Shown here: positions 1-64,000 of the stretch, in pieces
How the letters are laid out: each line of letters begins with the position of its first letter
Position numbering within the stretch: position 1 is the first letter of the stretch
Assembly: GCA_013416395.1 (NCBI GenBank)
Contig: JACCEP010000007.1
Location: forward strand, 1 to 64,000
Direction: 5' to 3'
DNA length: 64,000 bases
Origin: Alcaligenaceae bacterium
GTDB taxonomy: Bacteria; Pseudomonadota; Gammaproteobacteria; Burkholderiales; Burkholderiaceae_B
The notes under the pieces: model-generated
Databases searched by the model: none
Seen by the model: the letters and a program-made list of their open reading frames with translations, nothing else
What the model was told of the DNA's origin: nothing
Translations under genes and position numbers: made by a program

Positions 1-1
1 A

Positions 2-262
2 TGGAACGGCGGTTATCTCATTGCCGTACCGCCACAGAACACCAGCCGCACCTGTCCGGCTTGTGGGCATGTGTCCAAGGATAACCGGCAAACACAAGCG
101 CAGTTCGCGTGTGTGGAATGCGGTTTCCAGGAAAATGCTGATCTGGTCGGCGCGATCAATATTCTAAGGGCGGGACACGCCCGGTTCGCCTGTGAAGTGA
201 GCGATGCAGTAAGGTCGCCAGCAGCAGGAACCCGCCGAGGTGAGTCAGTCCCTGCGGACTGA
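2..262 (+). CDS. tnpB: TnpB C-terminal fragment (IS200/IS605 family), 5' end outside window
   Basis: The reading frame is open from base 2 to a stop at 260-262 and encodes the last 86 residues of an OrfB/TnpB protein, the RNA-guided nuclease carried by IS200/IS605 elements. The visible part shows the paired CxxC zinc-ribbon (CPAC then CVEC) and the conserved downstream stretch with D-x-x-G-A-x-N (ADLVGAINI), which carries the last RuvC acidic residue. The N-terminal domain and the first RuvC motifs lie outside the window, so whether the gene is intact cannot be judged. The right-end hairpin of the element follows immediately downstream. Confidence 0.9.
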   Translation, partial: WNGGYLIAVPPQNTSRTCPACGHVSKDNRQTQAQFACVECGFQENADLVGAINILRAGHARFACEVSDAVRSPAAGTRRGESVPAD

Positions 263-305
263 ACACGGTAGGAATCCCCTCACTTAAGGGAGGGGAGGAT
301 GTCAA
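263..305 (+). mobile_element. Right end of IS200/IS605-type element with hairpin (omega-RNA 3' end)
   Basis: Just after the tnpB stop there is a stem of CCCCTC (276-281) and GAGGGG (290-295) around the palindromic loop CTTAAG, followed by GGATGTCAA. Known: IS605-type right ends end in a short hairpin and a tetranucleotide cleavage site, TCAA in IS608, and the tnpB 3' region is transcribed as the guide RNA whose guide lies just past the element. Inferred: the element ends at about 305 and any guide would start at 306. Confidence 0.7.
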
Positions 306-882
306 GCGATCCATATCGACAAGTTGCGCTTCAAACCGCCCGCGTAAGACGATAGGGGTAGCGGTACGGCGCTGCTGCATGATCATTCCTATCTCACCCT
401 ATCGAATCGAAGAATTACGACAATCATTGGGACGGACTATCAGCCACCTTTATTGTTCGCTGATCTCGCATGACTTGATTTATGCGAACGCCTGCCCCTC
501 CAGTGGTGAATATAGCTGTACAAAATCGGCATGTCCCCGTTCATTCGAACGGCAACTACGAAATGCGGTTGTGTAATTTTGGTTGTCGTGCTCATGATGC
601 GTTACTGCCGAAGCGCCTTTGTCTGCCCGATGGCATGTTGGATCGCTTGGGGATAAAGTCGGGATTAGCGTGGGGTCAAGCCGAAATTGAGTGCCGAACG
701 ACAATTGTGACGCGGCGCGTCACACTTTGGACGGGCCTGATGGTACCCATCAAAGCGATGCACCATATTGATGACGTTGAGGCCATTGCGGCCTGTGCAG
801 AGGTCGCAATGGCCCCGCTCTCGTGTCGCATCGCGCGTGTCTTGCGCGCCGTGTTGAGCGAGAGATCTCGGCACAAAACGTG
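306..882. other. No recognisable gene between IS end and metalloprotease gene
   Basis: About 580 bases in which no frame on either strand gives a protein I recognise. A plus-strand frame stays open from 482 to 1309, but it runs antisense through the metalloprotease gene and has no family features. The stretch may hold a decayed mobile element, given its neighbours, but I could not identify one. Confidence 0.4.
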
Positions 883-2934
883 TCACCAACCGGGTGGGCG
901 ACGTACGTCCCAAGTGCCATACTCGAAACGCATGTCGTGCCCGTCGAACGTCACGACCTTGGGGCGTTTCTGGGCATCGAACGTCACCGGAACGCTTATG
1001 CCTTCCATGAGGAACACAAGCGAGGTGCAACCGCGACCACCATCCGGACAGGGCGCGCTGATCAATTTGGGCGCTCCGCCGTTCACGCCGCGTGTCTTTT
1101 TCAGATTTCTCCAGCTGAAACGTTCTGAAAATGCCTTGGGCATGACTGCCATGAAATTTCCGCTCACCTCATCGCCTGAAAGCGCCCCCAGGGTTTCCAG
1201 GCCGGTAAACTGGTTCTTCTGGAAAAACATTCTTATCATCATCTGCTTGGCCTCCGCGGGGAGTGGCATCCATCCGCCGCGCCAAACCGCGATATCTGAC
1301 TTGCTGTAATAGATGGCTTCGCTCCGCCCTTTGACGGCGGACTGCGTAAACGGTCCATCCGCAACATAGGTCATCACTGCATCACCTATCGTCAGGCGTA
1401 CCATGCAGTCGTCGGCGGCCACGTCGAAGCTGCCCAGTTCTACTCGCGTCTTGTCCGGCGCCTTCGGCGTGATCCCGGTCTGACCCCGCGTGATCGGACT
1501 GTCGATCTCGACACTGACGTTGATCTTGCCGGGTGAGGCGGGGGTGATCGTCCTGCCATCCACCACACCATTGTCGGTCTTGAACCGCCAGTTGTCGGCC
1601 TCTCCGTCGGCAAGGCCAGTCACCGAAATTTCGGACGGTTGCCCGGCCTGGAAACAACTCGGCGGCTCGAAACTGACCGGGCGGGTGCGCACCTTCAACT
1701 TAAAGCTGGCGGGCGTCGTTATGTCCGGCATCGGCGTGTATACAACCCGGTAGAAGCCAAGCTCGTCCGGCGCATCATTGCCATCGACGAGAAACACATC
1801 GCGCAGCTTTTCTCGGGCCAGACGGTGTTCGCGAACAAGGACCAGGCTGGCGGCATCGCTCGCACCGATGACTTCGACCGTCGCCAGCACGACATTGTCG
1901 GCAGGCTGCGTATCGGGCGTTGGCGTCACGCTCAGCGACAGCAACATCGGATGCGCAGCAAAGGCGATGGCCGCGCCCGCAAAGATGTCCTCATGCGTGA
2001 CATGGGTCGATGTCACTTTAACCTCGTGTTTGGCAATATCGCCGTAGTAGATATACTTGCCAGTACGGTCCTGCTGCGCGCCCCCGTCCTCGACATTGTT
2101 GAATCGCGCGACGTAGCCTGGGAAAAACTCGTCGAACGTCGCGCTCTTGACCAGTGACTTGTCGTAAAACAACGCCATGCCGTTGCCACTGCGTAGGTCC
2201 GGCTGTTTGGCGGCGTTGATGAAACGGTCCTGCGCAAGATAGGCAACACCGTCCTGACTACCGACCCTGCCCCCCAGCGAGATCGCGTAGTCCCATTTGC
2301 CAAAACCCGGATCGTCCTGCCCGTCCCAGAATTCGCGGTCGAGGACCATACTGTATTTCGGCTCGTAGACTTCGCTGCGCCCGGTGCGCTTGCGCACCCA
2401 TGCCGACCCGATGGCAGTCGCCACCATCTCGTTGATCCAGTCCACGCCCTGCGCATCCCGCGATGGCTGGAGCGTGTGGGCGTATTCATGCACCAGCGTT
2501 TCGCCGTCGGCGAGACCATCGACATTCTCGATGGGCAGGATCACCCGCCCCTTGTCGAGCGGGCTGAGTGTCCGGCACGCCTTGGCCATCAAATCACAGC
2601 GTCGCTCGTAGGTCGCGCGGTCAAATTGCAAGCGCAGCGCCTTCTTGCCGTCGCTGCCATCGTCCATGTTCGCATTCGCAACGTCAAAGCCCATCCCGTC
2701 CAGCCAGGCCCGCGCCTTCTGCAATTCCTCCAGCCCGCGTTGCGCGGCGCGGCGCTGCGGCTCCGAGACATCGCTGGCCGGACACCTCTGGTTGGTAAAG
2801 CAGAATATCTGGAAGTCCTTTGTCTCGGCAACGATCGCATCCCGGACGCTGACCTGCTGCGCCGCAGCCGGAGCTGACATGGTGCCGAGCGCGGCCACCA
2901 GAAAAATGGAAATCCATGGATGTAAGCGTGACAT
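883..2934 (-). CDS. Secreted HExxH zinc metalloprotease-like protein
   Basis: 683 residues. A signal peptide is visible (hydrophobic core, then APAAAQ at about 21-26). Residues 149-153 read HEYAH, a zinc-binding HExxH, and about 16 residues later WINEMVA places Glu169 where gluzincin proteases have their third zinc ligand. The region just before this discusses no other known fold; the second half (about 340-683) has no domain I recognise and may be beta-rich. The start at 2934 is supported by a strong GGGGAGG ribosome site. The gene is GC-rich compared with the rest of the window and sits between transposon remnants, which suggests acquisition from another lineage. Substrate and protease activity are inferred only. 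Confidence 0.65.
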   Translation of the reverse strand: MSRLHPWISIFLVAALGTMSAPAAAQQVSVRDAIVAETKDFQIFCFTNQRCPASDVSEPQRRAAQRGLEELQKARAWLDGMGFDVANANMDDGSDGKKALRLQFDRATYERRCDLMAKACRTLSPLDKGRVILPIENVDGLADGETLVHEYAHTLQPSRDAQGVDWINEMVATAIGSAWVRKRTGRSEVYEPKYSMVLDREFWDGQDDPGFGKWDYAISLGGRVGSQDGVAYLAQDRFINAAKQPDLRSGNGMALFYDKSLVKSATFDEFFPGYVARFNNVEDGGAQQDRTGKYIYYGDIAKHEVKVTSTHVTHEDIFAGAAIAFAAHPMLLSLSVTPTPDTQPADNVVLATVEVIGASDAASLVLVREHRLAREKLRDVFLVDGNDAPDELGFYRVVYTPMPDITTPASFKLKVRTRPVSFEPPSCFQAGQPSEISVTGLADGEADNWRFKTDNGVVDGRTITPASPGKINVSVEIDSPITRGQTGITPKAPDKTRVELGSFDVAADDCMVRLTIGDAVMTYVADGPFTQSAVKGRSEAIYYSKSDIAVWRGGWMPLPAEAKQMMIRMFFQKNQFTGLETLGALSGDEVSGNFMAVMPKAFSERFSWRNLKKTRGVNGGAPKLISAPCPDGGRGCTSLVFLMEGISVPVTFDAQKRPKVVTFDGHDMRFEYGTWDVRRPPGW

Positions 2935-3060
2935 ACGCCCCCCTCCCCTTACTGAGCATTGTTAATCTACATTGTTTCTACTCTAACATCTGAAACTTCT
3001 CATGGGTCATGACGCGGAAGTTGTCTGAGAGTCTGGTTCAAAACCATGTTTGGGAATTCA

Positions 3061-3440
3061 TTAACTTGCGAGCATGCGGGTGACGCGCCTGATATGGGCG
3101 ATGAGAAGCCAGGCTTCGGCACTAGCGATAGTATTTTCCCGGGCTTTTGCCATTTGGCAACATCTTCCCAGCCACGCAAAGTCCGCTCGACAGCCCATCT
3201 TCGGGGAGGGACTTCGAAGCCCTGCGCAGTGTCAGAGCGCTCAACGATCAGCAGCGTCTAGCTTCCGATCTTCCCCAACGCCCTTCTAAGCTTAGGTCCG
3301 GCGTAGCCGCCATCAGCGAAGACATGGCGCAACAACGGATAAGCTGTCGCGATAGATTTCAACAGGTCCGGCGCGCCGTCACGATCCTGGATACCGGCGC
3401 CGTGAACGGCAAGACCAACCAGAAGTCTAATGGTGTCAAT
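3061..3440 (-). pseudogene. IS5-family transposase remnant, C-terminal half, frameshifted
   Basis: Read on the minus strand, this gives the C-terminal half of an IS5-group DDE transposase: LLVGLAVHGAGIQDRDGAP, then HVFADGGYAGPKLRRAL, then IVERSDTAQGFEVPPRRWAVERT, and in a shifted frame FAWLGRC and EAWLLIAHIRRVTRMLAS followed by the stop at 3061-3063. A missing base in ACTTTGCG (normally coding RTFAWL) and a stop after KIGS break the frame. The N-terminal half with the first catalytic Asp is gone. It abuts the truncated antitoxin gene at about 3431-3445. Confidence 0.8.
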
Positions 3441-3619
3441 TTGACCTGGCGGCCAATCTCGCTCATAAGCGAACCCAGCTCTACACGGCCTTCCGGTCTT
3501 ACGGCGGACTCAAGAATGTAACGCATTTCTGCCTTGATACTGCGTCCATGTTGAGCGGTCCGAACACGGATGGCGCGATGTACCTCTTCAGGTACATTTC
3601 TTACGGTAACTGATCGCAT
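3359..3619 (-). pseudogene. FitA-like ribbon-helix-helix antitoxin, 3' end replaced by IS5 remnant
   Basis: The ORF encodes 86 residues. Residues 1-62 match the FitA/StbC-type antitoxins that pair with PIN toxins: VTVRNVPEEVHRAIRVRTAQHG, then AEMRYILESAV and LGSLMSEIGRQVKLT. From residue 63 the protein reads out of frame through the IS5 transposase remnant, so the natural C-terminus that contacts the toxin is lost, and no PIN toxin follows. The start has a good AAAGGAGG site. The DNA-binding half might still fold and repress, but as a toxin-antitoxin module this is dead. Confidence 0.75.
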
Positions 3620-3645
3620 TCAAAACCTCCTTTTGCTCGAGATTA

Positions 3646-4131
3646 ACATTACAGTTTCTCCCACAACACGTGCCCGGCCTGCATCTCGGGGGCAAGAGCG
3701 CCCTAGCCATGCATGGTGTCAGGCACAACCTGGGCAAACGCGATACGCTGGTGTTGTGGGGTAACGTCCGCCACACCCCGCCAACTTGGTTCACCGCGCG
3801 CTTTCCGGCGCGCTACGTCTACGCCAGTCTTTTCGACTGGCCCGACAATACGCTGCCTGCCAAGAACTTGGGCACGCCGCCTGGCCAACCCGAAGGCTTG
3901 TGCGTATCGGTCGCCGAGCGCGCCGTGCTGGAAATGCTGTACGACGCCGGTACCAGGCAAAGCCTGCAAGAAGCACGCAATCTCTTTGACGGCCTGCATT
4001 CGCCACGCAAAGCGCTGCTCTGCCTGTTGCTAGCTTGCGGCACCAGCGCTCAGACCATTCGCCTGATAGTCACGGTTGCGGGCACCTGTTATCGGGCTCC
4101 CCTGCAGCGGCCCGCTGGCGCGTATGTCTGA
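3646..4131 (+). pseudogene. AbiEi-like type IV antitoxin, truncated at both ends
   Basis: The open frame runs from 3646; the first usable start is GTG at 3670. The protein contains GLHLGGKSALAMHGVRHNL, PARYVYASLFDWPD and VAERAVLEMLYDAG, which I recognise from AbiEi-type antitoxins (transcriptional regulators of type IV toxin-antitoxin loci). The N-terminal winged helix that normally precedes GLHLGGKSAL is missing, and after about residue 128 the sequence diverges (LIVTVAGTCYRAPLQ), as expected from a frameshift near 4060. No AbiEii nucleotidyltransferase toxin follows. Confidence 0.65.
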
Positions 4132-4301
4132 AAACCCTCGCTGCAGCAGTTCGCGCAACACGTCGGTGCGCAGGCAAGCTGCATACAAACGTAACTACTG
4201 ATGATGAACACATACAACCAATCGTTTCAGTTTATTATGGTTTGTATTCAACAAAACCCATAATGAGAATGGCACATGACTAACACTAGGCCACCGCCGC
4301 C

Positions 4302-5267
4302 ATGATGGTTACCCGGACTCAAACACTGCAAGATCCCTATGAGCAAGCCAAGTTTCAACATTGGCTGCCGATTGAAATAAATCAGATATCACCGGGTCAT
4401 TATTCTGGCTATATACACATGCTTGAGCAAGACCAGCTAAGTGTGTGCCGTGAGAACCAGAACCGCACCATCCATAAGCGCAGTGTTATTGATCCAGAAT
4501 CGTGTACGGTCTCCTTCTTTCGGAATAAACAATATTCAAATGGTTTTTCCGAATATGCGCCGGCCGACGGCTCGTTGTTTTTTTTGCCTGCGGGCGCCGA
4601 AGTTGATATTCGTGTGGCAGCTAACGTCGAAACTGTGTATTTTCGTTTTAATCAGTCAGTACTCTTGAACAAGGCGAGGGCGATGAACCCGTCCCGCTGG
4701 GGCGCATTACCAACCAATCTTTTATGTCTTGACCTTGATAATCTGCAATCGCTGGACAAGTTTGTAGAACATATTTTTCAGCTGGTGCAGGACAATAGTC
4801 AGTCAGACTCAGTCGAAAGCAACGAGGTGTTAGGCGATATTGTTCTGGAACAAATATTGTCGACACTAAATTCGAGCCGGCTCATTGGCACAGAAAAAAA
4901 CATCACCCTGACTGCACGCCGTCGTGCGAAACATACCGTTAACCGCGTCGTAGATTACATAAAAGCCCAGCTTGAGCAACATGTCTGCCCCAGCATTAGT
5001 GCTATCTGTGCTGACCTGCAATTATCAGAACGTACATTGCAATACAGTTTTGGCGCGATACTGGATGTCTCTCCCTATGCCTACCTTCGCTGCATGAGAC
5101 TCAATGGCGTTAGAGCTGCACTCATGCAAGCCAATAATAAAAACATCACCATTACCCGGGTGGCTAGCCATTGGCATTTTTTGCACATGGGCCGGTTCTC
5201 CAAAGACTATCAGCAGATGTTCGACGAACTGCCCTCGGCAACGCTTCGCCGGGCACTGGCAGCCTGA
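4302..5267 (+). CDS. AraC family transcriptional regulator
   Basis: 321 residues. The C-terminal third (about 205-321) is an AraC/XylS double helix-turn-helix domain: SISAICADLQLSERTLQYSFGAILDVSPYAYLRCMRLNGVRAAL, then the second HTH ending in GRFSKDYQQMFDELPSATLRRAL. The N-terminal part is a cupin-like sensor without a family name I can give; the overall layout resembles EutR-type regulators. The start codon pair ATGATG at 4302 has no strong ribosome site. The carbonic anhydrase and serine hydrolase genes follow on the same strand and are possible targets. Confidence 0.85.
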   Translation: MMVTRTQTLQDPYEQAKFQHWLPIEINQISPGHYSGYIHMLEQDQLSVCRENQNRTIHKRSVIDPESCTVSFFRNKQYSNGFSEYAPADGSLFFLPAGAEVDIRVAANVETVYFRFNQSVLLNKARAMNPSRWGALPTNLLCLDLDNLQSLDKFVEHIFQLVQDNSQSDSVESNEVLGDIVLEQILSTLNSSRLIGTEKNITLTARRRAKHTVNRVVDYIKAQLEQHVCPSISAICADLQLSERTLQYSFGAILDVSPYAYLRCMRLNGVRAALMQANNKNITITRVASHWHFLHMGRFSKDYQQMFDELPSATLRRALAA

Positions 5268-5455
5268 TCATACGCAAGTTATTGCGGAAATCGGATAGTG
5301 AAACTGGCCATTTGTACTTATTCTTTCCCTGTGTTGAGATCGAAAATATTTCTTACACATGTCCGCGCTCTGTCTTGAATGTATTTGCATCCCGCGTCTG
5401 CCTCTCATTCGAAGTCAAGTGCGGTTCAATTGATGTCAGAACAGAGAGAAAAATC

Positions 5456-6205
5456 ATGTGCACATTATGTATAAACAAATCTGTTGCGAGCAACTTGCCC
5501 GAATCGAGCTCCAGGCGGGCTGCCATGGGCGCGATGGGCGCCCTGTCACTGCTTGGCCTGTCTGCAATGGCTGGGTGTGCTCACGCAAAACTACCACCCA
5601 AACCGGGTAACGTCCTCTCCCCAGATCAGGCGATGAAGCGCTTGATGGATGGAAATAAACGCTACATTTCCGGCAAGACCCAAAGTCGCAGCTTTGACTC
5701 AACGCGTGAAGCGCTGGCGGGTGGGCAAAATCCCTATGCGTCTATTTTGAGCTGTGCTGATTCGCGCGTTAGCCCCGAATTATGCTTTGACGAAGAAAGG
5801 GGTGACCTGTTCGTGACGCGTGTGGCAGGAAATTACGTCACCAACGACATTCTGGCAAGTCTGGAATATGGCGCCGCAGTTCTGAACTCGCCACTCATTA
5901 TGGTGCTGGGGCACACCAGTTGCGGCGCAGTGGGTGCAACAGTCAGTGCACTTGAAAAGCAGGCCGAGTTTCCCGGTCATATTCAAAGCATCGTCACAGC
6001 TCTGATGCCAGCCGTACGCGCCGCTGCGGCCCAGTCGCATGACGGTACGTTGGTGCATGCAGCTACCGTTCAAAATATCAAGCAGAACGTAAAGCAATTG
6101 CAAGAAGCAACACCTATATTGAGCAGAATGGCTCAAGAAGGAAAAATCAAGGTCATCGGGGGCCTCTATCACCTGGACACAGGCATGGTAGAGCTGGTCG
6201 CTTAA
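5456..6205 (+). CDS. Exported beta-class carbonic anhydrase
   Basis: 249 residues; hydrates CO2 to bicarbonate. Zinc ligands of the beta class are all visible: Cys100 and Asp102 in SCADSR, and His153 and Cys156 in GHTSCGA. Unlike cytoplasmic enzymes, it has an N-terminal export signal: SSRRAAMGAMGALSLLGLSAMAGCAHA, with a twin arginine at 20-21 and a lipobox-like AMAGC ending at Cys41. I chose the ATG at 5456, which has an AGAGAGAA site; the frame stays open further upstream but overlaps the AraC gene. Inference: folded and exported by Tat, perhaps membrane-anchored, acting in the periplasm. Confidence 0.9.
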   Translation: MCTLCINKSVASNLPESSSRRAAMGAMGALSLLGLSAMAGCAHAKLPPKPGNVLSPDQAMKRLMDGNKRYISGKTQSRSFDSTREALAGGQNPYASILSCADSRVSPELCFDEERGDLFVTRVAGNYVTNDILASLEYGAAVLNSPLIMVLGHTSCGAVGATVSALEKQAEFPGHIQSIVTALMPAVRAAAAQSHDGTLVHAATVQNIKQNVKQLQEATPILSRMAQEGKIKVIGGLYHLDTGMVELVA

Positions 6206-6318
6206 GAGGCTTAGCACGAACCCGGGGCCATAGGCGAATGGCCTGCGGGACCGGTTTATAACTATAAAAAAAAGGCGGTATGGCAGTTCACACTTGCGGT
6301 GCACGATACGAGAATTCC

Positions 6319-8385
6319 ATGGTTTCGCCCATGCGACGCCGAATATTGCAGGCTGCACTGGCGGGCTCAGTGGGCGTTCCTCTGATCGGGTGTAATAGCT
6401 CCAACGGTTCAGGTGACTCGGGCAATGTAGATTACACATCTACCATTGCGGACGCCCGCGCGGCAATCCTGCAGGCCATGACCGAGTCTGATACCTCTTC
6501 TATTTCGGTGGCGCTGGGCGATGGCAATCGCGTTATCTGGCAGGAAACATTTGGCGTGATTGATCGGGTCAGCAATTCGCCGGCCACCACTGATACTCTT
6601 TACAACATTGGGTCGGTCAGTAAAGTGTTTGCGGCAACCTCCATCATGATTTTGGTTGATCGGGGACTGGTTGATCTTGACGCCCCCGTAACGGCTTACA
6701 TACGCGATTTCCAGATGTTATCGCCTGCCTATAAAAAGATCACGGTGCGCATGCTGCTTAGTCACTCGTCGGGGTTCCCGGGATCAAACTATCAGAATAT
6801 TTTTACGTTTCAGCCTTTGTCAGGATACGCTCGCAACACGCAAACCTTGCTGGCCGGAATGCACTTAAAACATGAGCCGGGTGAACTGGCGGTGTATTGC
6901 AACGATGGGTTTACCATGGCCGAACGCGTCGTAGAAGAAGTTGCCGGCAAAGCCTATGCACGCTTCGTCACGGACGAAATTCTGGTTCCATTGAAGATGA
7001 TCCGCAGTCGATATCCGCTTGAGCATTATGCAGCAGGCAGTTTCGCCCACCCTTATTTAGACGGTATAAAACAGGGGCAGGAGTTCGTGCAGGCACATGG
7101 CACTGGCGGACTAAGCAGCACGCCAACTGAAATGATGCGCTTCGCCATGATGTTCATCCACGGCGGCGAGCTGGACGGACACCGCCTTCTTTCGCGCGCC
7201 GCTGTCGAACAAATGGGAAGTGACCAAACGGTCAACCTGCTTCTCAATCCGACACCTGTCTGGAAGTGGGGGCTGGGCTGGGACAGCATAGAACAGCCAG
7301 GGCTGCTCGATGCGGGCTTTACCTGCTGGCAAAAGAACGGCGGCACCGCCTTTTATGGCAGTGAATTCTTCGTTATACCCAAAGAGGAATTGGCGGTAAT
7401 GATTACCGGCACCTCGTTAAGCTATGGGGCAGGTAAGCTAGCCGAACGTATATTGCTGAATGCCTTGCAAGATAAACATAGTATTGCAGCGCTGCCTGCT
7501 CTGTTGCCGTTGACCCCACCGCCAGTCGTAGCGGCGAGCGATGTCGAATTGCGTGATTTGGAAGGGCATTACGCCAGTGTGCAGGGCGTTACGAAAATTG
7601 TGCGCGGTGACGATCGGACATTGTCCCTGTTGGCATGGCGCACCAGCGAGTGGAAGATGGTGGCAAGCGGCTTGCAATTGCGCAGTGATGGATGGTTCGC
7701 AGCCGCCAATTCACCACGTTCTTATCGCCTGAGCGACATCGGTGGTAATCGCTTTCTGACCGCGCGCACGCTAAGTGGCTACGGTCATTATATGACTGCA
7801 ATTCCTTATGCTGAGCGCGTGCAAAAAGCATCACCGATTTCGTCGGCCTGGCAATCGCGTCTGGGACGTAGCTGGGTGCTGGTCAACGAAGACGAGTCCT
7901 CGGTAATGCTGGCTCTGGACAGCCCTTTGCTTACGCTGGAAGAAATTCCCGAGTTGCCTGGGTATGTTCATATCGATGGGCAACAACTGCTCTTGCCCGA
8001 CGACGATATCCGCACCCGCCATTTTCTGAAAATACCGGTCAACTTTGGGCGCGATCTCAACGAGTTGATCGTCCAGCGCCAGGATGATGGTGAGTGGTTA
8101 TCGTTCGGCGGCCATCGCTATCGGCCCATGAGTTCGATTCAGTCGATCAGTGTTGGCACCCATGCTGTGCAGCTGGACGCAAACGGAAATACGCAATGTG
8201 TGCATTTGACCGCAGCGGGCGCACTACAAATAGCCAATTTAAAGGCGTGGCGCTTGTACGACGCTGATTGGAACTCTGTCACCGCGGGCGAAGGCAACGG
8301 CGATGCTGTGTTGTCAGCTGATGAGTCCTATTATTTGATGCTCTTTGGTGAACCCAATAGCCACACGATGGTGACACTGGCATAG
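6319..8385 (+). CDS. Serine hydrolase lipoprotein, beta-lactamase class C fold
   Basis: 688 residues from the ATG at 6319. A lipoprotein signal peptide is visible (MRRR, hydrophobic core, LIGC with Cys25). The beta-lactamase/esterase domain spans about 40-390: catalytic S-x-x-K at Ser99-Lys102 (SVSK), Tyr193-x-Asn195 (YCN), and HGTGGLSST near 260-268. The remaining 300 residues form an additional, probably beta-rich C-terminal region that I cannot assign. Such proteins are usually esterases or D-aminopeptidases; resistance to beta-lactams should not be assumed. It follows the carbonic anhydrase gene by about 110 bases. Confidence 0.8.
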   Translation: MVSPMRRRILQAALAGSVGVPLIGCNSSNGSGDSGNVDYTSTIADARAAILQAMTESDTSSISVALGDGNRVIWQETFGVIDRVSNSPATTDTLYNIGSVSKVFAATSIMILVDRGLVDLDAPVTAYIRDFQMLSPAYKKITVRMLLSHSSGFPGSNYQNIFTFQPLSGYARNTQTLLAGMHLKHEPGELAVYCNDGFTMAERVVEEVAGKAYARFVTDEILVPLKMIRSRYPLEHYAAGSFAHPYLDGIKQGQEFVQAHGTGGLSSTPTEMMRFAMMFIHGGELDGHRLLSRAAVEQMGSDQTVNLLLNPTPVWKWGLGWDSIEQPGLLDAGFTCWQKNGGTAFYGSEFFVIPKEELAVMITGTSLSYGAGKLAERILLNALQDKHSIAALPALLPLTPPPVVAASDVELRDLEGHYASVQGVTKIVRGDDRTLSLLAWRTSEWKMVASGLQLRSDGWFAAANSPRSYRLSDIGGNRFLTARTLSGYGHYMTAIPYAERVQKASPISSAWQSRLGRSWVLVNEDESSVMLALDSPLLTLEEIPELPGYVHIDGQQLLLPDDDIRTRHFLKIPVNFGRDLNELIVQRQDDGEWLSFGGHRYRPMSSIQSISVGTHAVQLDANGNTQCVHLTAAGALQIANLKAWRLYDADWNSVTAGEGNGDAVLSADESYYLMLFGEPNSHTMVTLA

Positions 8386-8404
8386 CGACGCCTGCTATAA
8401 CTGG

Positions 8405-9805
8405 TTAGTTGCTGATCGTATCTTTTACTTGCGCTGCAATCGTCAGCATGCTGGTCAGTTGACTCACATCATCCACCACATCAAAACCATGCAGCAAAGA
8501 CAGGCTTTCTTCCACGCGCCCCGGCTCCAATCCTCCCAAAGGGACCAGTCGCCGGTATTTGGCGTCGATGTCATCCCAGCTTACGCCGCGCGGGCCTGAG
8601 CCGCGTGGCGCTACGCAGGTGCTGGAAAATTCCCTGCCGTCCTTTAGCACAATGGTCACACTGCCGCCGTGGCGATGCGGGAACCTGTCGGGCAAAGGCG
8701 CAGGCGATGGATCGAATACGACTTTATCCTGGAGGCGGCCAATTACTGGGTCGGTCATTTTTTCCACCGTCAGGGCGTCCCAGCTGAACTCCCCATCAAC
8801 GATCGAGGCCGCCACAAAATACACCAGGCTGTGCGCAGCATCGACTAGGTTGCGCGGATGTGGCTCACCCTTAAAGTTTGTGAATTGCACCGCTGCAGAA
8901 ATGGTGACGCGATCGATCTCGTTGGGTTTGACCTTGCCCGCGCGGGCTGCGTCCGCAGCCGCTTCGGCAGTGGCATGGAAGGGGTGGGCGCCAGGCATGA
9001 GCTTGATTGCCATATCGGTGATGATGTCCCAGTCTTCGCCCAGACCCAGCGTAATGTCTTCGATAGCCTGGCCGTTCATTGCGCTAAGGAAACCGCGTGG
9101 CGTTTCAAGAATGCTCAACTCGGCCTGAAAGCCCCGTCTGGCTGCCATCGCAGCCTGCACGCCTATCATGGCTGCGTTGCCCGCATGGTACTCACGCGCA
9201 CAACTGGTGTCGGCGGCTACCGCCATGCCGCCTATGGACGTGGCCGCCAGCGCAATGGCGTGCGCCATGCGGCCTGCATCCAGTCCATGCAGACGGCCGG
9301 CGGTGACCACCGCGCCAAACACCGTCGACACCGACCCATGAAAACCGCGCTGCATGCGGCCGGGGGTAAGCGATTCATCGATGCGTCCGGCCACTTCGTA
9401 ACCCAGCACCATGGCGGCCAGAAGGTCGAGGCCCGAACTACGCGTGTGCTCGCCCAGCGCGACTGCCGTTGTCGAAATAATGGTGCCAATGTGGGCGATG
9501 CTGCGCAGGTCGCTGTCGTCGGATGCAGCGGCATCGCTGGCAACGGCGTTTACCCTTGCCGCTCTGGTTAACGGCAGCCGGGCATTTTGAAACCACACAG
9601 AAGCTTGTCCGGTGCCGCCCTCTTCCAACTCCAAGGACCGCACAATGCGGGCCGAGTCTATGTCTTGGCCCACGGCCGCGCTGGCTATGGTACTGGCCAA
9701 GCTCATTTTGGCACGCTCGATGGCCAACAACGAAACGCCGTCAGCAGGCATACCCACGACGAATTCGGCCAGGGTTTGAGCTAAAGTCTTCATAGTATGG
9801 CTCAC
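8405..9805 (-). CDS. MmgE/PrpD family protein (first copy)
   Basis: 466 residues, the usual length of MmgE/PrpD proteins, whose known members are 2-methylcitrate dehydratase, cis-aconitate decarboxylase and iminodisuccinate epimerase-like enzymes. Family features include ALAATSIGGMAVAADTSCAREYHAGNAAMIGVQAAMAARRGF and MAIKLMPGAHPFHATAEAA. It is the last gene of a minus-strand operon and overlaps the permease gene by 4 bases, so translation is coupled. Reaction unknown: the context indicates dehydration or isomerisation of a hydroxylated organic acid imported by the adjacent ABC system. A second paralogue is at 14090-15463. Confidence 0.85.
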   Translation of the reverse strand: MSHTMKTLAQTLAEFVVGMPADGVSLLAIERAKMSLASTIASAAVGQDIDSARIVRSLELEEGGTGQASVWFQNARLPLTRAARVNAVASDAAASDDSDLRSIAHIGTIISTTAVALGEHTRSSGLDLLAAMVLGYEVAGRIDESLTPGRMQRGFHGSVSTVFGAVVTAGRLHGLDAGRMAHAIALAATSIGGMAVAADTSCAREYHAGNAAMIGVQAAMAARRGFQAELSILETPRGFLSAMNGQAIEDITLGLGEDWDIITDMAIKLMPGAHPFHATAEAAADAARAGKVKPNEIDRVTISAAVQFTNFKGEPHPRNLVDAAHSLVYFVAASIVDGEFSWDALTVEKMTDPVIGRLQDKVVFDPSPAPLPDRFPHRHGGSVTIVLKDGREFSSTCVAPRGSGPRGVSWDDIDAKYRRLVPLGGLEPGRVEESLSLLHGFDVVDDVSQLTSMLTIAAQVKDTISN

Positions 9806-10680
9806 GTCTGCATGCCCCAGCGCCCAATGGTGTGCCGTTCCACCACTCTGAAAATCAGGTTTTCAACCAGCAGACCGAACAGGATAACGGTAAGCAGGCC
9901 GGCGAATACATTGGGTATATCCAGCATGTTCTTGTTCTGAAAGATATACCAGCCCAGACCGCCCGAGCCGGAGCTGGACCCGAATACGAGTTCAGCGGCG
10001 ATCAACGTGCGCCACGCGAAGGCCCACCCTATTTTCATGCCAGTAAGTATGCTGGGAAAGGCGCCAGGTATCAAAATCTTCAATACATACTGCAATCCCG
10101 ACAAGCCATAATTGCGGCCCACCATGCGCCAAGTCAGGCTGACCGATCGAAACCCGGCGTGCGTGTTCAGAGCGACGGCCCATAGTACGGCGTGGATAAG
10201 CACGAAGATTATGCTGGCATTGCCTAGTCCAAACCAGATCATGGACAGCGGCAGCAAAGCGATGGACGGCAATGGGTTGAACATGGATGTCAGTGTTTCA
10301 AGCAAGTCGGCACCCACTCGCGTCGCACTGGCAAAGGCTGTGAACAGGGCGGCGATAAGCAGCCCGGCCGCATAGCCTTGCAGCAGAAGCGAAATAGACG
10401 ACCACGTCGCCAACAGCAGCGTACCTGATGCGATACCGGCAAAGAACGCCTTCACGGTCGCCATAAAGGTAGGAAAAAGCAAAGGATTTCCTGACCAGCG
10501 GGCATAAACCTCCCAGACTATGGCCAGTAGAATCAGCATAATGCTCTTGCGGAAGGTGCCGTTATCCAGCAGGCGTTCCCATAAGCCCAATGGCTTCTCG
10601 ACGATGCCAAAACCCTTGTCTTCGACGGTGTTGACGATTTCTTCGCGGTAAACCGTTGAGTTGGTAAGTGCTTCAGACAT
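9802..10680 (-). CDS. ABC transporter permease, NitT/TauT type
   Basis: 292 residues from the ATG at 10680 (MSEALTNST), a start that overlaps the ATPase stop by 8 bases. Six hydrophobic segments of a BPD_transp_1 permease follow, with the cytoplasmic EAA-like loop around NYGLSGLQYVLKILIPGAFPSILTGMKIG, as in SsuC and TauC. It forms the membrane channel for the binding protein at 11535-12536. The frame is open further upstream, but those codons overlap the ATPase gene and have no family similarity. Confidence 0.88.
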   Translation of the reverse strand: MSEALTNSTVYREEIVNTVEDKGFGIVEKPLGLWERLLDNGTFRKSIMLILLAIVWEVYARWSGNPLLFPTFMATVKAFFAGIASGTLLLATWSSISLLLQGYAAGLLIAALFTAFASATRVGADLLETLTSMFNPLPSIALLPLSMIWFGLGNASIIFVLIHAVLWAVALNTHAGFRSVSLTWRMVGRNYGLSGLQYVLKILIPGAFPSILTGMKIGWAFAWRTLIAAELVFGSSSGSGGLGWYIFQNKNMLDIPNVFAGLLTVILFGLLVENLIFRVVERHTIGRWGMQT

Positions 10681-11461
10681 GAGCCATTCTCCCTTGCGTT
10701 GCGCTCTCCTGGAAAAGCAGCTCTTCAATGCGCTGGGTTAACAGCTTGCCATCAGGCCCCGTTGCGTCAAGACCATCGCTATTCAATTCTGCCCGAACCT
10801 GGCCAGGATGCGGGCTAAGCAGCAAAATACGGCTGCCTATGCGTACCGCCTCAGGTATAGAGTGTGTAACGAACAGCACGGTAAAACGGGTGTCTTCCCA
10901 TAGCTGTAGAAGCTCTTCCTGCATTTTGGCGCGCGTCAGTGCATCGAGCGCTGCAAAAGGTTCGTCCATGAGCAGGATGTCCGGCTCCATGGCCATGCCA
11001 CGCGCAATGGCCACGCGCTGCTTCATCCCGCCAGAAAGCGTATGCGGCAGGCTGTCGGCAAAGTCTGAAAGGTTGACCTTGGCGATGTAGTGCATGGCCT
11101 TTTCTTCTGCCGCCTTGCGCTCCAGTCGGCCACTAGCCGTCAGGGCAAACACGACGTTTTCTTTTACGGTCTTCCAGGGCAACAATTGATCGAACTCTTG
11201 AAACACCATCACCCTGTCCGGTCCGGGTTTGACGATTTCCTGGCCGTTCAGCTTGATATGGCCTTCGACCGTGGGCAGGTAGCCGCCGACCGCCTTCAAT
11301 AACGTAGACTTGCCGCAGCCCGACGGGCCGACAATAACAAACCGGTCAGAGCGGAAAACATCGAAGCTGACGCGGTATGTCGCAGTAATCAGGTGGTCCT
11401 TGGTGCGATAACGCAGAGTGACGCCCTGTACCGACAGCAATGGTGTTGCGGTTTGAACCAT
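10673..11461 (-). CDS. ABC transporter ATP-binding protein, NitT/TauT type
   Basis: 262 residues from the ATG at 11461. Walker A is GPSGCGKST, the signature is LSGGMKQRVAIARGMAMEPDILLMDEPFAALD, and the switch region reads FVTHSIPEAV. Family: SsuB/TauB-like ATPases that energise import of small organic anions. I reject the upstream in-frame extension to 11617, because residues before MVQTATPLL have no conservation. It lies between the receptor and permease genes of the same importer. Confidence 0.9.
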   Translation of the reverse strand: MVQTATPLLSVQGVTLRYRTKDHLITATYRVSFDVFRSDRFVIVGPSGCGKSTLLKAVGGYLPTVEGHIKLNGQEIVKPGPDRVMVFQEFDQLLPWKTVKENVVFALTASGRLERKAAEEKAMHYIAKVNLSDFADSLPHTLSGGMKQRVAIARGMAMEPDILLMDEPFAALDALTRAKMQEELLQLWEDTRFTVLFVTHSIPEAVRIGSRILLLSPHPGQVRAELNSDGLDATGPDGKLLTQRIEELLFQESATQGRMAHV

Positions 11462-11534
11462 GAAATGCGGTCTCCAGACATTCTTTCCAGGCAAGCCGCT
11501 GCCGGCAACAACCGGATGCGGCTTGCTCTGGCGA

Positions 11535-12536
11535 TCAGTTTCCTGTGGAAACGGCGGGACCGGGAAAGAAGAGTTCTTCCAGACTCTCGGGACGATGCTT
11601 GATCGACGCGATGTCATTCATGAACTTGGCGTACTTCATGACGTTTTCGGGCTTGGCCGTGTACTTGATCGATGGGTTGTTCAATATCTTGACCATTTGA
11701 TCGACAGCACCGCTGCCGCCCATTGAAGCGATCAGCACTTTGGCGGCACCTTCTTTGTCGGCCTTGATCATGGCCTGTGCCTCTTCCAATGCCGCGACGA
11801 AAGCAGCATAGACCTTGGGGTTCTGGTCATGAAACTTGGTGGTGGTCGATACCATGGTGAAGGTTGTCGAGCTGCCCATGACGTCGTCCGTATTCTGAAT
11901 GGTGCGAATGCCTTTTGTTTGCTGTTCGCGCTCAGCCAGCGGCGACGAAGCATAATGCGCAACAATGCTGCCGCCCCCCGATAACAGCGCGGCTGCGGCA
12001 TCGCCATGCTTCATGCTGACGGTGTAAGGATCAAACCGAAACGCCTGGTCTTTGCCATATTTTTTGACCGCATACATCTGCATGACGATGGACGGGATCG
12101 ATGACTTGACCGACGTTACAGCAATCTTGTCGCCATCCCTCAGGTCGTCTATGGACTTCAGGTGCTCTGCGTTGGTATTCAGATACATGGGCATGGAACT
12201 AATGGCAGCCACCCCCTTGACATCAGATGTTCCCTTGGTGCGATCCCACAACAGCAGAAATGACGGTGGGCCCGCTGAAATAAAATCGGCTGAACCGGAA
12301 AGCAAGGCGTCGATCATCACTGAAGGGCCACCAATATTGGACCAATTTATAGTAATTTTTTGGCCCGCCTTCTCGGCGTGTTTTTCAATGAGCTTGTGCT
12401 CCTTCATCATATGAAGGGGTAGAAACCCGAAACCGCCTGCTCCCAATGGGATGTTCAACTTACTGACTTCCGCGTGCGTACCCAATGGCATTAACCCTAC
12501 GGCGGCCAGTAACGCTATGCTTATATGCTTGTTCAT
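11535..12536 (-). CDS. ABC substrate-binding protein, NitT/TauT family
   Basis: 333 residues with a typical Sec signal peptide (MNKHISIALLAAVGLMPLGTHA). The mature part follows the NMT1/SsuA-like fold: LGAGGFGFLPLHMMKEHKLIEKHA near the start, then NWSNIGGPSVMIDALLSGSADF. A strong AAGGAGA-type site precedes the start. It should deliver the substrate to the permease and ATPase downstream in the operon. The ligand is unknown; neighbours suggest a carboxylic acid rather than a sulfonate. Confidence 0.88.
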   Translation of the reverse strand: MNKHISIALLAAVGLMPLGTHAEVSKLNIPLGAGGFGFLPLHMMKEHKLIEKHAEKAGQKITINWSNIGGPSVMIDALLSGSADFISAGPPSFLLLWDRTKGTSDVKGVAAISSMPMYLNTNAEHLKSIDDLRDGDKIAVTSVKSSIPSIVMQMYAVKKYGKDQAFRFDPYTVSMKHGDAAAALLSGGGSIVAHYASSPLAEREQQTKGIRTIQNTDDVMGSSTTFTMVSTTTKFHDQNPKVYAAFVAALEEAQAMIKADKEGAAKVLIASMGGSGAVDQMVKILNNPSIKYTAKPENVMKYAKFMNDIASIKHRPESLEELFFPGPAVSTGN

Positions 12537-12610
12537 TGCCTTCTCCTTTGGTTGTGGTACTGCGCCTCCTCGGCTATTTGTCGACCATTGTTCTGCCGAC
12601 AGATAAAGTG

Positions 12611-13525
12611 TTATTGCTCTGGAGGTTTGCCTATCTGGATGCCAGCAAGCTGCTCACTGAGCAAAGCGACGGCGGTGTGATCGGCCTGCGGGCCCAGGAC
12701 AGCGCTGGCCCCGGCCCACAAGTTGCGGCATAAATCTGCAAATGGAGCATTTACGTTGTTCTCGTGCGCAATACCCAGGGCGATGGTCAGGTCTTTGACC
12801 ATCAGGCTCATGGCAAACCCCGAATCGAATTTGCGCGAAAGCACGTACTGCTTGAACTTCTTCTGCGTGCTGTTGTTCATGCCCGTTGAAACATTCAGGA
12901 CGTCGACCATGGTTTCGGGGTCGATGCCGAAACGCGATCCAATGATAAGGGCCTCTATGCCGATCAGGAACCCGGCGGAAGACACCAGATTATTGAGCGC
13001 CTTCATGGCATGGCCAGAGCCCACTTTGCCTGTAGCGATGACACTACCCAGCGCATTCAGAATGGGCCTGGCGGTATCGATATCAGCCTGCTCACCGCCA
13101 GCCATAATGGTGAGTTCGCCCGTACGGGCTCGTGGCACGCCGCCCGAGACTGGTGCATCAAACAGCACGACGCCCTGATCGGCGAGCCGTTCACTGAACG
13201 CTACCGTTTGGCTGGGAATGCCCGAGGTCATTTCAATGACGACCGCACCGTGTCGCAAGCTGGGCGCAAGGCCCTGCGGGCCGAACAGTACATCCTGGAC
13301 TATGGCGCTATTGGGCAAGATCGTTATGATGACGTCCGCCTCTTTTCCCAGCTCGGCAAGCGAGGCGGCAGGCTTGATGCCATGCTCTTTGGCAAAGGCG
13401 GCCGTCCGGTCGGGGTTGTTGTCGAATACAGAAAGGGGGTACCCGGCCTTTAGCAAGCACCCCGCCATGGGCGCACCCATGGCGCCAATGCCCACAAAGC
13501 CAATTCGGGGTAGGGTCGAGGCCAT
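12611..13525 (-). CDS. 3-hydroxyisobutyrate dehydrogenase-like oxidoreductase (first copy)
   Basis: 304 residues. The N-terminal Rossmann domain carries GFVGIGAMGAPMAGCLLKAGY, followed by the substrate loop DAPVSGG, and the catalytic lysine motif KALNNLVSS near residue 175. This beta-hydroxyacid dehydrogenase family oxidises or reduces 3-hydroxy acids with NAD(P) (3-hydroxyisobutyrate dehydrogenase, tartronate semialdehyde reductase). The start overlaps the stop of the preceding carboxymuconolactone-decarboxylase-like gene as TAATG. A paralogue is at 21440-22360. Confidence 0.88.
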   Translation of the reverse strand: MASTLPRIGFVGIGAMGAPMAGCLLKAGYPLSVFDNNPDRTAAFAKEHGIKPAASLAELGKEADVIITILPNSAIVQDVLFGPQGLAPSLRHGAVVIEMTSGIPSQTVAFSERLADQGVVLFDAPVSGGVPRARTGELTIMAGGEQADIDTARPILNALGSVIATGKVGSGHAMKALNNLVSSAGFLIGIEALIIGSRFGIDPETMVDVLNVSTGMNNSTQKKFKQYVLSRKFDSGFAMSLMVKDLTIALGIAHENNVNAPFADLCRNLWAGASAVLGPQADHTAVALLSEQLAGIQIGKPPEQ

Positions 13526-13938
13526 TATTTGGCTCCGGCTTTATTGCCTTTGGCTTTTTCTTCGGCAATGACTTCCGAGGCTACCTTCATGCCGTCCAGG
13601 GCCGCCGGTACGCCGCAATAGATGGCCACCTGCAGGAAGATTTCTTTGATGTCATCTTGGCTCAAGCCGTTATTGAGCGCGCCGCGCACATGCAGGCGTA
13701 TCTCATGAGGCCGATTCAGGGCAGCCAGCATGGACAGGTTCATGATGCTACGCGTGCGACGGTCTAGCCCTGGACGTCCCCAAATTTCACCCCAGCACCA
13801 TTCGGTGACCAGTTTTTGCATGTCTGCCGTGAAATCGTTTGCCGCGTCCAAAGACTTTTGCACATGCTCTGCACCGAGTACCTCTTGGCGGTTTTTCAAA
13901 CCCTTGGCAAACAGCTCTGTATTGAATTCTTCGCGCAT
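13525..13938 (-). CDS. Carboxymuconolactone decarboxylase family protein
   Basis: 137 residues, matching PcaC-type length. The pattern EVLGAEHVQKSL, then WGEIWGRPGLDRRTRSIMNLSMLAALNRPHEIRLHVRGALNNGLSQDDIKEIFLQVAIYCGVPAAL, is the CMD fold of PcaC and lacks the AhpD CxxC redox pair. It is the first gene of the minus-strand operon ending at 8405, transcribed away from the PrpD gene at 14090. Its true substrate is probably not carboxymuconolactone, since no other beta-ketoadipate genes are present. Confidence 0.85.
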   Translation of the reverse strand: MREEFNTELFAKGLKNRQEVLGAEHVQKSLDAANDFTADMQKLVTEWCWGEIWGRPGLDRRTRSIMNLSMLAALNRPHEIRLHVRGALNNGLSQDDIKEIFLQVAIYCGVPAALDGMKVASEVIAEEKAKGNKAGAK

Positions 13939-14017
13939 AGTCGTTCTGACTCCTACATGGGTAACGGGGAAAATATGGAATAAAGTATGGTGTTAGAACT
14001 ACAATCTGTCAATCATA

Positions 14018-14028
14018 TCGTCATACAA
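14018..14028. promoter_or_regulatory. Candidate GntR/FadR-type operator in divergent intergenic region
   Basis: The sequence TCGTCATACAA fits the TNGTNNNACNA pattern bound by FadR-subfamily regulators. It lies midway between the divergent genes at 13938 and 14090, embedded in a larger AT-rich stretch (13970-14040) containing ATACAAT. A FadR-type regulator gene is at 18950. Binding is inferred. Confidence 0.4.
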
Positions 14029-14089
14029 TATATCGACTTTTCACGGGTATCATATTCGTGCCTCCCACTGACAGGAATGCCATCACGCC

Positions 14090-15463
14090 ATGAAAAACAC
14101 CAAGCAAGCCGCCCAACTGAGTCCGGTCTCGGCGCAACTGGCCGCCTTTATCAGCGATACCACATGGGAACAGGTGCCCGCCCACATCTGCCACGAGATC
14201 AAACGGTCGGTGTTGAATTATTTCGCGGTGGCGCTGGCCGGGTGCAGCGACCCCACCCTGGATCGTGCTGTAAGAACTTACGCGCGCTTCTCTGCGGGCC
14301 ATGCATCGACCCTGGTCGGGCGCCCCGAACGCCTGGACATGCTTAACGCTGCGTCACTGAACGCCATGAGCGCGAATGTGTATGACTACGACGACACGCA
14401 TATTCCGACCATCATCCACCCGACGTCACCCGTCGCCCCCGCCTTGTTCGCCTTAGGCCAGATACAGCCTCTTGCCGGCAAAGACTTCATGCTGGCCTTT
14501 CTGCTTGGCGTGGAAGCGCAATGCCGGATCGGCCTTGCCATATCCCCCTTCCATTACAACCGGGGTTGGCACATTACCTCCACGTGCGGCGTGTTCGGTT
14601 CCGCCATGGCCGTAGGTAAGGTGCTGAATTTATCACCCACACAGCTTTGCTGGGCCCTGGGTTCGGCGGCCTGTCAGGCGGGAGGGCTTGTGGAATCTCT
14701 GGGAACCATGTCCAAGAGTGTCAGCGTTGGCAACGCGGCCCGCAATGGCATATTGGCGGCGCTTCTGGCTCAAGACGGCTTCGATGGGCCGGCCCGGCCG
14801 CTGGAAGGCGTAAACGGCTTTCTTCAGGTTTTTGGCGACGCGCCGGATTTCGACGCCGTGACACGCGGCTTGGGCAATGATTGGCAGATCAGCAATGTGG
14901 CTTATAAGCCCTACCCCTGCGGTGTGGTGCTAAACCCCGTGCTGGATGCCTGCCTGGCATTGTCTGCCCGCATTGAGCCGCGTCGGCTCGAGACTATCGA
15001 AGCCATCGAATTAACCGGAAATCCGCTGCTGCGCCAGCGCACCGACCGCCCCAATATTAAGACGGGGCGCCAGTCGCAGGTAAGCGCCCGGCATGCCGTG
15101 CCTGTCGCTTTGCTGCGCGGCAACGCCGGCCTGGAGGCGTTTTCCGACCAAGCCGTCGGCGATCCAACGCTGCGTGCGCTGGGCGCTCTGCTGAGCTTCA
15201 ATGACGATGAGGCGTATGCGATAGACAGTGCCAAAGTGCTGCTGCGATTCCGTGACCAGACGATCGAGCAAGAGCATGTACAAATGGCACGAGGCTCGCT
15301 GCACCGGCCTTTGACAGACGATGAACTGGAAATCAAATTGCGCGACCTTTGTCGCTATGGGCGTTCGGGGTGTGACGCCGACCCCTTGATCCAGGCCGTG
15401 TGGAACATGGAGGACGCAGAAGATATGGGGCACTTGGCCAAACTGGCCGCTGCACCCGGCTGA
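14090..15463 (+). CDS. MmgE/PrpD family protein (second copy)
   Basis: 457 residues of the same family as the gene at 8405-9805 but clearly diverged from it. Family features include VLNYFAVALAGCSDP, YDYDDTHIPTIIHPTSPVAPALFALGQ (the D-D-T-H active-site region) and NRGWHITSTCGVFGSAMAVGKVL. It reads divergently from the minus-strand operon starting at 13938 and converges on the TRAP permease gene with 9 bases between their ends. The reaction is not predictable; dehydration, decarboxylation or epimerisation of a tricarboxylic or dicarboxylic acid is possible. Confidence 0.88.
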   Translation: MKNTKQAAQLSPVSAQLAAFISDTTWEQVPAHICHEIKRSVLNYFAVALAGCSDPTLDRAVRTYARFSAGHASTLVGRPERLDMLNAASLNAMSANVYDYDDTHIPTIIHPTSPVAPALFALGQIQPLAGKDFMLAFLLGVEAQCRIGLAISPFHYNRGWHITSTCGVFGSAMAVGKVLNLSPTQLCWALGSAACQAGGLVESLGTMSKSVSVGNAARNGILAALLAQDGFDGPARPLEGVNGFLQVFGDAPDFDAVTRGLGNDWQISNVAYKPYPCGVVLNPVLDACLALSARIEPRRLETIEAIELTGNPLLRQRTDRPNIKTGRQSQVSARHAVPVALLRGNAGLEAFSDQAVGDPTLRALGALLSFNDDEAYAIDSAKVLLRFRDQTIEQEHVQMARGSLHRPLTDDELEIKLRDLCRYGRSGCDADPLIQAVWNMEDAEDMGHLAKLAAAPG

Positions 15464-15472
15464 ACATGCTGA

Positions 15473-17566
15473 TTACCTCGCCTGTTGGGGCAGCCAAACC
15501 ACGATTTCCGGAAATACATACAGAATTGCCAGAAAAACCAGCATGACGACAACAAACGGAAGCACACCCATGGAAATCTGCATGAAGGTCACTTTTTCAC
15601 TCGTGCTGCTCAAAACGAACAGCACCATGCCCAGAGGCGGTGTGATCAACCCGACCTCTATCATCAGGACAAGAAAAATACCAAACCAGATTGGATCCAT
15701 GCCCAGCGCCATGGCAATGGGGAATGTGACAGGCAGTGTCATCAACATCATGGCAATTGATTCGATGAACATTCCTAACACCAGATAGACCAGCGTCATC
15801 GAAACCATCACTACCCACGGAGACAGACCGGCATGGGTAATCAGGGCGACGATCTCGCGCGGCAGGCGAATGTAATCGAATACCCAGCTAAATATCGATG
15901 CGCCAACTACGATAAGCAGCAACATCGCACTAACCTTGGCGGTATCCAGGGCAACGGCGAAAAGCCCTCTCATATCGATCTTCCTGCGCATCAAACACAG
16001 TAGGTATGCGGCGAGCGCCCCGATGGCAGCAGCCTCGGTGGGCGTTGCGATTCCCGCATACATGGAACCCAGAACGACGAATATGATGGCGGCAAAAGGC
16101 ACCATGCCTTTCGAGCTGGCCAGTTTATCCTTCATGGTGTAGGCATGTGCGACCGGCGCCGACCCGCGCCAGCCCAAAGCCCATACCAAAGCGGTCAGCA
16201 TGAACATAAACATCAGCAGCAGGCCAGGCAGGAGGCCACCTATAAACAAGTGGGTCACCGACGCGCCGACGGTGGTGCCATAAATGATCATGGGAATACT
16301 GGGAGGTATCAAAATGCCCAGTGTGGCACCCGCGCCGGTAACCCCATAAGTAAGTCGAGGACTGTATCCGCGCTCTATCATTTCAGGGCAGGCCACTTTA
16401 CCCAAGGTAGCAGCCGTTGCGATGCTCGATCCCGACACAGCGGCAAATATGGCCGATGCGCCCGCACTGGCATGCGCCAGCCCCCCTGGCGTGCGCCCGA
16501 ACCAACGGACCAGAGAGTCGAACATCCCGGCGACGATTCCACTGCGCAGCAAGAGCCCGCCCATGAAGATAAACATGGGCACCGCCGACAATGTAAATGT
16601 ATTGGTGCTGCTCCATGCTCGCTCTGCGAGCAACGATAACTGCGGTCGGGAAAGCAGGAAGTAGACACCCAACGTACCAACGAGCCCCAAGGCAAGCGCT
16701 ATGCGGACACCGAACAACAGCAGAAATATCATGGAAGCCACCAGCAGCAGTCCGACCAGGGCCAAGGGCTGCCCTCGCATCAACGAATACAGCAAAGACA
16801 GCACACCCAGCAGGACAACCGTATGCAGCATGGTGCGTGAACCGCTCCATACCAGCATGCCCAGCACCATGAATACGACGATCGCTATGCTGCCCCAGTC
16901 GTAGCGATTGCCAAATACCAATACGCTATGTCGGCCCAGGGCAATCAGCGCCATCAGCAATAGTAAGGAAAATACAGGTAGCGCCCATCGACGGACATTA
17001 CCTCTGGGCGGCTTTAAACGGTAAATATCGATAAGAATGGCTAGCGCGTAAACCAGAAGACCGACAGATACCGACAGCTCCGGAATCCACTGGGGCGTCG
17101 AAAGCAATCCCCAGTCCCGCGTACCATTGAAGAACTCCCTGGCATTGAACGACGCCATCTGCCATGCCGACATCAGAACAAAGAACAGCCCGCTCCACTG
17201 GCAGATAAGTTCGACCTCGCATCTGGCATTGGTGGAAAGCCTATCCACCCACAACTCGACCTGGACGTGGCTGTTGCTGCTCTGGGCAATGCCCAGGCCC
17301 AGGAATACAACGGCTACCAACAAATAGGTCGAAATCTCGGTGGCCCAGGATGTGGGCGAATTGAATAGGGAGCGCGAGCCAATCTCAAAGCACATGATCA
17401 GGGCCATGGCGAGCAAGGCAAGGCCGGCCAGTAAACCGCTTGCCCGCACAAGGTACTGGGCAGCGCGCACCGCTATGAAATCGTCATTGTTGGACAAAGG
17501 GTACGGAGAAGGGGCAGCACCCGCGCCGCCATGCGGCGCCTTATCGCTGAGATTCTTTATTGTCAT
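15473..17566 (-). CDS. TRAP transporter permease, DctQ-DctM fusion
   Basis: 697 residues. Residues about 35-190 form the four-helix small subunit (DctQ): FEIGSRSLFNSPTSWATEISTYLLVAVVFLGLG. Residues about 230-697 form the large subunit (DctM) with roughly a dozen helices, including GGLAHASAGASAIFAAVSGSS and GATLGILIPPSIPMIIYGTTVG, the conserved core of the elevator-type carrier. Works with the receptor encoded divergently at 17759. Fused Q-M proteins are known in TRAP systems. Drives Na+-coupled uptake of an organic acid, identity unknown. Confidence 0.9.
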   Translation of the reverse strand: MTIKNLSDKAPHGGAGAAPSPYPLSNNDDFIAVRAAQYLVRASGLLAGLALLAMALIMCFEIGSRSLFNSPTSWATEISTYLLVAVVFLGLGIAQSSNSHVQVELWVDRLSTNARCEVELICQWSGLFFVLMSAWQMASFNAREFFNGTRDWGLLSTPQWIPELSVSVGLLVYALAILIDIYRLKPPRGNVRRWALPVFSLLLLMALIALGRHSVLVFGNRYDWGSIAIVVFMVLGMLVWSGSRTMLHTVVLLGVLSLLYSLMRGQPLALVGLLLVASMIFLLLFGVRIALALGLVGTLGVYFLLSRPQLSLLAERAWSSTNTFTLSAVPMFIFMGGLLLRSGIVAGMFDSLVRWFGRTPGGLAHASAGASAIFAAVSGSSIATAATLGKVACPEMIERGYSPRLTYGVTGAGATLGILIPPSIPMIIYGTTVGASVTHLFIGGLLPGLLLMFMFMLTALVWALGWRGSAPVAHAYTMKDKLASSKGMVPFAAIIFVVLGSMYAGIATPTEAAAIGALAAYLLCLMRRKIDMRGLFAVALDTAKVSAMLLLIVVGASIFSWVFDYIRLPREIVALITHAGLSPWVVMVSMTLVYLVLGMFIESIAMMLMTLPVTFPIAMALGMDPIWFGIFLVLMIEVGLITPPLGMVLFVLSSTSEKVTFMQISMGVLPFVVVMLVFLAILYVFPEIVVWLPQQAR

Positions 17567-17617
17567 TGAGTCTCCTTATATGGCGATGCTGCCAGCCATT
17601 GCTGTTTTTAAACGCAT

Positions 17618-17654
17618 ATTGTATTATCGCATGACGCCATGACGATAATATAAT
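17618..17654. promoter_or_regulatory. Inverted repeat in TRAP divergent promoter region, candidate operator
   Basis: ATTGTATTATCG at 17618-17629 is mirrored by CGATAATATAAT at 17643-17654 with one mismatch and a 13-base spacer holding a direct repeat of ATGACG. It sits between the divergent TRAP permease (17566) and receptor (17759) genes, where one regulator could control both. The GntR-type regulator gene at 18950 is the obvious candidate. Confidence 0.5.
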
Positions 17655-17758
17655 ATTTTCCTGCGCCAGTTGTCTCAGCCAACCACCATTGAGGCATCCA
17701 ATCCGGTCTGCGGCGTCATTCGTTCCCAATCAGAAAAGCAGTTAATACGGAGAAGACA

Positions 17759-18832
17759 ATGAAGCGAACTTATCAGCAAACGGCTGTACCGCAGTCACTG
17801 TCAAATGCTTGCAAACAGAATCTTGTTCGCACGTTTGCATACGCCGCGCTCTGCACCGGCATTCTTTTTGCCGCCTCGCCTGCCTCGGCGCAAGAGTATG
17901 ACCTGACGATGTCGGTCATTGTCTCGCCCGGCGATGGCTATTCCATACTGACCCAATCCGTGCCCGAACGCGTCCAGAAGGCCACCAACGGCAAGGTCAA
18001 GGTTACGGTCAGCGACTCCCTGGTTCCACCCGCCCAGATCGCAACAGCGATTCGCGAAGGCCGCGTAGACATGAGCGCCGCCCTGCATACCTACCTGGCC
18101 GCAGACGAGCCTCGTATGGGCATATTCAATTTGCCGGGTCTGATCAACAATGTCGAGGAATATAAAAAGGTCGGCGACGCCTTCTGGTTCGAAGACACCA
18201 AGAAAATCTGGAAAGAAAAATGGGACGCCATCGTGCTCGCAAACGGCGTATGGTGCACGCAGCAGCTATTCTCGAAAGAACCGATCAAGACGCTGGCCGA
18301 CTTCAAGGGCAAGCGATTGCGCGTGCATAACCCTCAGACGGCTGAGGTGGTGAACGCACTGGGCGGAAAGCCAGTTGCCCTGCCCGTTCCCGAGATCTAT
18401 CCAGCGCTTGAGCGCGGCGTGATCGACGGTCTGTTTACGTCGACGTGCGTGGGCAACGCTCTGGAATACTGGCGTCTTGCCAAAAACGTACAAAACTGGA
18501 GCCTCGGCCCCTTGAATGGCTGGGCGATACTGGCCAATCCAGAAAGTTGGAACAAGCTGCCGCCCGACATTCAAAAGCAAGTCGCAGGCGTAATGGATCA
18601 AATCCAGGAAGAGGCCTTTTCGCGCCATGCCGAGTTTGTGGGTAACGCCGTGAAAAAGATGGAATCCGAAGGCGTGGCCTTCTGGGTTGCACCCGACTCC
18701 GAGCGCGCCAAATTGATGCAGCCCCAGTACATCGGACCAGCCTACGACGCGTGGTACAAGCGGGCCCAAGAGGTGGGCTTCGACGGCAAGGCATATATCG
18801 AAAAGGTACGTAGCGTCCTAGGAAAACAATAG
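17759..18832 (+). CDS. TRAP transporter substrate-binding protein (DctP family)
   Basis: 357 residues with a long N-terminal signal peptide ending near SPASAQ (about 42-46). Family features: LANGVWCTQQLFSKEPIKTLADFKGKRLRV, then VPEIYPALERGVIDGLFTS, the stretch with the ligand-contacting region and the G-x-D-G loop of DctP receptors. The start is preceded by ACGGAGAAGACA. It is the receptor for the fused permease encoded divergently at 15473-17566. Confidence 0.9.
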   Translation: MKRTYQQTAVPQSLSNACKQNLVRTFAYAALCTGILFAASPASAQEYDLTMSVIVSPGDGYSILTQSVPERVQKATNGKVKVTVSDSLVPPAQIATAIREGRVDMSAALHTYLAADEPRMGIFNLPGLINNVEEYKKVGDAFWFEDTKKIWKEKWDAIVLANGVWCTQQLFSKEPIKTLADFKGKRLRVHNPQTAEVVNALGGKPVALPVPEIYPALERGVIDGLFTSTCVGNALEYWRLAKNVQNWSLGPLNGWAILANPESWNKLPPDIQKQVAGVMDQIQEEAFSRHAEFVGNAVKKMESEGVAFWVAPDSERAKLMQPQYIGPAYDAWYKRAQEVGFDGKAYIEKVRSVLGKQ

Positions 18833-18949
18833 GGCGGCTGATAGGGCGGCGGCTGGACTAAACTTGGTGTCTATGCACGTTCCAGGAATGGAATCGAGCA
18901 CCTCGAACGTGCCACCTTTTTTAACGCTCGCTAAATACAGAGAAATAAT

Positions 18950-19660
18950 ATGAAGTCCGAAGATGCAGATGATGTTTTCAAGGTGCATCGTGTTGCCGCA
19001 GTGTTGCGCCATAGTGTTACAGAAAGCATACGAAACGCCATTCTGGCAGGCCGCTTTCAGCCGGGCGAACGGCTGCCGGAAAGAGAGCTGTGCGAAATGA
19101 CTGGCGTCAGCCGCACCTTGGTGCGTGAAGCGCTGCGCCAGCTTGAGACCGAGAGATTGATCAAGGTCATTCCACATCGCGGGCCCGTTGTCGAGACGAT
19201 CACGCCCGAACAGGCCGACGGCATTTATAGGGTTCGTGAGGAGCTAGAAGGGCTGGCCAGTCAATTGTTTGCCGAACGCGCGACACCGGAACACCTGAAA
19301 AACCTGAAGCAGGCTTACACCGACCTTCGGGCTTCACATACCAAAGTTGACCCCTTGGGCCAACTGAAAGCCAAGAATCATTTTTACCGCTGCCTGCTGG
19401 ATGGTGCCGGCAACGAGGCGTTATCGAATAGTCTGCGCCTGTTGAACTCACAGATCATGCTGCTGCGGTCAATGTCCATGGCGGCGCCGGGGCGCGCCAA
19501 AAAAAGCCTCGTCGAATTGGGCGAGTTGCTCAAGGCACTGGAGGCTAAGGATGAAAAAGCAGCTCGCAAGGCCGGAAGCCGGCATGTCCGGAACGCGTCG
19601 GCCGTAGCAATTTCATTGTTGCGCCAGCAGAACGAGGACACCGCCCTTAAAAAAGCCTGA
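18950..19660 (+). CDS. GntR family regulator, FadR subfamily (FCD domain)
   Basis: 236 residues. N-terminal winged helix (about 10-75): ESIRNAILAGRFQPGERLPERELCEMTGVSRTLVREALRQLETERLIKVIPHRGPVV, a textbook GntR motif. The C-terminal FCD domain (about 85-225) has FYRCLLDGAGNEALSN and a metal/ligand-binding helix bundle that in relatives binds carboxylic acids. It follows the TRAP receptor gene and precedes the lactonase-like gene, so it is likely to regulate the surrounding catabolic genes in response to the imported acid or a breakdown product. Confidence 0.92.
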   Translation: MKSEDADDVFKVHRVAAVLRHSVTESIRNAILAGRFQPGERLPERELCEMTGVSRTLVREALRQLETERLIKVIPHRGPVVETITPEQADGIYRVREELEGLASQLFAERATPEHLKNLKQAYTDLRASHTKVDPLGQLKAKNHFYRCLLDGAGNEALSNSLRLLNSQIMLLRSMSMAAPGRAKKSLVELGELLKALEAKDEKAARKAGSRHVRNASAVAISLLRQQNEDTALKKA

Positions 19661-19749
19661 CATCTACGTTTCGCCCCAGAACTAAAAGATAACAAAACGA
19701 CTTGCCAGCCCGCTGGCCCACGAAAGAACAGGACTCGGGAGACTAATTC

Positions 19750-20571
19750 ATGGATGCTCAAGGCATTGCACCCTTTGAACTCTACGCCATCAGATATGCA
19801 CGGCATGGCGGCCGCAAGGCGCATGACAACTATATCGGCCCCGTGGATTTCCATGATGCCGAGTCTGATCTTGAGTATTACGTATGGGTGGCCCGGCGCA
19901 ACAGCGAGGTATATGTCATCGATACCGGCTTCGAGGAACGTTCAGCGCGGGCGCGCGGGCGCGAACTGCTTATGCCCGTCAAAGATGGCCTGGCGCTTGT
20001 CGGCGTGGCCGCCGAAAGCGTCGAGCACATCATCCTGACCCACTTGCATTACGACCACGCCGGCACGCTGGACCAATTTCCCAAGGCCAAGTTCCACGTT
20101 CAGGATGCCGAAACCGCTTATGCAACAGGCCGCTGCATGTGTCACCCCGCCCTGCGCCAGCCGTTCAATGTCGACGACATAGTCAGTTTTGTGCGCAAGC
20201 TCTATGGTGGCCAAGTGGAGTTTCATCGTGGCGACACCGAATTGGCGCCGGGCCTGACCTTACACCTGGTCGGCGGCCATACGGCGGGTCTGCAGATTGT
20301 CCGTGTCTGGACAAAACGCGGCTGGGTCGTTATTGCTTCCGACGCCACCCATCTGTATGGAAATATAGAACACCAGATACCCTTTCCCGCCGTCTATAAC
20401 GTAGGCGATATGTTGGAAGGTCATAATTTGGTGCGCCGCCTGGCCGATTCGCCCCAGCACATTATTCCGGGACACGACCCTCAGGTCATGCAGCGTTACC
20501 CCGCCCTGTCACCAGAGACCGCCGGGAAAGTGGTCCGCCTGGATGTAGCCCCCAATAACCCCGCCAAATAA
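19750..20571 (+). CDS. MBL-fold hydrolase, N-acyl homoserine lactonase-like
   Basis: 273 residues. The metallo-beta-lactamase signature HLHYDHAG (H-x-H-x-D-H) is complete, followed by GGHTAG, ASDATH and IPGHDPQV, which supply the remaining metal ligands of AiiA-like lactonases. Known relatives open lactone rings, including acyl-homoserine lactones. Here the setting among catabolic genes suggests a lactone intermediate of the pathway rather than quorum quenching, but the sequence cannot decide. Plus-strand neighbours: SDR and hydroxyacid dehydrogenase genes. Confidence 0.8.
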   Translation: MDAQGIAPFELYAIRYARHGGRKAHDNYIGPVDFHDAESDLEYYVWVARRNSEVYVIDTGFEERSARARGRELLMPVKDGLALVGVAAESVEHIILTHLHYDHAGTLDQFPKAKFHVQDAETAYATGRCMCHPALRQPFNVDDIVSFVRKLYGGQVEFHRGDTELAPGLTLHLVGGHTAGLQIVRVWTKRGWVVIASDATHLYGNIEHQIPFPAVYNVGDMLEGHNLVRRLADSPQHIIPGHDPQVMQRYPALSPETAGKVVRLDVAPNNPAK

Positions 20572-20607
20572 ACGCGCATCCGCGCCTGCACGCCCCACTC
20601 ACCCACT

Positions 20608-21393
20608 ATGATGCTCGAAAACAAATGCGCCCTGATTACCGGCTCCATCCGCGGGCTGGGTTATGCCATTGCCGAAGACCTTGCCATGGCCGGCTGCAAC
20701 ATCGTAATGCACGGCCTGGAGCCGGAAGACCTTGCACATGATGCCGCCGATAATCTGCGCCAGGCATCGGGACGCAGCGTTCTGCTTAGCCGAGCCGACC
20801 TTGCCCGCGTAGACCAGATCGAAGCATTGATGCATGCGGCGCAGCAGCAGTTCGGCAATGTGGATATCGTCGTCAATAATGCCGTAATCAGGCATTTCGC
20901 GCCGGCCGAAGAGCTTCCCGCTCTGCACTGGGACGAGTCCATCGCCGTGAACCTGTCGGCCGCCTTCCATACATCTCGGCTTGCCATACCGGGGATGCGA
21001 ACACGCGCATGGGGCCGCATCATAAACATGTCTTCCGTCTATGGCTCATCGGCAGCGGTCAATCGCGTGGGCTACGTCACCACGAAGACCGGACTAATCG
21101 GCATGACCCGCGCCATAGCGCTGGAAACCGCGACCAGCGGCATTACCTGCAATGCGGTATGTCCTGGCACAGTTCCTACGCCGGCCATCCTGGAACGTAT
21201 CGCCGGCATAGCTGCCAAAGCGGGCGTATCGCAAGAGCAGGCCACCCACGAATACCTGGCCCAGCGCCAGCCCACCGGTCGATTCGTTGCAATGGAAAGC
21301 GTCGCTGCCATGATCCGTTTTTTGTGCAGCGACGCGGGGCGAGACGTCACCGGCGCCGTCTTACCCATAGACGGCGGCTGGACGGCTGCATAG
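20608..21393 (+). CDS. Short-chain dehydrogenase/reductase (SDR), first copy
   Basis: 261 residues. Cofactor motif TGSIRGLG near the N-terminus, NNAVI for the NNAG-type motif, and the active site SSVYGSSAAVNRVGYVTTKTG with Ser, Tyr and Lys in place (YVTTK). The C-terminus GAVLPIDGGWTA is typical of 3-hydroxybutyrate dehydrogenase-like SDRs. It should interconvert a hydroxyl and a keto group with NAD(P). It lies 36 bases after the lactonase-like gene. Confidence 0.88.
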   Translation: MMLENKCALITGSIRGLGYAIAEDLAMAGCNIVMHGLEPEDLAHDAADNLRQASGRSVLLSRADLARVDQIEALMHAAQQQFGNVDIVVNNAVIRHFAPAEELPALHWDESIAVNLSAAFHTSRLAIPGMRTRAWGRIINMSSVYGSSAAVNRVGYVTTKTGLIGMTRAIALETATSGITCNAVCPGTVPTPAILERIAGIAAKAGVSQEQATHEYLAQRQPTGRFVAMESVAAMIRFLCSDAGRDVTGAVLPIDGGWTAA

Positions 21394-21439
21394 GTCTAAT
21401 TCTGATTACCCAATATCAAATCAAGCAAAAGGAGCAGAC

Positions 21440-22360
21440 ATGAGCGAAGTGCAAAAAAAACGGCTCGGATTCATAGGTATAGGAAGAATGGGCGGGCCCA
21501 TCGTCAGCCGCTTGATAGACGCCGGATATGAATTGGTCATCTGCGATGCCAATCAGGAAGCGTTGGCTCCGCTGTTGAGTAAAGGCGCGGTGCGCGCCGA
21601 CACGCCTAAGGCCGTTGCCGATCTGGCCTCCATCGTTCTGATCTCCCTGCCTACGCCTGATGTCGTTGCCCTGGTTGGCCTTGGGGAAAACGGTCTGGTG
21701 GAAGGCAGTGCCGTGCGCACCGTGATTGACTTGTCGACAACCGGCGCCAGTGTCGCCAAAAAACTGGCGCAAGGCCTGGCTGAGCGATCCATAAGCACCA
21801 TAGACTGCCCGGTGAGCGGCGGCGTAGCAGGGGCGACAAAGGGCACACTGGCTCTGATGGTGGCAGGCGACAAGGACCGCGCCCAAGAGGTCAAGCCCAT
21901 ACTGGATATTCTGGGCAAGCAGTTTTATGTCGGCGCTGAGCCCGGCATGGCGCAAACTCTGAAAGTCATCAACAACCTGGTTTCGGTCACCGCGCTGGTG
22001 GTTACATCGGAAGCGCTTGTCATGGGCACTAAAGCGGGCCTGGATGCTGACATCATCACTGAAGTGATCAATGCCGGATCCGGCCGATCCAATGCGTCCG
22101 AAGTGAAGATTCCAAATTTTGTCCTGTCGCGCACCTTCGATTTCGGCTTCTCACTAGGCCTGTCCGCCAAGGACGTGCGCCTGTGCATGGAGGAAGCCGA
22201 TAGTCTGGGCATACCCATGCCCGTCGGCCAAGCCGTTCGCGCCTTCCTGAACTCATCCGCCGAGAAGCTAGGCTACCAGGCCGACATGACCGAAATGATC
22301 CGTGTCATCGAAGACCAGGTGGGTGTCGAAGTCCGCGGCAAGGCCGCCAAGCCAGCATGA
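21440..22360 (+). CDS. 3-hydroxyisobutyrate dehydrogenase-like oxidoreductase (second copy)
   Basis: 306 residues. GFIGIGRMGGPIVSRLIDAGYE is the Rossmann nucleotide-binding motif, DCPVSGGVAGA the substrate loop and LKVINNLVSV the catalytic-lysine motif. Same family as the gene at 12611-13525, probably acting on a different hydroxy acid. Its ribosome site (AAAGGAG) is strong and its last bases overlap the start of the next SDR gene by 4, so the two are co-translated. Confidence 0.88.
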   Translation: MSEVQKKRLGFIGIGRMGGPIVSRLIDAGYELVICDANQEALAPLLSKGAVRADTPKAVADLASIVLISLPTPDVVALVGLGENGLVEGSAVRTVIDLSTTGASVAKKLAQGLAERSISTIDCPVSGGVAGATKGTLALMVAGDKDRAQEVKPILDILGKQFYVGAEPGMAQTLKVINNLVSVTALVVTSEALVMGTKAGLDADIITEVINAGSGRSNASEVKIPNFVLSRTFDFGFSLGLSAKDVRLCMEEADSLGIPMPVGQAVRAFLNSSAEKLGYQADMTEMIRVIEDQVGVEVRGKAAKPA

Positions 22361-23148
22361 CCCGCCAACGGATCGCCGTGATCACAGGGGGTGCCAGCGG
22401 CATCGGCCGGGCATGCGCGACTCGTTTTGCGGAAGAAGGCTGCGCCGTCGCTATCCTGGATACCGATAAGCACAAAGGCTGTGAAACGGCGCAGCATATC
22501 GCCCGCAGCGGCGCAGTTGCCAGGTATTACCCCTGCGATGTGGCCGACCGAGTACAAATGCAGCAGGTGGCAGCGACCTTAGAACGCGAGATGGGCCCGG
22601 CGGACATTCTGGTCACTTCTGCTGCGCTGATTCCCAACACGGAATCGATACTGGACATGGACATGGCAAGCCACGATCGTATGTGGCAAGTCAACTACCA
22701 TGGAACCTTGCACGCGTGCATCGATTTCGGACGTCAGATGCGAGAACGCAGGCAGGGCTCAATTGTTACATTGGGGTCCATCAACAGCCTCTTGCCGTTG
22801 CCGCTGCCCGCCTACAATCCCGGAAAAGCGGCCATTCAGCGCTTGACTCAGTTGCTAGCCGTAGAGCTTGGACACCACGGAATCCGCGTCAACTCGGTGG
22901 CCCCCACTTATGTGCTGACAGAGGGCCTGCAAGAAAAAATCGATGCAGGCCATCGGGATCTGGGCAAGATTCTTGCGGTGCATGCCCTGGACACCCTGCC
23001 TGGCACAGAGGACGTTGCGCAAGCCGTAGCTTTCCTGTGCTCTGAGGCTGCTTCAAAGATTACCGGAGTGCTGCTTCCGGTGGATTCAGGCTGGGGAGCC
23101 GCCGTCAGCTATAAAACGTACGCGGGCGGCGTCCCCTGGGATGATTGA
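22357..23148 (+). CDS. Short-chain dehydrogenase/reductase (SDR), second copy
   Basis: 263 residues. TGGASGIGRACA is the glycine-rich cofactor motif, CDVADR the acidic adenine-binding position, and LGSINSLLPLPLPAYNPGKAA holds the catalytic Ser, Tyr and Lys (YNPGK). The conserved Asn motif reads VTSAALI instead of NNAG, a small deviation. Start ATG overlaps the preceding stop (ATGA). It converges with the Bug receptor gene, with 2 bases between them. Confidence 0.87.
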   Translation: MTRQRIAVITGGASGIGRACATRFAEEGCAVAILDTDKHKGCETAQHIARSGAVARYYPCDVADRVQMQQVAATLEREMGPADILVTSAALIPNTESILDMDMASHDRMWQVNYHGTLHACIDFGRQMRERRQGSIVTLGSINSLLPLPLPAYNPGKAAIQRLTQLLAVELGHHGIRVNSVAPTYVLTEGLQEKIDAGHRDLGKILAVHALDTLPGTEDVAQAVAFLCSEAASKITGVLLPVDSGWGAAVSYKTYAGGVPWDD

Positions 23149-23150
23149 GC

Positions 23151-24134
23151 TTAGTTGGTTTTCTCAGCGAATACCGAGGCAGCCGATGCATCGATGATCT
23201 TTTGGTCCTCCGCCAGCTGCTTGGAGAACTCTTCCGGCGAGCTGCCCACCGGCGACAAGAGCAAAGGCTTCAGCACTTTCAAGACTTCGGGCGCGTTAGC
23301 CGCCTTGTGAAAGCCATCGGCAATTTTTTTCTTTATGGCTTCCGGCGTTCCTGCCGGTGCGAAGATGCCGTACCAATTGTTGGTGAACTTTGCATCGCTC
23401 AAGCCTGCTTCCGCGTAGGTGGGGACATCGGGCAGTTCCGCCAGACGCTTATCGGCGCTTACGGCAAGTATTCGCAAATCGCCAGATTTATGAGCCGCCA
23501 GGACCGACGACGTGCCTGTCACCAGCGAGGTAACGTGCCCGCCGATGACATCGCCTACCGCTGCCGAGGTACCCCCATAGCGCACATTGGTCACCTTATC
23601 GCTCAAACCCAGTGAGGACATAAGACCTGTTCCCACCATTAGCGTAAAGGGCTCGCCACTGGCCCAACTGCAGTTGTTGGCATCAATAGCACAATGGCGC
23701 TTATAGTCTGCCACAGTCTTGATGTCGGTCTTGCCTTTCACCACGATGGCCGTTGGCCCGGTCGCCATCATGCTGACGGGGGTCAATTGCGTCAGCGGAT
23801 CAACCTTGAGGGATTTGTTGGTGTGCTTGAGCATGGCGATGGCTGGGATGGATACCAGCAATGTATAGCCGTCCGGCTTGGCCCTGATGGTTTCGTTGGT
23901 GGCGATAAGCCCATCTGCCCCAGGTTTATTCTCGACGACAACGGACTTCCCCCACTCTTGGGCCAGAAAGTGTGCCATAGCGCGGGATACATTGTCGCTG
24001 CCGCCGCCAGGCGAATACGGCACGATGATCACAACGTTCTTTTCCGGAAATTTTGCTGCGTCCTCTTGCGCGTTGGCGGTCGCCCCCATGGCAAGGGCAA
24101 GACCCAAACCCAGGGCCAGTTTCGATAGCTTCAT
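23151..24134 (-). CDS. Bug (TctC) family tripartite tricarboxylate receptor
   Basis: 327 residues from the ATG at 24134, which has an AGGAGAGAG site; an upstream in-frame extension lacks any signal peptide. Signal MKLSKLALGLGLALAMGATANAQ, then FPEKNVVIIVPYSPGGGSDNVSRAMA, the defining motif of Bug receptors, and VVENKPGADGLI. These periplasmic proteins deliver carboxylates to TctAB or act as sensors. No tctA or tctB gene is in the window, as is usual for the expanded Bug families of Alcaligenaceae. Confidence 0.9.
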   Translation of the reverse strand: MKLSKLALGLGLALAMGATANAQEDAAKFPEKNVVIIVPYSPGGGSDNVSRAMAHFLAQEWGKSVVVENKPGADGLIATNETIRAKPDGYTLLVSIPAIAMLKHTNKSLKVDPLTQLTPVSMMATGPTAIVVKGKTDIKTVADYKRHCAIDANNCSWASGEPFTLMVGTGLMSSLGLSDKVTNVRYGGTSAAVGDVIGGHVTSLVTGTSSVLAAHKSGDLRILAVSADKRLAELPDVPTYAEAGLSDAKFTNNWYGIFAPAGTPEAIKKKIADGFHKAANAPEVLKVLKPLLLSPVGSSPEEFSKQLAEDQKIIDASAASVFAEKTN

Positions 24135-24183
24135 TGGTCTCTCTCCTGTTATGTATTTATTTGCTGATGAAGTATGTTCAAGC

Positions 24184-25065
24184 CTAATCGTCATCAGCGA
24201 ACTTGCGTTCGACCGCCACGGATTCCTCCATGCCCACGAATCGGTTGAAGTCCTGAAATGAAGTGATGCGATCGGCAATCACGTTCGTTGAGCAACCTTC
24301 TTGCATAAAGCTTTCCATCATTTCCTTGACCGCTTTATGCATGGCGAACATTGGTTCTATCGGGCAGATCGCAAACGAGAAACCCAACTCGTGAACTTCA
24401 TCCAGCGAAAGGAACGGTGTCTTGCCCGATCGGGCCATATTGAAAAGTATGGGCTTGCCCAGCGGTTTTAGCCGACGACCAATCTCGCGCAACTGTTCCA
24501 TGCTTTCAGGGGCATCCACGTATAGTCCGTCGGCCCCCTCTTCCGCATACGCTTCAAGCCTGTCGAGCGCGTCGTCCAGGCCGTTTACGGCCACGGCATC
24601 GGTACGGGCCACAATGAAAAAATTGGGGTCACGCCGTGCTTCGAGCATGGCGCGCAGCTTCAGCCTCATTTCGCGTTTCGTGATTACTTGTTTGCCGGCG
24701 AAGTGACCGCATTTCTTGGGCAAGGCCTGGTCTTCAATGTGCAGGCAAGAAGCGCCCGCCTCTTCCCACAGTTCCATGGTTCTTTGAACGTCGAGGATCC
24801 CGCCGTAGCCGGTGTCGGCATCGGCAAAAACGGGAACCGTGGAGACCCGGCAGATGCGGCGAATATGCTCGAACATCTCTGTTTGGGTCAACAGGCCCAC
24901 ATCTGCCTTACCCAAAAGAATCGCCGAGGCAGCAAACCCACTGACAAAGATGGCCGGCGCGCCCGCCTGCTCAGCCAGCTTGGCAGTAACCGCGTCATGC
25001 GCGCCCATGCAGACGAAAGGACCTTTCTTGAAAAGCTCGCGGAATTGGGCCGAACGTGGATTCAT
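24184..25065 (-). CDS. Isocitrate lyase/PEP mutase superfamily lyase
   Basis: 293 residues from the ATG at 25065 (good AGGAGACACG site). FADADTGYGG (about 80-89) binds Mg2+ and substrate, and KKCGH at 117-121 is the catalytic cysteine loop shared by isocitrate and 2-methylisocitrate lyases. The superfamily cleaves or forms C-C bonds of 2-hydroxy or 2-oxo dicarboxylates. The catalytic Cys argues for a lyase rather than a phosphonate mutase. The Bug receptor gene follows 50 bases downstream and is probably in the same transcript. Confidence 0.87.
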   Translation of the reverse strand: MNPRSAQFRELFKKGPFVCMGAHDAVTAKLAEQAGAPAIFVSGFAASAILLGKADVGLLTQTEMFEHIRRICRVSTVPVFADADTGYGGILDVQRTMELWEEAGASCLHIEDQALPKKCGHFAGKQVITKREMRLKLRAMLEARRDPNFFIVARTDAVAVNGLDDALDRLEAYAEEGADGLYVDAPESMEQLREIGRRLKPLGKPILFNMARSGKTPFLSLDEVHELGFSFAICPIEPMFAMHKAVKEMMESFMQEGCSTNVIADRITSFQDFNRFVGMEESVAVERKFADDD

Positions 25066-25132
25066 CGTGTCTCCTGGATTGTGGATGAGTCCTGCTGAAT
25101 CCTGAACCAGCAAGATTACAAGCAGTCAATAA

Positions 25133-25158
25133 TACAATCCTATAGAACTCTACAATCC
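25133..25158. promoter_or_regulatory. Direct repeat upstream of lyase gene, candidate regulatory site
   Basis: TACAATCC occurs at 25133-25140 and again at 25151-25158, with the first copy inside ATAATACAAT. The arrangement TAGAACT followed by ACAATC is also present at 13994-14006 upstream of the PrpD gene. It lies in the promoter region of the minus-strand lyase/receptor operon. Confidence 0.4.
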
Positions 25159-25191
25159 AATGCAAGGATGAAAATGCGGGTTGCCGACGAG

Positions 25192-25636
25192 TCAGGATGA
25201 CGAACGTGCCTGCCTGTAGGTTATTGAACGGGGTGAGAACGCCGTATTGTTTGGGCTCCGGGTGGGGGCAAGACCCACGGTGTCACCAAGAACTGGTCGC
25301 AACCGCTCCAAGGTGAGTAACGCCTTGGCTTCCTCTACACGCAGTGGGCGTCGATGCACGACACGCTGGCCTCGCCGGTCGAGGGAAACGATAGCTCCGG
25401 CGACGGCTTTGACGCCGGGAATGTGGTCCAGCAAAGTATTTTGCAACGTCTGCAATTTCTTGCCTGGGCTGACATCTTTCAGCTGCAAGACTTCCGAGTC
25501 GTCTTCGTCTTCGAGTGCGGCGTCCAGGCGTCGCCGTAGGCATAAACGCTACAACAGGTCTTGCCAAAATCTTGAGGCGCAGGTCACAGGCAGACGACAC
25601 CCTGAGAACGGTTAAGGTTACCCAAGCACATTGCAT
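25192..25636 (-). other. Unrecognised open stretch, possible gene remnant
   Basis: On the minus strand a frame without ATG start reads LRRRLDAALEDEDDSEVLQ, then KKLQTLQNTLLDHIPGVKAVAGAIVSL and RRPLRVEEAKALLTLERLRP to a stop at 25192. The composition looks protein-like, but I recognise no family, and stop codons sit upstream of about 25545. A second minus-strand frame (25283-25636) is arginine-rich and looks like a shadow. It could be the end of a decayed gene at an island boundary. Confidence 0.25.
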
Positions 25637-26063
25637 GCTTGCCCGTCAGAATAATTCAGCCCTGAGCAGATTAATCAAACACAATAATAAATAAATTACG
25701 ACGATTGAAGAAGCGAACCGTTGCAAACATTTTAAACAAACTTACCGCTTAAAATAAGAAGTTGTATACAGTGACACTACGGACTTGAAGCGTCGGTGCG
25801 AGGACGGTTGGCAAATCGACTTATTCATCGAGCAGTTAACGGATTAGTCAATCAAATGTTACAGACACGCATTAAGACCAGCAACTATTAGAAATAATTT
25901 GAGGTTATTATTAGCATCTTAAAAAAATAATTTTGGCTGTTTACCAAATGGCATTAGGCTCGAACAATTAGCCTTTTAACACCCAACAAAGCAGTCCTAT
26001 AGCCAACAGACTGATCATCACAAGCGGCGTGCATACGCCGCATCAACCGGAATCAACATTAAG
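25637..26063. promoter_or_regulatory. AT-rich leader region upstream of the cellulose operon
   Basis: This gene-free stretch is much richer in A and T than its surroundings, with runs such as AATAATAAATAAATTA and TTAAAAAAATAATTTTGG. It probably holds the bcs promoter and could be a target of a nucleoid silencer. I could not assign a convincing -35/-10 pair. A strong hairpin lies at its 3' end (separate entry). Confidence 0.5.
26024..26041. promoter_or_regulatory. GCGGCGT-GCAT-ACGCCGC inverted repeat before bcsD
   Basis: Seven-base perfect arms with a four-base loop, ending 22 bases before the bcsD start. It stands out as GC-rich within AT-rich DNA. It could be a regulator operator or an mRNA hairpin affecting initiation; no U-run follows, so it is not an ordinary terminator. 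Confidence 0.5.
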
Positions 26064-26516
26064 ATGGAAAGCCACGTCATTAGCTACCTGGAAAGCCAGC
26101 GTCGGGGAGCGCAATGGGAATTGTTTTTACGTTCACTAGCCGTTTCGCTGCAAAATTGGGCGCCGAGCGACACCTTACGTAAATTGATGCGAGACGCTGG
26201 TGTACACACCGGGCAAGATTTAGTATTGCCCACGTGTGAAACTCTGATCGATTTAGAAGCAGCCGCAAATGAACACTGGACACGCATGGGCTGGGGATTT
26301 GTGAAAATCCAAGAACAGCATGATTGCATTTCGATTACTCATGATTACGCACCACTAGAGGCCGTATTTGGAAGAGAAGCCATGGAATGGGTTGGTAGCT
26401 TTCTAGAGGGCATTTATCAACAGTGGTTTGTGTTCTTAGGTGCTGGAGATGGCCTGCAGGTCAAACAAGTTGGCGTCAGCGACACAGGTGCATTGAATTA
26501 TAAATTTGGTCGTTAA
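26064..26516 (+). CDS. bcsD: Cellulose synthase subunit D
   Basis: 150 residues, close to the 156 of Komagataeibacter AcsD/BcsD. Recognisable stretches are QWELFLRSLAVSLQ near the N-terminus, LEAAANEHWTRMGWGFVKI and HDYAPLEAVFG in the middle, and FLEGIYQQWFVFLGAG towards the C-terminus. In the type I systems BcsD is a periplasmic octameric ring that guides nascent glucan chains. It begins the operon here. The start codon has only a weak site (GGAATC about 13 bases away). Confidence 0.85.
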   Translation: MESHVISYLESQRRGAQWELFLRSLAVSLQNWAPSDTLRKLMRDAGVHTGQDLVLPTCETLIDLEAAANEHWTRMGWGFVKIQEQHDCISITHDYAPLEAVFGREAMEWVGSFLEGIYQQWFVFLGAGDGLQVKQVGVSDTGALNYKFGR

Positions 26517-26599
26517 TATGAACGGTGCCCAAAGCCGCATACGGATCTTCGGCATATTGGTGCCCCGCATTACTGACCAAACGTCCTATGGTATTAACG

Positions 26600-27040
26600 A
26601 TGAAGAACCCTAACGACATTACGAACTTATTTGCCTTTTTTGATGAAAAATCGGCTGATCAATATCGTGAAATCAGCGGCAGCAACGAGCAGCTTGAGGC
26701 GCGCAAGCGCTGGCCGCTATTCAAGCAGTCCTCTTTGGGCAGCACTCCACCTTCTAGTGTCGACCAACACTCTGCCAACCAGGCGCCCCCGAAACAATGC
26801 GAACCACAGGCGGACAAGCCCGTGCGGGCGACTGCCGCCAAGCTCACAGAGCCGCCGGCGACCTGTTCTAGTCCAGATGTTCGTGGCGACGCAGTGGCTG
26901 CCACTGACCTGCGTACCGTGTTTGCTCGGCTGGAGCGTACGAATGAGACGGTGGTGTCGCTCCCAGTGCCTCCTGATGAGCCGACGCCAGAGCCCGCGTC
27001 ATCCATGCAATCCCTATTTAGCCGACTGCGCAAGGCATGA
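26600..27040 (+). CDS. bcsP: Cellulose biosynthesis protein BcsP with BcsR-like N-terminus
   Basis: 146 residues from the ATG at 26600 (MKNPNDITNLF); the frame extends to 26525 without conserved sequence. Residues about 20-43 (YREISGSNEQLEARKRWPLFKQ) resemble the YADIS...KRWPLL core of BcsR, the small regulator that binds BcsQ and BcsA in enterobacteria. The centre (50-110) is proline-rich and probably disordered. Two similar short motifs end the protein: TVFARLERT (about 113-121) and SLFSRLRKA (138-146). BcsP proteins accompany BcsQ in betaproteobacterial type I operons; inferred role is localisation or assembly of the synthase. Confidence 0.75.
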   Translation: MKNPNDITNLFAFFDEKSADQYREISGSNEQLEARKRWPLFKQSSLGSTPPSSVDQHSANQAPPKQCEPQADKPVRATAAKLTEPPATCSSPDVRGDAVAATDLRTVFARLERTNETVVSLPVPPDEPTPEPASSMQSLFSRLRKA

Positions 27041-27350
27041 AAATCATCGCTGACAGTATGTTTTTTGCCCAAGGTCTTTGCTGATTTCTGCTTGTATTTG
27101 GTATTTTCGACGTCATGCGCAGTCTCTTTTACCCTACATCTGCTACTAGGACAAACCAGTATTTATCGTTAAAAATCGCGAATGTTGACAAAACCTGACA
27201 ATGTTTTGCAATATTTAATGTTACTTTTCTGTGTTGCAAATTTTGGGGTGGTCGAGCAAAGGCAATGCGGATAAGTGAGCGTTAAAGTACGCTAAATCCA
27301 GCCTTGGCCGTATTAATTACGCCCGTTACTGCCTTGGTAGGTAATCAGAA
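27041..27350. other. Non-coding gap inside the bcs operon
   Basis: About 310 bases without a gene. It includes TTGACA at 27185-27190 followed 19 bases later by AATATT, a possible weak promoter that could give bcsQ-A-B separate expression from bcsD-P. No terminator-like hairpin was seen. Confidence 0.35.
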
Positions 27351-27494
27351 ATGAAACGCACTATGACCATCACGTCCCTTCGTGGATCTCATGCCGCTGT
27401 TTCTTCTGATAAGCCGGTATCCCATTTTTTCTCGCGCAGCTCGCTAATGTTTCTTGAAAAGCAGTCACTGCTTGTCCTGGAGCATCAGCCATGA
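27351..27494 (+). CDS. Small ORF (47 aa) translationally coupled to bcsQ
   Basis: ATG at 27351 with GGTAGG 10 bases upstream; 47 codons, ending in a TGA that overlaps the bcsQ start as ATGA. The peptide reads MKRTMTITSLRGSHAAVSSD, then a hydrophobic-aromatic half HFFSRSSLMFLEKQSLLVLE. No family recognised. The position directly before bcsQ is that of bcsR in enterobacteria, but the sequence does not match BcsR. The minus strand also has a frame here, without family features. It may be a real small subunit or a leader that couples translation. Confidence 0.5.
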   Translation: MKRTMTITSLRGSHAAVSSDKPVSHFFSRSSLMFLEKQSLLVLEHQP

Positions 27495-28267
27495 AAATCC
27501 TCTCGGTCCTCTCGACCAAAGGAGGCGTTGGCAAAAGTACAATTTCAGCCAACCTAGCCGTGGCGCTTCAACTGTCCGGGCACCAGGTGCTCGCTATTGA
27601 TCTAGACCCTCAAAACGGCTTGGGCTACCACTTTTCGCTTGATCTCGACAACGATACGGGGCTGGTGCACGCCTCCAGTCAGCCTGAATCGTTAGCTGCA
27701 TCCATCCGGCGCACCGCATCAGGCCTGTCACTGATTCCTTACGGGGTTTACAGCGAAACGCAACGCATTGCGTTTGAGTCAATATTGGCCCAACAGCCTC
27801 ATTGGTTGCGCGATACTTTGTACGGACTCAATCTAGATCCCAATGTCATCGTAGTACTCGATACGCCACCAGGAGCCTCCGTCTATATGATGCAAGCGCT
27901 CTCGGCTGCCACAGAGGTAGTTGCGGTCGTGTTGCCAGATGCAGGCTCTTACGTCACCTTGCCACAGCTGCTAAATCTGATAGAAACGTACAGCTCGCAC
28001 CAGCCACATTTTCGCGATTATGGCGTCATCATCAATCAAATGAACCAGACGCGCCTTCTGAGCAAAGACGTCGCGAATGTGTTGCGTTCGACCTTCGCCA
28101 ACCGCCTCATCGGGACGGTGCATTACGATCAGGCGATTAGCGAAGCGCTAGCCTTTGGTCAGAGTGTTTTCGAGTATGCCCCTCATAGCGAGGCTGCTCA
28201 TGACATTCTGAATTGTGCCAAGGGGATTATTGACCGTCTCGCCACCGATGGCTACGTGGTGTCCTGA
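27491..28267 (+). CDS. bcsQ: BcsQ, MinD/ParA-like ATPase of cellulose synthesis
   Basis: 258 residues (YhjQ/WssA-type). The deviant Walker A KGGVGKS is at 10-16 and IDLDPQNGLG follows as the A'/switch motif; DTPPGASVYMMQAL is Walker B. Known BcsQ proteins localise the synthase and support its assembly. The gene overlaps both the small ORF upstream (ATGA) and bcsA downstream (TGATG), so all are translationally coupled. Confidence 0.93.
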   Translation: MKILSVLSTKGGVGKSTISANLAVALQLSGHQVLAIDLDPQNGLGYHFSLDLDNDTGLVHASSQPESLAASIRRTASGLSLIPYGVYSETQRIAFESILAQQPHWLRDTLYGLNLDPNVIVVLDTPPGASVYMMQALSAATEVVAVVLPDAGSYVTLPQLLNLIETYSSHQPHFRDYGVIINQMNQTRLLSKDVANVLRSTFANRLIGTVHYDQAISEALAFGQSVFEYAPHSEAAHDILNCAKGIIDRLATDGYVVS

Positions 28268-30441
28268 TGATGGAAAAGTTTGAAAACTGGCTGGTTGGTC
28301 TTTCCTTATGGCGCCATGGATGGGTCCGGGGCGTAAGCTTGGTAATTGCCGGCCTGCTGGGCCTGGCTGTGGTGCTGACTCCCTTTGATCTGAGCTACCA
28401 GTTTGCCTTTGCAGTGCTAACGTTCGCTATTGCTTATGCACTGAACAAATTATCGCCGGCGCGTTACATCACGCTGGTGCTAATGTCTATTTCAGTGGCG
28501 ACATCGCTGCGATACATGTATTGGCGTGTCACGAATACTCTGGGCTTCGAGACTTGGCTGGATATCATTTTTGGCTATGGCCTGTTGCTTGCAGAATTCT
28601 ATGCCTTGACGGTGCTGCTGCTAAGCTACTTCCAGTCGGCCTGGCCCTTGCATCGCAAGCCTGTAATGCTGCCCGCCAATATGGATGTGTGGCCGAACGT
28701 AGACATTTATATTCCGACTTATAACGAGCCTCTAAGTGTCGTGCGTCAAACGGTACTTGCCGCACTGTCACAGGACTGGCCTGCCGATCGGCTTAACATT
28801 TACCTGCTGGATGACGGGCGACGTGATGAGTTTCAAGAATTTGCCAGCCTGGCCGGAGTGGGTTACCTGAGGCGGGATAATAATGAACACGCAAAGGCCG
28901 GTAATATCAACGCGGCCTTAGCCCGCACAGACGGCGAATTCATTGTGATCTTTGATTGCGACCACATTCCCAGTCGTTCGTTTTTACAAATATGCATGGG
29001 CTGGTTTCTGAAGGATCCCAATCTGGTCATGCTCCAAACACCTCACGTGTTTTTTTCGCCTGACCCACTCGAGCAAAATCTCGAGATCTTTCATAATGTA
29101 CCCAACGAAAGCCATCTGTTCTACGGATTAACACAAGATGGCAATGACCTCTGGAATGCCACTTTTTTCTGTGGGTCTTGTGCCGTTCTGCGTCGTGAGC
29201 ACCTGCTGGCGGTTGGCGGCATGGCCGTCGAGAGCGTCACCGAAGATGCACTGACAGCACTCAAGATGAACCGCCTGAGTTTTAATACGGCTTATCTGGC
29301 GATTCCCCAAGCGGCGGGACTGGCGACCGAAAACTTATCACGGCATATTGGTCAACGGATACGCTGGGCCCGAGGCATGGCACAGATCTTCCGTAGTCAC
29401 AATCCGATGCTGGGCAAAGGTCTGGCCTTCAGCCAACGAATCTGTTATTTAAGTGCGGCGCTGCACTTCTTCTATAGCCTGCCCCGCGTAGTGTTCCTGA
29501 CGACGCCACTGGCGTTCCTATTTTTTGGAGCACATGTATTTCATGCCTCCGCCCTGCTAATTGTTGTGTACGCCGTGCCTCATATTCTTCATGCGCAGCT
29601 TACCAACTTTCGAATCCAGGGCAAGTTCCGCCACACGCTTTGGAATGAAATTTTTGAGTCAGTCCTGGCTTGGTACTTAATGCGCCCTACCATAGCGACG
29701 TTGTTCAAACCGGATAGCGCCAAGTTCAACGTCACCGCGAAGGGTGGCACAAACGAACACTCCTACTTCGACTGGATGTTGGCACGGCCGTACATCATTT
29801 TGTTGAGTCTTAATCTCATCGGCATGATGGTCGGCATCGTTATGCTCCTCTGGGGCAAAGGTGACACAAGCAACGCACTGGCCATCATGATTAATATGGT
29901 CTGGACCATGCACAATGTTGTGATCTGCAGCGCCAGCATAGCGGTTGCGGGCGAACGACGCCAAGTACGGGGGTCGCCGCGCGTCAGAACTAATTTACGC
30001 GCCACGTTGGGGTTGCCTAATGGACACCGTATCGCGTGTACGGTCAGCGACTTCTCTCAGAATGGTCTTGGTCTGGTATTGCCTGCTCCAATGGGGCTGG
30101 CAGTTGGCGATGCAGTGGATATTTCCCTGTTCCGAGGTGATGAAGAAGAGGTCTTTCCAGCAACCGCGCGCTTTGTTAAGGATGATCGCCTGGGTGTGCG
30201 TTTCGATGACCTTTCGATTGCACAGCAGATTGCGTTGACTCAAATGACGTTCGCCCGCGCAGATATTTGGGCGAGGGTCTGGAATGCGTCGGTACCTGAT
30301 GCTCCGTTGCAAGCTCTCAAGCAAATTAGTGCTATTGGCTGGCGTGGCTTTAGCCTTTTAGCTACGGAGACATGGCGTGAGGTTGGCCGCAACGCACGCA
30401 ATCTGACTGGGCGAGTCTCTAAATCTGAGGCCGAGCGGTGA
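28267..30441 (+). CDS. bcsA: Cellulose synthase catalytic subunit (UDP-forming)
   Basis: 724 residues. Processive GT2 glycosyltransferase with all key motifs: DDG at 182-184, DCD at 230-232, FFCGS at 300-304, TED at 325-327 (catalytic base) and QRIRW at 363-367. The gating loop FNVTAKGG is at 487-494. The C-terminal PilZ domain has RRQVR at 564-568 and DFSQNG at 595-600, the RxxxR and DxSxxG cyclic di-GMP sites, so activation by cyclic di-GMP is expected. About eight membrane helices. Polymerises UDP-glucose into beta-1,4-glucan and translocates it. Overlaps bcsB1 by 4 bases (GTGA). Confidence 0.97.
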   Translation: MMEKFENWLVGLSLWRHGWVRGVSLVIAGLLGLAVVLTPFDLSYQFAFAVLTFAIAYALNKLSPARYITLVLMSISVATSLRYMYWRVTNTLGFETWLDIIFGYGLLLAEFYALTVLLLSYFQSAWPLHRKPVMLPANMDVWPNVDIYIPTYNEPLSVVRQTVLAALSQDWPADRLNIYLLDDGRRDEFQEFASLAGVGYLRRDNNEHAKAGNINAALARTDGEFIVIFDCDHIPSRSFLQICMGWFLKDPNLVMLQTPHVFFSPDPLEQNLEIFHNVPNESHLFYGLTQDGNDLWNATFFCGSCAVLRREHLLAVGGMAVESVTEDALTALKMNRLSFNTAYLAIPQAAGLATENLSRHIGQRIRWARGMAQIFRSHNPMLGKGLAFSQRICYLSAALHFFYSLPRVVFLTTPLAFLFFGAHVFHASALLIVVYAVPHILHAQLTNFRIQGKFRHTLWNEIFESVLAWYLMRPTIATLFKPDSAKFNVTAKGGTNEHSYFDWMLARPYIILLSLNLIGMMVGIVMLLWGKGDTSNALAIMINMVWTMHNVVICSASIAVAGERRQVRGSPRVRTNLRATLGLPNGHRIACTVSDFSQNGLGLVLPAPMGLAVGDAVDISLFRGDEEEVFPATARFVKDDRLGVRFDDLSIAQQIALTQMTFARADIWARVWNASVPDAPLQALKQISAIGWRGFSLLATETWREVGRNARNLTGRVSKSEAER

Positions 30442-32705
30442 CAGCCTTCGCGGTAGATACAGGCAAGGTCCGTTTGACAAAATTCTACTTTTGTCTGGGT
30501 CTGCTAATCATAGCGCTGCTTGCGGGGGCCGTGCGGGCGCAGACAATCGATGCCGGTGCCGATAAGCGCCCAGATAGTACCCACTATGCCCTCGCGCTTC
30601 AGCAAATAGGCAATCTTGATGACGATTTGGCGCTGCGCGGCGTGGACGACCGTCAGGGCCTGCCCTTTGGTATACGCTCAGATCAGCGCGTAAAACGTTT
30701 GCAGCTAGACTTGGCCTATCGTCGCTCGCCCGCCTTGATCGAACAGCTGTCACATTTGAACATCCTGCTTAACGGCGAGGTAGTGTCCACGATCTCGCTC
30801 TCGGAGCCTCGACATGACGAAGACGGATGGAATAGCGTAAAAGCCGATCTGCCCACCCAGCTTTTGCAACCCTATAACCAGTTGGCGATTCAACTCATTG
30901 CGCACTATACGTTGCGCTGTGAAGACCCTGTCCACCCAGACTTATGGGCAGATATCGGCAAGCAAAGCCGCCTCATATTCGATGTAGAGCCTTTGGTTCT
31001 ACCTGACGAGCTTGGCTTGTTGCCCAGCCCATTTTTCGATCCTCGTGACGTGCGTCGCCTGAACCTGCCAATTGTGATCAGCGGTGTTACGGATGCGCGT
31101 CTGGAGGCCGCAGGCGTCCTGGCCTCGTGGTTCGGTGCCATGGCTGGATATCGTGGTGCCCACTTTCCTGTGAGCACAGATACATTGCCCGAGCACGGGA
31201 ACGCCGTGTTCATTGGCCGTGCCGCAGATGGGGTGGCTGGTATGAACCTGCCCGAACCGGTCGGGCCTACGGTCACGATACGTCCTAATCCAAATGACCC
31301 GACTGGCAAGATGCTGATAGTCACTGGCCGTAACGACGAAGAAATCATGTCGGCAGCAAAGGCTTTGGCTCTGGGCGCCCAGACGCTAAGTGGCGCTACG
31401 GCGCAGTTGAACAAGCTGCAGGTCGAGCCGCGCCAGCCCTACGATGCTCCTAACTGGTTACCCACCAATCGGCCGGTGACGCTTGGCGAATTGTTGCCGG
31501 TTGATGACCTGACCCGGCGAGGGCGTGCCGCACCCCCTATCAGCATCAATCTGAACCTGCCCCCTGACCTGTCCAACTGGCGTATCAAAACCGTGCCGAT
31601 TAAGCTGCGCTATCAACAATCGACAACTTCCGATGATGACGAAGGGGCCCTGAACGTCTCTGTTAACCATACCCATATTGCCCGGTTCCCACTTGCCGAC
31701 CGCATGAAAACCGGCCAACAATGGATGAGTGGTGATCTTTCCGCAATACAACGGACAGTGCATGTTCCACTAGACAAGCTGGGGTCACTGGCAAGTATGC
31801 AGTTTCAATTTGGGTACCGGGTACCGCCCCAGGAGGAGTGCCGAAACAGTCTGTTGGATAGCCGGCGCAGCGCCATTGACCCAGAATCCACCATTGATCT
31901 GTCGGGGATACCACACCATATCGCGATGCCGGATCTCGCCGCCTTCAGCACTTCAGGCTTTCCCTTTACGCGCATGGCAGATCTCTCTGAGACTATCGCC
32001 ATTGTGCCCGCACAGTCTGGCCCATCGGAGTATGGAGCACTTTTGACTTTACTGGGGCGCGCGGGGCGAGTCACTGGGTATCCGGCGACAGGCATAAAGG
32101 TGAAGCATGGCGCCGAGGCAGCTGATTTGGTCGGTAAAGACATCTTACTGATCGAGTCAGGTAAGCCATCGCCTTTATTAACTCAATGGGCAGACCGGCT
32201 ACCGCAGGCCGAACGTTCGGACAACCAAGCAGCTGCCGTTTCAGGCTGGAAGCCGGGCGACATCATAACTCGGCTATCGAACCTATTAGGCACCCGTACA
32301 CACCCCTCGCCAACTGCGGTTTCAGCGCGCTCGAGTCCAGCTTACTTTGCCGGATTCGAGTCACCCGTATCCTCAAGCCGCAGCGTCATCGTGGCACGAG
32401 GAAAAGATGGTCAACAACTGCTTAGCGCAGTCGAGTTGCTCATTGATAATGAAGCACAGGCGCAGCGCGTGCAGGGCGGGCTATCGATTGTTTATGACAA
32501 TCGTGTGGAGTCTGTGTCCAAAGGCCGAACCTACTACGTCGGCAATCTGGGTTTCTATCAAACCACACTATGGTTTTTCGGCCGCTATCCGCTGGCGCTG
32601 ATTGCCGTGTATTTGCTCGGCGCCTTGCTGGCCGGGGCTGTTTTTTATTCGATTTTGCACGCACGGGCGCGGCAACGTCTGCGAATTCAGGACTCAGATG
32701 AGTAA
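30438..32705 (+). CDS. bcsB: Cellulose synthase regulatory subunit BcsB, first tandem copy
   Basis: 755 residues. GTG start overlapping the bcsA stop. Signal peptide to about residue 35, then paired carbohydrate-binding and flavodoxin-like domains: TLRCEDPVHPDLWADI, ASWFGAMAGYRGAHFP, TGRNDEEIMSAAKALALG, LDLSGIPHHIAMPDLAAF-like segments, and FAGFESPVSSSRSVIV. A C-terminal membrane helix (ALIAVYLLGALLAGAVFY) anchors it next to BcsA. In known complexes this helix is needed for catalysis. A second complete bcsB follows after 19 bases, which is unusual. Confidence 0.93.
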   Translation: MTAFAVDTGKVRLTKFYFCLGLLIIALLAGAVRAQTIDAGADKRPDSTHYALALQQIGNLDDDLALRGVDDRQGLPFGIRSDQRVKRLQLDLAYRRSPALIEQLSHLNILLNGEVVSTISLSEPRHDEDGWNSVKADLPTQLLQPYNQLAIQLIAHYTLRCEDPVHPDLWADIGKQSRLIFDVEPLVLPDELGLLPSPFFDPRDVRRLNLPIVISGVTDARLEAAGVLASWFGAMAGYRGAHFPVSTDTLPEHGNAVFIGRAADGVAGMNLPEPVGPTVTIRPNPNDPTGKMLIVTGRNDEEIMSAAKALALGAQTLSGATAQLNKLQVEPRQPYDAPNWLPTNRPVTLGELLPVDDLTRRGRAAPPISINLNLPPDLSNWRIKTVPIKLRYQQSTTSDDDEGALNVSVNHTHIARFPLADRMKTGQQWMSGDLSAIQRTVHVPLDKLGSLASMQFQFGYRVPPQEECRNSLLDSRRSAIDPESTIDLSGIPHHIAMPDLAAFSTSGFPFTRMADLSETIAIVPAQSGPSEYGALLTLLGRAGRVTGYPATGIKVKHGAEAADLVGKDILLIESGKPSPLLTQWADRLPQAERSDNQAAAVSGWKPGDIITRLSNLLGTRTHPSPTAVSARSSPAYFAGFESPVSSSRSVIVARGKDGQQLLSAVELLIDNEAQAQRVQGGLSIVYDNRVESVSKGRTYYVGNLGFYQTTLWFFGRYPLALIAVYLLGALLAGAVFYSILHARARQRLRIQDSDE

Positions 32706-32724
32706 TAGAAGGAGAGAACACCAA

Positions 32725-35034
32725 ATGACAGTTTGCGCTGTGCCCTCGCGTTGTGGCATTTCACTAATAAGAATTGTCTTGCTGGCCTTTTCACTGGCAG
32801 CCGGCGCGCACGCCCAAAGCTTGCCGCAGATGGATGATACGCCAGCACCGGCTGATGCAGTCGAACATGTGCCCGAGACCGAGACAGCTAAGGCCCTCGT
32901 GCCGCAGTACAAACTCACGCTCGAACAACTAGGCGCGCGTTATCCGTTCTACCTGCGAGGCGTAGATGGGAGCGATAGTGTTCCATTCAATATTCGTGCG
33001 GACGAAGTCGTCACCGCGGCCAAGGTTAACCTGACCTATAGTTATTCGCCGGCGCTCCTGAGCGATCTTTCACACATTAATGTATTGATCAACGATGAGG
33101 TGGTAACAACGTTGATGGTGCCGCGTGACGAAGCAGGAAAAACGCTGCAACGCAGCGTCGAGTTGCCGCCCTCGCTGATCACTGAGTTCAATCATCTGCG
33201 CCTGCAACTTATCGGACACTACACCCTCGAATGCGAAGATCCAGTGCACTCCAGCCTGTGGGCTAGCGTCAGTAACAAAAGCCAATTAGATCTGGCGGTG
33301 CAGCGTATATCCTTACCGGAAGAGCTATCGATATTGCCGCTGCCCTTCTTTGATTATCGGGACACGCGGCCTCTGGACCTGCCCTTCATTTTTAGCAACG
33401 ACAAGGACGCCGCTGTAATGGAATCAGCGGGAATGGTCGCTTCCTGGTTTGGCGCTCTGGCCGGCTATCGTGGTGCCTCGTTTCCTGCCAATTTTGATGG
33501 CGGATATCCACGCCAAGGAAATGGCATTGTATTCGTCAAGGGCAACACAGCGAGCTTCGGGCACATGGATGCCATTTCCGGACCAACGCTGGCCGTAGCC
33601 GCTAATCCCAACGACGAATTTGGCAAACTGCTCTTGATTGCCGGACGCAATGACGAAGAAATAAAACGCGCCGCACAAGCATTGGTTACCGGTGGCGCGA
33701 CGCTCTCCGGCCAGGTTGCGCTTATTACTGAACTGGATCAGCTCTCTGCCCGCAAGCCTTACGATGCCCCTAATTGGCTGCAGACTGATCGTCCGGTCAA
33801 GTTCGGCGAGCTCGTTTCCGAGCAGGCTCTGAGTGCCACTGGCTATAACAATGCGCCGGTGCGTCTGCCGCTGCGACTGCCGCCTGATCTCTTTGGTTGG
33901 CGAGCAAAGCCAGTGCCTGTAGATTTACGCTATCGCTATACGCCACAGCCGGGCCAGGTGAACTCTGCATTATTGATCAGTGCGAAAGCGCAGTTTCTGA
34001 AATCCTTTCCCCTGCGTTCAGCAGACCAAATCAATGACAAGAACTGGCTAAAGAGCCTGTCATCCGACGAGATGCTGCCCATTCATGCCAAGGTGGAAAT
34101 CCCGTTGGAGCGTTTGATGTCGCGCTCTGAACTTGAGTTCAAGTTCATGTATGACTACGTAAAAGAAGGCGCATGTCGCGATATCATTATTGATAATGTT
34201 CGTGGACGCATCGATCCCGATTCCACGTTAGACTTGACACACTACCCACACTTTATCCCTTTGCCGGATCTGGCAGCTTTCGGTAACAGTGGTTTCCCGT
34301 TTACCAGATTGGCTGATCTGTCCCAAACAGCAGTTGTGCTCTCGGACCAGCCATTCACCGAAGACGTAACTACTTATCTAACGTTGATGGGCCGGTTCGG
34401 CATGTCAACCGGCTACCCAGCTACACACGTCACGGTGGCCTATGGGCAATCGAAACTGGAACAAGCCGATAAAGATTTGATCATCATTGCATCAGGTGAA
34501 CAGGGCTGGCTATCCGACTGGGCTAAATACATGCCAGCAAGCCTTAGCGGCCAGAACAAACGCTTTGGCACGTCAGACTTGACGCAAAAAATCCGCGACT
34601 GGATCACGCCTGATCCGCGCGAATCTCAACGGCCAGTCCGTACTGATTTGGCGTATACCAGCAAAGGCGCCAACGCGTTGTTTGCCGGGTTCGAATCCCC
34701 CGTAACTGCCGGCCGAAGCGTGGTTCTGATCGCCAGCGGAGAGCCCCAAGGACAGGCCTACGCCGTTAATGCTCTCTTGGGTAAAAAGGGCTACGAGCAA
34801 GGTTTGCAGGGCAGCTTGGTTGTTGTGCGTGAGCAGCGGCTGAATCCATTGATTGCAGAGTACACCTACTCCAACGGCAGGTTAGGTCTGTGGCGGCAGA
34901 TTGAATGGACAGTGGCTCAATACTGGCCAAATCTGCCAGCATTCAACCGCGTGCTGGGGTCTGTGGCCGTGCTACTACTATTAATTTCAGCGTTCATCGG
35001 CTGGCGTCTGTGGCGCAAGCCGCGACGAGCCTGA
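32725..35034 (+). CDS. bcsB: Cellulose synthase regulatory subunit BcsB, second tandem copy
   Basis: 769 residues from the ATG at 32725, which has AAGGAG 11 bases upstream; in-frame codons further upstream overlap bcsB1. Signal peptide (LLAFSLAAGAHAQ), the same domain order as the first copy (TLECEDPVHSSLWASV, ASWFGALAGYRGASFP, AGRNDEEIKRAAQALVTG, FAGFESPVTAGRSVVLI) and a C-terminal membrane helix (VLGSVAVLLLLISAFIGW). The two copies are clear paralogues but well diverged, so duplication is old or both were acquired. It keeps every hallmark, so it is not a decaying copy. Confidence 0.93.
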   Translation: MTVCAVPSRCGISLIRIVLLAFSLAAGAHAQSLPQMDDTPAPADAVEHVPETETAKALVPQYKLTLEQLGARYPFYLRGVDGSDSVPFNIRADEVVTAAKVNLTYSYSPALLSDLSHINVLINDEVVTTLMVPRDEAGKTLQRSVELPPSLITEFNHLRLQLIGHYTLECEDPVHSSLWASVSNKSQLDLAVQRISLPEELSILPLPFFDYRDTRPLDLPFIFSNDKDAAVMESAGMVASWFGALAGYRGASFPANFDGGYPRQGNGIVFVKGNTASFGHMDAISGPTLAVAANPNDEFGKLLLIAGRNDEEIKRAAQALVTGGATLSGQVALITELDQLSARKPYDAPNWLQTDRPVKFGELVSEQALSATGYNNAPVRLPLRLPPDLFGWRAKPVPVDLRYRYTPQPGQVNSALLISAKAQFLKSFPLRSADQINDKNWLKSLSSDEMLPIHAKVEIPLERLMSRSELEFKFMYDYVKEGACRDIIIDNVRGRIDPDSTLDLTHYPHFIPLPDLAAFGNSGFPFTRLADLSQTAVVLSDQPFTEDVTTYLTLMGRFGMSTGYPATHVTVAYGQSKLEQADKDLIIIASGEQGWLSDWAKYMPASLSGQNKRFGTSDLTQKIRDWITPDPRESQRPVRTDLAYTSKGANALFAGFESPVTAGRSVVLIASGEPQGQAYAVNALLGKKGYEQGLQGSLVVVREQRLNPLIAEYTYSNGRLGLWRQIEWTVAQYWPNLPAFNRVLGSVAVLLLLISAFIGWRLWRKPRRA

Positions 35035-35055
35035 TAGCACTTATAGCGAAGATCT

Positions 35056-36279
35056 ATGATGGGAATCCGTCACCGGTTACTGCGTCTTGATCCATGGATC
35101 ATGCGGCTATGGTGCGCCTTGTTGCTGCTGCTGTGTCAAATGCCGATGGCGTCGGCACAGCAGCACTGCACAGTACATTGGCCACTATGGAACGATTTTC
35201 GCACGCATTTCGTTCAAGACAGTGGACGCGTCCTCGATGCCAGCACCGACAAGCAGCACAGCTCGTCCGAAGGGCAGTCTTACGCCATGTTCTTTGCTTT
35301 GGTCGCCGGCGATCGTACGACTTTCGACCGGCTCTGGGAATGGAGTATCAACAACCTGGGGGCCGGCGATCTCAGCCAACAACTACCTTCCTGGATATGG
35401 GGCCGGGCTGACGATAATACGTGGCGTGTACTGGATGACAACTCTGCATCGGATGCGGATCTGTGGTTTGTATATGCCTTGCTGGAGGCCGGTAGATTAT
35501 GGCAAGAACCCAACTACACGCGTCAGGCGCACGCCTTACTGGCACTGGTCGAGTCACAAGAGTTGGCCGATCTGCCGGGGTTTGGCCTGATGTTATTGCC
35601 GGGCAGGCGCGATTTTATTAAGCATGAAGACAATGCCTGGCAGCTTAATCCCAGCTATCTGCCCATGCCTTTGCTGCGACGCCTGCAAAGCGAGTCGCCT
35701 TCTGGCCCTTGGGGTCGCATTGCCAACAACACGGCGGCATTAATGGAGGTGGTGTCTCCTCTTGGGCTTGCACCAGACTGGGCCACCTACCAAGTACTCG
35801 ATCCATCGCCACTGTTTATCACAGACCCCATCAAAGGGCCCGTAGGCAGCTATGATGCCATTCGCACCTATTTATGGGCTGGCCTGACTGCTCCAGAAGA
35901 TCCGTTGTACTCACGTATGTTGAAGGCACTCAATGGCATGGTTGCCTTGACGCGAGATCAAGGTGGTGTGCCGCCTGAATCGGTCGACATGACGACGGGG
36001 GTCTCCAAAGGTACAGGCCCATTTGGTTTTTCAGCTGCGTTGATGCCTTATTTCAAAGCCAAGGGCCAGTCGGTACTACTCACGCAGCAACAAACACGCG
36101 TCGACGCCATGCTCCGTAAATCGGTACTATCCGACAGCTCGCAGCAAGGCCAACCGCCCTATTACGACTATGTGCTCAGCCTGTTTGGCATGGGCTGGAT
36201 CAATAACTATTTCCGTTTCAAACCTGATGGAACGCTATCGATATCGTGGGAGAAGGAATGTCTCGGTACAAGCAACTAG
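35056..36279 (+). CDS. bcsZ: Periplasmic endo-beta-1,4-glucanase (GH8)
   Basis: 407 residues, with signal peptide ending about MASAQ (35). Glu72 in SSSEGQSYAM is the catalytic acid and Asp267 in GSYDAIRTYLWAG matches the base of E. coli BcsZ; WGRADDNTW and NSASDADLW line the cleft. BcsZ trims misfolded glucan in the periplasm and is needed for normal secretion. Starts 21 bases after bcsB2 and overlaps the start of bcsC by about 22 bases. Confidence 0.94.
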   Translation: MMGIRHRLLRLDPWIMRLWCALLLLLCQMPMASAQQHCTVHWPLWNDFRTHFVQDSGRVLDASTDKQHSSSEGQSYAMFFALVAGDRTTFDRLWEWSINNLGAGDLSQQLPSWIWGRADDNTWRVLDDNSASDADLWFVYALLEAGRLWQEPNYTRQAHALLALVESQELADLPGFGLMLLPGRRDFIKHEDNAWQLNPSYLPMPLLRRLQSESPSGPWGRIANNTAALMEVVSPLGLAPDWATYQVLDPSPLFITDPIKGPVGSYDAIRTYLWAGLTAPEDPLYSRMLKALNGMVALTRDQGGVPPESVDMTTGVSKGTGPFGFSAALMPYFKAKGQSVLLTQQQTRVDAMLRKSVLSDSSQQGQPPYYDYVLSLFGMGWINNYFRFKPDGTLSISWEKECLGTSN

Positions 36280-39200
36280 CCCTGGGCCTGTGCGTGGCGC
36301 TTTTGCCAACAGCAGGATGGGCCCAGGACAATACAACCAAGACGTTGGTTGACCAGGGCAATTACTGGCAGACGCGCAACGATGGCGCGCGTGCGGCTGA
36401 GGCCTGGAACAAGCTGCTCCTCATCAGCCCGGACAATCCGCAGGCCCTGTATGGCCTGGCTACGCTAAAGCTGGCTGACAAGCAGCTGGGCGATGCGCGA
36501 GGCTATTTGCAAAAGCTCAAGTCAGCCAACCCGCAAAGTTTGTTGGTGCCATTGCTGGAACAAGATATTCTTTTGCACACTGGCAAAAACATGGAAGCTC
36601 TTGAGCAGGCGCGCTTGCAGGCAACCTCAGGTGAGTTAGATCAGGCTATCGCGGGCTACAAAAAAGCCTTGGGTGGCCAACCGCCGCAAGGGAAAATTGG
36701 ATGGGAATACTACACCTACCTGGGCTATACGAACGGCGGGCTGCCCGAGGCAATTGCGGGTTTACAGCGACTGGCTAAACAGTGGCCTAATGATCCGCAG
36801 ATCGCCCTGTCACTGGCGCGCCATCTGGCTCGTAACGAAGCTACTCGCCCAGAAGGTATCAGAAGGCTGGCAGTGTTGGCCGAACGCAAGGACATCGGTA
36901 GCGAAGTCACCGAGATCTGGCGCGATGCGTTGACATGGCTTGGCGCTCCGAACGCAGATACACGCCCGTTGCTCGAGCAGTACCTGGTCAAACACCCCGA
37001 TGACCAGGAAATTCGCCTACAGTTGCAACAGGGTGCAAAGAGCAAGGTCGAACCTACACGTGCCGCAAAAACAGCAAGCGTGCCGCGTGCCGACCCCTTA
37101 CGAGACCGTGCAGATCGCGCGATGAAGTTGCTCGATCAGGGTGACACGGCGCGTGCTGAGGCGGAATTCGAGGCTATTTTAGCCAAACGCCCCAACGATA
37201 ATCAGGCCTTGGGCGGCATGGGTATAGTGCGCATGCACCAGAGCAACTGGGCAGATGCTCGCACGTACCTTACAAAAGCGCGCCGCGGCAATCAGGCTTG
37301 GCAGCAAGCGTTAAGCTCCGCCGAGTACTGGCATGATATCGAGCAGGCAGACGCCTTGCGCCAGGCAGGCAAAACCCAAGACGCACAAAAACTGCTGATA
37401 CAAGCGACCAAGCGCCAGCCCACAGAAGTGGCTGCGAACGTGATGTTGGCAGACTTGCAATTGGACGATGGCAACACAGCTCAAGCCAAGGCTGCTTATC
37501 AAGATATCTTGCGACTCAAACCGGATAGCGCCGGAGCCTTAGAGGGTCTGGCCAAGGTGGCACGCCAGTCAGGCGATGTCGAGTCGGCCCGCCGTTCACT
37601 CGAAGACGCCTTGGGCGCTGATCCAGGCAACCCATGGTTGCGTTATCAACTGGCACAGCTATATCAAGAAGAAGGCCGAACGCAAGACGCCCGTGGCTTG
37701 ATCGATGGTTTGCTTTTGACGAACCCCAATGACCCTCAGGCCTTGTATGTAAGCGCGATGATGGCGAATGAACGCGGGGACCTGGCGACAGCTTATGGCA
37801 CGCTCAACCGTGTACCAACTGGCCAACGCACTGCCCCGATGCAAAGTTTCTACACGTCGGTCAGCCGCAAACTCCAGATTCAGCAGGCTGTGCAGCTTGG
37901 TCGCGCGGGGCGTAAGCCGGAAGCTTTGGCCATGCTTGTGCAAATCGAACAGAGCGCAGATGCAAATGATATCGAAACCCTGGGGGCTGTAGCGCGCGCA
38001 TACGCTCAGATGGGTGAATTAGCTCGTGGTCTGGCGGTGCTACGACCGCTGCGCCAACAGGGAGGTGCTCGCAGCGTGGATGCCTCGCTGACTTATGCCG
38101 GCCTTTTGCTAAGTTCGAATCAAGATGTCGAGGCCGCAATCGTCATGCGCCAATTGGCTACCCAACAGATGACAACCACTCAGCGAAAATCTCTGGAAAA
38201 TCTGTCTGACGCATACCGCATACGCCAGGCCGACGCGTTACGTCAACGGGGAGATCTGCCCGCTGCCTACGATATGCTCGCGCCTGTTCTGGCAAAGAAA
38301 CCCAAAAATCCTGATGCCATTGCGGCGCTGGCGCGTATGCACGCCGCCTCAGGAAATGGCACCAAAGCTTCCGCGTTGTATGAAGACTTACTTCGATCCG
38401 ATCCCGATAACGCCATCCTGCATTTAGGGGCTGCACAAGTTGCGCAACAACTGAAAAATGATCGCGATGCAGCACGCCAGGCGCGGATCGCTGTGTCGCT
38501 AGCACCCGAACAGATTGATATCCTTAGTGGCGCAGCCCGCGTACTCCGGGCCCAGGGTAAGACCTCCGAGGCTGAGGAACTGCTGAAAAAAGCCGTGGCG
38601 TTGGAAACTTCTCAGTCAAGTGCAGTCGCCGCCGTCGGTGCGCCGAACTTCGCTTTAGTTGCGCAACCGCAAACGCCTGAAGACATCATCGCGCCCTTGC
38701 TACCGGGGCCAGGGTCAAGACTGGGAACAGGACTAGAAACAGGATACATTCCAAGCTCAGAAACGGGACCCAAAACAAGATCCATAGCAGGATCTGCAAC
38801 GGGTCCCATCGCAGACCCCATAACAGGATCAGCAACGCGGCCGGTAACAGCGCAAGATCAAGGGATGGGACAAAGATACGGATCGGGATCGGGATCATCT
38901 TCGGATCAGATGCTGGCGGCAGCTCCGCTTTCCGCGCGCACTGCGGCGAACCCTTTCGCGCCCGGAGCGTCTCAGGATCAACAAGCTTTGAGCGCAGAGG
39001 TAGCCCGCGCAGCCATGTCACCACTGGGCCGTGAGCTGGATGACATCCAACAAGAACGCAGCCCCGAGATACGCGTAGGAACCGAGTTTCACAGCCGTAG
39101 TGGCGATGCAGGCACGAGCAAGCTTGAGCAGGCACAACTGCCGGTCGAAATACGCTTCCCCGTGGGCAACGGTAAAGCAAATGTGCGTGTGACGCCCGTC

Positions 39201-40235
39201 GCACTGAGCAGCGGTTCCTTAAGCAGCAACCCTTATGCGCGCGGTACATTCGGCGGTGGTCCACAGGCCTTCTTGAATGATTCTTCGATACCAAACACTA
39301 AGAACCAAAAAGGTGTGGGCTTGTCGGTGGGTTATGAAATGCCTGGCGTAACGCTGGATGCCGGCGTCACACCGCTAGGCTTCCAGGAGCAGTCGTTTAC
39401 TGGTGGTGTCTTGTTTGATGGCACGTTGGACAACGCCGGTACCGTCAGCTACCGCCTGGACCTGTCGAGCCGACCGGTGACCGATAGCGTCTTGTCGTTT
39501 GCAGGCATGAAGGACGAGCGCACAGGCCAGGAATGGGGTGGCGTTTCCGCCACAGGGGCACGCTTGACACTGTCCAAGGATTTTGGCGACGCAGGGATAT
39601 ATGGCAGCGCGGCATGGCATAGTCTGCAAGGCAAAAACGTGGCGTCGAATCAACGTACGGAAATCAACGCCGGCACGTACTTCCGTCTGGTCGATGAGCC
39701 CAACACCAAGGTCACTGCGGGTGTGAACCTGAACGCCACGTTCTATAACGAAAACCTTAGCCACTTCACGTATGGCCATGGCGGTTACTTCAGCCCCAGG
39801 CAGTATTATGGCCTTGGCCTGCCGTTTACTTGGGCGCAACGTCAAGGTCGACTGACCTGGCGAGTGGACGGCGCAGTTGGCGTTCAAAAGTTCTCGCAGG
39901 CGGACGCTCCATTTTTTCCAAACAATGCCAATATGCAGGCCGGAGTCCAGTCCGCACTTGCCCGACTCAATCGCCCAGAGCTGGGCGGCTTGAGCGATGG
40001 CATGTATCGGGGACAGAGCAAAACGGGCGTGGGCTATAACTTGCGGGCGTCTGCCGAGTACCGCCTGGCGTCCTCCTGGGCGTTGGGTGCCACGGCGGGT
40101 GCAGATAACGCCAGCGATTATCGCCAATGGTCCGGTGGCTTATACCTGCGCTACTACTTTCATCCGCAAGCCGGCTTGATGAGCCTTCCCGTGGAACCCT
40201 ATCGCTCTCCTTATGGAGAAACCTTTGGTCGCTAA
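36258..40235 (+). CDS. bcsC: Cellulose export protein BcsC (TPR scaffold and outer-membrane barrel)
   Basis: 1325 residues from the ATG at 36258, which has GGAG 5 bases upstream; a GTG at 36246 is less likely. Signal peptide ends near AGWAQ. Residues about 25-795 are TPR repeats (for example EAWNKLLLISPDNPQALYGLATL, AEAEFEAILAKRPNDNQALGGMG). Residues about 820-890 form a low-complexity linker of repeated S/T-G-P/S units. Residues about 940-1325 are the BcsC beta-barrel domain (NPYARGTFGGGPQAF, GFQEQSFTGGVLFDGTLDNAG, YFSPRQYYGLGLPF). It carries cellulose across the outer membrane. Confidence 0.94.
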   Translation: MSRYKQLALGLCVALLPTAGWAQDNTTKTLVDQGNYWQTRNDGARAAEAWNKLLLISPDNPQALYGLATLKLADKQLGDARGYLQKLKSANPQSLLVPLLEQDILLHTGKNMEALEQARLQATSGELDQAIAGYKKALGGQPPQGKIGWEYYTYLGYTNGGLPEAIAGLQRLAKQWPNDPQIALSLARHLARNEATRPEGIRRLAVLAERKDIGSEVTEIWRDALTWLGAPNADTRPLLEQYLVKHPDDQEIRLQLQQGAKSKVEPTRAAKTASVPRADPLRDRADRAMKLLDQGDTARAEAEFEAILAKRPNDNQALGGMGIVRMHQSNWADARTYLTKARRGNQAWQQALSSAEYWHDIEQADALRQAGKTQDAQKLLIQATKRQPTEVAANVMLADLQLDDGNTAQAKAAYQDILRLKPDSAGALEGLAKVARQSGDVESARRSLEDALGADPGNPWLRYQLAQLYQEEGRTQDARGLIDGLLLTNPNDPQALYVSAMMANERGDLATAYGTLNRVPTGQRTAPMQSFYTSVSRKLQIQQAVQLGRAGRKPEALAMLVQIEQSADANDIETLGAVARAYAQMGELARGLAVLRPLRQQGGARSVDASLTYAGLLLSSNQDVEAAIVMRQLATQQMTTTQRKSLENLSDAYRIRQADALRQRGDLPAAYDMLAPVLAKKPKNPDAIAALARMHAASGNGTKASALYEDLLRSDPDNAILHLGAAQVAQQLKNDRDAARQARIAVSLAPEQIDILSGAARVLRAQGKTSEAEELLKKAVALETSQSSAVAAVGAPNFALVAQPQTPEDIIAPLLPGPGSRLGTGLETGYIPSSETGPKTRSIAGSATGPIADPITGSATRPVTAQDQGMGQRYGSGSGSSSDQMLAAAPLSARTAANPFAPGASQDQQALSAEVARAAMSPLGRELDDIQQERSPEIRVGTEFHSRSGDAGTSKLEQAQLPVEIRFPVGNGKANVRVTPVALSSGSLSSNPYARGTFGGGPQAFLNDSSIPNTKNQKGVGLSVGYEMPGVTLDAGVTPLGFQEQSFTGGVLFDGTLDNAGTVSYRLDLSSRPVTDSVLSFAGMKDERTGQEWGGVSATGARLTLSKDFGDAGIYGSAAWHSLQGKNVASNQRTEINAGTYFRLVDEPNTKVTAGVNLNATFYNENLSHFTYGHGGYFSPRQYYGLGLPFTWAQRQGRLTWRVDGAVGVQKFSQADAPFFPNNANMQAGVQSALARLNRPELGGLSDGMYRGQSKTGVGYNLRASAEYRLASSWALGATAGADNASDYRQWSGGLYLRYYFHPQAGLMSLPVEPYRSPYGETFGR

Positions 40236-40265
40236 ACCTCACCTCAACGCTAAGTTAATTAAATT

Positions 40266-40928
40266 ATGCTGACATCCGTTTTTGCTGGTTTAACAATTCT
40301 GATGATTGGCGACAGCCATCTGACGACACCCAATTATTTAATTGAGTCCTTGCATATGGACCTCGAACGGGCAGGGGCGCAAGTACACACCTTAGGGGTC
40401 TGCGGCACAAACGCCGACGACTGGCTCAAAACTGTACCTGGTACATGCGGGGCGGCGGAACGCCTGGGCGACGAGAAGGTAAAACTTCTGGGTCGTACGG
40501 CACCCACGACGCCTATTGTCGAACTTCTGGCAAAGGATAAGCCCGACTTGCTGCTGATTGTGATGGGCGATGCCATGGCGGGCTATGACAAAGATGTCTT
40601 CCCCAAGGCCTGGGTGTGGCAGCAGGTGACGGCCCTAACCAAAGCGATAGGCACGACCCAAACCGCCTGCGCCTGGGTAGGCCCAGCCTGGGGAACCGAG
40701 GGGGGCAAGTATAAAAAGACATATGCTCGTGTCAAACAAGTATCGGCCTTTCTCAAAAACAACGTTGCCCCTTGCGAGTATATCGACTCTCTTACGCTAT
40801 CCAAGCCCGGCGAGTGGGCCACGACCGATGGGCAGCATTTTACTGCTTCAGGCTATCAGACTTGGGGCGACGAAATTGCCAAAACCTTGGCAACCATGCC
40901 AGTGGTGCAAGGATTAAAGAAAAAATGA
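40266..40928 (+). CDS. wssF: SGNH/GDSL hydrolase-like protein, WssF type
   Basis: 220 residues, about the length I recall for Pseudomonas WssF. SGNH blocks visible: MIGDSH (residues 13-18, nucleophile Ser17), GVCGTNADDW (block II Gly), LIVMGDAM (block III, with the usual Asn replaced) and DGQHFTASGY (block V Asp and His). Known: WssF takes part in acetylation of cellulose. No signal peptide is visible and a stop at 40260-40262 rules out extension. It overlaps the next gene as ATGA. Name is by context and similarity of layout. Confidence 0.7.
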   Translation: MLTSVFAGLTILMIGDSHLTTPNYLIESLHMDLERAGAQVHTLGVCGTNADDWLKTVPGTCGAAERLGDEKVKLLGRTAPTTPIVELLAKDKPDLLLIVMGDAMAGYDKDVFPKAWVWQQVTALTKAIGTTQTACAWVGPAWGTEGGKYKKTYARVKQVSAFLKNNVAPCEYIDSLTLSKPGEWATTDGQHFTASGYQTWGDEIAKTLATMPVVQGLKKK

Positions 40929-41605
40929 ACCGGATGAAAACCATGAAGGTGTTTGTCGCAATGGTGCTAACCCTAGGCATGAGCGGTGGCTCATGGGGAA
41001 CTGAGATCGAGCTTTATCCGACTGGGCCATCAGCAGATTCTGCATTCCTGCGTTTTGTGGATGGTGACGCAAAGGGTTTACGCGTCATTGCGTCGGGCTC
41101 CAAATTAGAACTTCGCCTGGATGCCGGGCAGCGTGCCAGTCAGTTTCGATCGGTGGCTGGAGGCTCCAAGATCAACGGTCAACTGTTGACGGATCACAGC
41201 CAGGCTAATGTGGATCTAACACTTAAGCCAGGCGAGTTCATCACAGTTATGGGAACCACGGTTAACGGTACGTTACAAGCCCTGACCCTGCGAGAAACGC
41301 CCGACGACTTCAGCGCGATTAAAGCATCAGTGGTCTTCTACAACATGAACGCGCAATGCGCGCCAGCCACGTTAAAAGTGGCGGGACGCACCGTTAACTT
41401 GTTTGAAGGTATCGCGAAAGATGCCTCCACCCGCCGACAAGTTAATCCAGTCAAGCTCGCGGTGCAGTTAGTGTGCGCCGGGAACCCCGTCGGGGAACCC
41501 GTCGACATGGGCACTTTAGTTGCCGGAGAACGCTACTCGATTTTCCTGGCACCTGGCGACCCGGCAGATCGGTTTTTCTACGTAAAGGACGCAGTAGCAA
41601 ACTGA
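40925..41605 (+). CDS. wssG: AlgF-like cellulose acetylation protein, WssG type
   Basis: 226 residues from the ATG at 40925 (ATGA overlap with wssF, AAGGA site). Signal peptide MNRMKTMKVFVAMVLTLGMSGGSWG. Mature protein is beta-rich with AlgF-like features (ELYPTGPSADSAFLRFVDG, FYNMNAQCAPATLKVAGR, VDMGTLVAGERYSIFL). AlgF-type proteins act in the periplasm in acetyl transfer to alginate or cellulose. Located between wssF and the MBOAT gene, as in Pseudomonas fluorescens wss. Confidence 0.82.
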   Translation: MNRMKTMKVFVAMVLTLGMSGGSWGTEIELYPTGPSADSAFLRFVDGDAKGLRVIASGSKLELRLDAGQRASQFRSVAGGSKINGQLLTDHSQANVDLTLKPGEFITVMGTTVNGTLQALTLRETPDDFSAIKASVVFYNMNAQCAPATLKVAGRTVNLFEGIAKDASTRRQVNPVKLAVQLVCAGNPVGEPVDMGTLVAGERYSIFLAPGDPADRFFYVKDAVAN

Positions 41606-41615
41606 TTGGATTAGC

Positions 41616-43028
41616 GTGGTTTTCACTTCTCTAGAGTTTTTAGCACTCTTCCTGCCTTTATTCTTGCTGGTCTACGCCGTATCGCCGGACTCCTGGCGCA
41701 ATACAGTGTTGCTCATCGGGAGCTGGATTTTTTATGGATGGTGGAGCCCCGCATATCTGCTATTGCTCATCGGCCTGACTGCCGTGACCTGGGCTGGTGG
41801 CCTGCTTATGGCACCCGGCCTATTCATTTCGCAGCGCGCCCGTTTATGGGTACTGACGGCGCTAATCGTGGTGGACGCCTCGATTCTGTTCTGGTTCAAG
41901 TATGCCAACATCCTCGCGGAGACGTATAACGATGTCGTACCCCTGATAGGCGCTATGCCGCTGCAGTGGCAGCACATTGCCTTACCCATAGGCCTGTCGT
42001 TCATACTTTTGCAGGCCATTTCTTATCTGGTCGATGTCTATCGTGGCGATGTACAGCCCCAACGCCGGTTCATCTGGTTCGGTGCTTACCTGGCCATGTT
42101 CGGCCAATTGATCGCGGGACCCATCTTGCGCTATGACTGGATGGCAAAAGAGCTCGCGTCGCGTCGTTTCGACTGGGTGGACTTTTCTGCCGGTGCTCGT
42201 CGTTTCATGGTCGGCATGTGTATGAAGGTGTTGATTGCCGACACGCTTTCTCCAGTCGTAGACATTGCGTTCCTCCTACCCTCCCCGACATTTGTGGATG
42301 CTTGGTTGGGCTGTTTGGCCTACTCTTTACAGCTTTTTTTCGATTTTGCTGGCTATAGTGCAATGGCCATAGGGCTGGGGCAAATGCTGGGCTTCCACTT
42401 CCCGGAAAACTTCAATCACCCTTATCTGGCCACAAGTATCCAGGATTTCTGGCGGCGCTGGCATATATCTCTTTCCACCTGGATACGAGACTATCTCTAT
42501 ATACCGCTGGGAGGCAGCCGCAAGGGCGTCAGTCGCACCTACGTGAACCTGATACTTACCATGGCGATCGCCGGCATGTGGCATGGCAGCGACAATTGGA
42601 ATTTTCTGCTGTGGGGTCTCGCACATGGCTTCGCGTTGGCGATCGCCCGTGTTTGGCACCAAGCCAATTGGCCATCGGGGCCAAGGGTGTTGTCACGTAT
42701 GATGACCATCGTGTTCGTTTGCATGGCTTGGGTTGTCTTTCGGGCGGCGGATTTCCAGACTGCCAAACTGCTCTACACGGCGCAGCTCGGACTAAGCGGT
42801 TGGGGGATGGGTGACGCTTTGCGCGTAGAGCTACAAGCCGTCCATATCGTTGCAATGTCTCTGGGAATCGCTTGCATTGTTGCTCCGTATTTCCGCGAAA
42901 AATTTAGACGCGGCGTGCCTCCCACTGTACTCAGTGTGGCAGACCTTTGGCCTGTCGCTGGTTTTCTGTTGGCTTTTGCTTTAGTGGCTAGCAGAAAAGC
43001 CGTGCCGTTTTTGTATTTTCAGTTCTGA
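41616..43028 (+). CDS. wssH: MBOAT O-acetyltransferase, WssH/AlgI type
   Basis: 470 residues with many membrane helices. GTG start at 41616. MBOAT core: DFAGYSAMAIGLGQMLGFHFPENF, then FWRRWHISLSTWIRDYLYIPLGG, and the catalytic histidine region GMWHGSDNWNFLLWGLAHG (His323, His337). It moves acetyl groups from a cytoplasmic donor across the inner membrane for modification of the polymer, in the manner of AlgI in alginate and WssH in cellulose acetylation. Confidence 0.93.
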   Translation: MVFTSLEFLALFLPLFLLVYAVSPDSWRNTVLLIGSWIFYGWWSPAYLLLLIGLTAVTWAGGLLMAPGLFISQRARLWVLTALIVVDASILFWFKYANILAETYNDVVPLIGAMPLQWQHIALPIGLSFILLQAISYLVDVYRGDVQPQRRFIWFGAYLAMFGQLIAGPILRYDWMAKELASRRFDWVDFSAGARRFMVGMCMKVLIADTLSPVVDIAFLLPSPTFVDAWLGCLAYSLQLFFDFAGYSAMAIGLGQMLGFHFPENFNHPYLATSIQDFWRRWHISLSTWIRDYLYIPLGGSRKGVSRTYVNLILTMAIAGMWHGSDNWNFLLWGLAHGFALAIARVWHQANWPSGPRVLSRMMTIVFVCMAWVVFRAADFQTAKLLYTAQLGLSGWGMGDALRVELQAVHIVAMSLGIACIVAPYFREKFRRGVPPTVLSVADLWPVAGFLLAFALVASRKAVPFLYFQF

Positions 43029-43040
43029 GCGCCAACTGTC

Positions 43041-44285
43041 ATGACAAAGCCTGACACCTCTATAAAATGGGCAGATTCGCCGCCACGCTCAGCCAGAGCG
43101 GTGGCGGGTGTGGTCTTGATCATTGCAATGGCTGCAGCCTGCGCATCCATATTATGGGGCTGGGCGTTTGGAAAAGTTGACCTGAGCGCCACGCCGGTGT
43201 CAGTTGGGCAAATCATGGATGGAAGGACTACCAGACATATCGCCGATCAATTGTCCCATGCTCCAGTAACTGAAGCTTTGGCTGACATAGAACGCGCCGG
43301 TGGCTGGTTGCTGTTCGGCAACTTAGGGGATCGAGTCAGACAAGGTTGCCCTGGGTGGCTCTTTCTTACGGATGAGCTTACTGTGCATGCAAAAGCCAAG
43401 GACAACGCAGCCGCACGGCTGGCAACGGTTGTCGAAGTCCGTGACAGGCTACACAAGCGGGGTATTAACCTGCTTGTGCTGGTTGTTCCGGACAAAAGTC
43501 GTATTGAACAACAGAAGCTTTGCGCCGTATATCGCCCTGATAGTATCGCCACGCGTCTGGACGCTTGGGCGGAGGGTTTGCGTGGGCTACAGGTGCAGGT
43601 GGTTGACTCAACCTCAATCCTGATGACCATCGCCAAGGCTGGCCAAGAAGCTCCTTTTTTGCGCACAGATACGCATTGGAACGAGCTGGGCGCCAAAGCG
43701 GCAGCTGGAGCAACCGCTGACTGGGTCCGAACGTCTGGCGTAGATATTACGCCCACCCGTCATTTCAAACTTGCACATGGCCAGCCCCAACGCCGAATTG
43801 GGGATCTGGTCAAGTTGGCTGGAATAGATTGGTTGCCGATACAACTGCAACCTGCGCCTGATCAGGTAGCGCAAACGACATTTACGATGATCGATACCGC
43901 ACAAGCCCCCGTCAGCCCTCAGGGCAATCAAGGCGCACAGGATGAAGGCGAAGACCTATTCGGCGATGTGGATCTGTCAAGCTTGGCGCTGATCGGTACT
44001 TCCTATTCGCGAACGTCCGAGTTCGCTTCCTTTCTAGAGAGTGACCTGGGTACTGTAGTACCGAGTTTTGCCAAGGACGGTGGTGATTTTTGGGCTTCAG
44101 CCGAAAACTACTTCAGCAGCCCTGACTTCGAAAAGACCCCTGCCAACTTGGTCATCTGGGAAATTCCGGAAAGAGTCATTCAGATGCCAATAGTCGCAGA
44201 GGAACGGGCTTGGATGGCCGAGCCTGTTCCCTCTGCTGCATCTGCTGCTTCTGCCGCGTCTGCCCCACCTGAAAAGAAACGTTGA
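43041..44285 (+). CDS. wssI: AlgJ/AlgX-like acetyltransferase, WssI type
   Basis: 414 residues. One N-terminal membrane anchor (about 20-42), then a periplasmic SGNH-type domain with DTHWN (Asp210-His212) and GTSYSR (Ser321), the catalytic triad pattern of AlgJ. It transfers acetyl groups to the glucan. C-terminus is an alanine/serine-rich tail (SAASAASAASA). Last gene of the operon; 12 bases after wssH. Confidence 0.88.
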   Translation: MTKPDTSIKWADSPPRSARAVAGVVLIIAMAAACASILWGWAFGKVDLSATPVSVGQIMDGRTTRHIADQLSHAPVTEALADIERAGGWLLFGNLGDRVRQGCPGWLFLTDELTVHAKAKDNAAARLATVVEVRDRLHKRGINLLVLVVPDKSRIEQQKLCAVYRPDSIATRLDAWAEGLRGLQVQVVDSTSILMTIAKAGQEAPFLRTDTHWNELGAKAAAGATADWVRTSGVDITPTRHFKLAHGQPQRRIGDLVKLAGIDWLPIQLQPAPDQVAQTTFTMIDTAQAPVSPQGNQGAQDEGEDLFGDVDLSSLALIGTSYSRTSEFASFLESDLGTVVPSFAKDGGDFWASAENYFSSPDFEKTPANLVIWEIPERVIQMPIVAEERAWMAEPVPSAASAASAASAPPEKKR

Positions 44286-44305
44286 AACAGAAAAGAGGAG
44301 GATTT

Positions 44306-44347
44306 ATGCGGACCGGTGAGGGTGATAGTTCGAGGCCGGCCGTGTAG
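44306..44347 (+). other. 13-codon ORF with strong Shine-Dalgarno after wssI
   Basis: AGGAGG at 44296-44302 followed by ATG at 44306 gives MRTGEGDSSRPAV and a stop. The ribosome site is among the best in the window yet serves only 13 codons, so this may be the leftover start of a lost or frameshifted operon gene. No homology could be judged. Confidence 0.3.
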
Positions 44348-44508
44348 CGTGAACTTGCCGCATCTTCTGGCACCCTGTAATCGCGCTCTATTCGGAGGTT
44401 TTGAAACAAGGGCGTCGTCAGGCAGCCAGACCAGTGGTACCCCGATCAAAGACTATGGCCTGAGCACTAACGCTTCAAGGCTTGCAAACAAAGTTATAAC
44501 AGGCAGTT

Positions 44509-46092
44509 TTACGTTGCCGTCTCAACGCGGTTTCGTCCATTGCGTTTCGCACGGTAAAGCGCTTCATCGGATCGTTTCAGCAGCTCGTCAATACTTTGAA
44601 CATTTAACGGCCAATGTGCTACTCCCAATGAAATCGTAATATTTCCAACGGGGTCGAACGGTGTCCGCTCTACCAATTGCCGCAAACGTTCAGCCACGTC
44701 GCCTGCCACGGTGAGATCAGTGTCTGGAAGTAAAAGAGCAAACTCTTCGCCACCTATTCGGCAAAGTAAGTCGCCACTTCGCGAACATGACCGCATCAAG
44801 TTGCTCAAGCGCCGCAAGACTTCATCCCCCATATCGTGGCCATACGTGTCGTTAACACGCTTGAAGTGATCGACGTCGGCGGTTACGAGAGAGACGGCAC
44901 GATGATCGTCCCGCCAGTTCTCGATGGCGTAATCGAAGGCCCTTCGGTTGCTTAACCCAGTTAGAGAATCGGTCTGTACGTCCTCGCTTAACTTATTTAT
45001 CTTGCCGTGCATTAGTTCAATACCAGCTAACAGTGCCTTTTTCAGGTTTGCCGTTTCAAAATACCAAGCCAATGTCTGTTTGATCTCTGACGTCGTTTCG
45101 GGCCGGTCCATTGTGGTTGCGCTTTCGGCCAAACGTCGTAACGGTTGTGCAATTGCCCGTGCGAACCGCCAAATGATCAGCGCAATCAACAAAGCTAACG
45201 GTAATGCATTGAGCAGCACGCGGGTAAGCAGCTCGCTGAGCGGCTTCAGCGTATCTGAGACGGGAAGTTGCAACACAATGCCCCAATCTGTTCCTGCAAC
45301 CAAAGCATATCCCGCCAGCATATCAATGCCTTGACTGTTAATCACACGCATCATGCCAGACTTGCCTGCAGCAATATCATCAACGGCGAGGTTCGCGCCC
45401 ACAATGGTTCCGACACGCTCGGCTTGCGGGTGGTACAACAAGCGCCGGTTGCTGTCGATAACATATAGGTATGACCGATCTCGATGAGAGGAGCGCCTGA
45501 GTACACGATTAAGTGTGCTCGGCTCCTCCAGATAAATAGTGCCGCTGATATAACCCAGATAATTTTCGTTGGCATCGAATACCGGCTGAGAAACGGTAAG
45601 CAGTAATTTCCCTGTGTGCGAAACAAACGGAGGGCTAATTAAAGGCTTGCGCTCGCCCAGAGATTGCAACGCACCAGCGGACCCTAATTGGTCTCCAATA
45701 ATACGAAGATCGGGGTCAGTTGCTCGAACCACGCCCGTGTCATCTACGATTGCAACGGAATTGAAGCTGTCGGTCTGCCGCTTTAAGCGCACCGCCTCTG
45801 CCTGCAAAAAAGAGTGATCGTCATAGTGGTTTGCAATTGTGCCAGCGGCGTATTGAAGCTGTTGCTGAGCCGAATGCAGAAACTCATCTACAGTGAGAGC
45901 CACTTTCGTGGCGTACACGTAATTGGTCTCTAGCGTTTTTTCGATTAATACTTCCCGCTGAACGCGATAGCTGGCAAATAAACTATTGGCCAGCATTAAA
46001 AACGCACTGATCAGGGCTAGCAATAAAATTAACCGGCGCAAATCCAGTGTAGAAGAGCCGAGAACGGCTCTCTTCAAAGAGGCTAGCATCAA
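44509..46092 (-). CDS. Membrane diguanylate cyclase with dCache sensor
   Basis: 527 residues. Membrane helix about 20-42, a periplasmic double Cache-type sensor about 45-285 (SVAIVDDTGVVRATDPD, YLYVIDSNRRLLYHPQ), second helix about 290-312, then a HAMP-like linker and GGDEF domain about 370-527. GGEEF is intact at 447-451, with RSGD at 438-441 five residues upstream, the product-inhibition I site. It should make cyclic di-GMP in response to an extracellular small ligand. Located convergently next to the wss end of the cellulose operon, so a role in activating BcsA is likely. Confidence 0.93.
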   Translation of the reverse strand: MMLASLKRAVLGSSTLDLRRLILLLALISAFLMLANSLFASYRVQREVLIEKTLETNYVYATKVALTVDEFLHSAQQQLQYAAGTIANHYDDHSFLQAEAVRLKRQTDSFNSVAIVDDTGVVRATDPDLRIIGDQLGSAGALQSLGERKPLISPPFVSHTGKLLLTVSQPVFDANENYLGYISGTIYLEEPSTLNRVLRRSSHRDRSYLYVIDSNRRLLYHPQAERVGTIVGANLAVDDIAAGKSGMMRVINSQGIDMLAGYALVAGTDWGIVLQLPVSDTLKPLSELLTRVLLNALPLALLIALIIWRFARAIAQPLRRLAESATTMDRPETTSEIKQTLAWYFETANLKKALLAGIELMHGKINKLSEDVQTDSLTGLSNRRAFDYAIENWRDDHRAVSLVTADVDHFKRVNDTYGHDMGDEVLRRLSNLMRSCSRSGDLLCRIGGEEFALLLPDTDLTVAGDVAERLRQLVERTPFDPVGNITISLGVAHWPLNVQSIDELLKRSDEALYRAKRNGRNRVETAT

Positions 46093-46360
46093 AAAACCTC
46101 TAATTTAAGGGAAGCTTTCGATCTGAGAAAAGCCCGGTATATGTATGTCATCATGCAGTGCAGGGAGAGCCGTTAGCTACGATTTATATGTATTGTTTAA
46201 CCCAACACATGAGAGTACGGTGCAAAACGGAGGTTTCGCCTCGCATTGGATTCTAGCCTGAATATGTGACAAAAACCGACAAAGCAAACTCACCGTGCAA
46301 AGACTACGCTGAGTGTACGATGTGTGCTCGACTCGCCCAGATGGAAGTTACTCCCAAGGC

Positions 46361-47332
46361 TCACATACTCTCACCCTTACGCTCCGCCACCTTTGCCTCA
46401 TGCGACACAGTCACTTCTTCACCAATCAGGCCTCGTGGCCTGAAAATCAGCGTCAGCATAAGTACCAGCCCAATCAGGATAATCTGTGCTGCACCACCCT
46501 TAACCTGTAATTGAACAGGCAACAGGGCCTGCACCGTAGTGCCGCTAAGTGTCCAAACTGCCCACATCAGCACCGCACCCAGAATGGCGCCCTTGTTGTT
46601 TCCGCTGCCTCCTACGATCAGCATGGTCCAGATCTGAAAAGTAAAAACAGGCAGAAAGTCTTCTGGGCTGACAAAACCAATGAAACTGGCGTACAGCGCG
46701 CCGCCCAAGCCCATAATGGCTGATCCGATCACAAAGGATTGCAGACGAAAGCTAAAAGGATTTTTGCCTAGCGAGGCGGCGGCAATTTCGTCCTCGCGGA
46801 TAGCCTTCAACACGCGGCCCCACGGCGAGCGCACAATGGCTTCCAACGCACTATAAATAACCAGCACCAGCATCACCATGAAAGCCAGCATCAGTCCGTC
46901 GCGCCCAATTTGCGACTGAAACAGATCGGGAAGTAGTCGAGGAATACTGGTGGCACCCTGGCTTCCACCCGTAAGGGCTGATGCATTCAAGGCGATTAGC
47001 TGAAAGATAAGCCCGATGCCGATCGTGATGATGGCGAGATAATCTTCATGCAGGCGCAAGGTAGGTATGCCTACGATAAAGGCACTCAGCCCTGCCGTCA
47101 GCACGGCCCCAACAAGGCCGACTACAAACGGCAAACCAAAGCCGCCAAGGTGCGTTCCGTAAGGCGGGCCGCACAAGATCGCAAAGGTATACGCGCCAAC
47201 CAGAAAAAAACCTGATACCCCAATATTGAATAAGCCGGTGTAGCCCCATTGAAGGTTGAGACCAAGGCAGACCACCGCATAGATCAGGGCCTGGATTAGA
47301 AAGAAGACCAGATAGGCCGAGATGCCACTCAT
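46361..47332 (-). CDS. livM: Branched-chain amino acid type ABC permease LivM (system 1)
   Basis: 323 residues with about ten membrane helices; LNLQWGYTGLFNIGVSGFFLVGAYT and FVIGSAIMGLGGALYASFIGFVSP are typical LivM stretches. Last gene of a five-gene minus-strand importer operon, overlapping livH by 4 bases. The long periplasmic-binding protein of the system is encoded at 49745. Liv-family importers also move urea, amides and aromatic acids, so leucine-type substrate is not certain. Confidence 0.9.
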   Translation of the reverse strand: MSGISAYLVFFLIQALIYAVVCLGLNLQWGYTGLFNIGVSGFFLVGAYTFAILCGPPYGTHLGGFGLPFVVGLVGAVLTAGLSAFIVGIPTLRLHEDYLAIITIGIGLIFQLIALNASALTGGSQGATSIPRLLPDLFQSQIGRDGLMLAFMVMLVLVIYSALEAIVRSPWGRVLKAIREDEIAAASLGKNPFSFRLQSFVIGSAIMGLGGALYASFIGFVSPEDFLPVFTFQIWTMLIVGGSGNNKGAILGAVLMWAVWTLSGTTVQALLPVQLQVKGGAAQIILIGLVLMLTLIFRPRGLIGEEVTVSHEAKVAERKGESM

Positions 47333-48222
47333 GAGCGCTCCCCGAGAATGCCTTTGGGGTATAGCAGTAAGATCAAAAACATCAGTCCAAACCCCACGGC
47401 AGGCATATAGGCCGCGCCGATAAAGGGTACCGACATGGACTCTGCCAGCCCAATGAGCAGGCCACCCAGGACTGCGCCATAAATGCTGCCCACACCGCCC
47501 AGAATGGCGGCAGCGAACATGGGCAGAATAAGGTTAAACCCCATCTCAGGCGATATTTGAACGGTCAAGCCAAACAGCACGCCGGCTACAGCAGCCAAAC
47601 TGCCGCCCACTATCCAGGTCCAGCGTATGACCCCTTGAACATTGATACCGGTAATGCCTGCCAGGGCGGGGTTGTCTGAAACGGCACGCATGGCTTTGCC
47701 CAGCCTGCTCCGGGTTAAAAAGAGATGCAACGCCACCATTAACAACACCGTTAGCACAACGACAAACACCTCATCCATGGTCACTCGCACACCGGGGAAT
47801 ATTTCACGGGCAATGGCGATATTGTGTGAGTAGTATTCTGGCTGAGGGCCCCAGATAAAGGCCACGACACTACGCAGCAATAGCGAAGCACCAAAAGAGG
47901 CAATAACCAGTGTCACCGCCACATCGCTTTTGCGCAGCAGGCGAAAAAGAAGGTAGTCAAGCAACAGCGCCAGCGCTGCGGTCAAAACACCGGCGACGGC
48001 TATCGCCAGTAGAAAGCGCCAGCCAAACGTCAACGGGCCAATGGCCGCCCCGCCGCCGAAAAGCATGACGAACACAAGTGCAAAATAAGCGCCAAAGGTC
48101 AGGAATTCGCCGTGAGCAAAATTGGCGAAACGCAAAATGTTGTAGGTTAGTGTCAGGCCAATAGCGCCTAACGCCAGGGTCGCACCCAGGATGATGCCGT
48201 TTGCGACGTATTGCCACATCAT
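47329..48222 (-). CDS. livH: Branched-chain amino acid type ABC permease LivH (system 1)
   Basis: 297 residues. LGAIGLTLTYNILRFANFAHGEFLTFGAYFAL is the LivH N-terminal signature and FAAAILGGVGSIYGAVLGGLLIGLAES the conserved cytoplasmic loop. Overlaps both neighbours by 4 bases, so the permeases are made in equal amounts. Confidence 0.9.
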   Translation of the reverse strand: MMWQYVANGIILGATLALGAIGLTLTYNILRFANFAHGEFLTFGAYFALVFVMLFGGGAAIGPLTFGWRFLLAIAVAGVLTAALALLLDYLLFRLLRKSDVAVTLVIASFGASLLLRSVVAFIWGPQPEYYSHNIAIAREIFPGVRVTMDEVFVVVLTVLLMVALHLFLTRSRLGKAMRAVSDNPALAGITGINVQGVIRWTWIVGGSLAAVAGVLFGLTVQISPEMGFNLILPMFAAAILGGVGSIYGAVLGGLLIGLAESMSVPFIGAAYMPAVGFGLMFLILLLYPKGILGERS

Positions 48223-48956
48223 GACAAGCCTCGCCGCACGCCCAGATACAGCATGCCGACTTCGGGGTTTTGCAATAATTCCTGTGCATCCCCGTTTATT
48301 TGATCGCGTCCTTGTGCCAAGACATAACCACGGTCGGAAATAGCCAGTGCCGCTTTTGCATTTTGCTCGACAATCAACAGAGTTACGCCTAGGTCACGCA
48401 CCTGCCGCACTTTGGCAAACAACACGCCAACCATTTTCGGGGACAAGCCCGCAGAGGGCTCATCCAGCATGAGCAGCATGGGGTTGCCCATTAATGCCCG
48501 GGCAACGGCCACCATTTGACGCTCACCCCCCGATAATGTGCCGGCCGTTTGCCGGCGCCGTTCCCGCAGTTTCGGGAAGAGATCAAACATACGTTCCAGA
48601 TCACGCTTGATGATGCTGCGATCAGGCTGAATGTAGGCGCCCATTTCCAGGTTTTCTTCAATACTGAGCCGGACAAAGATATTGTTTGTTTGCGGTACGT
48701 AGGCCAAACCCCGTCGCATCATCAGGTGTGACGCCACACCGGCAATGTCTTGCCCAAACAGATGTACGCTGCCGCCACGAATGGCCACCAGGCCTGCAAT
48801 AGCCTTAATCAACGTAGATTTGCCTGCACCGTTGGGGCCCAGTACAGTCACGATTTCTCCGCGCTGCACCTGCAGTTCGACACCACGCAAAATATTTACC
48901 TCTGGTGTGTAGCCAGCTACCAGGTCATGCACGTGCAGCGCGCGTTCACTCATCAC
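48219..48956 (-). CDS. livF: ABC ATPase LivF (system 1)
   Basis: 245 residues. Walker A GPNGAGKST, signature LSGGERQMVAVARALMGNPMLLMLDEPSAGLSP, as in LivF. Pairs with LivG (48953-49708) to energise transport. Start overlaps the LivG stop by 4 bases. Confidence 0.92.
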   Translation of the reverse strand: MMSERALHVHDLVAGYTPEVNILRGVELQVQRGEIVTVLGPNGAGKSTLIKAIAGLVAIRGGSVHLFGQDIAGVASHLMMRRGLAYVPQTNNIFVRLSIEENLEMGAYIQPDRSIIKRDLERMFDLFPKLRERRRQTAGTLSGGERQMVAVARALMGNPMLLMLDEPSAGLSPKMVGVLFAKVRQVRDLGVTLLIVEQNAKAALAISDRGYVLAQGRDQINGDAQELLQNPEVGMLYLGVRRGLS

Positions 48957-49708
48957 TCTACCCCGCCTAAATACGCGTCAAGCACACGCGGATCGCTGCG
49001 CACCAGCGCCGGAGGCCCTTCCAATATCAGTTTGCCCTGAGCCATGACCAGAACTGGGTCGCATAAACTCAACACCAAATCCATATTGTGTTCAATGATC
49101 AGAAAGGTGACACCACGTGAATTCAGCGCTTTTAGCTTGTCCATAATGGTTACCAGCAGGCTGGGGTTGACCCCTGCCCCGGGCTCGTCCAGCAAAATCA
49201 ATTTTGGATCAGCCATGAGTACGCGGGCCAATTCCAGCAATTTCTGCTGACCCCCAGAAAGGTTTTTGGCAGACTCTCCGGCCAGCTGATCCAGGCCCAG
49301 AAACGCCAATATCTCTTGCGCTCTCTCCCGACAGGCGCGCTCTTGACCGCGTACTTTGGATCGGTTGAACCAGTTGTTCCAGAAATACTCGCCCGCCTGC
49401 CCGATGGGCGCCAGCATGCTGTTTTCGAGCACAGACATGGCCGCAAAAGGACGCGGAATCTGAAAAGTACGTGCCAGGCCCAAACGGTAAATGCGATACG
49501 GTGGCAAGCCGCCTATGCTTTTATCCTGAAATAGAATTTTGCCGGATGTAGGCGTGTGCATCCCCGCAATCGTATTGAACAAGGTTGTCTTGCCAGCACC
49601 ATTGGGGCCTATCAAGCCCGTGATGGTGTTGGCTCGTAAAGTGAAAGACACGTCATCAACCGCACGTAGTCCTCCAAACTGTCTGACCAGATGCTTGACC
49701 TCCAGCAT
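48953..49708 (-). CDS. livG: ABC ATPase LivG (system 1)
   Basis: 251 residues. Walker A GPNGAGKTT, the LivG-specific GLARTFQIPRPFAAMSVLEN, signature LSGGQQKLLELARVLMADPKLILLDEPGAGVNP. Longer insert before the signature than LivF, typical for LivG. Thirty-six bases separate it from the receptor gene. Confidence 0.92.
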   Translation of the reverse strand: MLEVKHLVRQFGGLRAVDDVSFTLRANTITGLIGPNGAGKTTLFNTIAGMHTPTSGKILFQDKSIGGLPPYRIYRLGLARTFQIPRPFAAMSVLENSMLAPIGQAGEYFWNNWFNRSKVRGQERACRERAQEILAFLGLDQLAGESAKNLSGGQQKLLELARVLMADPKLILLDEPGAGVNPSLLVTIMDKLKALNSRGVTFLIIEHNMDLVLSLCDPVLVMAQGKLILEGPPALVRSDPRVLDAYLGGVE

Positions 49709-49744
49709 TTGCCATGACCTTTCAAAGACCTGGGGAAACCGGCA

Positions 49745-51007
49745 TCAATGAATCTTTTGACGCAGTTCGGCAATTTGTTCTACCGTGACCATATCGGTAG
49801 CCTGCACCTTGCCGCTGCTATCAACAGACCAGACGACCATGGGTGCATTTATGTCGCCATAGGCGTCAAATTGCAGCGGCCCGGAAGCGCCTATGTATTG
49901 AATGGGTTTTTTCTCTTTAATGAGTATCGACGCCTTTTTAAGCTCTTGGGCTCCGGCATAAATCTTTTCGCCCTTGGGGTCCGTAACCTTGCGGATGCTG
50001 TCGCGAATGGCAGTGCCATCGGCACTGTTGGCGTACTCCATGGCCAGGCCGACCAACACCGCTCCATCGTACGCATTGGTAATGTATGCCTGCGTGGGCA
50101 ACTGACCAAACTTGGTTTTATATTCTTCGGTAAACGTGGCAAACGATGGCGTTTTTACTGAGCCGGCGGCAGTACCATGGACGTTTTTCATGTACTGTGC
50201 GCCGACATCATTCACAAATGCTTGAGACTCTAACCCATCAGGAAACAGAAAATGTTGTGGGCCTCCGTCAGAGATCCATTCACGCGTAATGGTCGTTCCA
50301 TCGCCGGGGTAACCAATAAGAAACAAGGCATCAGGCGTAGGGCTTAATGCACTATTAACCTCTGAACGATACGAAGGTTGGCTGGGGTTGTAGACCACGT
50401 TTTGCGTAACTGTGCCGCCCAGTTTGGTGAACGCATTACTGAACTCACTGCTCAAGCCCTGACCATAGGCATTGTTCAGATACAGCACGGCCACTTTCTT
50501 TAGCCCCGAATCCAGTGCCACTTTGGCTATTGCCACACCCTGCAATGCATCGGATGGTGTTGTTCGAAACCAATAGCCATCTGTTTTGCCATCTTTGGCA
50601 AGCTTGGTAAAAAGCGGCGAGGTGGATGCCGGAGAGATCAGCACCGCTTTGCCCGGTGTTGTGACGGCGGTCAGAATAGCAGCGCTAACGCCACTGGAAA
50701 GTGCGCCAACAATGGCGGGAACATGCTGTACGTCTACCAGCTTTTTTGCGGCGTCGACGCCGACCGATGGGCTGGTCTGGTCATCGAGCAGGGACAAACT
50801 AACGGTACATGTATTGACGCCGCCTGCCGCATTGAGGTCTGACACCGCCAATTGGGCGCCTTTTTCAATTTGCTGGCCCAGTGCACCTAATGACCCCGTT
50901 AATGACATGACGCTACCAATGGTGATATTGCAGGCGGCTTGGGCAGGGCTTAGGGCGACGGTGCTGGCAAACGCAGCACTAATGATGACTAAGGATTTTT
51001 TGAACAT
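49745..51007 (-). CDS. Liv-type ABC substrate-binding protein (system 1)
   Basis: 420 residues from the ATG at 51007 (MFKKSLVIIS). Signal peptide ends at PAQA; mature start ACNITIGSVMSLTGSLGALGQQIEKGAQLAVSDLNAAGG is the Peripla_BP_6 fold. In-frame codons up to 51130 lack a signal sequence. First gene of the minus-strand importer operon. Ligand unknown. Confidence 0.9.
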   Translation of the reverse strand: MFKKSLVIISAAFASTVALSPAQAACNITIGSVMSLTGSLGALGQQIEKGAQLAVSDLNAAGGVNTCTVSLSLLDDQTSPSVGVDAAKKLVDVQHVPAIVGALSSGVSAAILTAVTTPGKAVLISPASTSPLFTKLAKDGKTDGYWFRTTPSDALQGVAIAKVALDSGLKKVAVLYLNNAYGQGLSSEFSNAFTKLGGTVTQNVVYNPSQPSYRSEVNSALSPTPDALFLIGYPGDGTTITREWISDGGPQHFLFPDGLESQAFVNDVGAQYMKNVHGTAAGSVKTPSFATFTEEYKTKFGQLPTQAYITNAYDGAVLVGLAMEYANSADGTAIRDSIRKVTDPKGEKIYAGAQELKKASILIKEKKPIQYIGASGPLQFDAYGDINAPMVVWSVDSSGKVQATDMVTVEQIAELRQKIH

Positions 51008-51344
51008 AGCGAGTACCTCTGGCGTGAACCTAGGGTTGCCAACAAGGTTGACTATCGCTACGTTAAAACTAGCCAGCATCGCAGGCATACTGAAAATGGT
51101 AGCACTCGCAGTGGCCGTGTCAATAGACAATTTACGGGATTGGGCTGGAAAAATAAATCTACTACGGATATGAATAATATCGATAAGGCAAGAGAGCCCG
51201 CCAATGCAATGATGGCCGAGATTATTTTAAGGTTTAAGCAATAATAGGTGGATTAGAGCCGCCTGACGGTACTACACTTGTTACGAGGATGCAGTGAACG
51301 GAGGGGGTCCGCTTCGACAAAATGTTCTTTCAGGAGACTATGTC
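51008..51344. other. Intergenic region between two divergent Liv-type operons
   Basis: About 340 bases without a gene; it should hold promoters for both importers. I could not define a clear -35/-10 pair or a perfect inverted repeat. The only strong signal is the AGGAG site at its right edge, used by the gene at 51345. Confidence 0.5.
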
Positions 51345-52559
51345 ATGACCCTACGAAACACTTCTTTTTTCTTTTCTGCCCTAAGTATCGCGCTGTTTGC
51401 TGCCCTGCCCGTCAGCAGCGCGCAAGCGCAAGATATCGTACTGGGCGCTTCGGTGCAATTAACGGGGCCGCTCGCCAACACCGGCCGATATTATCGTGAT
51501 TCTTATCAGCTAGCCATCGACAAAATCAACGCTGCTGGCGGCGTAAAGGTTGGCGACAAAACTGAAAAACTGGCGCTCAAGCTTTACGATAATCAGTCTG
51601 ACGTTAACCTGAGCGTACGCCAATATACCGAGCTGGTTACTCAGGACAAGGTCAATATGCTGTTGGGCCCATTTGCCAGCAACTTCGCCATTGCCGATTC
51701 TGCCGTGGCTGAGAAATACAAAATACCCATGGTGCAAGGTGGTGGTGCATCTGACCAGATTTTTGCACGTAATTTTAAATACATATTTGGCACCCTGGCA
51801 CCGGCCAGCGATTACTTTGGCAGCACGATAAAGATGCTTAAGCAGCTTAAGCCTGAGCCTAAAACCATTGCGCTGCTTTATGCCGATGACGCGTTCGACG
51901 TGTCGGTGGCCAACGGAACACGCCCCATGCTCAAGGCCGCCGGGTTCGATATTGCCATGGATGAACGCTACAGCTCAGACGCCACCGATTTCAACACCTT
52001 GCTTTCGCAAATTAAAAGCAAGAAAGTCGACGTAGTACTGGTCGCCGGCCATGAAACCGAGATCTTGAACTTTGTACGGCAAGCCAAGAGCCTGGCTGTC
52101 GCACCCAAAATGTATTCCTTCACCGTGGGCGTACCAAGCGAAGACTTTCGCAAGGCGCTCGGTGCCGATGCAAATTACGCCTTTGGCATGACAGCGTGGC
52201 TTCCTTCGGCCAAACTGAAAGACCGTTGGTTCGGGGATGCACAGAAGTTTGCTACTGAATACAAGGCCAAATACAACTACGACCCCGACTATCATGCCGC
52301 ATCTGGAGTAGCCACGGTCGAAACCATCGTACAGGCCATCGAGAACGTAGGAACAACAGACCCGCAAAAAGTACGCGACGAACTGGCCAAGATTAACTTT
52401 GATAGCCTTTATGGCCCCATCGCATTCAAAAAAAATGGGCAAATTAGCCTGCCGCAGACCGTTATACAGGTACAAGACGACAAGGTTGCTGAAGTCTACG
52501 ACGCCAAGGGCTTCGTGCAACCGCCCAAGTACCCCATGCCTGCCTGGGATGCTCGCTAA
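51345..52559 (+). CDS. Liv-type ABC substrate-binding protein (system 2)
   Basis: 404 residues from the ATG at 51345, with AGGAG 8 bases upstream. Signal peptide [22 protein letters not shown], then [37 protein letters not shown] (Peripla_BP_6). Shares family but little detail with the receptor at 49745, so the two systems probably bind different ligands. Heads the plus-strand operon ending at 55853. Confidence 0.9.
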
Positions 52560-52586
52560 CTCACACCCTGCCTGGAGCCTGACATC

Positions 52587-53450
52587 ATGGACTTGCTTGT
52601 GCAGATTCTTGTCAACGGCATACTTCTTGGGGGACTGTATGCCGTCATGGCGCTAGGCCTGGCGCTGGTGTGGGGCGTGCTGAACATTGTCAACCTGGCA
52701 CATGGTGCATTCATTATGCTGGGTGGTTATGTGTCTTGGTTTCTATTCATCTACATGGGCATAGACCCCTTTCTTGGCTTGCCCATTACTGCCGTGGTCA
52801 TGTTCACATTGGGCTATGCACTGCAACGCGGCATACTCAATCTGATTGTTCGCGCGCCTATGTTCAATACCCTGCTGATAACGTTTGGCCTGGAAGTTGT
52901 CTTGACCTATCTGGCGCAACTGGTGTTTTCTGCCGATTTTCGCGCCATCAACCCGTCGTACGCGGGTAACAGCCTGACGCTGGGTTTTGTGACCATTCCC
53001 GTGGTGCGACTGGCTGCCTTTGTGGTGGCATTGGCATTAACGGTAGGAATGTGGCTGTTTCTGCTGCATACCAGGTTGGGCCGTGCCATTCGTGCGACCG
53101 CACAAAACCTGGTTGCGGCCCGTCTGTATGGTGTTGAGCCGCGCCACCTTTATGCCATGACGTTTGGCTTGGGCATTGCGTTAGCGGGTGCTGCCGGTGG
53201 ACTTTACGGCACCGTATCGCAAATAAACCCGTACATTGGTGCGCCGTTGACGGCCAAGTGCTTCGCCATTGCGATTATCGGTGGCCTGGAAAACCCCTTG
53301 GGCGTCATCGTAGGTGGACTTTTCCTGGGCATTATTGAATCGCTGACAGCCTTATATATTGGCCCGACTTTTTCTGATGTAGCCAGCTTCGGCATACTGG
53401 TTTTAGTTCTTATCATTCGCCCCAGTGGGTTATTGGGGCGTACAACATGA
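52587..53450 (+). CDS. livH: ABC permease LivH (system 2)
   Basis: 287 residues. VNGILLGGLYAVMALGLALVWGVLNIVNLAHGAFIMLGGY is the LivH signature; CFAIAIIGGLENPLGVIVGGLFLGIIES the conserved loop. Overlaps livM by 4 bases. Confidence 0.9.
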   Translation: MDLLVQILVNGILLGGLYAVMALGLALVWGVLNIVNLAHGAFIMLGGYVSWFLFIYMGIDPFLGLPITAVVMFTLGYALQRGILNLIVRAPMFNTLLITFGLEVVLTYLAQLVFSADFRAINPSYAGNSLTLGFVTIPVVRLAAFVVALALTVGMWLFLLHTRLGRAIRATAQNLVAARLYGVEPRHLYAMTFGLGIALAGAAGGLYGTVSQINPYIGAPLTAKCFAIAIIGGLENPLGVIVGGLFLGIIESLTALYIGPTFSDVASFGILVLVLIIRPSGLLGRTT

Positions 53451-54394
53451 AAATTCTACGCATTGCCGGCTTGCTCGTCATTATTGCGCTACTGGCGGGC
53501 GTGCCCTTGTTAGGCAATGACGTATTAACGCAATTTGGCATCAATGCCCTGCTCTTGGCTGTGCTGGCGCAAGGCTGGAACATAATAGGTGGCTACACAG
53601 GGTACGCGTCATTTGGCAATTCTGTTTTCTATGGTTTAGGAAGCTACGGTGTGGGCATTGCCATGGTGCAGTGGCACTTGCCGTTTGGCGTGGGTCTGGC
53701 CTTGGGCGCACTGATGGCCCTGGTTTTTGCGGTACTGCTGGGTTTGCCTGTGCTTCGTTTACGAGGCCATTATTTTGCTATCGCCACCTTGGCGCTGGCT
53801 CAGGTCATGATCGCCATTACGTCTAACGTAGAGCTGGCGGGCAGCAATGTTGGGCTGGTATTGCCACCACTTAATAATGACCCTCTGTTTTATGAATTGG
53901 CACTGGTGTTATTGGTGCTAATTACCCTGACGATTTTTTGGTTCACGCGCAGCCGTTTTGGGTTTGGCCTGATCGCCATACGTGAAAATGAAGAAGGGGC
54001 AGCCGTCATGGGGGTTAATACCACGCTCTACAAGGTGATCGCCTTTGCGCTTTCAGGTGTATTCAGCGCGCTGGCAGGTGGCATTCATGCGTATTGGATT
54101 ACGTTTCTGGACCCCGCCAGCGCGTTTGATATCAGCTTAAACGTCAAGATGATCATTATGGCTGTCTTTGGCGGGCCGGGAACCGTGCTGGGCCCGGTTA
54201 TAGGCGCGTTTAGCCTGTCGGCGCTTTCTGAAATTTTATCCAGCGAAGTGACCAGTATTGCCGGCCTGTTCTTCGGCGTGGTGATCGTTGCCGCCGTGGT
54301 GCTGATGCCGCGTGGCCTGGCTGATGTTTTTCGCCATTTTCGCAAATCAGGCTGGCATTACTTTATTGAAAACATACGGAACCATCGCTTATGA
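53447..54394 (+). CDS. livM: ABC permease LivM (system 2)
   Basis: 315 residues. GWNIIGGYTGYASFGNSVFYGLGSYGVG and LPVLRLRGHYFAIATLALAQVM are LivM hallmarks, with about ten membrane helices. Overlaps livH and livG by 4 bases each. Confidence 0.9.
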   Translation: MKILRIAGLLVIIALLAGVPLLGNDVLTQFGINALLLAVLAQGWNIIGGYTGYASFGNSVFYGLGSYGVGIAMVQWHLPFGVGLALGALMALVFAVLLGLPVLRLRGHYFAIATLALAQVMIAITSNVELAGSNVGLVLPPLNNDPLFYELALVLLVLITLTIFWFTRSRFGFGLIAIRENEEGAAVMGVNTTLYKVIAFALSGVFSALAGGIHAYWITFLDPASAFDISLNVKMIIMAVFGGPGTVLGPVIGAFSLSALSEILSSEVTSIAGLFFGVVIVAAVVLMPRGLADVFRHFRKSGWHYFIENIRNHRL

Positions 54395-55125
54395 GCGCTA
54401 TTCTCGAAGTGCGTCATGTTACGCGTCGATTCGCTGGCCTGGTTGCCGTCAACGATGTGAGTTTGTCACTTGAAACCGGAGAAATCCTGGGCTTAATTGG
54501 CCCCAACGGTGCAGGCAAAACCACATTAATCAGCCTGATCAGCGGCACGCTTGAGCCTACCGCCGGTAATATCCTGTTCCAGGAAAAGGATATTACCGGG
54601 CTTGCAGCTTATCGTCGCGCGCGACTGGGCATCGGCCGCACCTTTCAGATTATGCAGCCTTTTCCAGGGCTCTCCGTCTTGGATAATGTTGCCGTTGGTG
54701 CGTTGTTTGGGCGCGGTGGTGGTCAGGCGAAACTGGCGCTGGCGCGCGAACAGGCTCGCGTTTGTCTGCACTTTGTCGGCTTGAGCAAAGAGGTGGATCA
54801 ACGCGCCGACGAGCTGGGCGGCCCCGGACGTAAGCGTCTGGAACTGGCGAAGGCGCTAGCCATGCAACCCAAGGTATTGCTCTGCGACGAAGTCATGTCA
54901 GGCCTGAATATGGTCGAAATCGAAGAGCTTATCGGCGTTATTCGAAAAGTATGTGATCAGGGCATTAGCGTGCTGGTTATTGAACACGTCATCAAGGCCA
55001 TCAAAAGTCTGTCAACCCGCCTGATCGTATTGCATCACGGGGAAAAAATCGCTGAAGGGAATACGGATGCAGTGTTATCAGACCCCGCTGTCGTCCAGGC
55101 TTATCTGGGCAAGAGGCGCACATGA
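54391..55125 (+). CDS. livG: ABC ATPase LivG (system 2)
   Basis: 244 residues. Walker A GPNGAGKTT and GIGRTFQIMQPFPGLSVLDN. The signature deviates: LGGPGRKRLELAKALAMQPKVLLCDEVMSGLN, where LSGGQ is replaced by LGGPG and the usual DEP by DEV. Such changes are known in some Liv ATPases but may lower hydrolysis. Paired with the LivF-type ATPase downstream. Confidence 0.88.
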   Translation: MSAILEVRHVTRRFAGLVAVNDVSLSLETGEILGLIGPNGAGKTTLISLISGTLEPTAGNILFQEKDITGLAAYRRARLGIGRTFQIMQPFPGLSVLDNVAVGALFGRGGGQAKLALAREQARVCLHFVGLSKEVDQRADELGGPGRKRLELAKALAMQPKVLLCDEVMSGLNMVEIEELIGVIRKVCDQGISVLVIEHVIKAIKSLSTRLIVLHHGEKIAEGNTDAVLSDPAVVQAYLGKRRT

Positions 55126-55853
55126 GCACGACCGATAGTTCTTCGCCCATTCTACTTTCCGTTCAGGGGCTAAGCGCTGGTTACGGCGAAATGCTGGTGC
55201 TGCACGATATCTCGCTCGAGGTTCATCATGCCGAGGTCGTGGCATTGGTGGGCAGTAATGGCGCGGGTAAAACCACGTTGCTGCGCGCGCTGTCTTGCGT
55301 GCTGCCCAGCACCGGCAGCATTATGATGGACGGGCATCAACTAGTGCAATCCAGTGCAGACCAGGCCTTTGCGTTGGGCTTGGTGCAGGTGCCAGAGGGC
55401 CGTCAGCTCTTTGGCCGCATGAGCGTGCAAGATAATTTACTGATGGGTGCCTATCGGCGTAGCAGCAAGGCTGACGTGGCCCGTGACCTGGAAAAAATGT
55501 ACGAAATCTTCCCACGCCTGTCGGAAAGGCGCCGCCAATTGGCAGGCAGCATGTCAGGTGGTGAGCAGCAGTTATGTGCGATGGCCCGGGCACTCATGGC
55601 CAAACCCAAGCTGATGATGGTCGATGAAATGAGCCTGGGCCTGGCACCGGTCATCGTCGAGCAACTCATGGACGTACTGGTAAGCATACAGCGCGACGGT
55701 GTGGCGATCTTGCTTGTAGAACAGGATATCCATCTGGCGCTCTCTGCGGCAGATCGCGGCTATGTCATGGAAACGGGGTATATCGTGCAAAACGGCCCGG
55801 CCCAGGCGCTGATCAATGATCCTGCCGTACGACAGGCTTATTTGGGTATTTAG
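55122..55853 (+). CDS. livF: ABC ATPase LivF (system 2)
   Basis: 243 residues. Walker A GSNGAGKTT, signature MSGGEQQLCAMARALMAKPKLMMVDEMSLGLAP, with DEM in place of DEP, as in many LivF proteins. Last gene of the operon. No terminator hairpin was seen after it. Confidence 0.9.
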   Translation: MSTTDSSSPILLSVQGLSAGYGEMLVLHDISLEVHHAEVVALVGSNGAGKTTLLRALSCVLPSTGSIMMDGHQLVQSSADQAFALGLVQVPEGRQLFGRMSVQDNLLMGAYRRSSKADVARDLEKMYEIFPRLSERRRQLAGSMSGGEQQLCAMARALMAKPKLMMVDEMSLGLAPVIVEQLMDVLVSIQRDGVAILLVEQDIHLALSAADRGYVMETGYIVQNGPAQALINDPAVRQAYLGI

Positions 55854-55911
55854 CGGCTGCCTTGTTTAGCGATTATTTTCTAAAAGGGCGTGAAGGCGGC
55901 GAACGCAGATC

Positions 55912-56109
55912 ATGGATGATCGCTGTCTTTTCAGCGCCACCAAGCTTTTTGTACTAATCCACGTTCATAAACGACCTGTAGTCCTACGGCTCTACAATGA
56001 ACCCATTGGCACCTTCACCCATGTCTGCGGCGAGCGGACTGCGTTGTCATTCAACAAAGCCTATACCAACGATTCCGGCAGTCTAACCTTAAGACGATCT
56101 CCATCGTGA
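55912..56109 (+). pseudogene. Possible HipA N-terminal remnant
   Basis: 65 residues. LYNEPIGTFTHVCGERTALSFNKAYTND resembles the HipA N-terminal subdomain (G-x-L/F-T...sFxYdxxy). The kinase domain is absent and no HipB is near. The rest of the 55854-56223 gap shows nothing else. Likely a leftover of a lost toxin-antitoxin locus. Confidence 0.35.
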
Positions 56110-56223
56110 CTGCGTGCCTGCACCATCCAATACTGCTTAGCCACCAATGATCAAAATAAAAACAACTCAAGCCCCCTACGCTATCTTCACGACATCGCGT
56201 TGCTGCCAATACATCCTCAGAAC

Positions 56224-56967
56224 ATGATTAATACACCCATTAAAACCTCTCAGCGTGTATTTGAAATCCTGGAGGCTTTTGAAGACACACAACGCCCCAT
56301 GGCCTTGAAGGAATTCGTCGACGTACTGGGCTACCCCGCATCCAGTGCTTCAGCGTTACTTAAAAGCCTGGTTGCCCTGGGCTATCTTGACTACGATCGC
56401 TTATCCCGTACGTATATGCCCACGATGCGGGTTGCGTCTCTGGGCAACTGGGTTCACAGCGCGCTGTTTGGTGAGGGAGAGGTGCTGACGCTGATGCAAG
56501 GGCTTTCAGAAGCCTGTGGAGAAACCATTACCCTGGCTGTGCAAAGCGATTTGTTTGTTCAATACGTTTATCTTATTCCCTCACGATTGCCAATTTGGTA
56601 CTCGATACCGATCGGCATGACACGGCCCATTGCGCAATCGGGCATAGGTTGGTTAATGCTGGGGCTACGCTCAGATGAAGACATTGATCTGATTGTGCGC
56701 CGCGTTAATTTTCGGGAACAGCTTGCAAGTAAACGCGTATCGCTTGATACCCTCTTGCCAGAAATACAAAAGGGACGCCGTAACGGTTTTATTATTTCTG
56801 AGCATACGCTAGAGCACGGCGCGGGCAGCATTGCTATGCTGCTGCCCGAAAAGCGTTTTGGAAGAGTATTCGCCATAGGGGTGCATGGCCCGGTTGAGCG
56901 CCTGGATGCCAAGCGCAACGACATCCTAGAGCAGCTTCGGTCCGGTATAGCACTCCTGTCAAGGTAA
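56224..56967 (+). CDS. IclR family transcriptional regulator
   Basis: 247 residues from the ATG at 56224; a TTG at 56200 is less likely. N-terminal winged helix (IKTSQRVFEILEAFEDTQRPMALKEFVDVLGYPASSASALLKSLVALGYLDYD) and C-terminal IclR effector domain (PIGMTRPIAQSGIGWLMLG, EISEHTLEHGAGSIAMLLP-like). Probably controls the dioxygenase and Bug receptor genes downstream, which respond to the same acid. Confidence 0.9.
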   Translation: MINTPIKTSQRVFEILEAFEDTQRPMALKEFVDVLGYPASSASALLKSLVALGYLDYDRLSRTYMPTMRVASLGNWVHSALFGEGEVLTLMQGLSEACGETITLAVQSDLFVQYVYLIPSRLPIWYSIPIGMTRPIAQSGIGWLMLGLRSDEDIDLIVRRVNFREQLASKRVSLDTLLPEIQKGRRNGFIISEHTLEHGAGSIAMLLPEKRFGRVFAIGVHGPVERLDAKRNDILEQLRSGIALLSR

Positions 56968-57060
56968 GCCTCTTTAATGTATCGAAAATGCGTTTTATTT
57001 TCACATACATGTAAATGCTTATACCCTGTCGCTTAAACGTCTTATGCCAGCTTAACGGTG

Positions 57061-57075
57061 ATAGAGTTTCTCTAT
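57061..57075. promoter_or_regulatory. ATAGAG-TTT-CTCTAT inverted repeat, candidate operator
   Basis: Perfect six-base arms around three bases, ending 25 bases before the dioxygenase start at 57101. It lies in the only intergenic region between the IclR gene and its likely target, so it may be the IclR-family operator. Confidence 0.4.
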
Positions 57076-57100
57076 TAGAAACCCAAGATGGAAGTGAGAC

Positions 57101-57994
57101 ATGGAACTCGTACCCTTACATTCTGATTTCGGCGCCGAAGTAAAAGGGCTGGATTTATTCGATGCTATCTGTGACGCTACGGCATACTCAAAAATACGAG
57201 CCGCGTTTGATGAGCACTCTGTATTATTGTGGCGCAAGCAAAACGTCACCGATGATATTCAGGCTACGTTCGCACGGGCGTTTGGTGCGCTGGAGCGTAC
57301 CAAGGTTGGTTCCTCTGGGCACGGCTCGTTTTACTCTCGCATGAACAATTTGGGGCCTGATGGTCAGCTGGTTTCACCCTCTGACCGTGCGCTGCTCATC
57401 GCCAAAGCGAATCAGCTATGGCATACCGATAGCTCGTTCAAGGCTTGGCCGGCTGTCGCCTCGGTCTTGTCGGCGCGCATCATCCCTTCTGATGGCGGTC
57501 AAACAGAATTTGTCTCGACCAGAGCCGCCTGGAACAGGCTGGACCAAGCATCGCGTGACCAATTAATCGACAAGGTCGCAATCCACAGCTATGCCACGTC
57601 GCGCAACCAGATAGACCCCGCCATGATGAGTGAGCAAGAGCATGCTGCACTTCCACCCGTGCGCAAACCGCTAACCTGGCTTAATCCTGTAAACGGTCAT
57701 CGCGCCTTGTACTTGGCCGCCCACGTTGGAGCTATCGAAGGGATGGACAAACACGATGGACAGGCACTGCTTGCGCGCCTGATGGACGAGGCTACTCAGT
57801 CAGAATATCGTTACTCCCATACATGGGAAGAAGGCGATGTGCTGCTCTGGGACAATCGGGCCACGATGCACCGGGGCCGCCCCTGGAAAGGCAGCGAGGC
57901 TCGATCCATCGTGCGCGTTACCATTTCTGCGTCGGACTATGACGGGGTCGACCAGGCCGTACTGGGCTTGGCTGAGCAATTAACTACCGCTTGA
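57101..57994 (+). CDS. TauD/TfdA family 2-oxoglutarate dioxygenase
   Basis: 297 residues. Fe(II) ligands: His108 and Asp110 in LWHTDSSFK, and the distal His257 in ATMHRGRPW; Arg268 (RSIVRVT) binds 2-oxoglutarate. The family hydroxylates sulfonates, phenoxyacetates and carnitine-like compounds, leading to their cleavage. No sulfonate importer accompanies it; the next gene encodes a Bug receptor, so the substrate may be an aromatic or other organic acid. Confidence 0.9.
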   Translation: MELVPLHSDFGAEVKGLDLFDAICDATAYSKIRAAFDEHSVLLWRKQNVTDDIQATFARAFGALERTKVGSSGHGSFYSRMNNLGPDGQLVSPSDRALLIAKANQLWHTDSSFKAWPAVASVLSARIIPSDGGQTEFVSTRAAWNRLDQASRDQLIDKVAIHSYATSRNQIDPAMMSEQEHAALPPVRKPLTWLNPVNGHRALYLAAHVGAIEGMDKHDGQALLARLMDEATQSEYRYSHTWEEGDVLLWDNRATMHRGRPWKGSEARSIVRVTISASDYDGVDQAVLGLAEQLTTA

Positions 57995-58034
57995 GTTAAT
58001 CAGCAAAAACAACTTATTAGGATCTCGAAACAAA

Positions 58035-59024
58035 ATGCTGAAAAAACTCAACGTGTGCAAGCATGCCAGCACCATGCTTGCATGCCTACCTCTGCTCGCC
58101 TGTTACACCGGGGCTGTCGCCTCCACCGACTTCCCCAACAAGCCCGTCACAATTATCGTCACCTACCCTCCCGGTGGCTCCACCGATGCCATTACCCGGC
58201 TGCTGGGCAATGCGCTCTCCAAAAAGTGGGGTCAAGCGGTCGTGGTGGAAAACAAGGGAGGGGCTTCGGGCATTATCGGCAGCGCCGCAGCAGCCCGAAG
58301 CAAACCTGACGGCTACACCTTAGTGATGAATGCCAGCGGGCCACAAGCGATCAACGTGAGCCTGTTCAAAGAACTAAGCTACGATCCGGTACAAGACTTT
58401 TCGCCTATCATCCAGACCACCACGCTGCCGCTGCTGATGGTAACCACCACAAGCTCGCCATTTTCTACCGTGCCCGAGTTTATAGAATGGGCCGAGGCTA
58501 ACAAGGGCCAGGTAAATTACTGCTCAATTGGTGGGGGTTCCCCCTCTCACCTGGCGGGTGAACTATTCCAATCGAACGCAAATATAAAAATGACGCATGT
58601 TCCCTACAAAGGGAGCGGCCCAGCGTTGGTAGACACAATAGGCGGTGTATGTCACGTTCTTTTTGACAGTGCGCTTTCTGCCGGCCCGCATGTGGCTTCG
58701 GGCAAGCTCAAGCTGATTGCTGTCGGTACAGAGTCTCGCCTGGACGCCTGGCCTCAGACACCTGCAATCGCCGAGACTTTGCCAGGCTTCAGCGCCTATA
58801 CCTGGACAGCACTGCTGGCACCAGCAGGCACTCCGCAAGACATCATCCAAAAAATCAACCTGGATACGGCTGAAGTCTTAACCGACGCCTCTATCGCCGA
58901 GAAACTAAAAGTTCAAGGTGCACTGCCCGGAGAAGGCTCCCCAGAAGAACTTGCCAGCTTTATCAAAATAGAAATTAACAAGTGGGCGCAGGTAATAAAA
59001 GAAGGCAACATCGCAATAAATTAG
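58035..59024 (+). CDS. Bug (TctC) family tripartite tricarboxylate receptor
   Basis: 329 residues. Signal peptide to about VAS (30), then FPNKPVTIIVTYPPGGSTDAITRLLG and VVENKGGASGIIG, Bug family signatures. Probably co-transcribed with the dioxygenase gene 40 bases upstream and binds its substrate. Ends at a clear terminator. No TctAB genes are in the window. Confidence 0.9.
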   Translation: MLKKLNVCKHASTMLACLPLLACYTGAVASTDFPNKPVTIIVTYPPGGSTDAITRLLGNALSKKWGQAVVVENKGGASGIIGSAAAARSKPDGYTLVMNASGPQAINVSLFKELSYDPVQDFSPIIQTTTLPLLMVTTTSSPFSTVPEFIEWAEANKGQVNYCSIGGGSPSHLAGELFQSNANIKMTHVPYKGSGPALVDTIGGVCHVLFDSALSAGPHVASGKLKLIAVGTESRLDAWPQTPAIAETLPGFSAYTWTALLAPAGTPQDIIQKINLDTAEVLTDASIAEKLKVQGALPGEGSPEELASFIKIEINKWAQVIKEGNIAIN

Positions 59025-59049
59025 CCCAGGCTTTGATAACCTGGTAGTT

Positions 59050-59080
59050 AAAGGCCAACTCAGCTGAGTTGGCCTTTTTT
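59050..59080 (+). terminator. Rho-independent terminator of dioxygenase-receptor operon
   Basis: Perfect 14-base palindrome half (AAAGGCCAACTCAG at 59050-59063, CTGAGTTGGCCTTT at 59064-59077) followed by a run of T to 59080. It lies 25 bases after the receptor stop. The best terminator in the window. Confidence 0.9.
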
Positions 59081-59129
59081 GCGGCCCCAACATAATATTT
59101 TTGCCGTACTCAAATTAAAAACCAGACCC

Positions 59130-59726
59130 ATGCGAGCGGTGGACGGGGCCGCTCTGACAGCGTCAATAGTTGCTCTGTTGGTTGACCTGCAGGTCACCGA
59201 CAAGCCGGTCGACCTTGTGGCCAATAATATTGATTTGGCCATACGCTTTGGCACGCTGCCCGATCGGCGACTGGTGGCCCGCCGCCTGCTAAGTAATCGC
59301 CGGTTCCTGTGCGCCTCGCCTAAGTACCTGAAAAAACACGGCGAACCGCAAAAGCTTGCTGACCTTGCACAGCATCGCTGCATCATCCACAACCAGAATG
59401 ACGAAGCGCACGGCATCTGGCGTTTTACTTATCAACAACTTGCAGAAGTGGTCAAGGTCAGGGCAGCCATGTCGAGCAACGACGGCGATATTGCACTTGG
59501 CTGGACACTGGAGGGCCACGGCATCATGATTCGTTCAGAATGGGATTTGAATAAATATGTGGCGGCCCGGCGCCTGAAAATCATTCTGCCCGAATTCACG
59601 CTTGAACCTGCCGACCTGTTTCTGTATTACCCCAGCCGGCAAAACCTACCGGCCAGAGTGCGCGTGTTCATCGATTTCTTGATCAGTGAGTTCGAACCTG
59701 TATTGCCTACAGAAAACGCTCGGTAA
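59130..59726 (+). pseudogene. LysR-type regulator lacking its DNA-binding half
   Basis: The frame from 59079 begins inside or just after the terminator, so the first supported residues are from about 59130. LLVDLQVTDKPVDLVANNIDLAIRFGTLPDRRLVARRLLSNRRFLCASPKYLKKHGEPQ is the effector domain of LysR regulators. The N-terminal HTH is absent, so it cannot regulate normally. The rest of the effector domain runs intact to the stop. Confidence 0.82.
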
Positions 59727-59815
59727 TATCACCTGACAGGCTGTTTTCACCGCAGACATATTCTACGCAGCCCATCGTTGATGACAAAAGGCACACGCTG
59801 ATCTATACTTTTAGT

Positions 59816-60109
59816 ATGAAACCATTCCGGTGGAGCCCCAAAAAGGGCGATGCGCTTAAGGCTGAACGCGGCATATCGTTCGAAGCGATTGTAGTCGCCA
59901 TCGAATCCGGTGGGCTGCTCGACATTTTGGCTCATCCAAATGTGGCCAAATATCCCAGACAGCAGATTCTGGTTGTCGGCTACGAAGGTTACGTCTATTT
60001 GATACCGTATGTCGAAGAAGACACCTACCTTTTTTTAAAAACCATTATCCCCAGCCGTAAAGCCACACGAGACTATCTGAATCAAGGTGAATCTGATGCC
60101 CAAAACTGA
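59816..60109 (+). CDS. brnT: BrnT-like ribonuclease toxin
   Basis: 97 residues. RWSPKKGDALKAERGISFEAI and IIPSRKATRDYL, together with the size, match the BrnT/RelE-like toxins of toxin-antitoxin pairs. The toxin gene precedes the antitoxin and overlaps it by 14 bases, as in brnTA. The region upstream (59800-59815) has a good start context. Confidence 0.8.
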   Translation: MKPFRWSPKKGDALKAERGISFEAIVVAIESGGLLDILAHPNVAKYPRQQILVVGYEGYVYLIPYVEEDTYLFLKTIIPSRKATRDYLNQGESDAQN

Positions 60110-60362
60110 CAGCTACGAACACGATATTTTGGCTGCTTATGATGCAGGCCAACTCAAATCTGTTGCAAGCAAAAGCGAACTGGCAAGCATCCGGTCGGCG
60201 GCTCGTGCAACAGCCATCAAAGATAAACGCGTCAATATCCGTCTGTCGTCCGGTGACTTAAACGATATTCAAGTCAGGGCACTTGAAGAAGGTATTCCAT
60301 ATCAAACGCTGATTGCCAGCGTGCTGCACAAGTACGTTACGGGTCGATTGCAAGAGCGTTAA
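60096..60362 (+). CDS. CopG/BrnA-like antitoxin
   Basis: 88 residues from the ATG at 60096 (AAGGTG site). RVNIRLSSGDLNDIQVRALEEGIPYQTLIASVLHKYVTGRL is a ribbon-helix-helix DNA-binding domain typical of antitoxins paired with BrnT-like toxins. It neutralises the toxin and represses the operon. Overlaps the toxin end. Confidence 0.8.
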   Translation: MPKTDSYEHDILAAYDAGQLKSVASKSELASIRSAARATAIKDKRVNIRLSSGDLNDIQVRALEEGIPYQTLIASVLHKYVTGRLQER

Positions 60363-60545
60363 GCAGTCTCATACACCAGCGCCGACCGGTTAAAACAAAA
60401 CCAGGCTATCCGAAAACCTCCGATAACGGCTGCCATCCAATCAGCAACGCGACCGTCGCATCGGCCACATACATAATCGACCAATAGCAACAAGATACAA
60501 CTAGGTATATGCTTAGCGGTAAACCCCTCTAGGAGTCGGGACACC

Positions 60546-62648
60546 ATGACCCGCAAGACACCTATCGACCGCTACCGCAATATCGGTATCTCGGCGCATA
60601 TCGACGCTGGCAAAACCACAACCACAGAACGCATCTTGTTCTATACCGGGGTCAGCCACAAGCTGGGAGAAGTCCATGACGGCGCGGCCATCACCGACTG
60701 GATGGAACAAGAGCAAGAGCGCGGCATCACCATTACCTCCTCAGCAGTAACCTGCTTCTGGAAGGGCATGGGTGGTATTTTGCCCGAGCATCGCATCAAT
60801 ATCATTGACACGCCCGGACACGTAGACTTTACCATTGAGGTCGAACGCTCCATGCGCGTACTCGATGGCGTGGTCATGGTCTATGACGCCGTAAGCGGGG
60901 TGCAGCCACAATCGGAAACCGTCTGGCGTCAGGCCAACAAAAATCACGTGCCACGCCTGGCCTTCGTCAACAAGATGGATCGGGTTGGGGCCGACTTTCT
61001 CCGTGTTCACAAGATGATGCAGGAGCGCCTACATGCCAACCCTGTCCCCATCGTCTTGCCCATAGGGTCAGAACACAATTTCACTGGGGTGGTGGACCTG
61101 ATCAGAATGAAATCCATCATCTGGGATGACGACACCCAAGGTGTCAAGTTTGCATTCGAAGAGATCCCTGCAGAACTTATCGATCAGGCTCAGATTTGGC
61201 ATGAAAAAATGGCTACTGAAGCGGCTCAGGCTAGCGAAGCGCTCATGGACAAGTACCTGGAAAATGGCCGTCTGGATGAGCAAGAGATTATTCAGGGCCT
61301 GCGCATCCGCACACTCGCCGGAGAAATCCAGCCCATGCTGTGCGGCTCGGCCTTCAAAAACAAAGGCGTGCAGCGCATGCTGGATGCCGTCATCGAGTTT
61401 CTACCTTCCCCTGTCGACATTCCACCCGTTACTGGCATTGACGAACACGGTAAATCCGTCAGCCGTCGGCCCGCCGACGATGAAAAATTCTCCGCGCTGG
61501 CCTTTAAGCTGATGACCGACCCCTTTGTAGGCCAGCTAACGTTCGTGCGTGTTTACTCTGGCGTACTTAGCAAAGGGGACAGCGTTTATAACCCCATCAG
61601 AGAAAAAAAAGACCGCATAGGCCGCATCGTGCAAATGCGTGCCAATGACCGACAAGAAATAGAAGAGATCCGTGCCGGAGACATCGCAGCCTGCGTCGGC
61701 TTAAAGGACTTTTCTACCGGCGATACGCTGTGCGATGTTGACGCGCACATTACGCTGGAACGCATTACGTTTCCTGAACCGGTTATCGCCCAGGCCGTCG
61801 AGCCCAAAACCAAGGCGGATCAGGAAAAGATGGGTGTCGCATTGCAGCGCCTGGCGTCAGAGGACCCTTCGTTTCATGTTCGCACCGACGACGACTCCGG
61901 CCAGATCATTATCTCGGGCATGGGCGAGCTGCATCTGGACATTATCGTCGATCGTATGAGGCGCGAGTTCGGTGTCGAGGCCAATGTGGGCAGGCCACAA
62001 GTGGCCTACCGTGAAACCATACGCAAGACAGTCTCTGAGGTAGAAGGTAAGTTCATACGTCAGTCGGGCGGCAAGGGCCAGTATGGTCATGTGGTGCTCA
62101 CTGTTGAGCCCAATGAGCGCGGCAAAGGCTTCGAGTTTTTTGACGAAATAAAAGGCGGCGTGGTCCCGCGTGAGTTTATCCCTGCCGTTAAAAAAGGGAT
62201 TAGCGATGCAATGAACAGCGGCGTGTTGGCTGGGTTTCCGGTCGTCGATGTGAAGGTGCGGCTAACCTTTGGTTCTTATCACGAGGTGGACTCTTCCGAG
62301 CAGGCATTCAAGACGGCCGGCAGCCTTGGTTTCAAGGCGGCCTGCAAGCGCGCAGACCCGGTCATTCTGGAACCCATTATGGCGGTGGAAGTGGAAACCC
62401 CTGAAGAGTACGCCGGCCATGTCATGGGCGATTTGTCTTCACGCCGTGGCGCCGTTCAGGGCATGGACGATATAAGTGGCGGCGGCAAGGCCATTCGTGC
62501 CGAAGTGCCTTTGTCGGAAATGTTTGGGTATTCCACCACCTTGCGATCTGCCACCCAAGGCCGCGCCAGCTATACGATGGAGTTTAAGCATTACGCGGAA
62601 ACGCCACGCCATATCGCTGACGAGGTCATGGCGGGGCGCACCAAATGA
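60546..62648 (+). CDS. fusA: Elongation factor G
   Basis: 700 residues, full length. G motifs: [10 protein letters not shown] (G1), RGITITSS (G2), DTPGHVDF (G3), NKMD (G4), then domain II-V with [16 protein letters not shown] and [20 protein letters not shown]. Ribosome translocase. The gene is not flanked by rpsG or tuf, so it is probably a second EF-G copy, common in betaproteobacteria. RBS CTAGGAG precedes the ATG. Confidence 0.96.
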
Positions 62649-62874
62649 AGCTGGCCTGCTAAAGAGTGGCAGGCTTCTGAAAAAAACATACAATGCAAAA
62701 ACCCAAAACGTCACAACATGATTCCATCAAGGCAGTAGGTTGAAACGATGAATTTTCGTGTATCAAGTTATAGCTATTTTGCTCTTAATGGGCCCGGCGC
62801 GAGGCGTACTCTAGTAGCTCGTATTGCAGTATTTACCTTGAACCAAAAAATCGCTATCACTGGTACCTGACAAA

Positions 62875-64000
62875 TTGATAAATTGGCACTCTGCTCTGGC
62901 CGACAGCGGCATATGGATAGCTCAAGCCTACGGCATTACACTTGTATTCGGGGCCATCATCATCTGGCTGCTGGCGCGTTTTACCGTATGGGGGCAACAG
63001 TTCTGGCAACTGTCGGCAGAATACTTTTCGCCGCGCCGCAGTGTCCGCCCGCTCGTCATGCTGGCCCTGATCCTGCTCCTGACGCTGTGCGCGGTACGAC
63101 TGCAAGTACTGTTTTCAGACTGGTATAACACCATGTATACCGCCCTGCAGAAGCTGGATGAGCGCGGTTTCTGGATGGCCATGGTGATATTTGCCATATT
63201 GGCAACCACCCATATATTTCGTTCGCTGCTTGATTTCTATCTGCAACAGGCCTTCACCATCCACTGGAGAATCTGGCTTAACGAAAAACAACTGACTCGC
63301 TGGATCGACAATCAGTCTTACTACCGTACCCAGTATCTCGATGTGCCTGTCGACAACCCTGACCAGCGTATCCAGCAAGACATTACCGACTTTGTACAGG
63401 GCTCGCTTACGCTGTCCATGGGCGTCGTCAATGCCCTGGTGTCCACCTTTGCATTTACGCTAATACTCTGGACGTTATCTGGCACGGTGACCCTCGGCAG
63501 CCTGGAAATCCCGCGCGGCATGGTGTTTTTGGTGTTTATCTATGTAATCATCGCCACGGTGTTTGCCATCTTGATAGGGCGACCTCTCATTCAGCTTAAC
63601 TTCCTGAATGAGCGCTACAACGCCGATTACCGGTATGCGCTCGTGCGCCTGCGCGAATACGCGGAAAGCATTGCCTTTTATGCAGGCGAAAAAGTGGAAG
63701 GGGCCCTGCTTAGAAGCCGATTTGCGCAGGTTATCGCCAACGCCTGGGCCATCGTATATCGTTCATTGAAATTTCTGGGATTCAATTTTTCAATTACACA
63801 GACAGCGGTGATCTTTCCATTTATCATCCAGGCCCCGCGCTTTTTCTCCAAGCAAATCAGCCTGGGCGACCTGATGCAAACGGCCCAGGCCTTCGGGCAA
63901 TTGCAAGATAACCTATCGTTCTTTCGCAATGCCTATGACCAGTTCGCGACGTACCGCGCAACACTCAGACGTTTGAGCGGTTTCAATCAGGCGGTAGAGC
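62875..64000 (+). CDS. SbmA/BacA-like ABC transporter, 3' end outside window
   Basis: At least 375 residues, open to the window end. FSDWYNTMYTALQKLDERGFW and RWIDNQSYYRTQ with several membrane helices match the fused permease of the SbmA/BacA-like ABC family, which in relatives imports peptides or vitamin-B12-like compounds; the ATPase domain, if present, is outside. No ATG exists upstream of the first conserved helix, so TTG at 62875 is the likely start; a stop at 62839-62841 limits it. The ribosome site is poor. Confidence 0.85.
   Translation, partial: MINWHSALADSGIWIAQAYGITLVFGAIIIWLLARFTVWGQQFWQLSAEYFSPRRSVRPLVMLALILLLTLCAVRLQVLFSDWYNTMYTALQKLDERGFWMAMVIFAILATTHIFRSLLDFYLQQAFTIHWRIWLNEKQLTRWIDNQSYYRTQYLDVPVDNPDQRIQQDITDFVQGSLTLSMGVVNALVSTFAFTLILWTLSGTVTLGSLEIPRGMVFLVFIYVIIATVFAILIGRPLIQLNFLNERYNADYRYALVRLREYAESIAFYAGEKVEGALLRSRFAQVIANAWAIVYRSLKFLGFNFSITQTAVIFPFIIQAPRFFSKQISLGDLMQTAQAFGQLQDNLSFFRNAYDQFATYRATLRRLSGFNQAVE

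Follow-up and report, generated by a model that had tools for sequence, protein, structure and literature searches.

Two diverged bcsB genes in tandem in a cellulose operon of an Alcaligenaceae bacterium: family-wide spread, asymmetric tails and a possible division of labour

Introduction

Why should a cellulose operon with one bcsA carry two complete bcsB genes? The question is raised by the window analysed here, a stretch of 64,000 nucleotides from an Alcaligenaceae bacterium (contig JACCEP010000007.1 of assembly GCA_013416395.1), in which bcsB1 and bcsB2 (products B1 and B2) follow each other on the forward strand at positions 30438-35034. According to the E. coli structures, one BcsA carries six BcsB, with FD1 of one subunit joined to FD2 of the next, and the membrane anchor of the first BcsB fits a groove formed by TM1-3 of BcsA, while the second anchor makes limited contacts (PMC11470070). 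At the far end of this crown, the first TPR of BcsC binds the CBD1/FD1 groove of the terminal BcsB, which is the sole subunit with room for it (PMC11379886).

Cellulose operon of the window

A complete cellulose operon is present in the window, in the order bcsD-R-Q-A-B1-B2-Z-C and with acetylation genes, all on the forward strand. The gene bcsD, encoding cellulose synthase subunit D (26064..26516; Pfam PF03500, 74.3 bits), is followed by a bcsR-like gene (26525..27040; PF10945, 36.6 bits), by bcsQ (27491..28267; PF06564 and NCBIfam TIGR03371, 222 bits) and by bcsA, which encodes the catalytic subunit with its PilZ domain (28267..30441; TIGR03030, 857.6 bits; PilZ PF07238). Behind the two bcsB genes lie bcsZ, encoding a GH8 endoglucanase (35056..36279; NF008305, 473 bits), and bcsC, encoding a protein with TPR and an outer-membrane barrel (36246..40235; PF05420, 373 bits). 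The acetylation part comprises a gene at the wssF position (40266..40928), which has homologues in 22 of the 24 pair loci compared below and is without match in the Pfam and NCBIfam searches, an AlgF-like gene of uncertain start (40772..41605; PF11182, 34.8 bits against a cut-off of 34.4), an AlgI/WssH-like MBOAT O-acyltransferase gene (41616..43028; PF03062, 101.9 bits) and a WssI-like gene for an AlgX-type SGNH acetyltransferase (43041..44285; PF16822, 242 bits). The wss operon of Pseudomonas shares the bcsABZC-type core and the alginate-like acetylation genes (PMC10302187), and the wss-type MBOAT and AlgX-type genes are found downstream in the window as well; compared with the wss operon as described in the accessible text of that source, the window adds a second BcsB, bcsD, the bcsR-like gene and bcsQ.

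The gene bcsB1 (30438..32705) starts with a GTG at 30438 that overlaps the stop codon of bcsA as GTGA (30438-30441), in agreement with the original prediction of coupling to bcsA, and ends with a TAA at 32703-32705. For bcsB2 (32725..35034), the most likely start is the ATG at 32725, 19 bases behind bcsB1; an AGGAG at 32710-32714 stands ahead of it, which supports the ribosome site of its own that had been assigned to this gene. The mechanical alternative is a longer open reading frame from a TTG at 32602 (32602-35034).

One way to account for two genes is that their products form two alternative complexes, BcsA-B1 and BcsA-B2, made in response to different conditions or to yield products that differ in acetylation. 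As this explanation would have it, the two genes are intact and each is under purifying selection, but the copies are separated by 19 bases within one operon that has one bcsA, and promoter-like sites between 25000 and 44700 occur no more often than by chance (11 found, 12.2 expected). Terminator-like sites in the same interval are likewise at chance level (24 found, 20.9 expected). We regard two alternative complexes as improbable, also in view of the tails described below.

B1 and B2 as BcsB proteins

Both products match the BcsB family along almost its entire profile. B1 matches Pfam BcsB (PF03170) with an E-value of 2.3e-192 (641 bits, profile positions 4-605 of 606) and B2 with 2.3e-217 (724 bits on the longer reading frame, positions 3-606); they are the only BcsB matches of the genome and are identical at 270 of 684 aligned positions (39%), so the original call of two intact, diverged bcsB genes in tandem stands. 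Each matches E. coli BcsB near its full length (E 7e-100 for B1, 9.5e-126 for B2), and in a search of solved structures both matched the same six sequences, all of them BcsB or synonyms, B2 with the higher score (424 bits, against 339 bits for B1).

The near full-length alignment to solved BcsB places the CBD-FD-CBD-FD periplasmic body in both copies (the limits of CBD1, FD1, CBD2 and FD2 were drawn by hand on the E. coli sequence), and both N-termini are hydrophobic with AxA-like sites and, by eye, look like signal peptides. Structure models of the two proteins are weak (mean pLDDT 60.0 and 58.9, built from six sequences) and were used for helix positions only; in each, an interface helix and a C-terminal membrane helix are predicted with low confidence. 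Alignment and hydropathy thereby confirm the CBD/flavodoxin-like domains and the C-terminal helix that had been expected of both copies.

Distribution of the pair

In a search of 268 genomes of the family, BcsB above 500 bits was present in 76 and a pair in 28 (counted by hand from the tables). Among these 28 pairs, 26 are adjacent and two have three genes between the copies, and they fall into 14 genus codes; five genomes of the family in which a contig end truncates BcsB (G017, G021 contig 167, G621, G632 and G607) do not allow a pair to be judged. The other four genomes of the window's genus have no BcsB. Outside the family, and leaving the window's own genome aside, 369 genomes sampled from the class (26 with a match) showed no adjacent full-length pair, and a phylum sample of 398 genomes (86 with a match) contained one distant adjacent BcsB-like pair, the second member of which is cut by a contig end; genomes with BcsB at a contig end (e.g., G565, G485, G266 and G872) again do not allow a pair to be judged. 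A plasmid search with B2 returned 182 records, every one below 60% identity.

The premise that cellulose operons normally have one bcsB accordingly holds for the class and phylum samples, but in the family itself pairs are no rarity, and absence of the pair from all relatives, which would have spoken against the prediction, was not what we found. Within the family, the view of the pair as a rare oddity was dropped.

A tandem wssC (bcsB) has been reported from Bordetella avium 197N, where it was called unique among the surveyed genomes and was remarked to suggest, possibly, a divergent mechanism (PMC7112194, Bundalovic-Torma et al. 2020); the bare observation of a pair is therefore already known. 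That system is likewise a tandem BcsB-type co-polymerase in an acetylated-cellulose operon. However, its copies are not compared in the available text, whereas the pair is traced here over 28 of 268 genomes, with a split between tail and body. Fused BcsAB proteins of acidobacteria likewise give two BcsB-containing paralogues per genome, but these are fused to BcsA, only one paralogue is part of the cellulose locus, and they do not form a tandem BcsB pair (PMC9693552). Among the portions available to us, a tandem BcsB pair is named in PMC7112194 and not in PMC11470070, PMC11379886, PMC10302187, PMC9693552 or PMC9012009. No earlier account of the pair's spread or meaning was found in the literature searched, the coverage of which was partial, and an earlier mention is possible. 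What is new here is the spread over the family and the asymmetric divergence of the copies.

Sequences compared

The core alignment combined E. coli BcsB with 24 pairs (the window, Robbsia L032 and 22 further genomes) and with single-copy BcsB of two groups, 17 near and 28 other. Since the near group was selected by hand for greatest similarity to B2, its B2-like body is partly a matter of choice. Four later pairs came from genera g4 and g36, which were already in the set or add one genus, and 13 single copies added later brought the tail-profile test to 58 (17 + 28 + 13). As the pairs are related by descent, all counts are of sequences and not of independent events.

The comparison with E. 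coli was made without L033_1 and L033_2 (both from the L067 locus), L062_2 and L062_3 (one gene in two frames) and the partial rows L127_1, L128_1 and L129_1; L062_1, labelled S in the tree, was counted among 29 "other" single copies for this comparison only and removed afterwards. L132-L135, L137 and L138 gave no BcsB row at the threshold used. The tree was built without 18 rows (near-duplicates and the distant L136_1), rate analyses used 21 of the 24 pairs (the near-duplicate genomes L076, L082 and L083 were left out), and body-normalised rates used 13 near and 20 other single copies.

Divergence of the C-terminal tails

The tail of B1 (32532..32702) consists of a YYVG motif, an interface helix, a membrane helix and a basic end, the helices being those of the low-confidence model, and forms a canonical anchor. 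The tail of B2 (34867..35031) is altered and has extra residues between its interface and membrane helices (residues 722-733 and 739-763 of the low-confidence model). According to hydropathy, a C-terminal hydrophobic core is present in 24/24 B1 and 24/24 B2, in its canonical form in B1. From the tail motif to the end of this core, B1 and single copies alike have a median span of 38 residues, against 45 in B2, although the ranges touch, with a few outliers due to misplacement of the hydrophobic window; by these medians the membrane helix of B2 lies about seven residues further out than that of B1. A count of the basic-end motif failed on the distant single copies (1/28) and was left unused.

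A profile of the 28 other single-copy tails scored B1 above B2 in all 24 pairs, and a profile of the 17 near tails did so in 23, with L084 level (48.0 against 48.1). The four later pairs all have the B1 tail ahead, both with the profile of other single copies and when B1 and B2 profiles are compared. Conversely, 57 of 58 single-copy BcsB fit the B1-tail profile better than the B2-tail profile (17/17 near, 28/28 other and 12/13 later), the exception being L150, which leans toward B2 by 2.6 bits (46.3 against 48.9); the E. coli BcsB tail also fits the B1-tail profile better. Measured as distance, the B1 tail is nearer than the B2 tail to E. coli BcsB in 19/24 pairs and to the near single copies in 22/24. 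Among the sequences compared, the copies are therefore split by their tails, a systematic difference that the original prediction had overlooked. Two alternative complexes, each built on BcsA, agree poorly with this result, for it is the non-canonical tail that B2 has, while single-copy BcsB almost always have tails of the B1 type.

Evolution of the body domains

The periplasmic bodies show a different pattern. Distances to E. coli BcsB are smaller for B2 than for B1 in 22/24 pairs for CBD1, 15/24 for FD1, 18/24 for CBD2 and 21/24 for FD2, and distances to the near single copies in 24/24, 22/24, 23/24 and 24/24, respectively. Profiles of the other single copies also put B2 ahead for CBD1 (24/24), CBD2 (21/24) and FD2 (21/24), but B1 ahead for FD1 (17/24). 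When whole bodies were scored, the B2 profile outscored the B1 profile for the 17 near single copies, whereas the B1 profile was ahead for 27 of the 28 other single copies, for E. coli BcsB and for 6 of the 13 later single copies. A B2-like body combined with a B1-like tail is therefore a feature of the near group only, and the statement that B2 keeps the body has to be limited to the CBDs, FD2 and the near group.

Rates of evolution separate the copies in broadly the same way. With the topology fixed (21 genomes), the ratios of B1 to B2 tree length are 2.52 for CBD1, 1.09 for FD1, 2.30 for CBD2, 1.80 for FD2 and 0.67 for the tail. Simpler distances with 100 column bootstraps put the domains in the same order, namely CBD1 1.93 (1.68-2.25), CBD2 1.73 (1.51-1.96), FD2 1.36 (1.23-1.50) and FD1 1.13 (1.04-1.24), with 0.77 (0.59-0.95) for the tail. 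At the level of sequence, tail and body thus run in opposite directions in the two copies. Normalised to its own body, the tail rate is 0.83 in B1 and 2.08 in B2, with single copies at 1.09-1.27. When simpler distances were used and resampled 59 times, the value for B2 was 1.99 (1.65-2.35); B1 stood at 1.04 (0.79-1.24), so that its tail is no tighter than single-copy tails, for which the values were 1.40 (1.13-1.71) in the near and 1.11 (0.95-1.34) in the other group. The loose tail of B2 is the firm part of the rate evidence. With the tail kept in B1 and the body better kept in B2, one mixed B1/B2 assembly, as originally proposed, may be possible, and since B2 lacks the canonical tail and has a body closer to single-copy BcsB, it is the copy proposed for positions that do not dock on BcsA.

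How long such an assembly would be is a matter on which FD1 bears. It is the slowest body domain of B1, with a body-normalised rate of 0.78, against 1.25 in B2 and 0.90-0.98 in single copies; simpler distances (59 resamples) give 0.83 (0.72-0.95) for B1, 1.08 (0.90-1.17) for B2, 0.90 (0.82-1.05) for near and 0.93 (0.84-1.02) for other single copies. A faster FD1 in B2 is not what a long crown of B2 subunits predicts, and the FD1 rates do not favour such a crown; with FD1 tending to be looser in B2 than in single copies, a short B1-B2 unit would suit better than a long run of B2. In its full form, this alternative holds that one BcsA, one B1 and one B2 make up a short heteromeric unit, in which FD1 of B1 pairs with FD2 of B2 and no long crown is built. 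The fast FD1 of B2 would be expected if that face were unused, and 1:1 complexes of BcsA and BcsB are described from Rhodobacter and Gluconacetobacter (PMC11470070), but the bootstrap intervals of the B2 FD1 rate overlap those of single copies and FD2 of B2 is no slower than single-copy FD2. We consider the short unit rather unlikely, although a better candidate than two alternative complexes.

The BcsC-binding loop

Columns conserved in B2 and the near single copies but lost in B1 are unevenly spread: 12 of 50 in CBD1, 2 of 50 in FD1, 8 of 49 in CBD2 and 1 of 44 in FD2. FD2 of B1 would be expected to be partly free in a first subunit, and its loss of one column runs counter to a simple version of divided labour; in a first subunit this domain may still rest on BcsA.

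The columns lost in B1 include two in the loop that binds the first TPR of BcsC in E. coli (residues 159-168). By column composition, its counterpart is LPTQLLQPYN in B1 (30849..30878; contacts according to PMC11379886) and LPPSLITEFN in B2 (33163..33192). At E. coli position 163, L is found in 24/24 B2, 16/17 near single copies and 4/24 B1, and at position 165, T is found in 23/24, 16/17 and 3/24, respectively. The other single copies vary (L in 17/28 and F in 7/28 at position 163; T in 9/28 and S in 9/28 at position 165), and E. coli BcsB itself has F163 and S165. The other named contacts of the loop mostly fail to separate B1 from B2, so the difference between the loops rests on two positions, and CBD1 as a whole evolves faster in B1. 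The BcsC proteins of the pair loci keep their first TPR, as judged by eye.

Phylogeny and selection

The phylogeny of the tandem pairs that had been suggested as a check places B2 and two third copies (B3) in one clade (support 99/97). Eighteen B1 and L062_1 form a group with support 95/95, and three B1 rows (L063, L064 and L077) stand outside it with weak support; a tree that unites all B1 is not rejected (p 0.189). What was rejected is a duplication confined to the lineage with the pair, in which B1, B2 and B3 would form one clade (p-AU 0.0023), so that the duplication seems to predate the separation from the near single copies. These would then seem to have lost B1, with their remaining BcsB keeping the canonical tail. 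Long-branch effects on the fast B1 remain possible and could bias the dating of the duplication.

In five genome comparisons, omega was 0.065-0.182, which indicates purifying selection on both copies, and a pseudogene status of B2 in the window was ruled out by its open frame and the omega of its relatives. These values, well below 1, disagree with plain redundancy or dosage, in which a duplicated subunit would merely drift neutrally; so do the rejection of a private-lineage duplication and the fact that tail and body are skewed in opposite directions in pairs of many genera. Duplications inside exopolysaccharide operons have been described (PMC7112194) and give redundancy some precedent, but we find it highly improbable for this pair.

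Gene order and the link to acetylation

Among the recognised genes, bcsA lies immediately upstream of the first BcsB in 24/24 pair loci. The two loci with separated copies, L063 and L077, have bcsD, a small gene (BcsR-like in L063) and a second bcsQ inserted between B1 and B2; there, B1 stands behind Q-A and B2 is in a second block with bcsD, bcsQ, bcsZ and bcsC. The operon was thus opened between the copies, which left B1 with Q-A and B2 with Z-C. The gene bcsD is present in the window and in both of these loci.

Two or more of the four acetylation genes are present in 22/24 pair loci within the DNA covered, and in 10/45 single-copy loci, where coverage reached less far downstream than at pair loci; all four later pair loci also have acetylation genes. 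The exceptions are L070, with none in the DNA covered, and L066, which ends at a contig end. Near single copies have acetylation genes in 10/17 cases in the DNA covered. The suggested link between the pair and acetylation is therefore real but not exclusive, because ten single-copy operons carry acetylation genes with one BcsB, and a strict link was dropped.

The tail of B2 might instead have taken on another membrane partner, for example the MBOAT acetyltransferase, or a BcsF-like role, and so recruit the acetylation machinery. The frequency of acetylation genes at pair loci agrees with this idea, as does E. coli BcsF, which lies near the anchors of BcsA-distal BcsB copies (PMC11470070). Its weak points are the acetylation-positive operons that do without a second BcsB, the paired locus L070 and the fast evolution of the B2 tail (2.08 relative to the body), and we see only a slim chance that it applies.

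Division of labour in the crown

The pair is real, spread through the family and asymmetric in its tails, and a split between docking on BcsA and crown or BcsC functions is its best reading. An old duplication of bcsB would have divided the labour of one BcsB, with B1 docking on BcsA and B2 taking over the rest as well as BcsC, a proposition on which we are evenly balanced, our confidence being tempered by the choice of near single copies for their B2-likeness, by a BcsC-loop difference of two positions and by overlapping FD1 intervals. B1, with its canonical interface helix and anchor, would be the first subunit of the crown and dock in the BcsA membrane groove; B2 would fill the following, non-docking periplasmic position or positions and, as the terminal subunit, would carry the outer-membrane channel protein BcsC. 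In a dedicated first subunit, anchor and FD1 should be preserved and the BcsC groove could be lost; in dedicated later subunits, body and groove should be preserved and the anchor could be lost. In the sequences compared, the anchors behave as a division of labour predicts.

The mixed crown of the original prediction fits the evidence best in this form, as an ordered division of labour; that B1 docks on BcsA, that both copies share one crown, that B2 binds BcsC and that the order is as given is what we infer from these patterns. The stricter version, a heteromeric crown of fixed order in which B1 is the dedicated first subunit and B2, unable to dock on BcsA, is the later or terminal one that holds BcsC, we rate as somewhat less probable than its opposite. 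The E. coli crown belongs to the same family near full length and has distinct first, middle and terminal positions (PMC11470070, PMC11379886). However, its six positions come from one gene, with only the first anchor fitting the groove of BcsA, whereas two diverged genes with different position-specific features, known from sequence, are found here; the first crown position would have its own gene, unlike in E. coli.

If this is true, the crown would be nucleated only at BcsA and each synthase would have one channel, unlike in the homo-oligomer of E. coli, whose subunits take their role from position alone. In E. coli, a single gene supplies every position, which makes it difficult to test how one BcsA acquires several identical BcsB and why docking is confined to the first of them and BcsC binding to the last. 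With the roles split over two genes, each crown position could be deleted, tagged or swapped separately, and nature would have supplied a means to study crown length and how the synthase is coupled to its export channel.

Distribution of the cellulose operon within the genus

Among the five genomes of the window's genus, a BcsB of any kind is present in one, and the cellulose operon (26064-44285) may either have been gained in the window's genome or lost from the other members of the genus. The GC content of the operon blocks (0.51-0.57) is similar to that of the remainder of the window (0.52-0.59).

Variation of BcsB and BcsC in other loci

In two genomes (locus L065, 13616-18404, and the corresponding stretch of locus L071), a third BcsB, which belongs to the B2 clade and terminates ahead of any membrane helix, precedes a TPR protein that resembles BcsC but lacks the outer-membrane barrel. 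A stretch of locus L069 (2452-6296, minus strand) likewise encodes a barrel-less BcsC-like protein, together with a second bcsZ, between bcsC and the acetylation genes. In other relatives, the reading frames are split: the second BcsB of genome G001 is spread across two frames (L062, 6031-8335), reflecting a natural break or a sequencing error, and bcsC of genome G036 is spread across three (L068, 9521-13600).

Two neighbouring, distant BcsB-like frames are present in genome G763 from another family (L157, 3530-6826), the first without an evident membrane tail, as judged by eye, and the second truncated at the contig end. The single-copy BcsB proteins of one genus (g26; loci L145-L150) possibly represent intermediates: their scores against the B1 and B2 profiles lie at most about 3.5 bits apart in five of the six, and 15 bits apart in L146. 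By eye, the length of their tails looks canonical.

Candidate source of c-di-GMP

A gene encoding a dCache-GGDEF diguanylate cyclase (44509-46092, minus strand) is convergent with the end of the window operon, and its product is a candidate source of c-di-GMP for the PilZ domain of BcsA.
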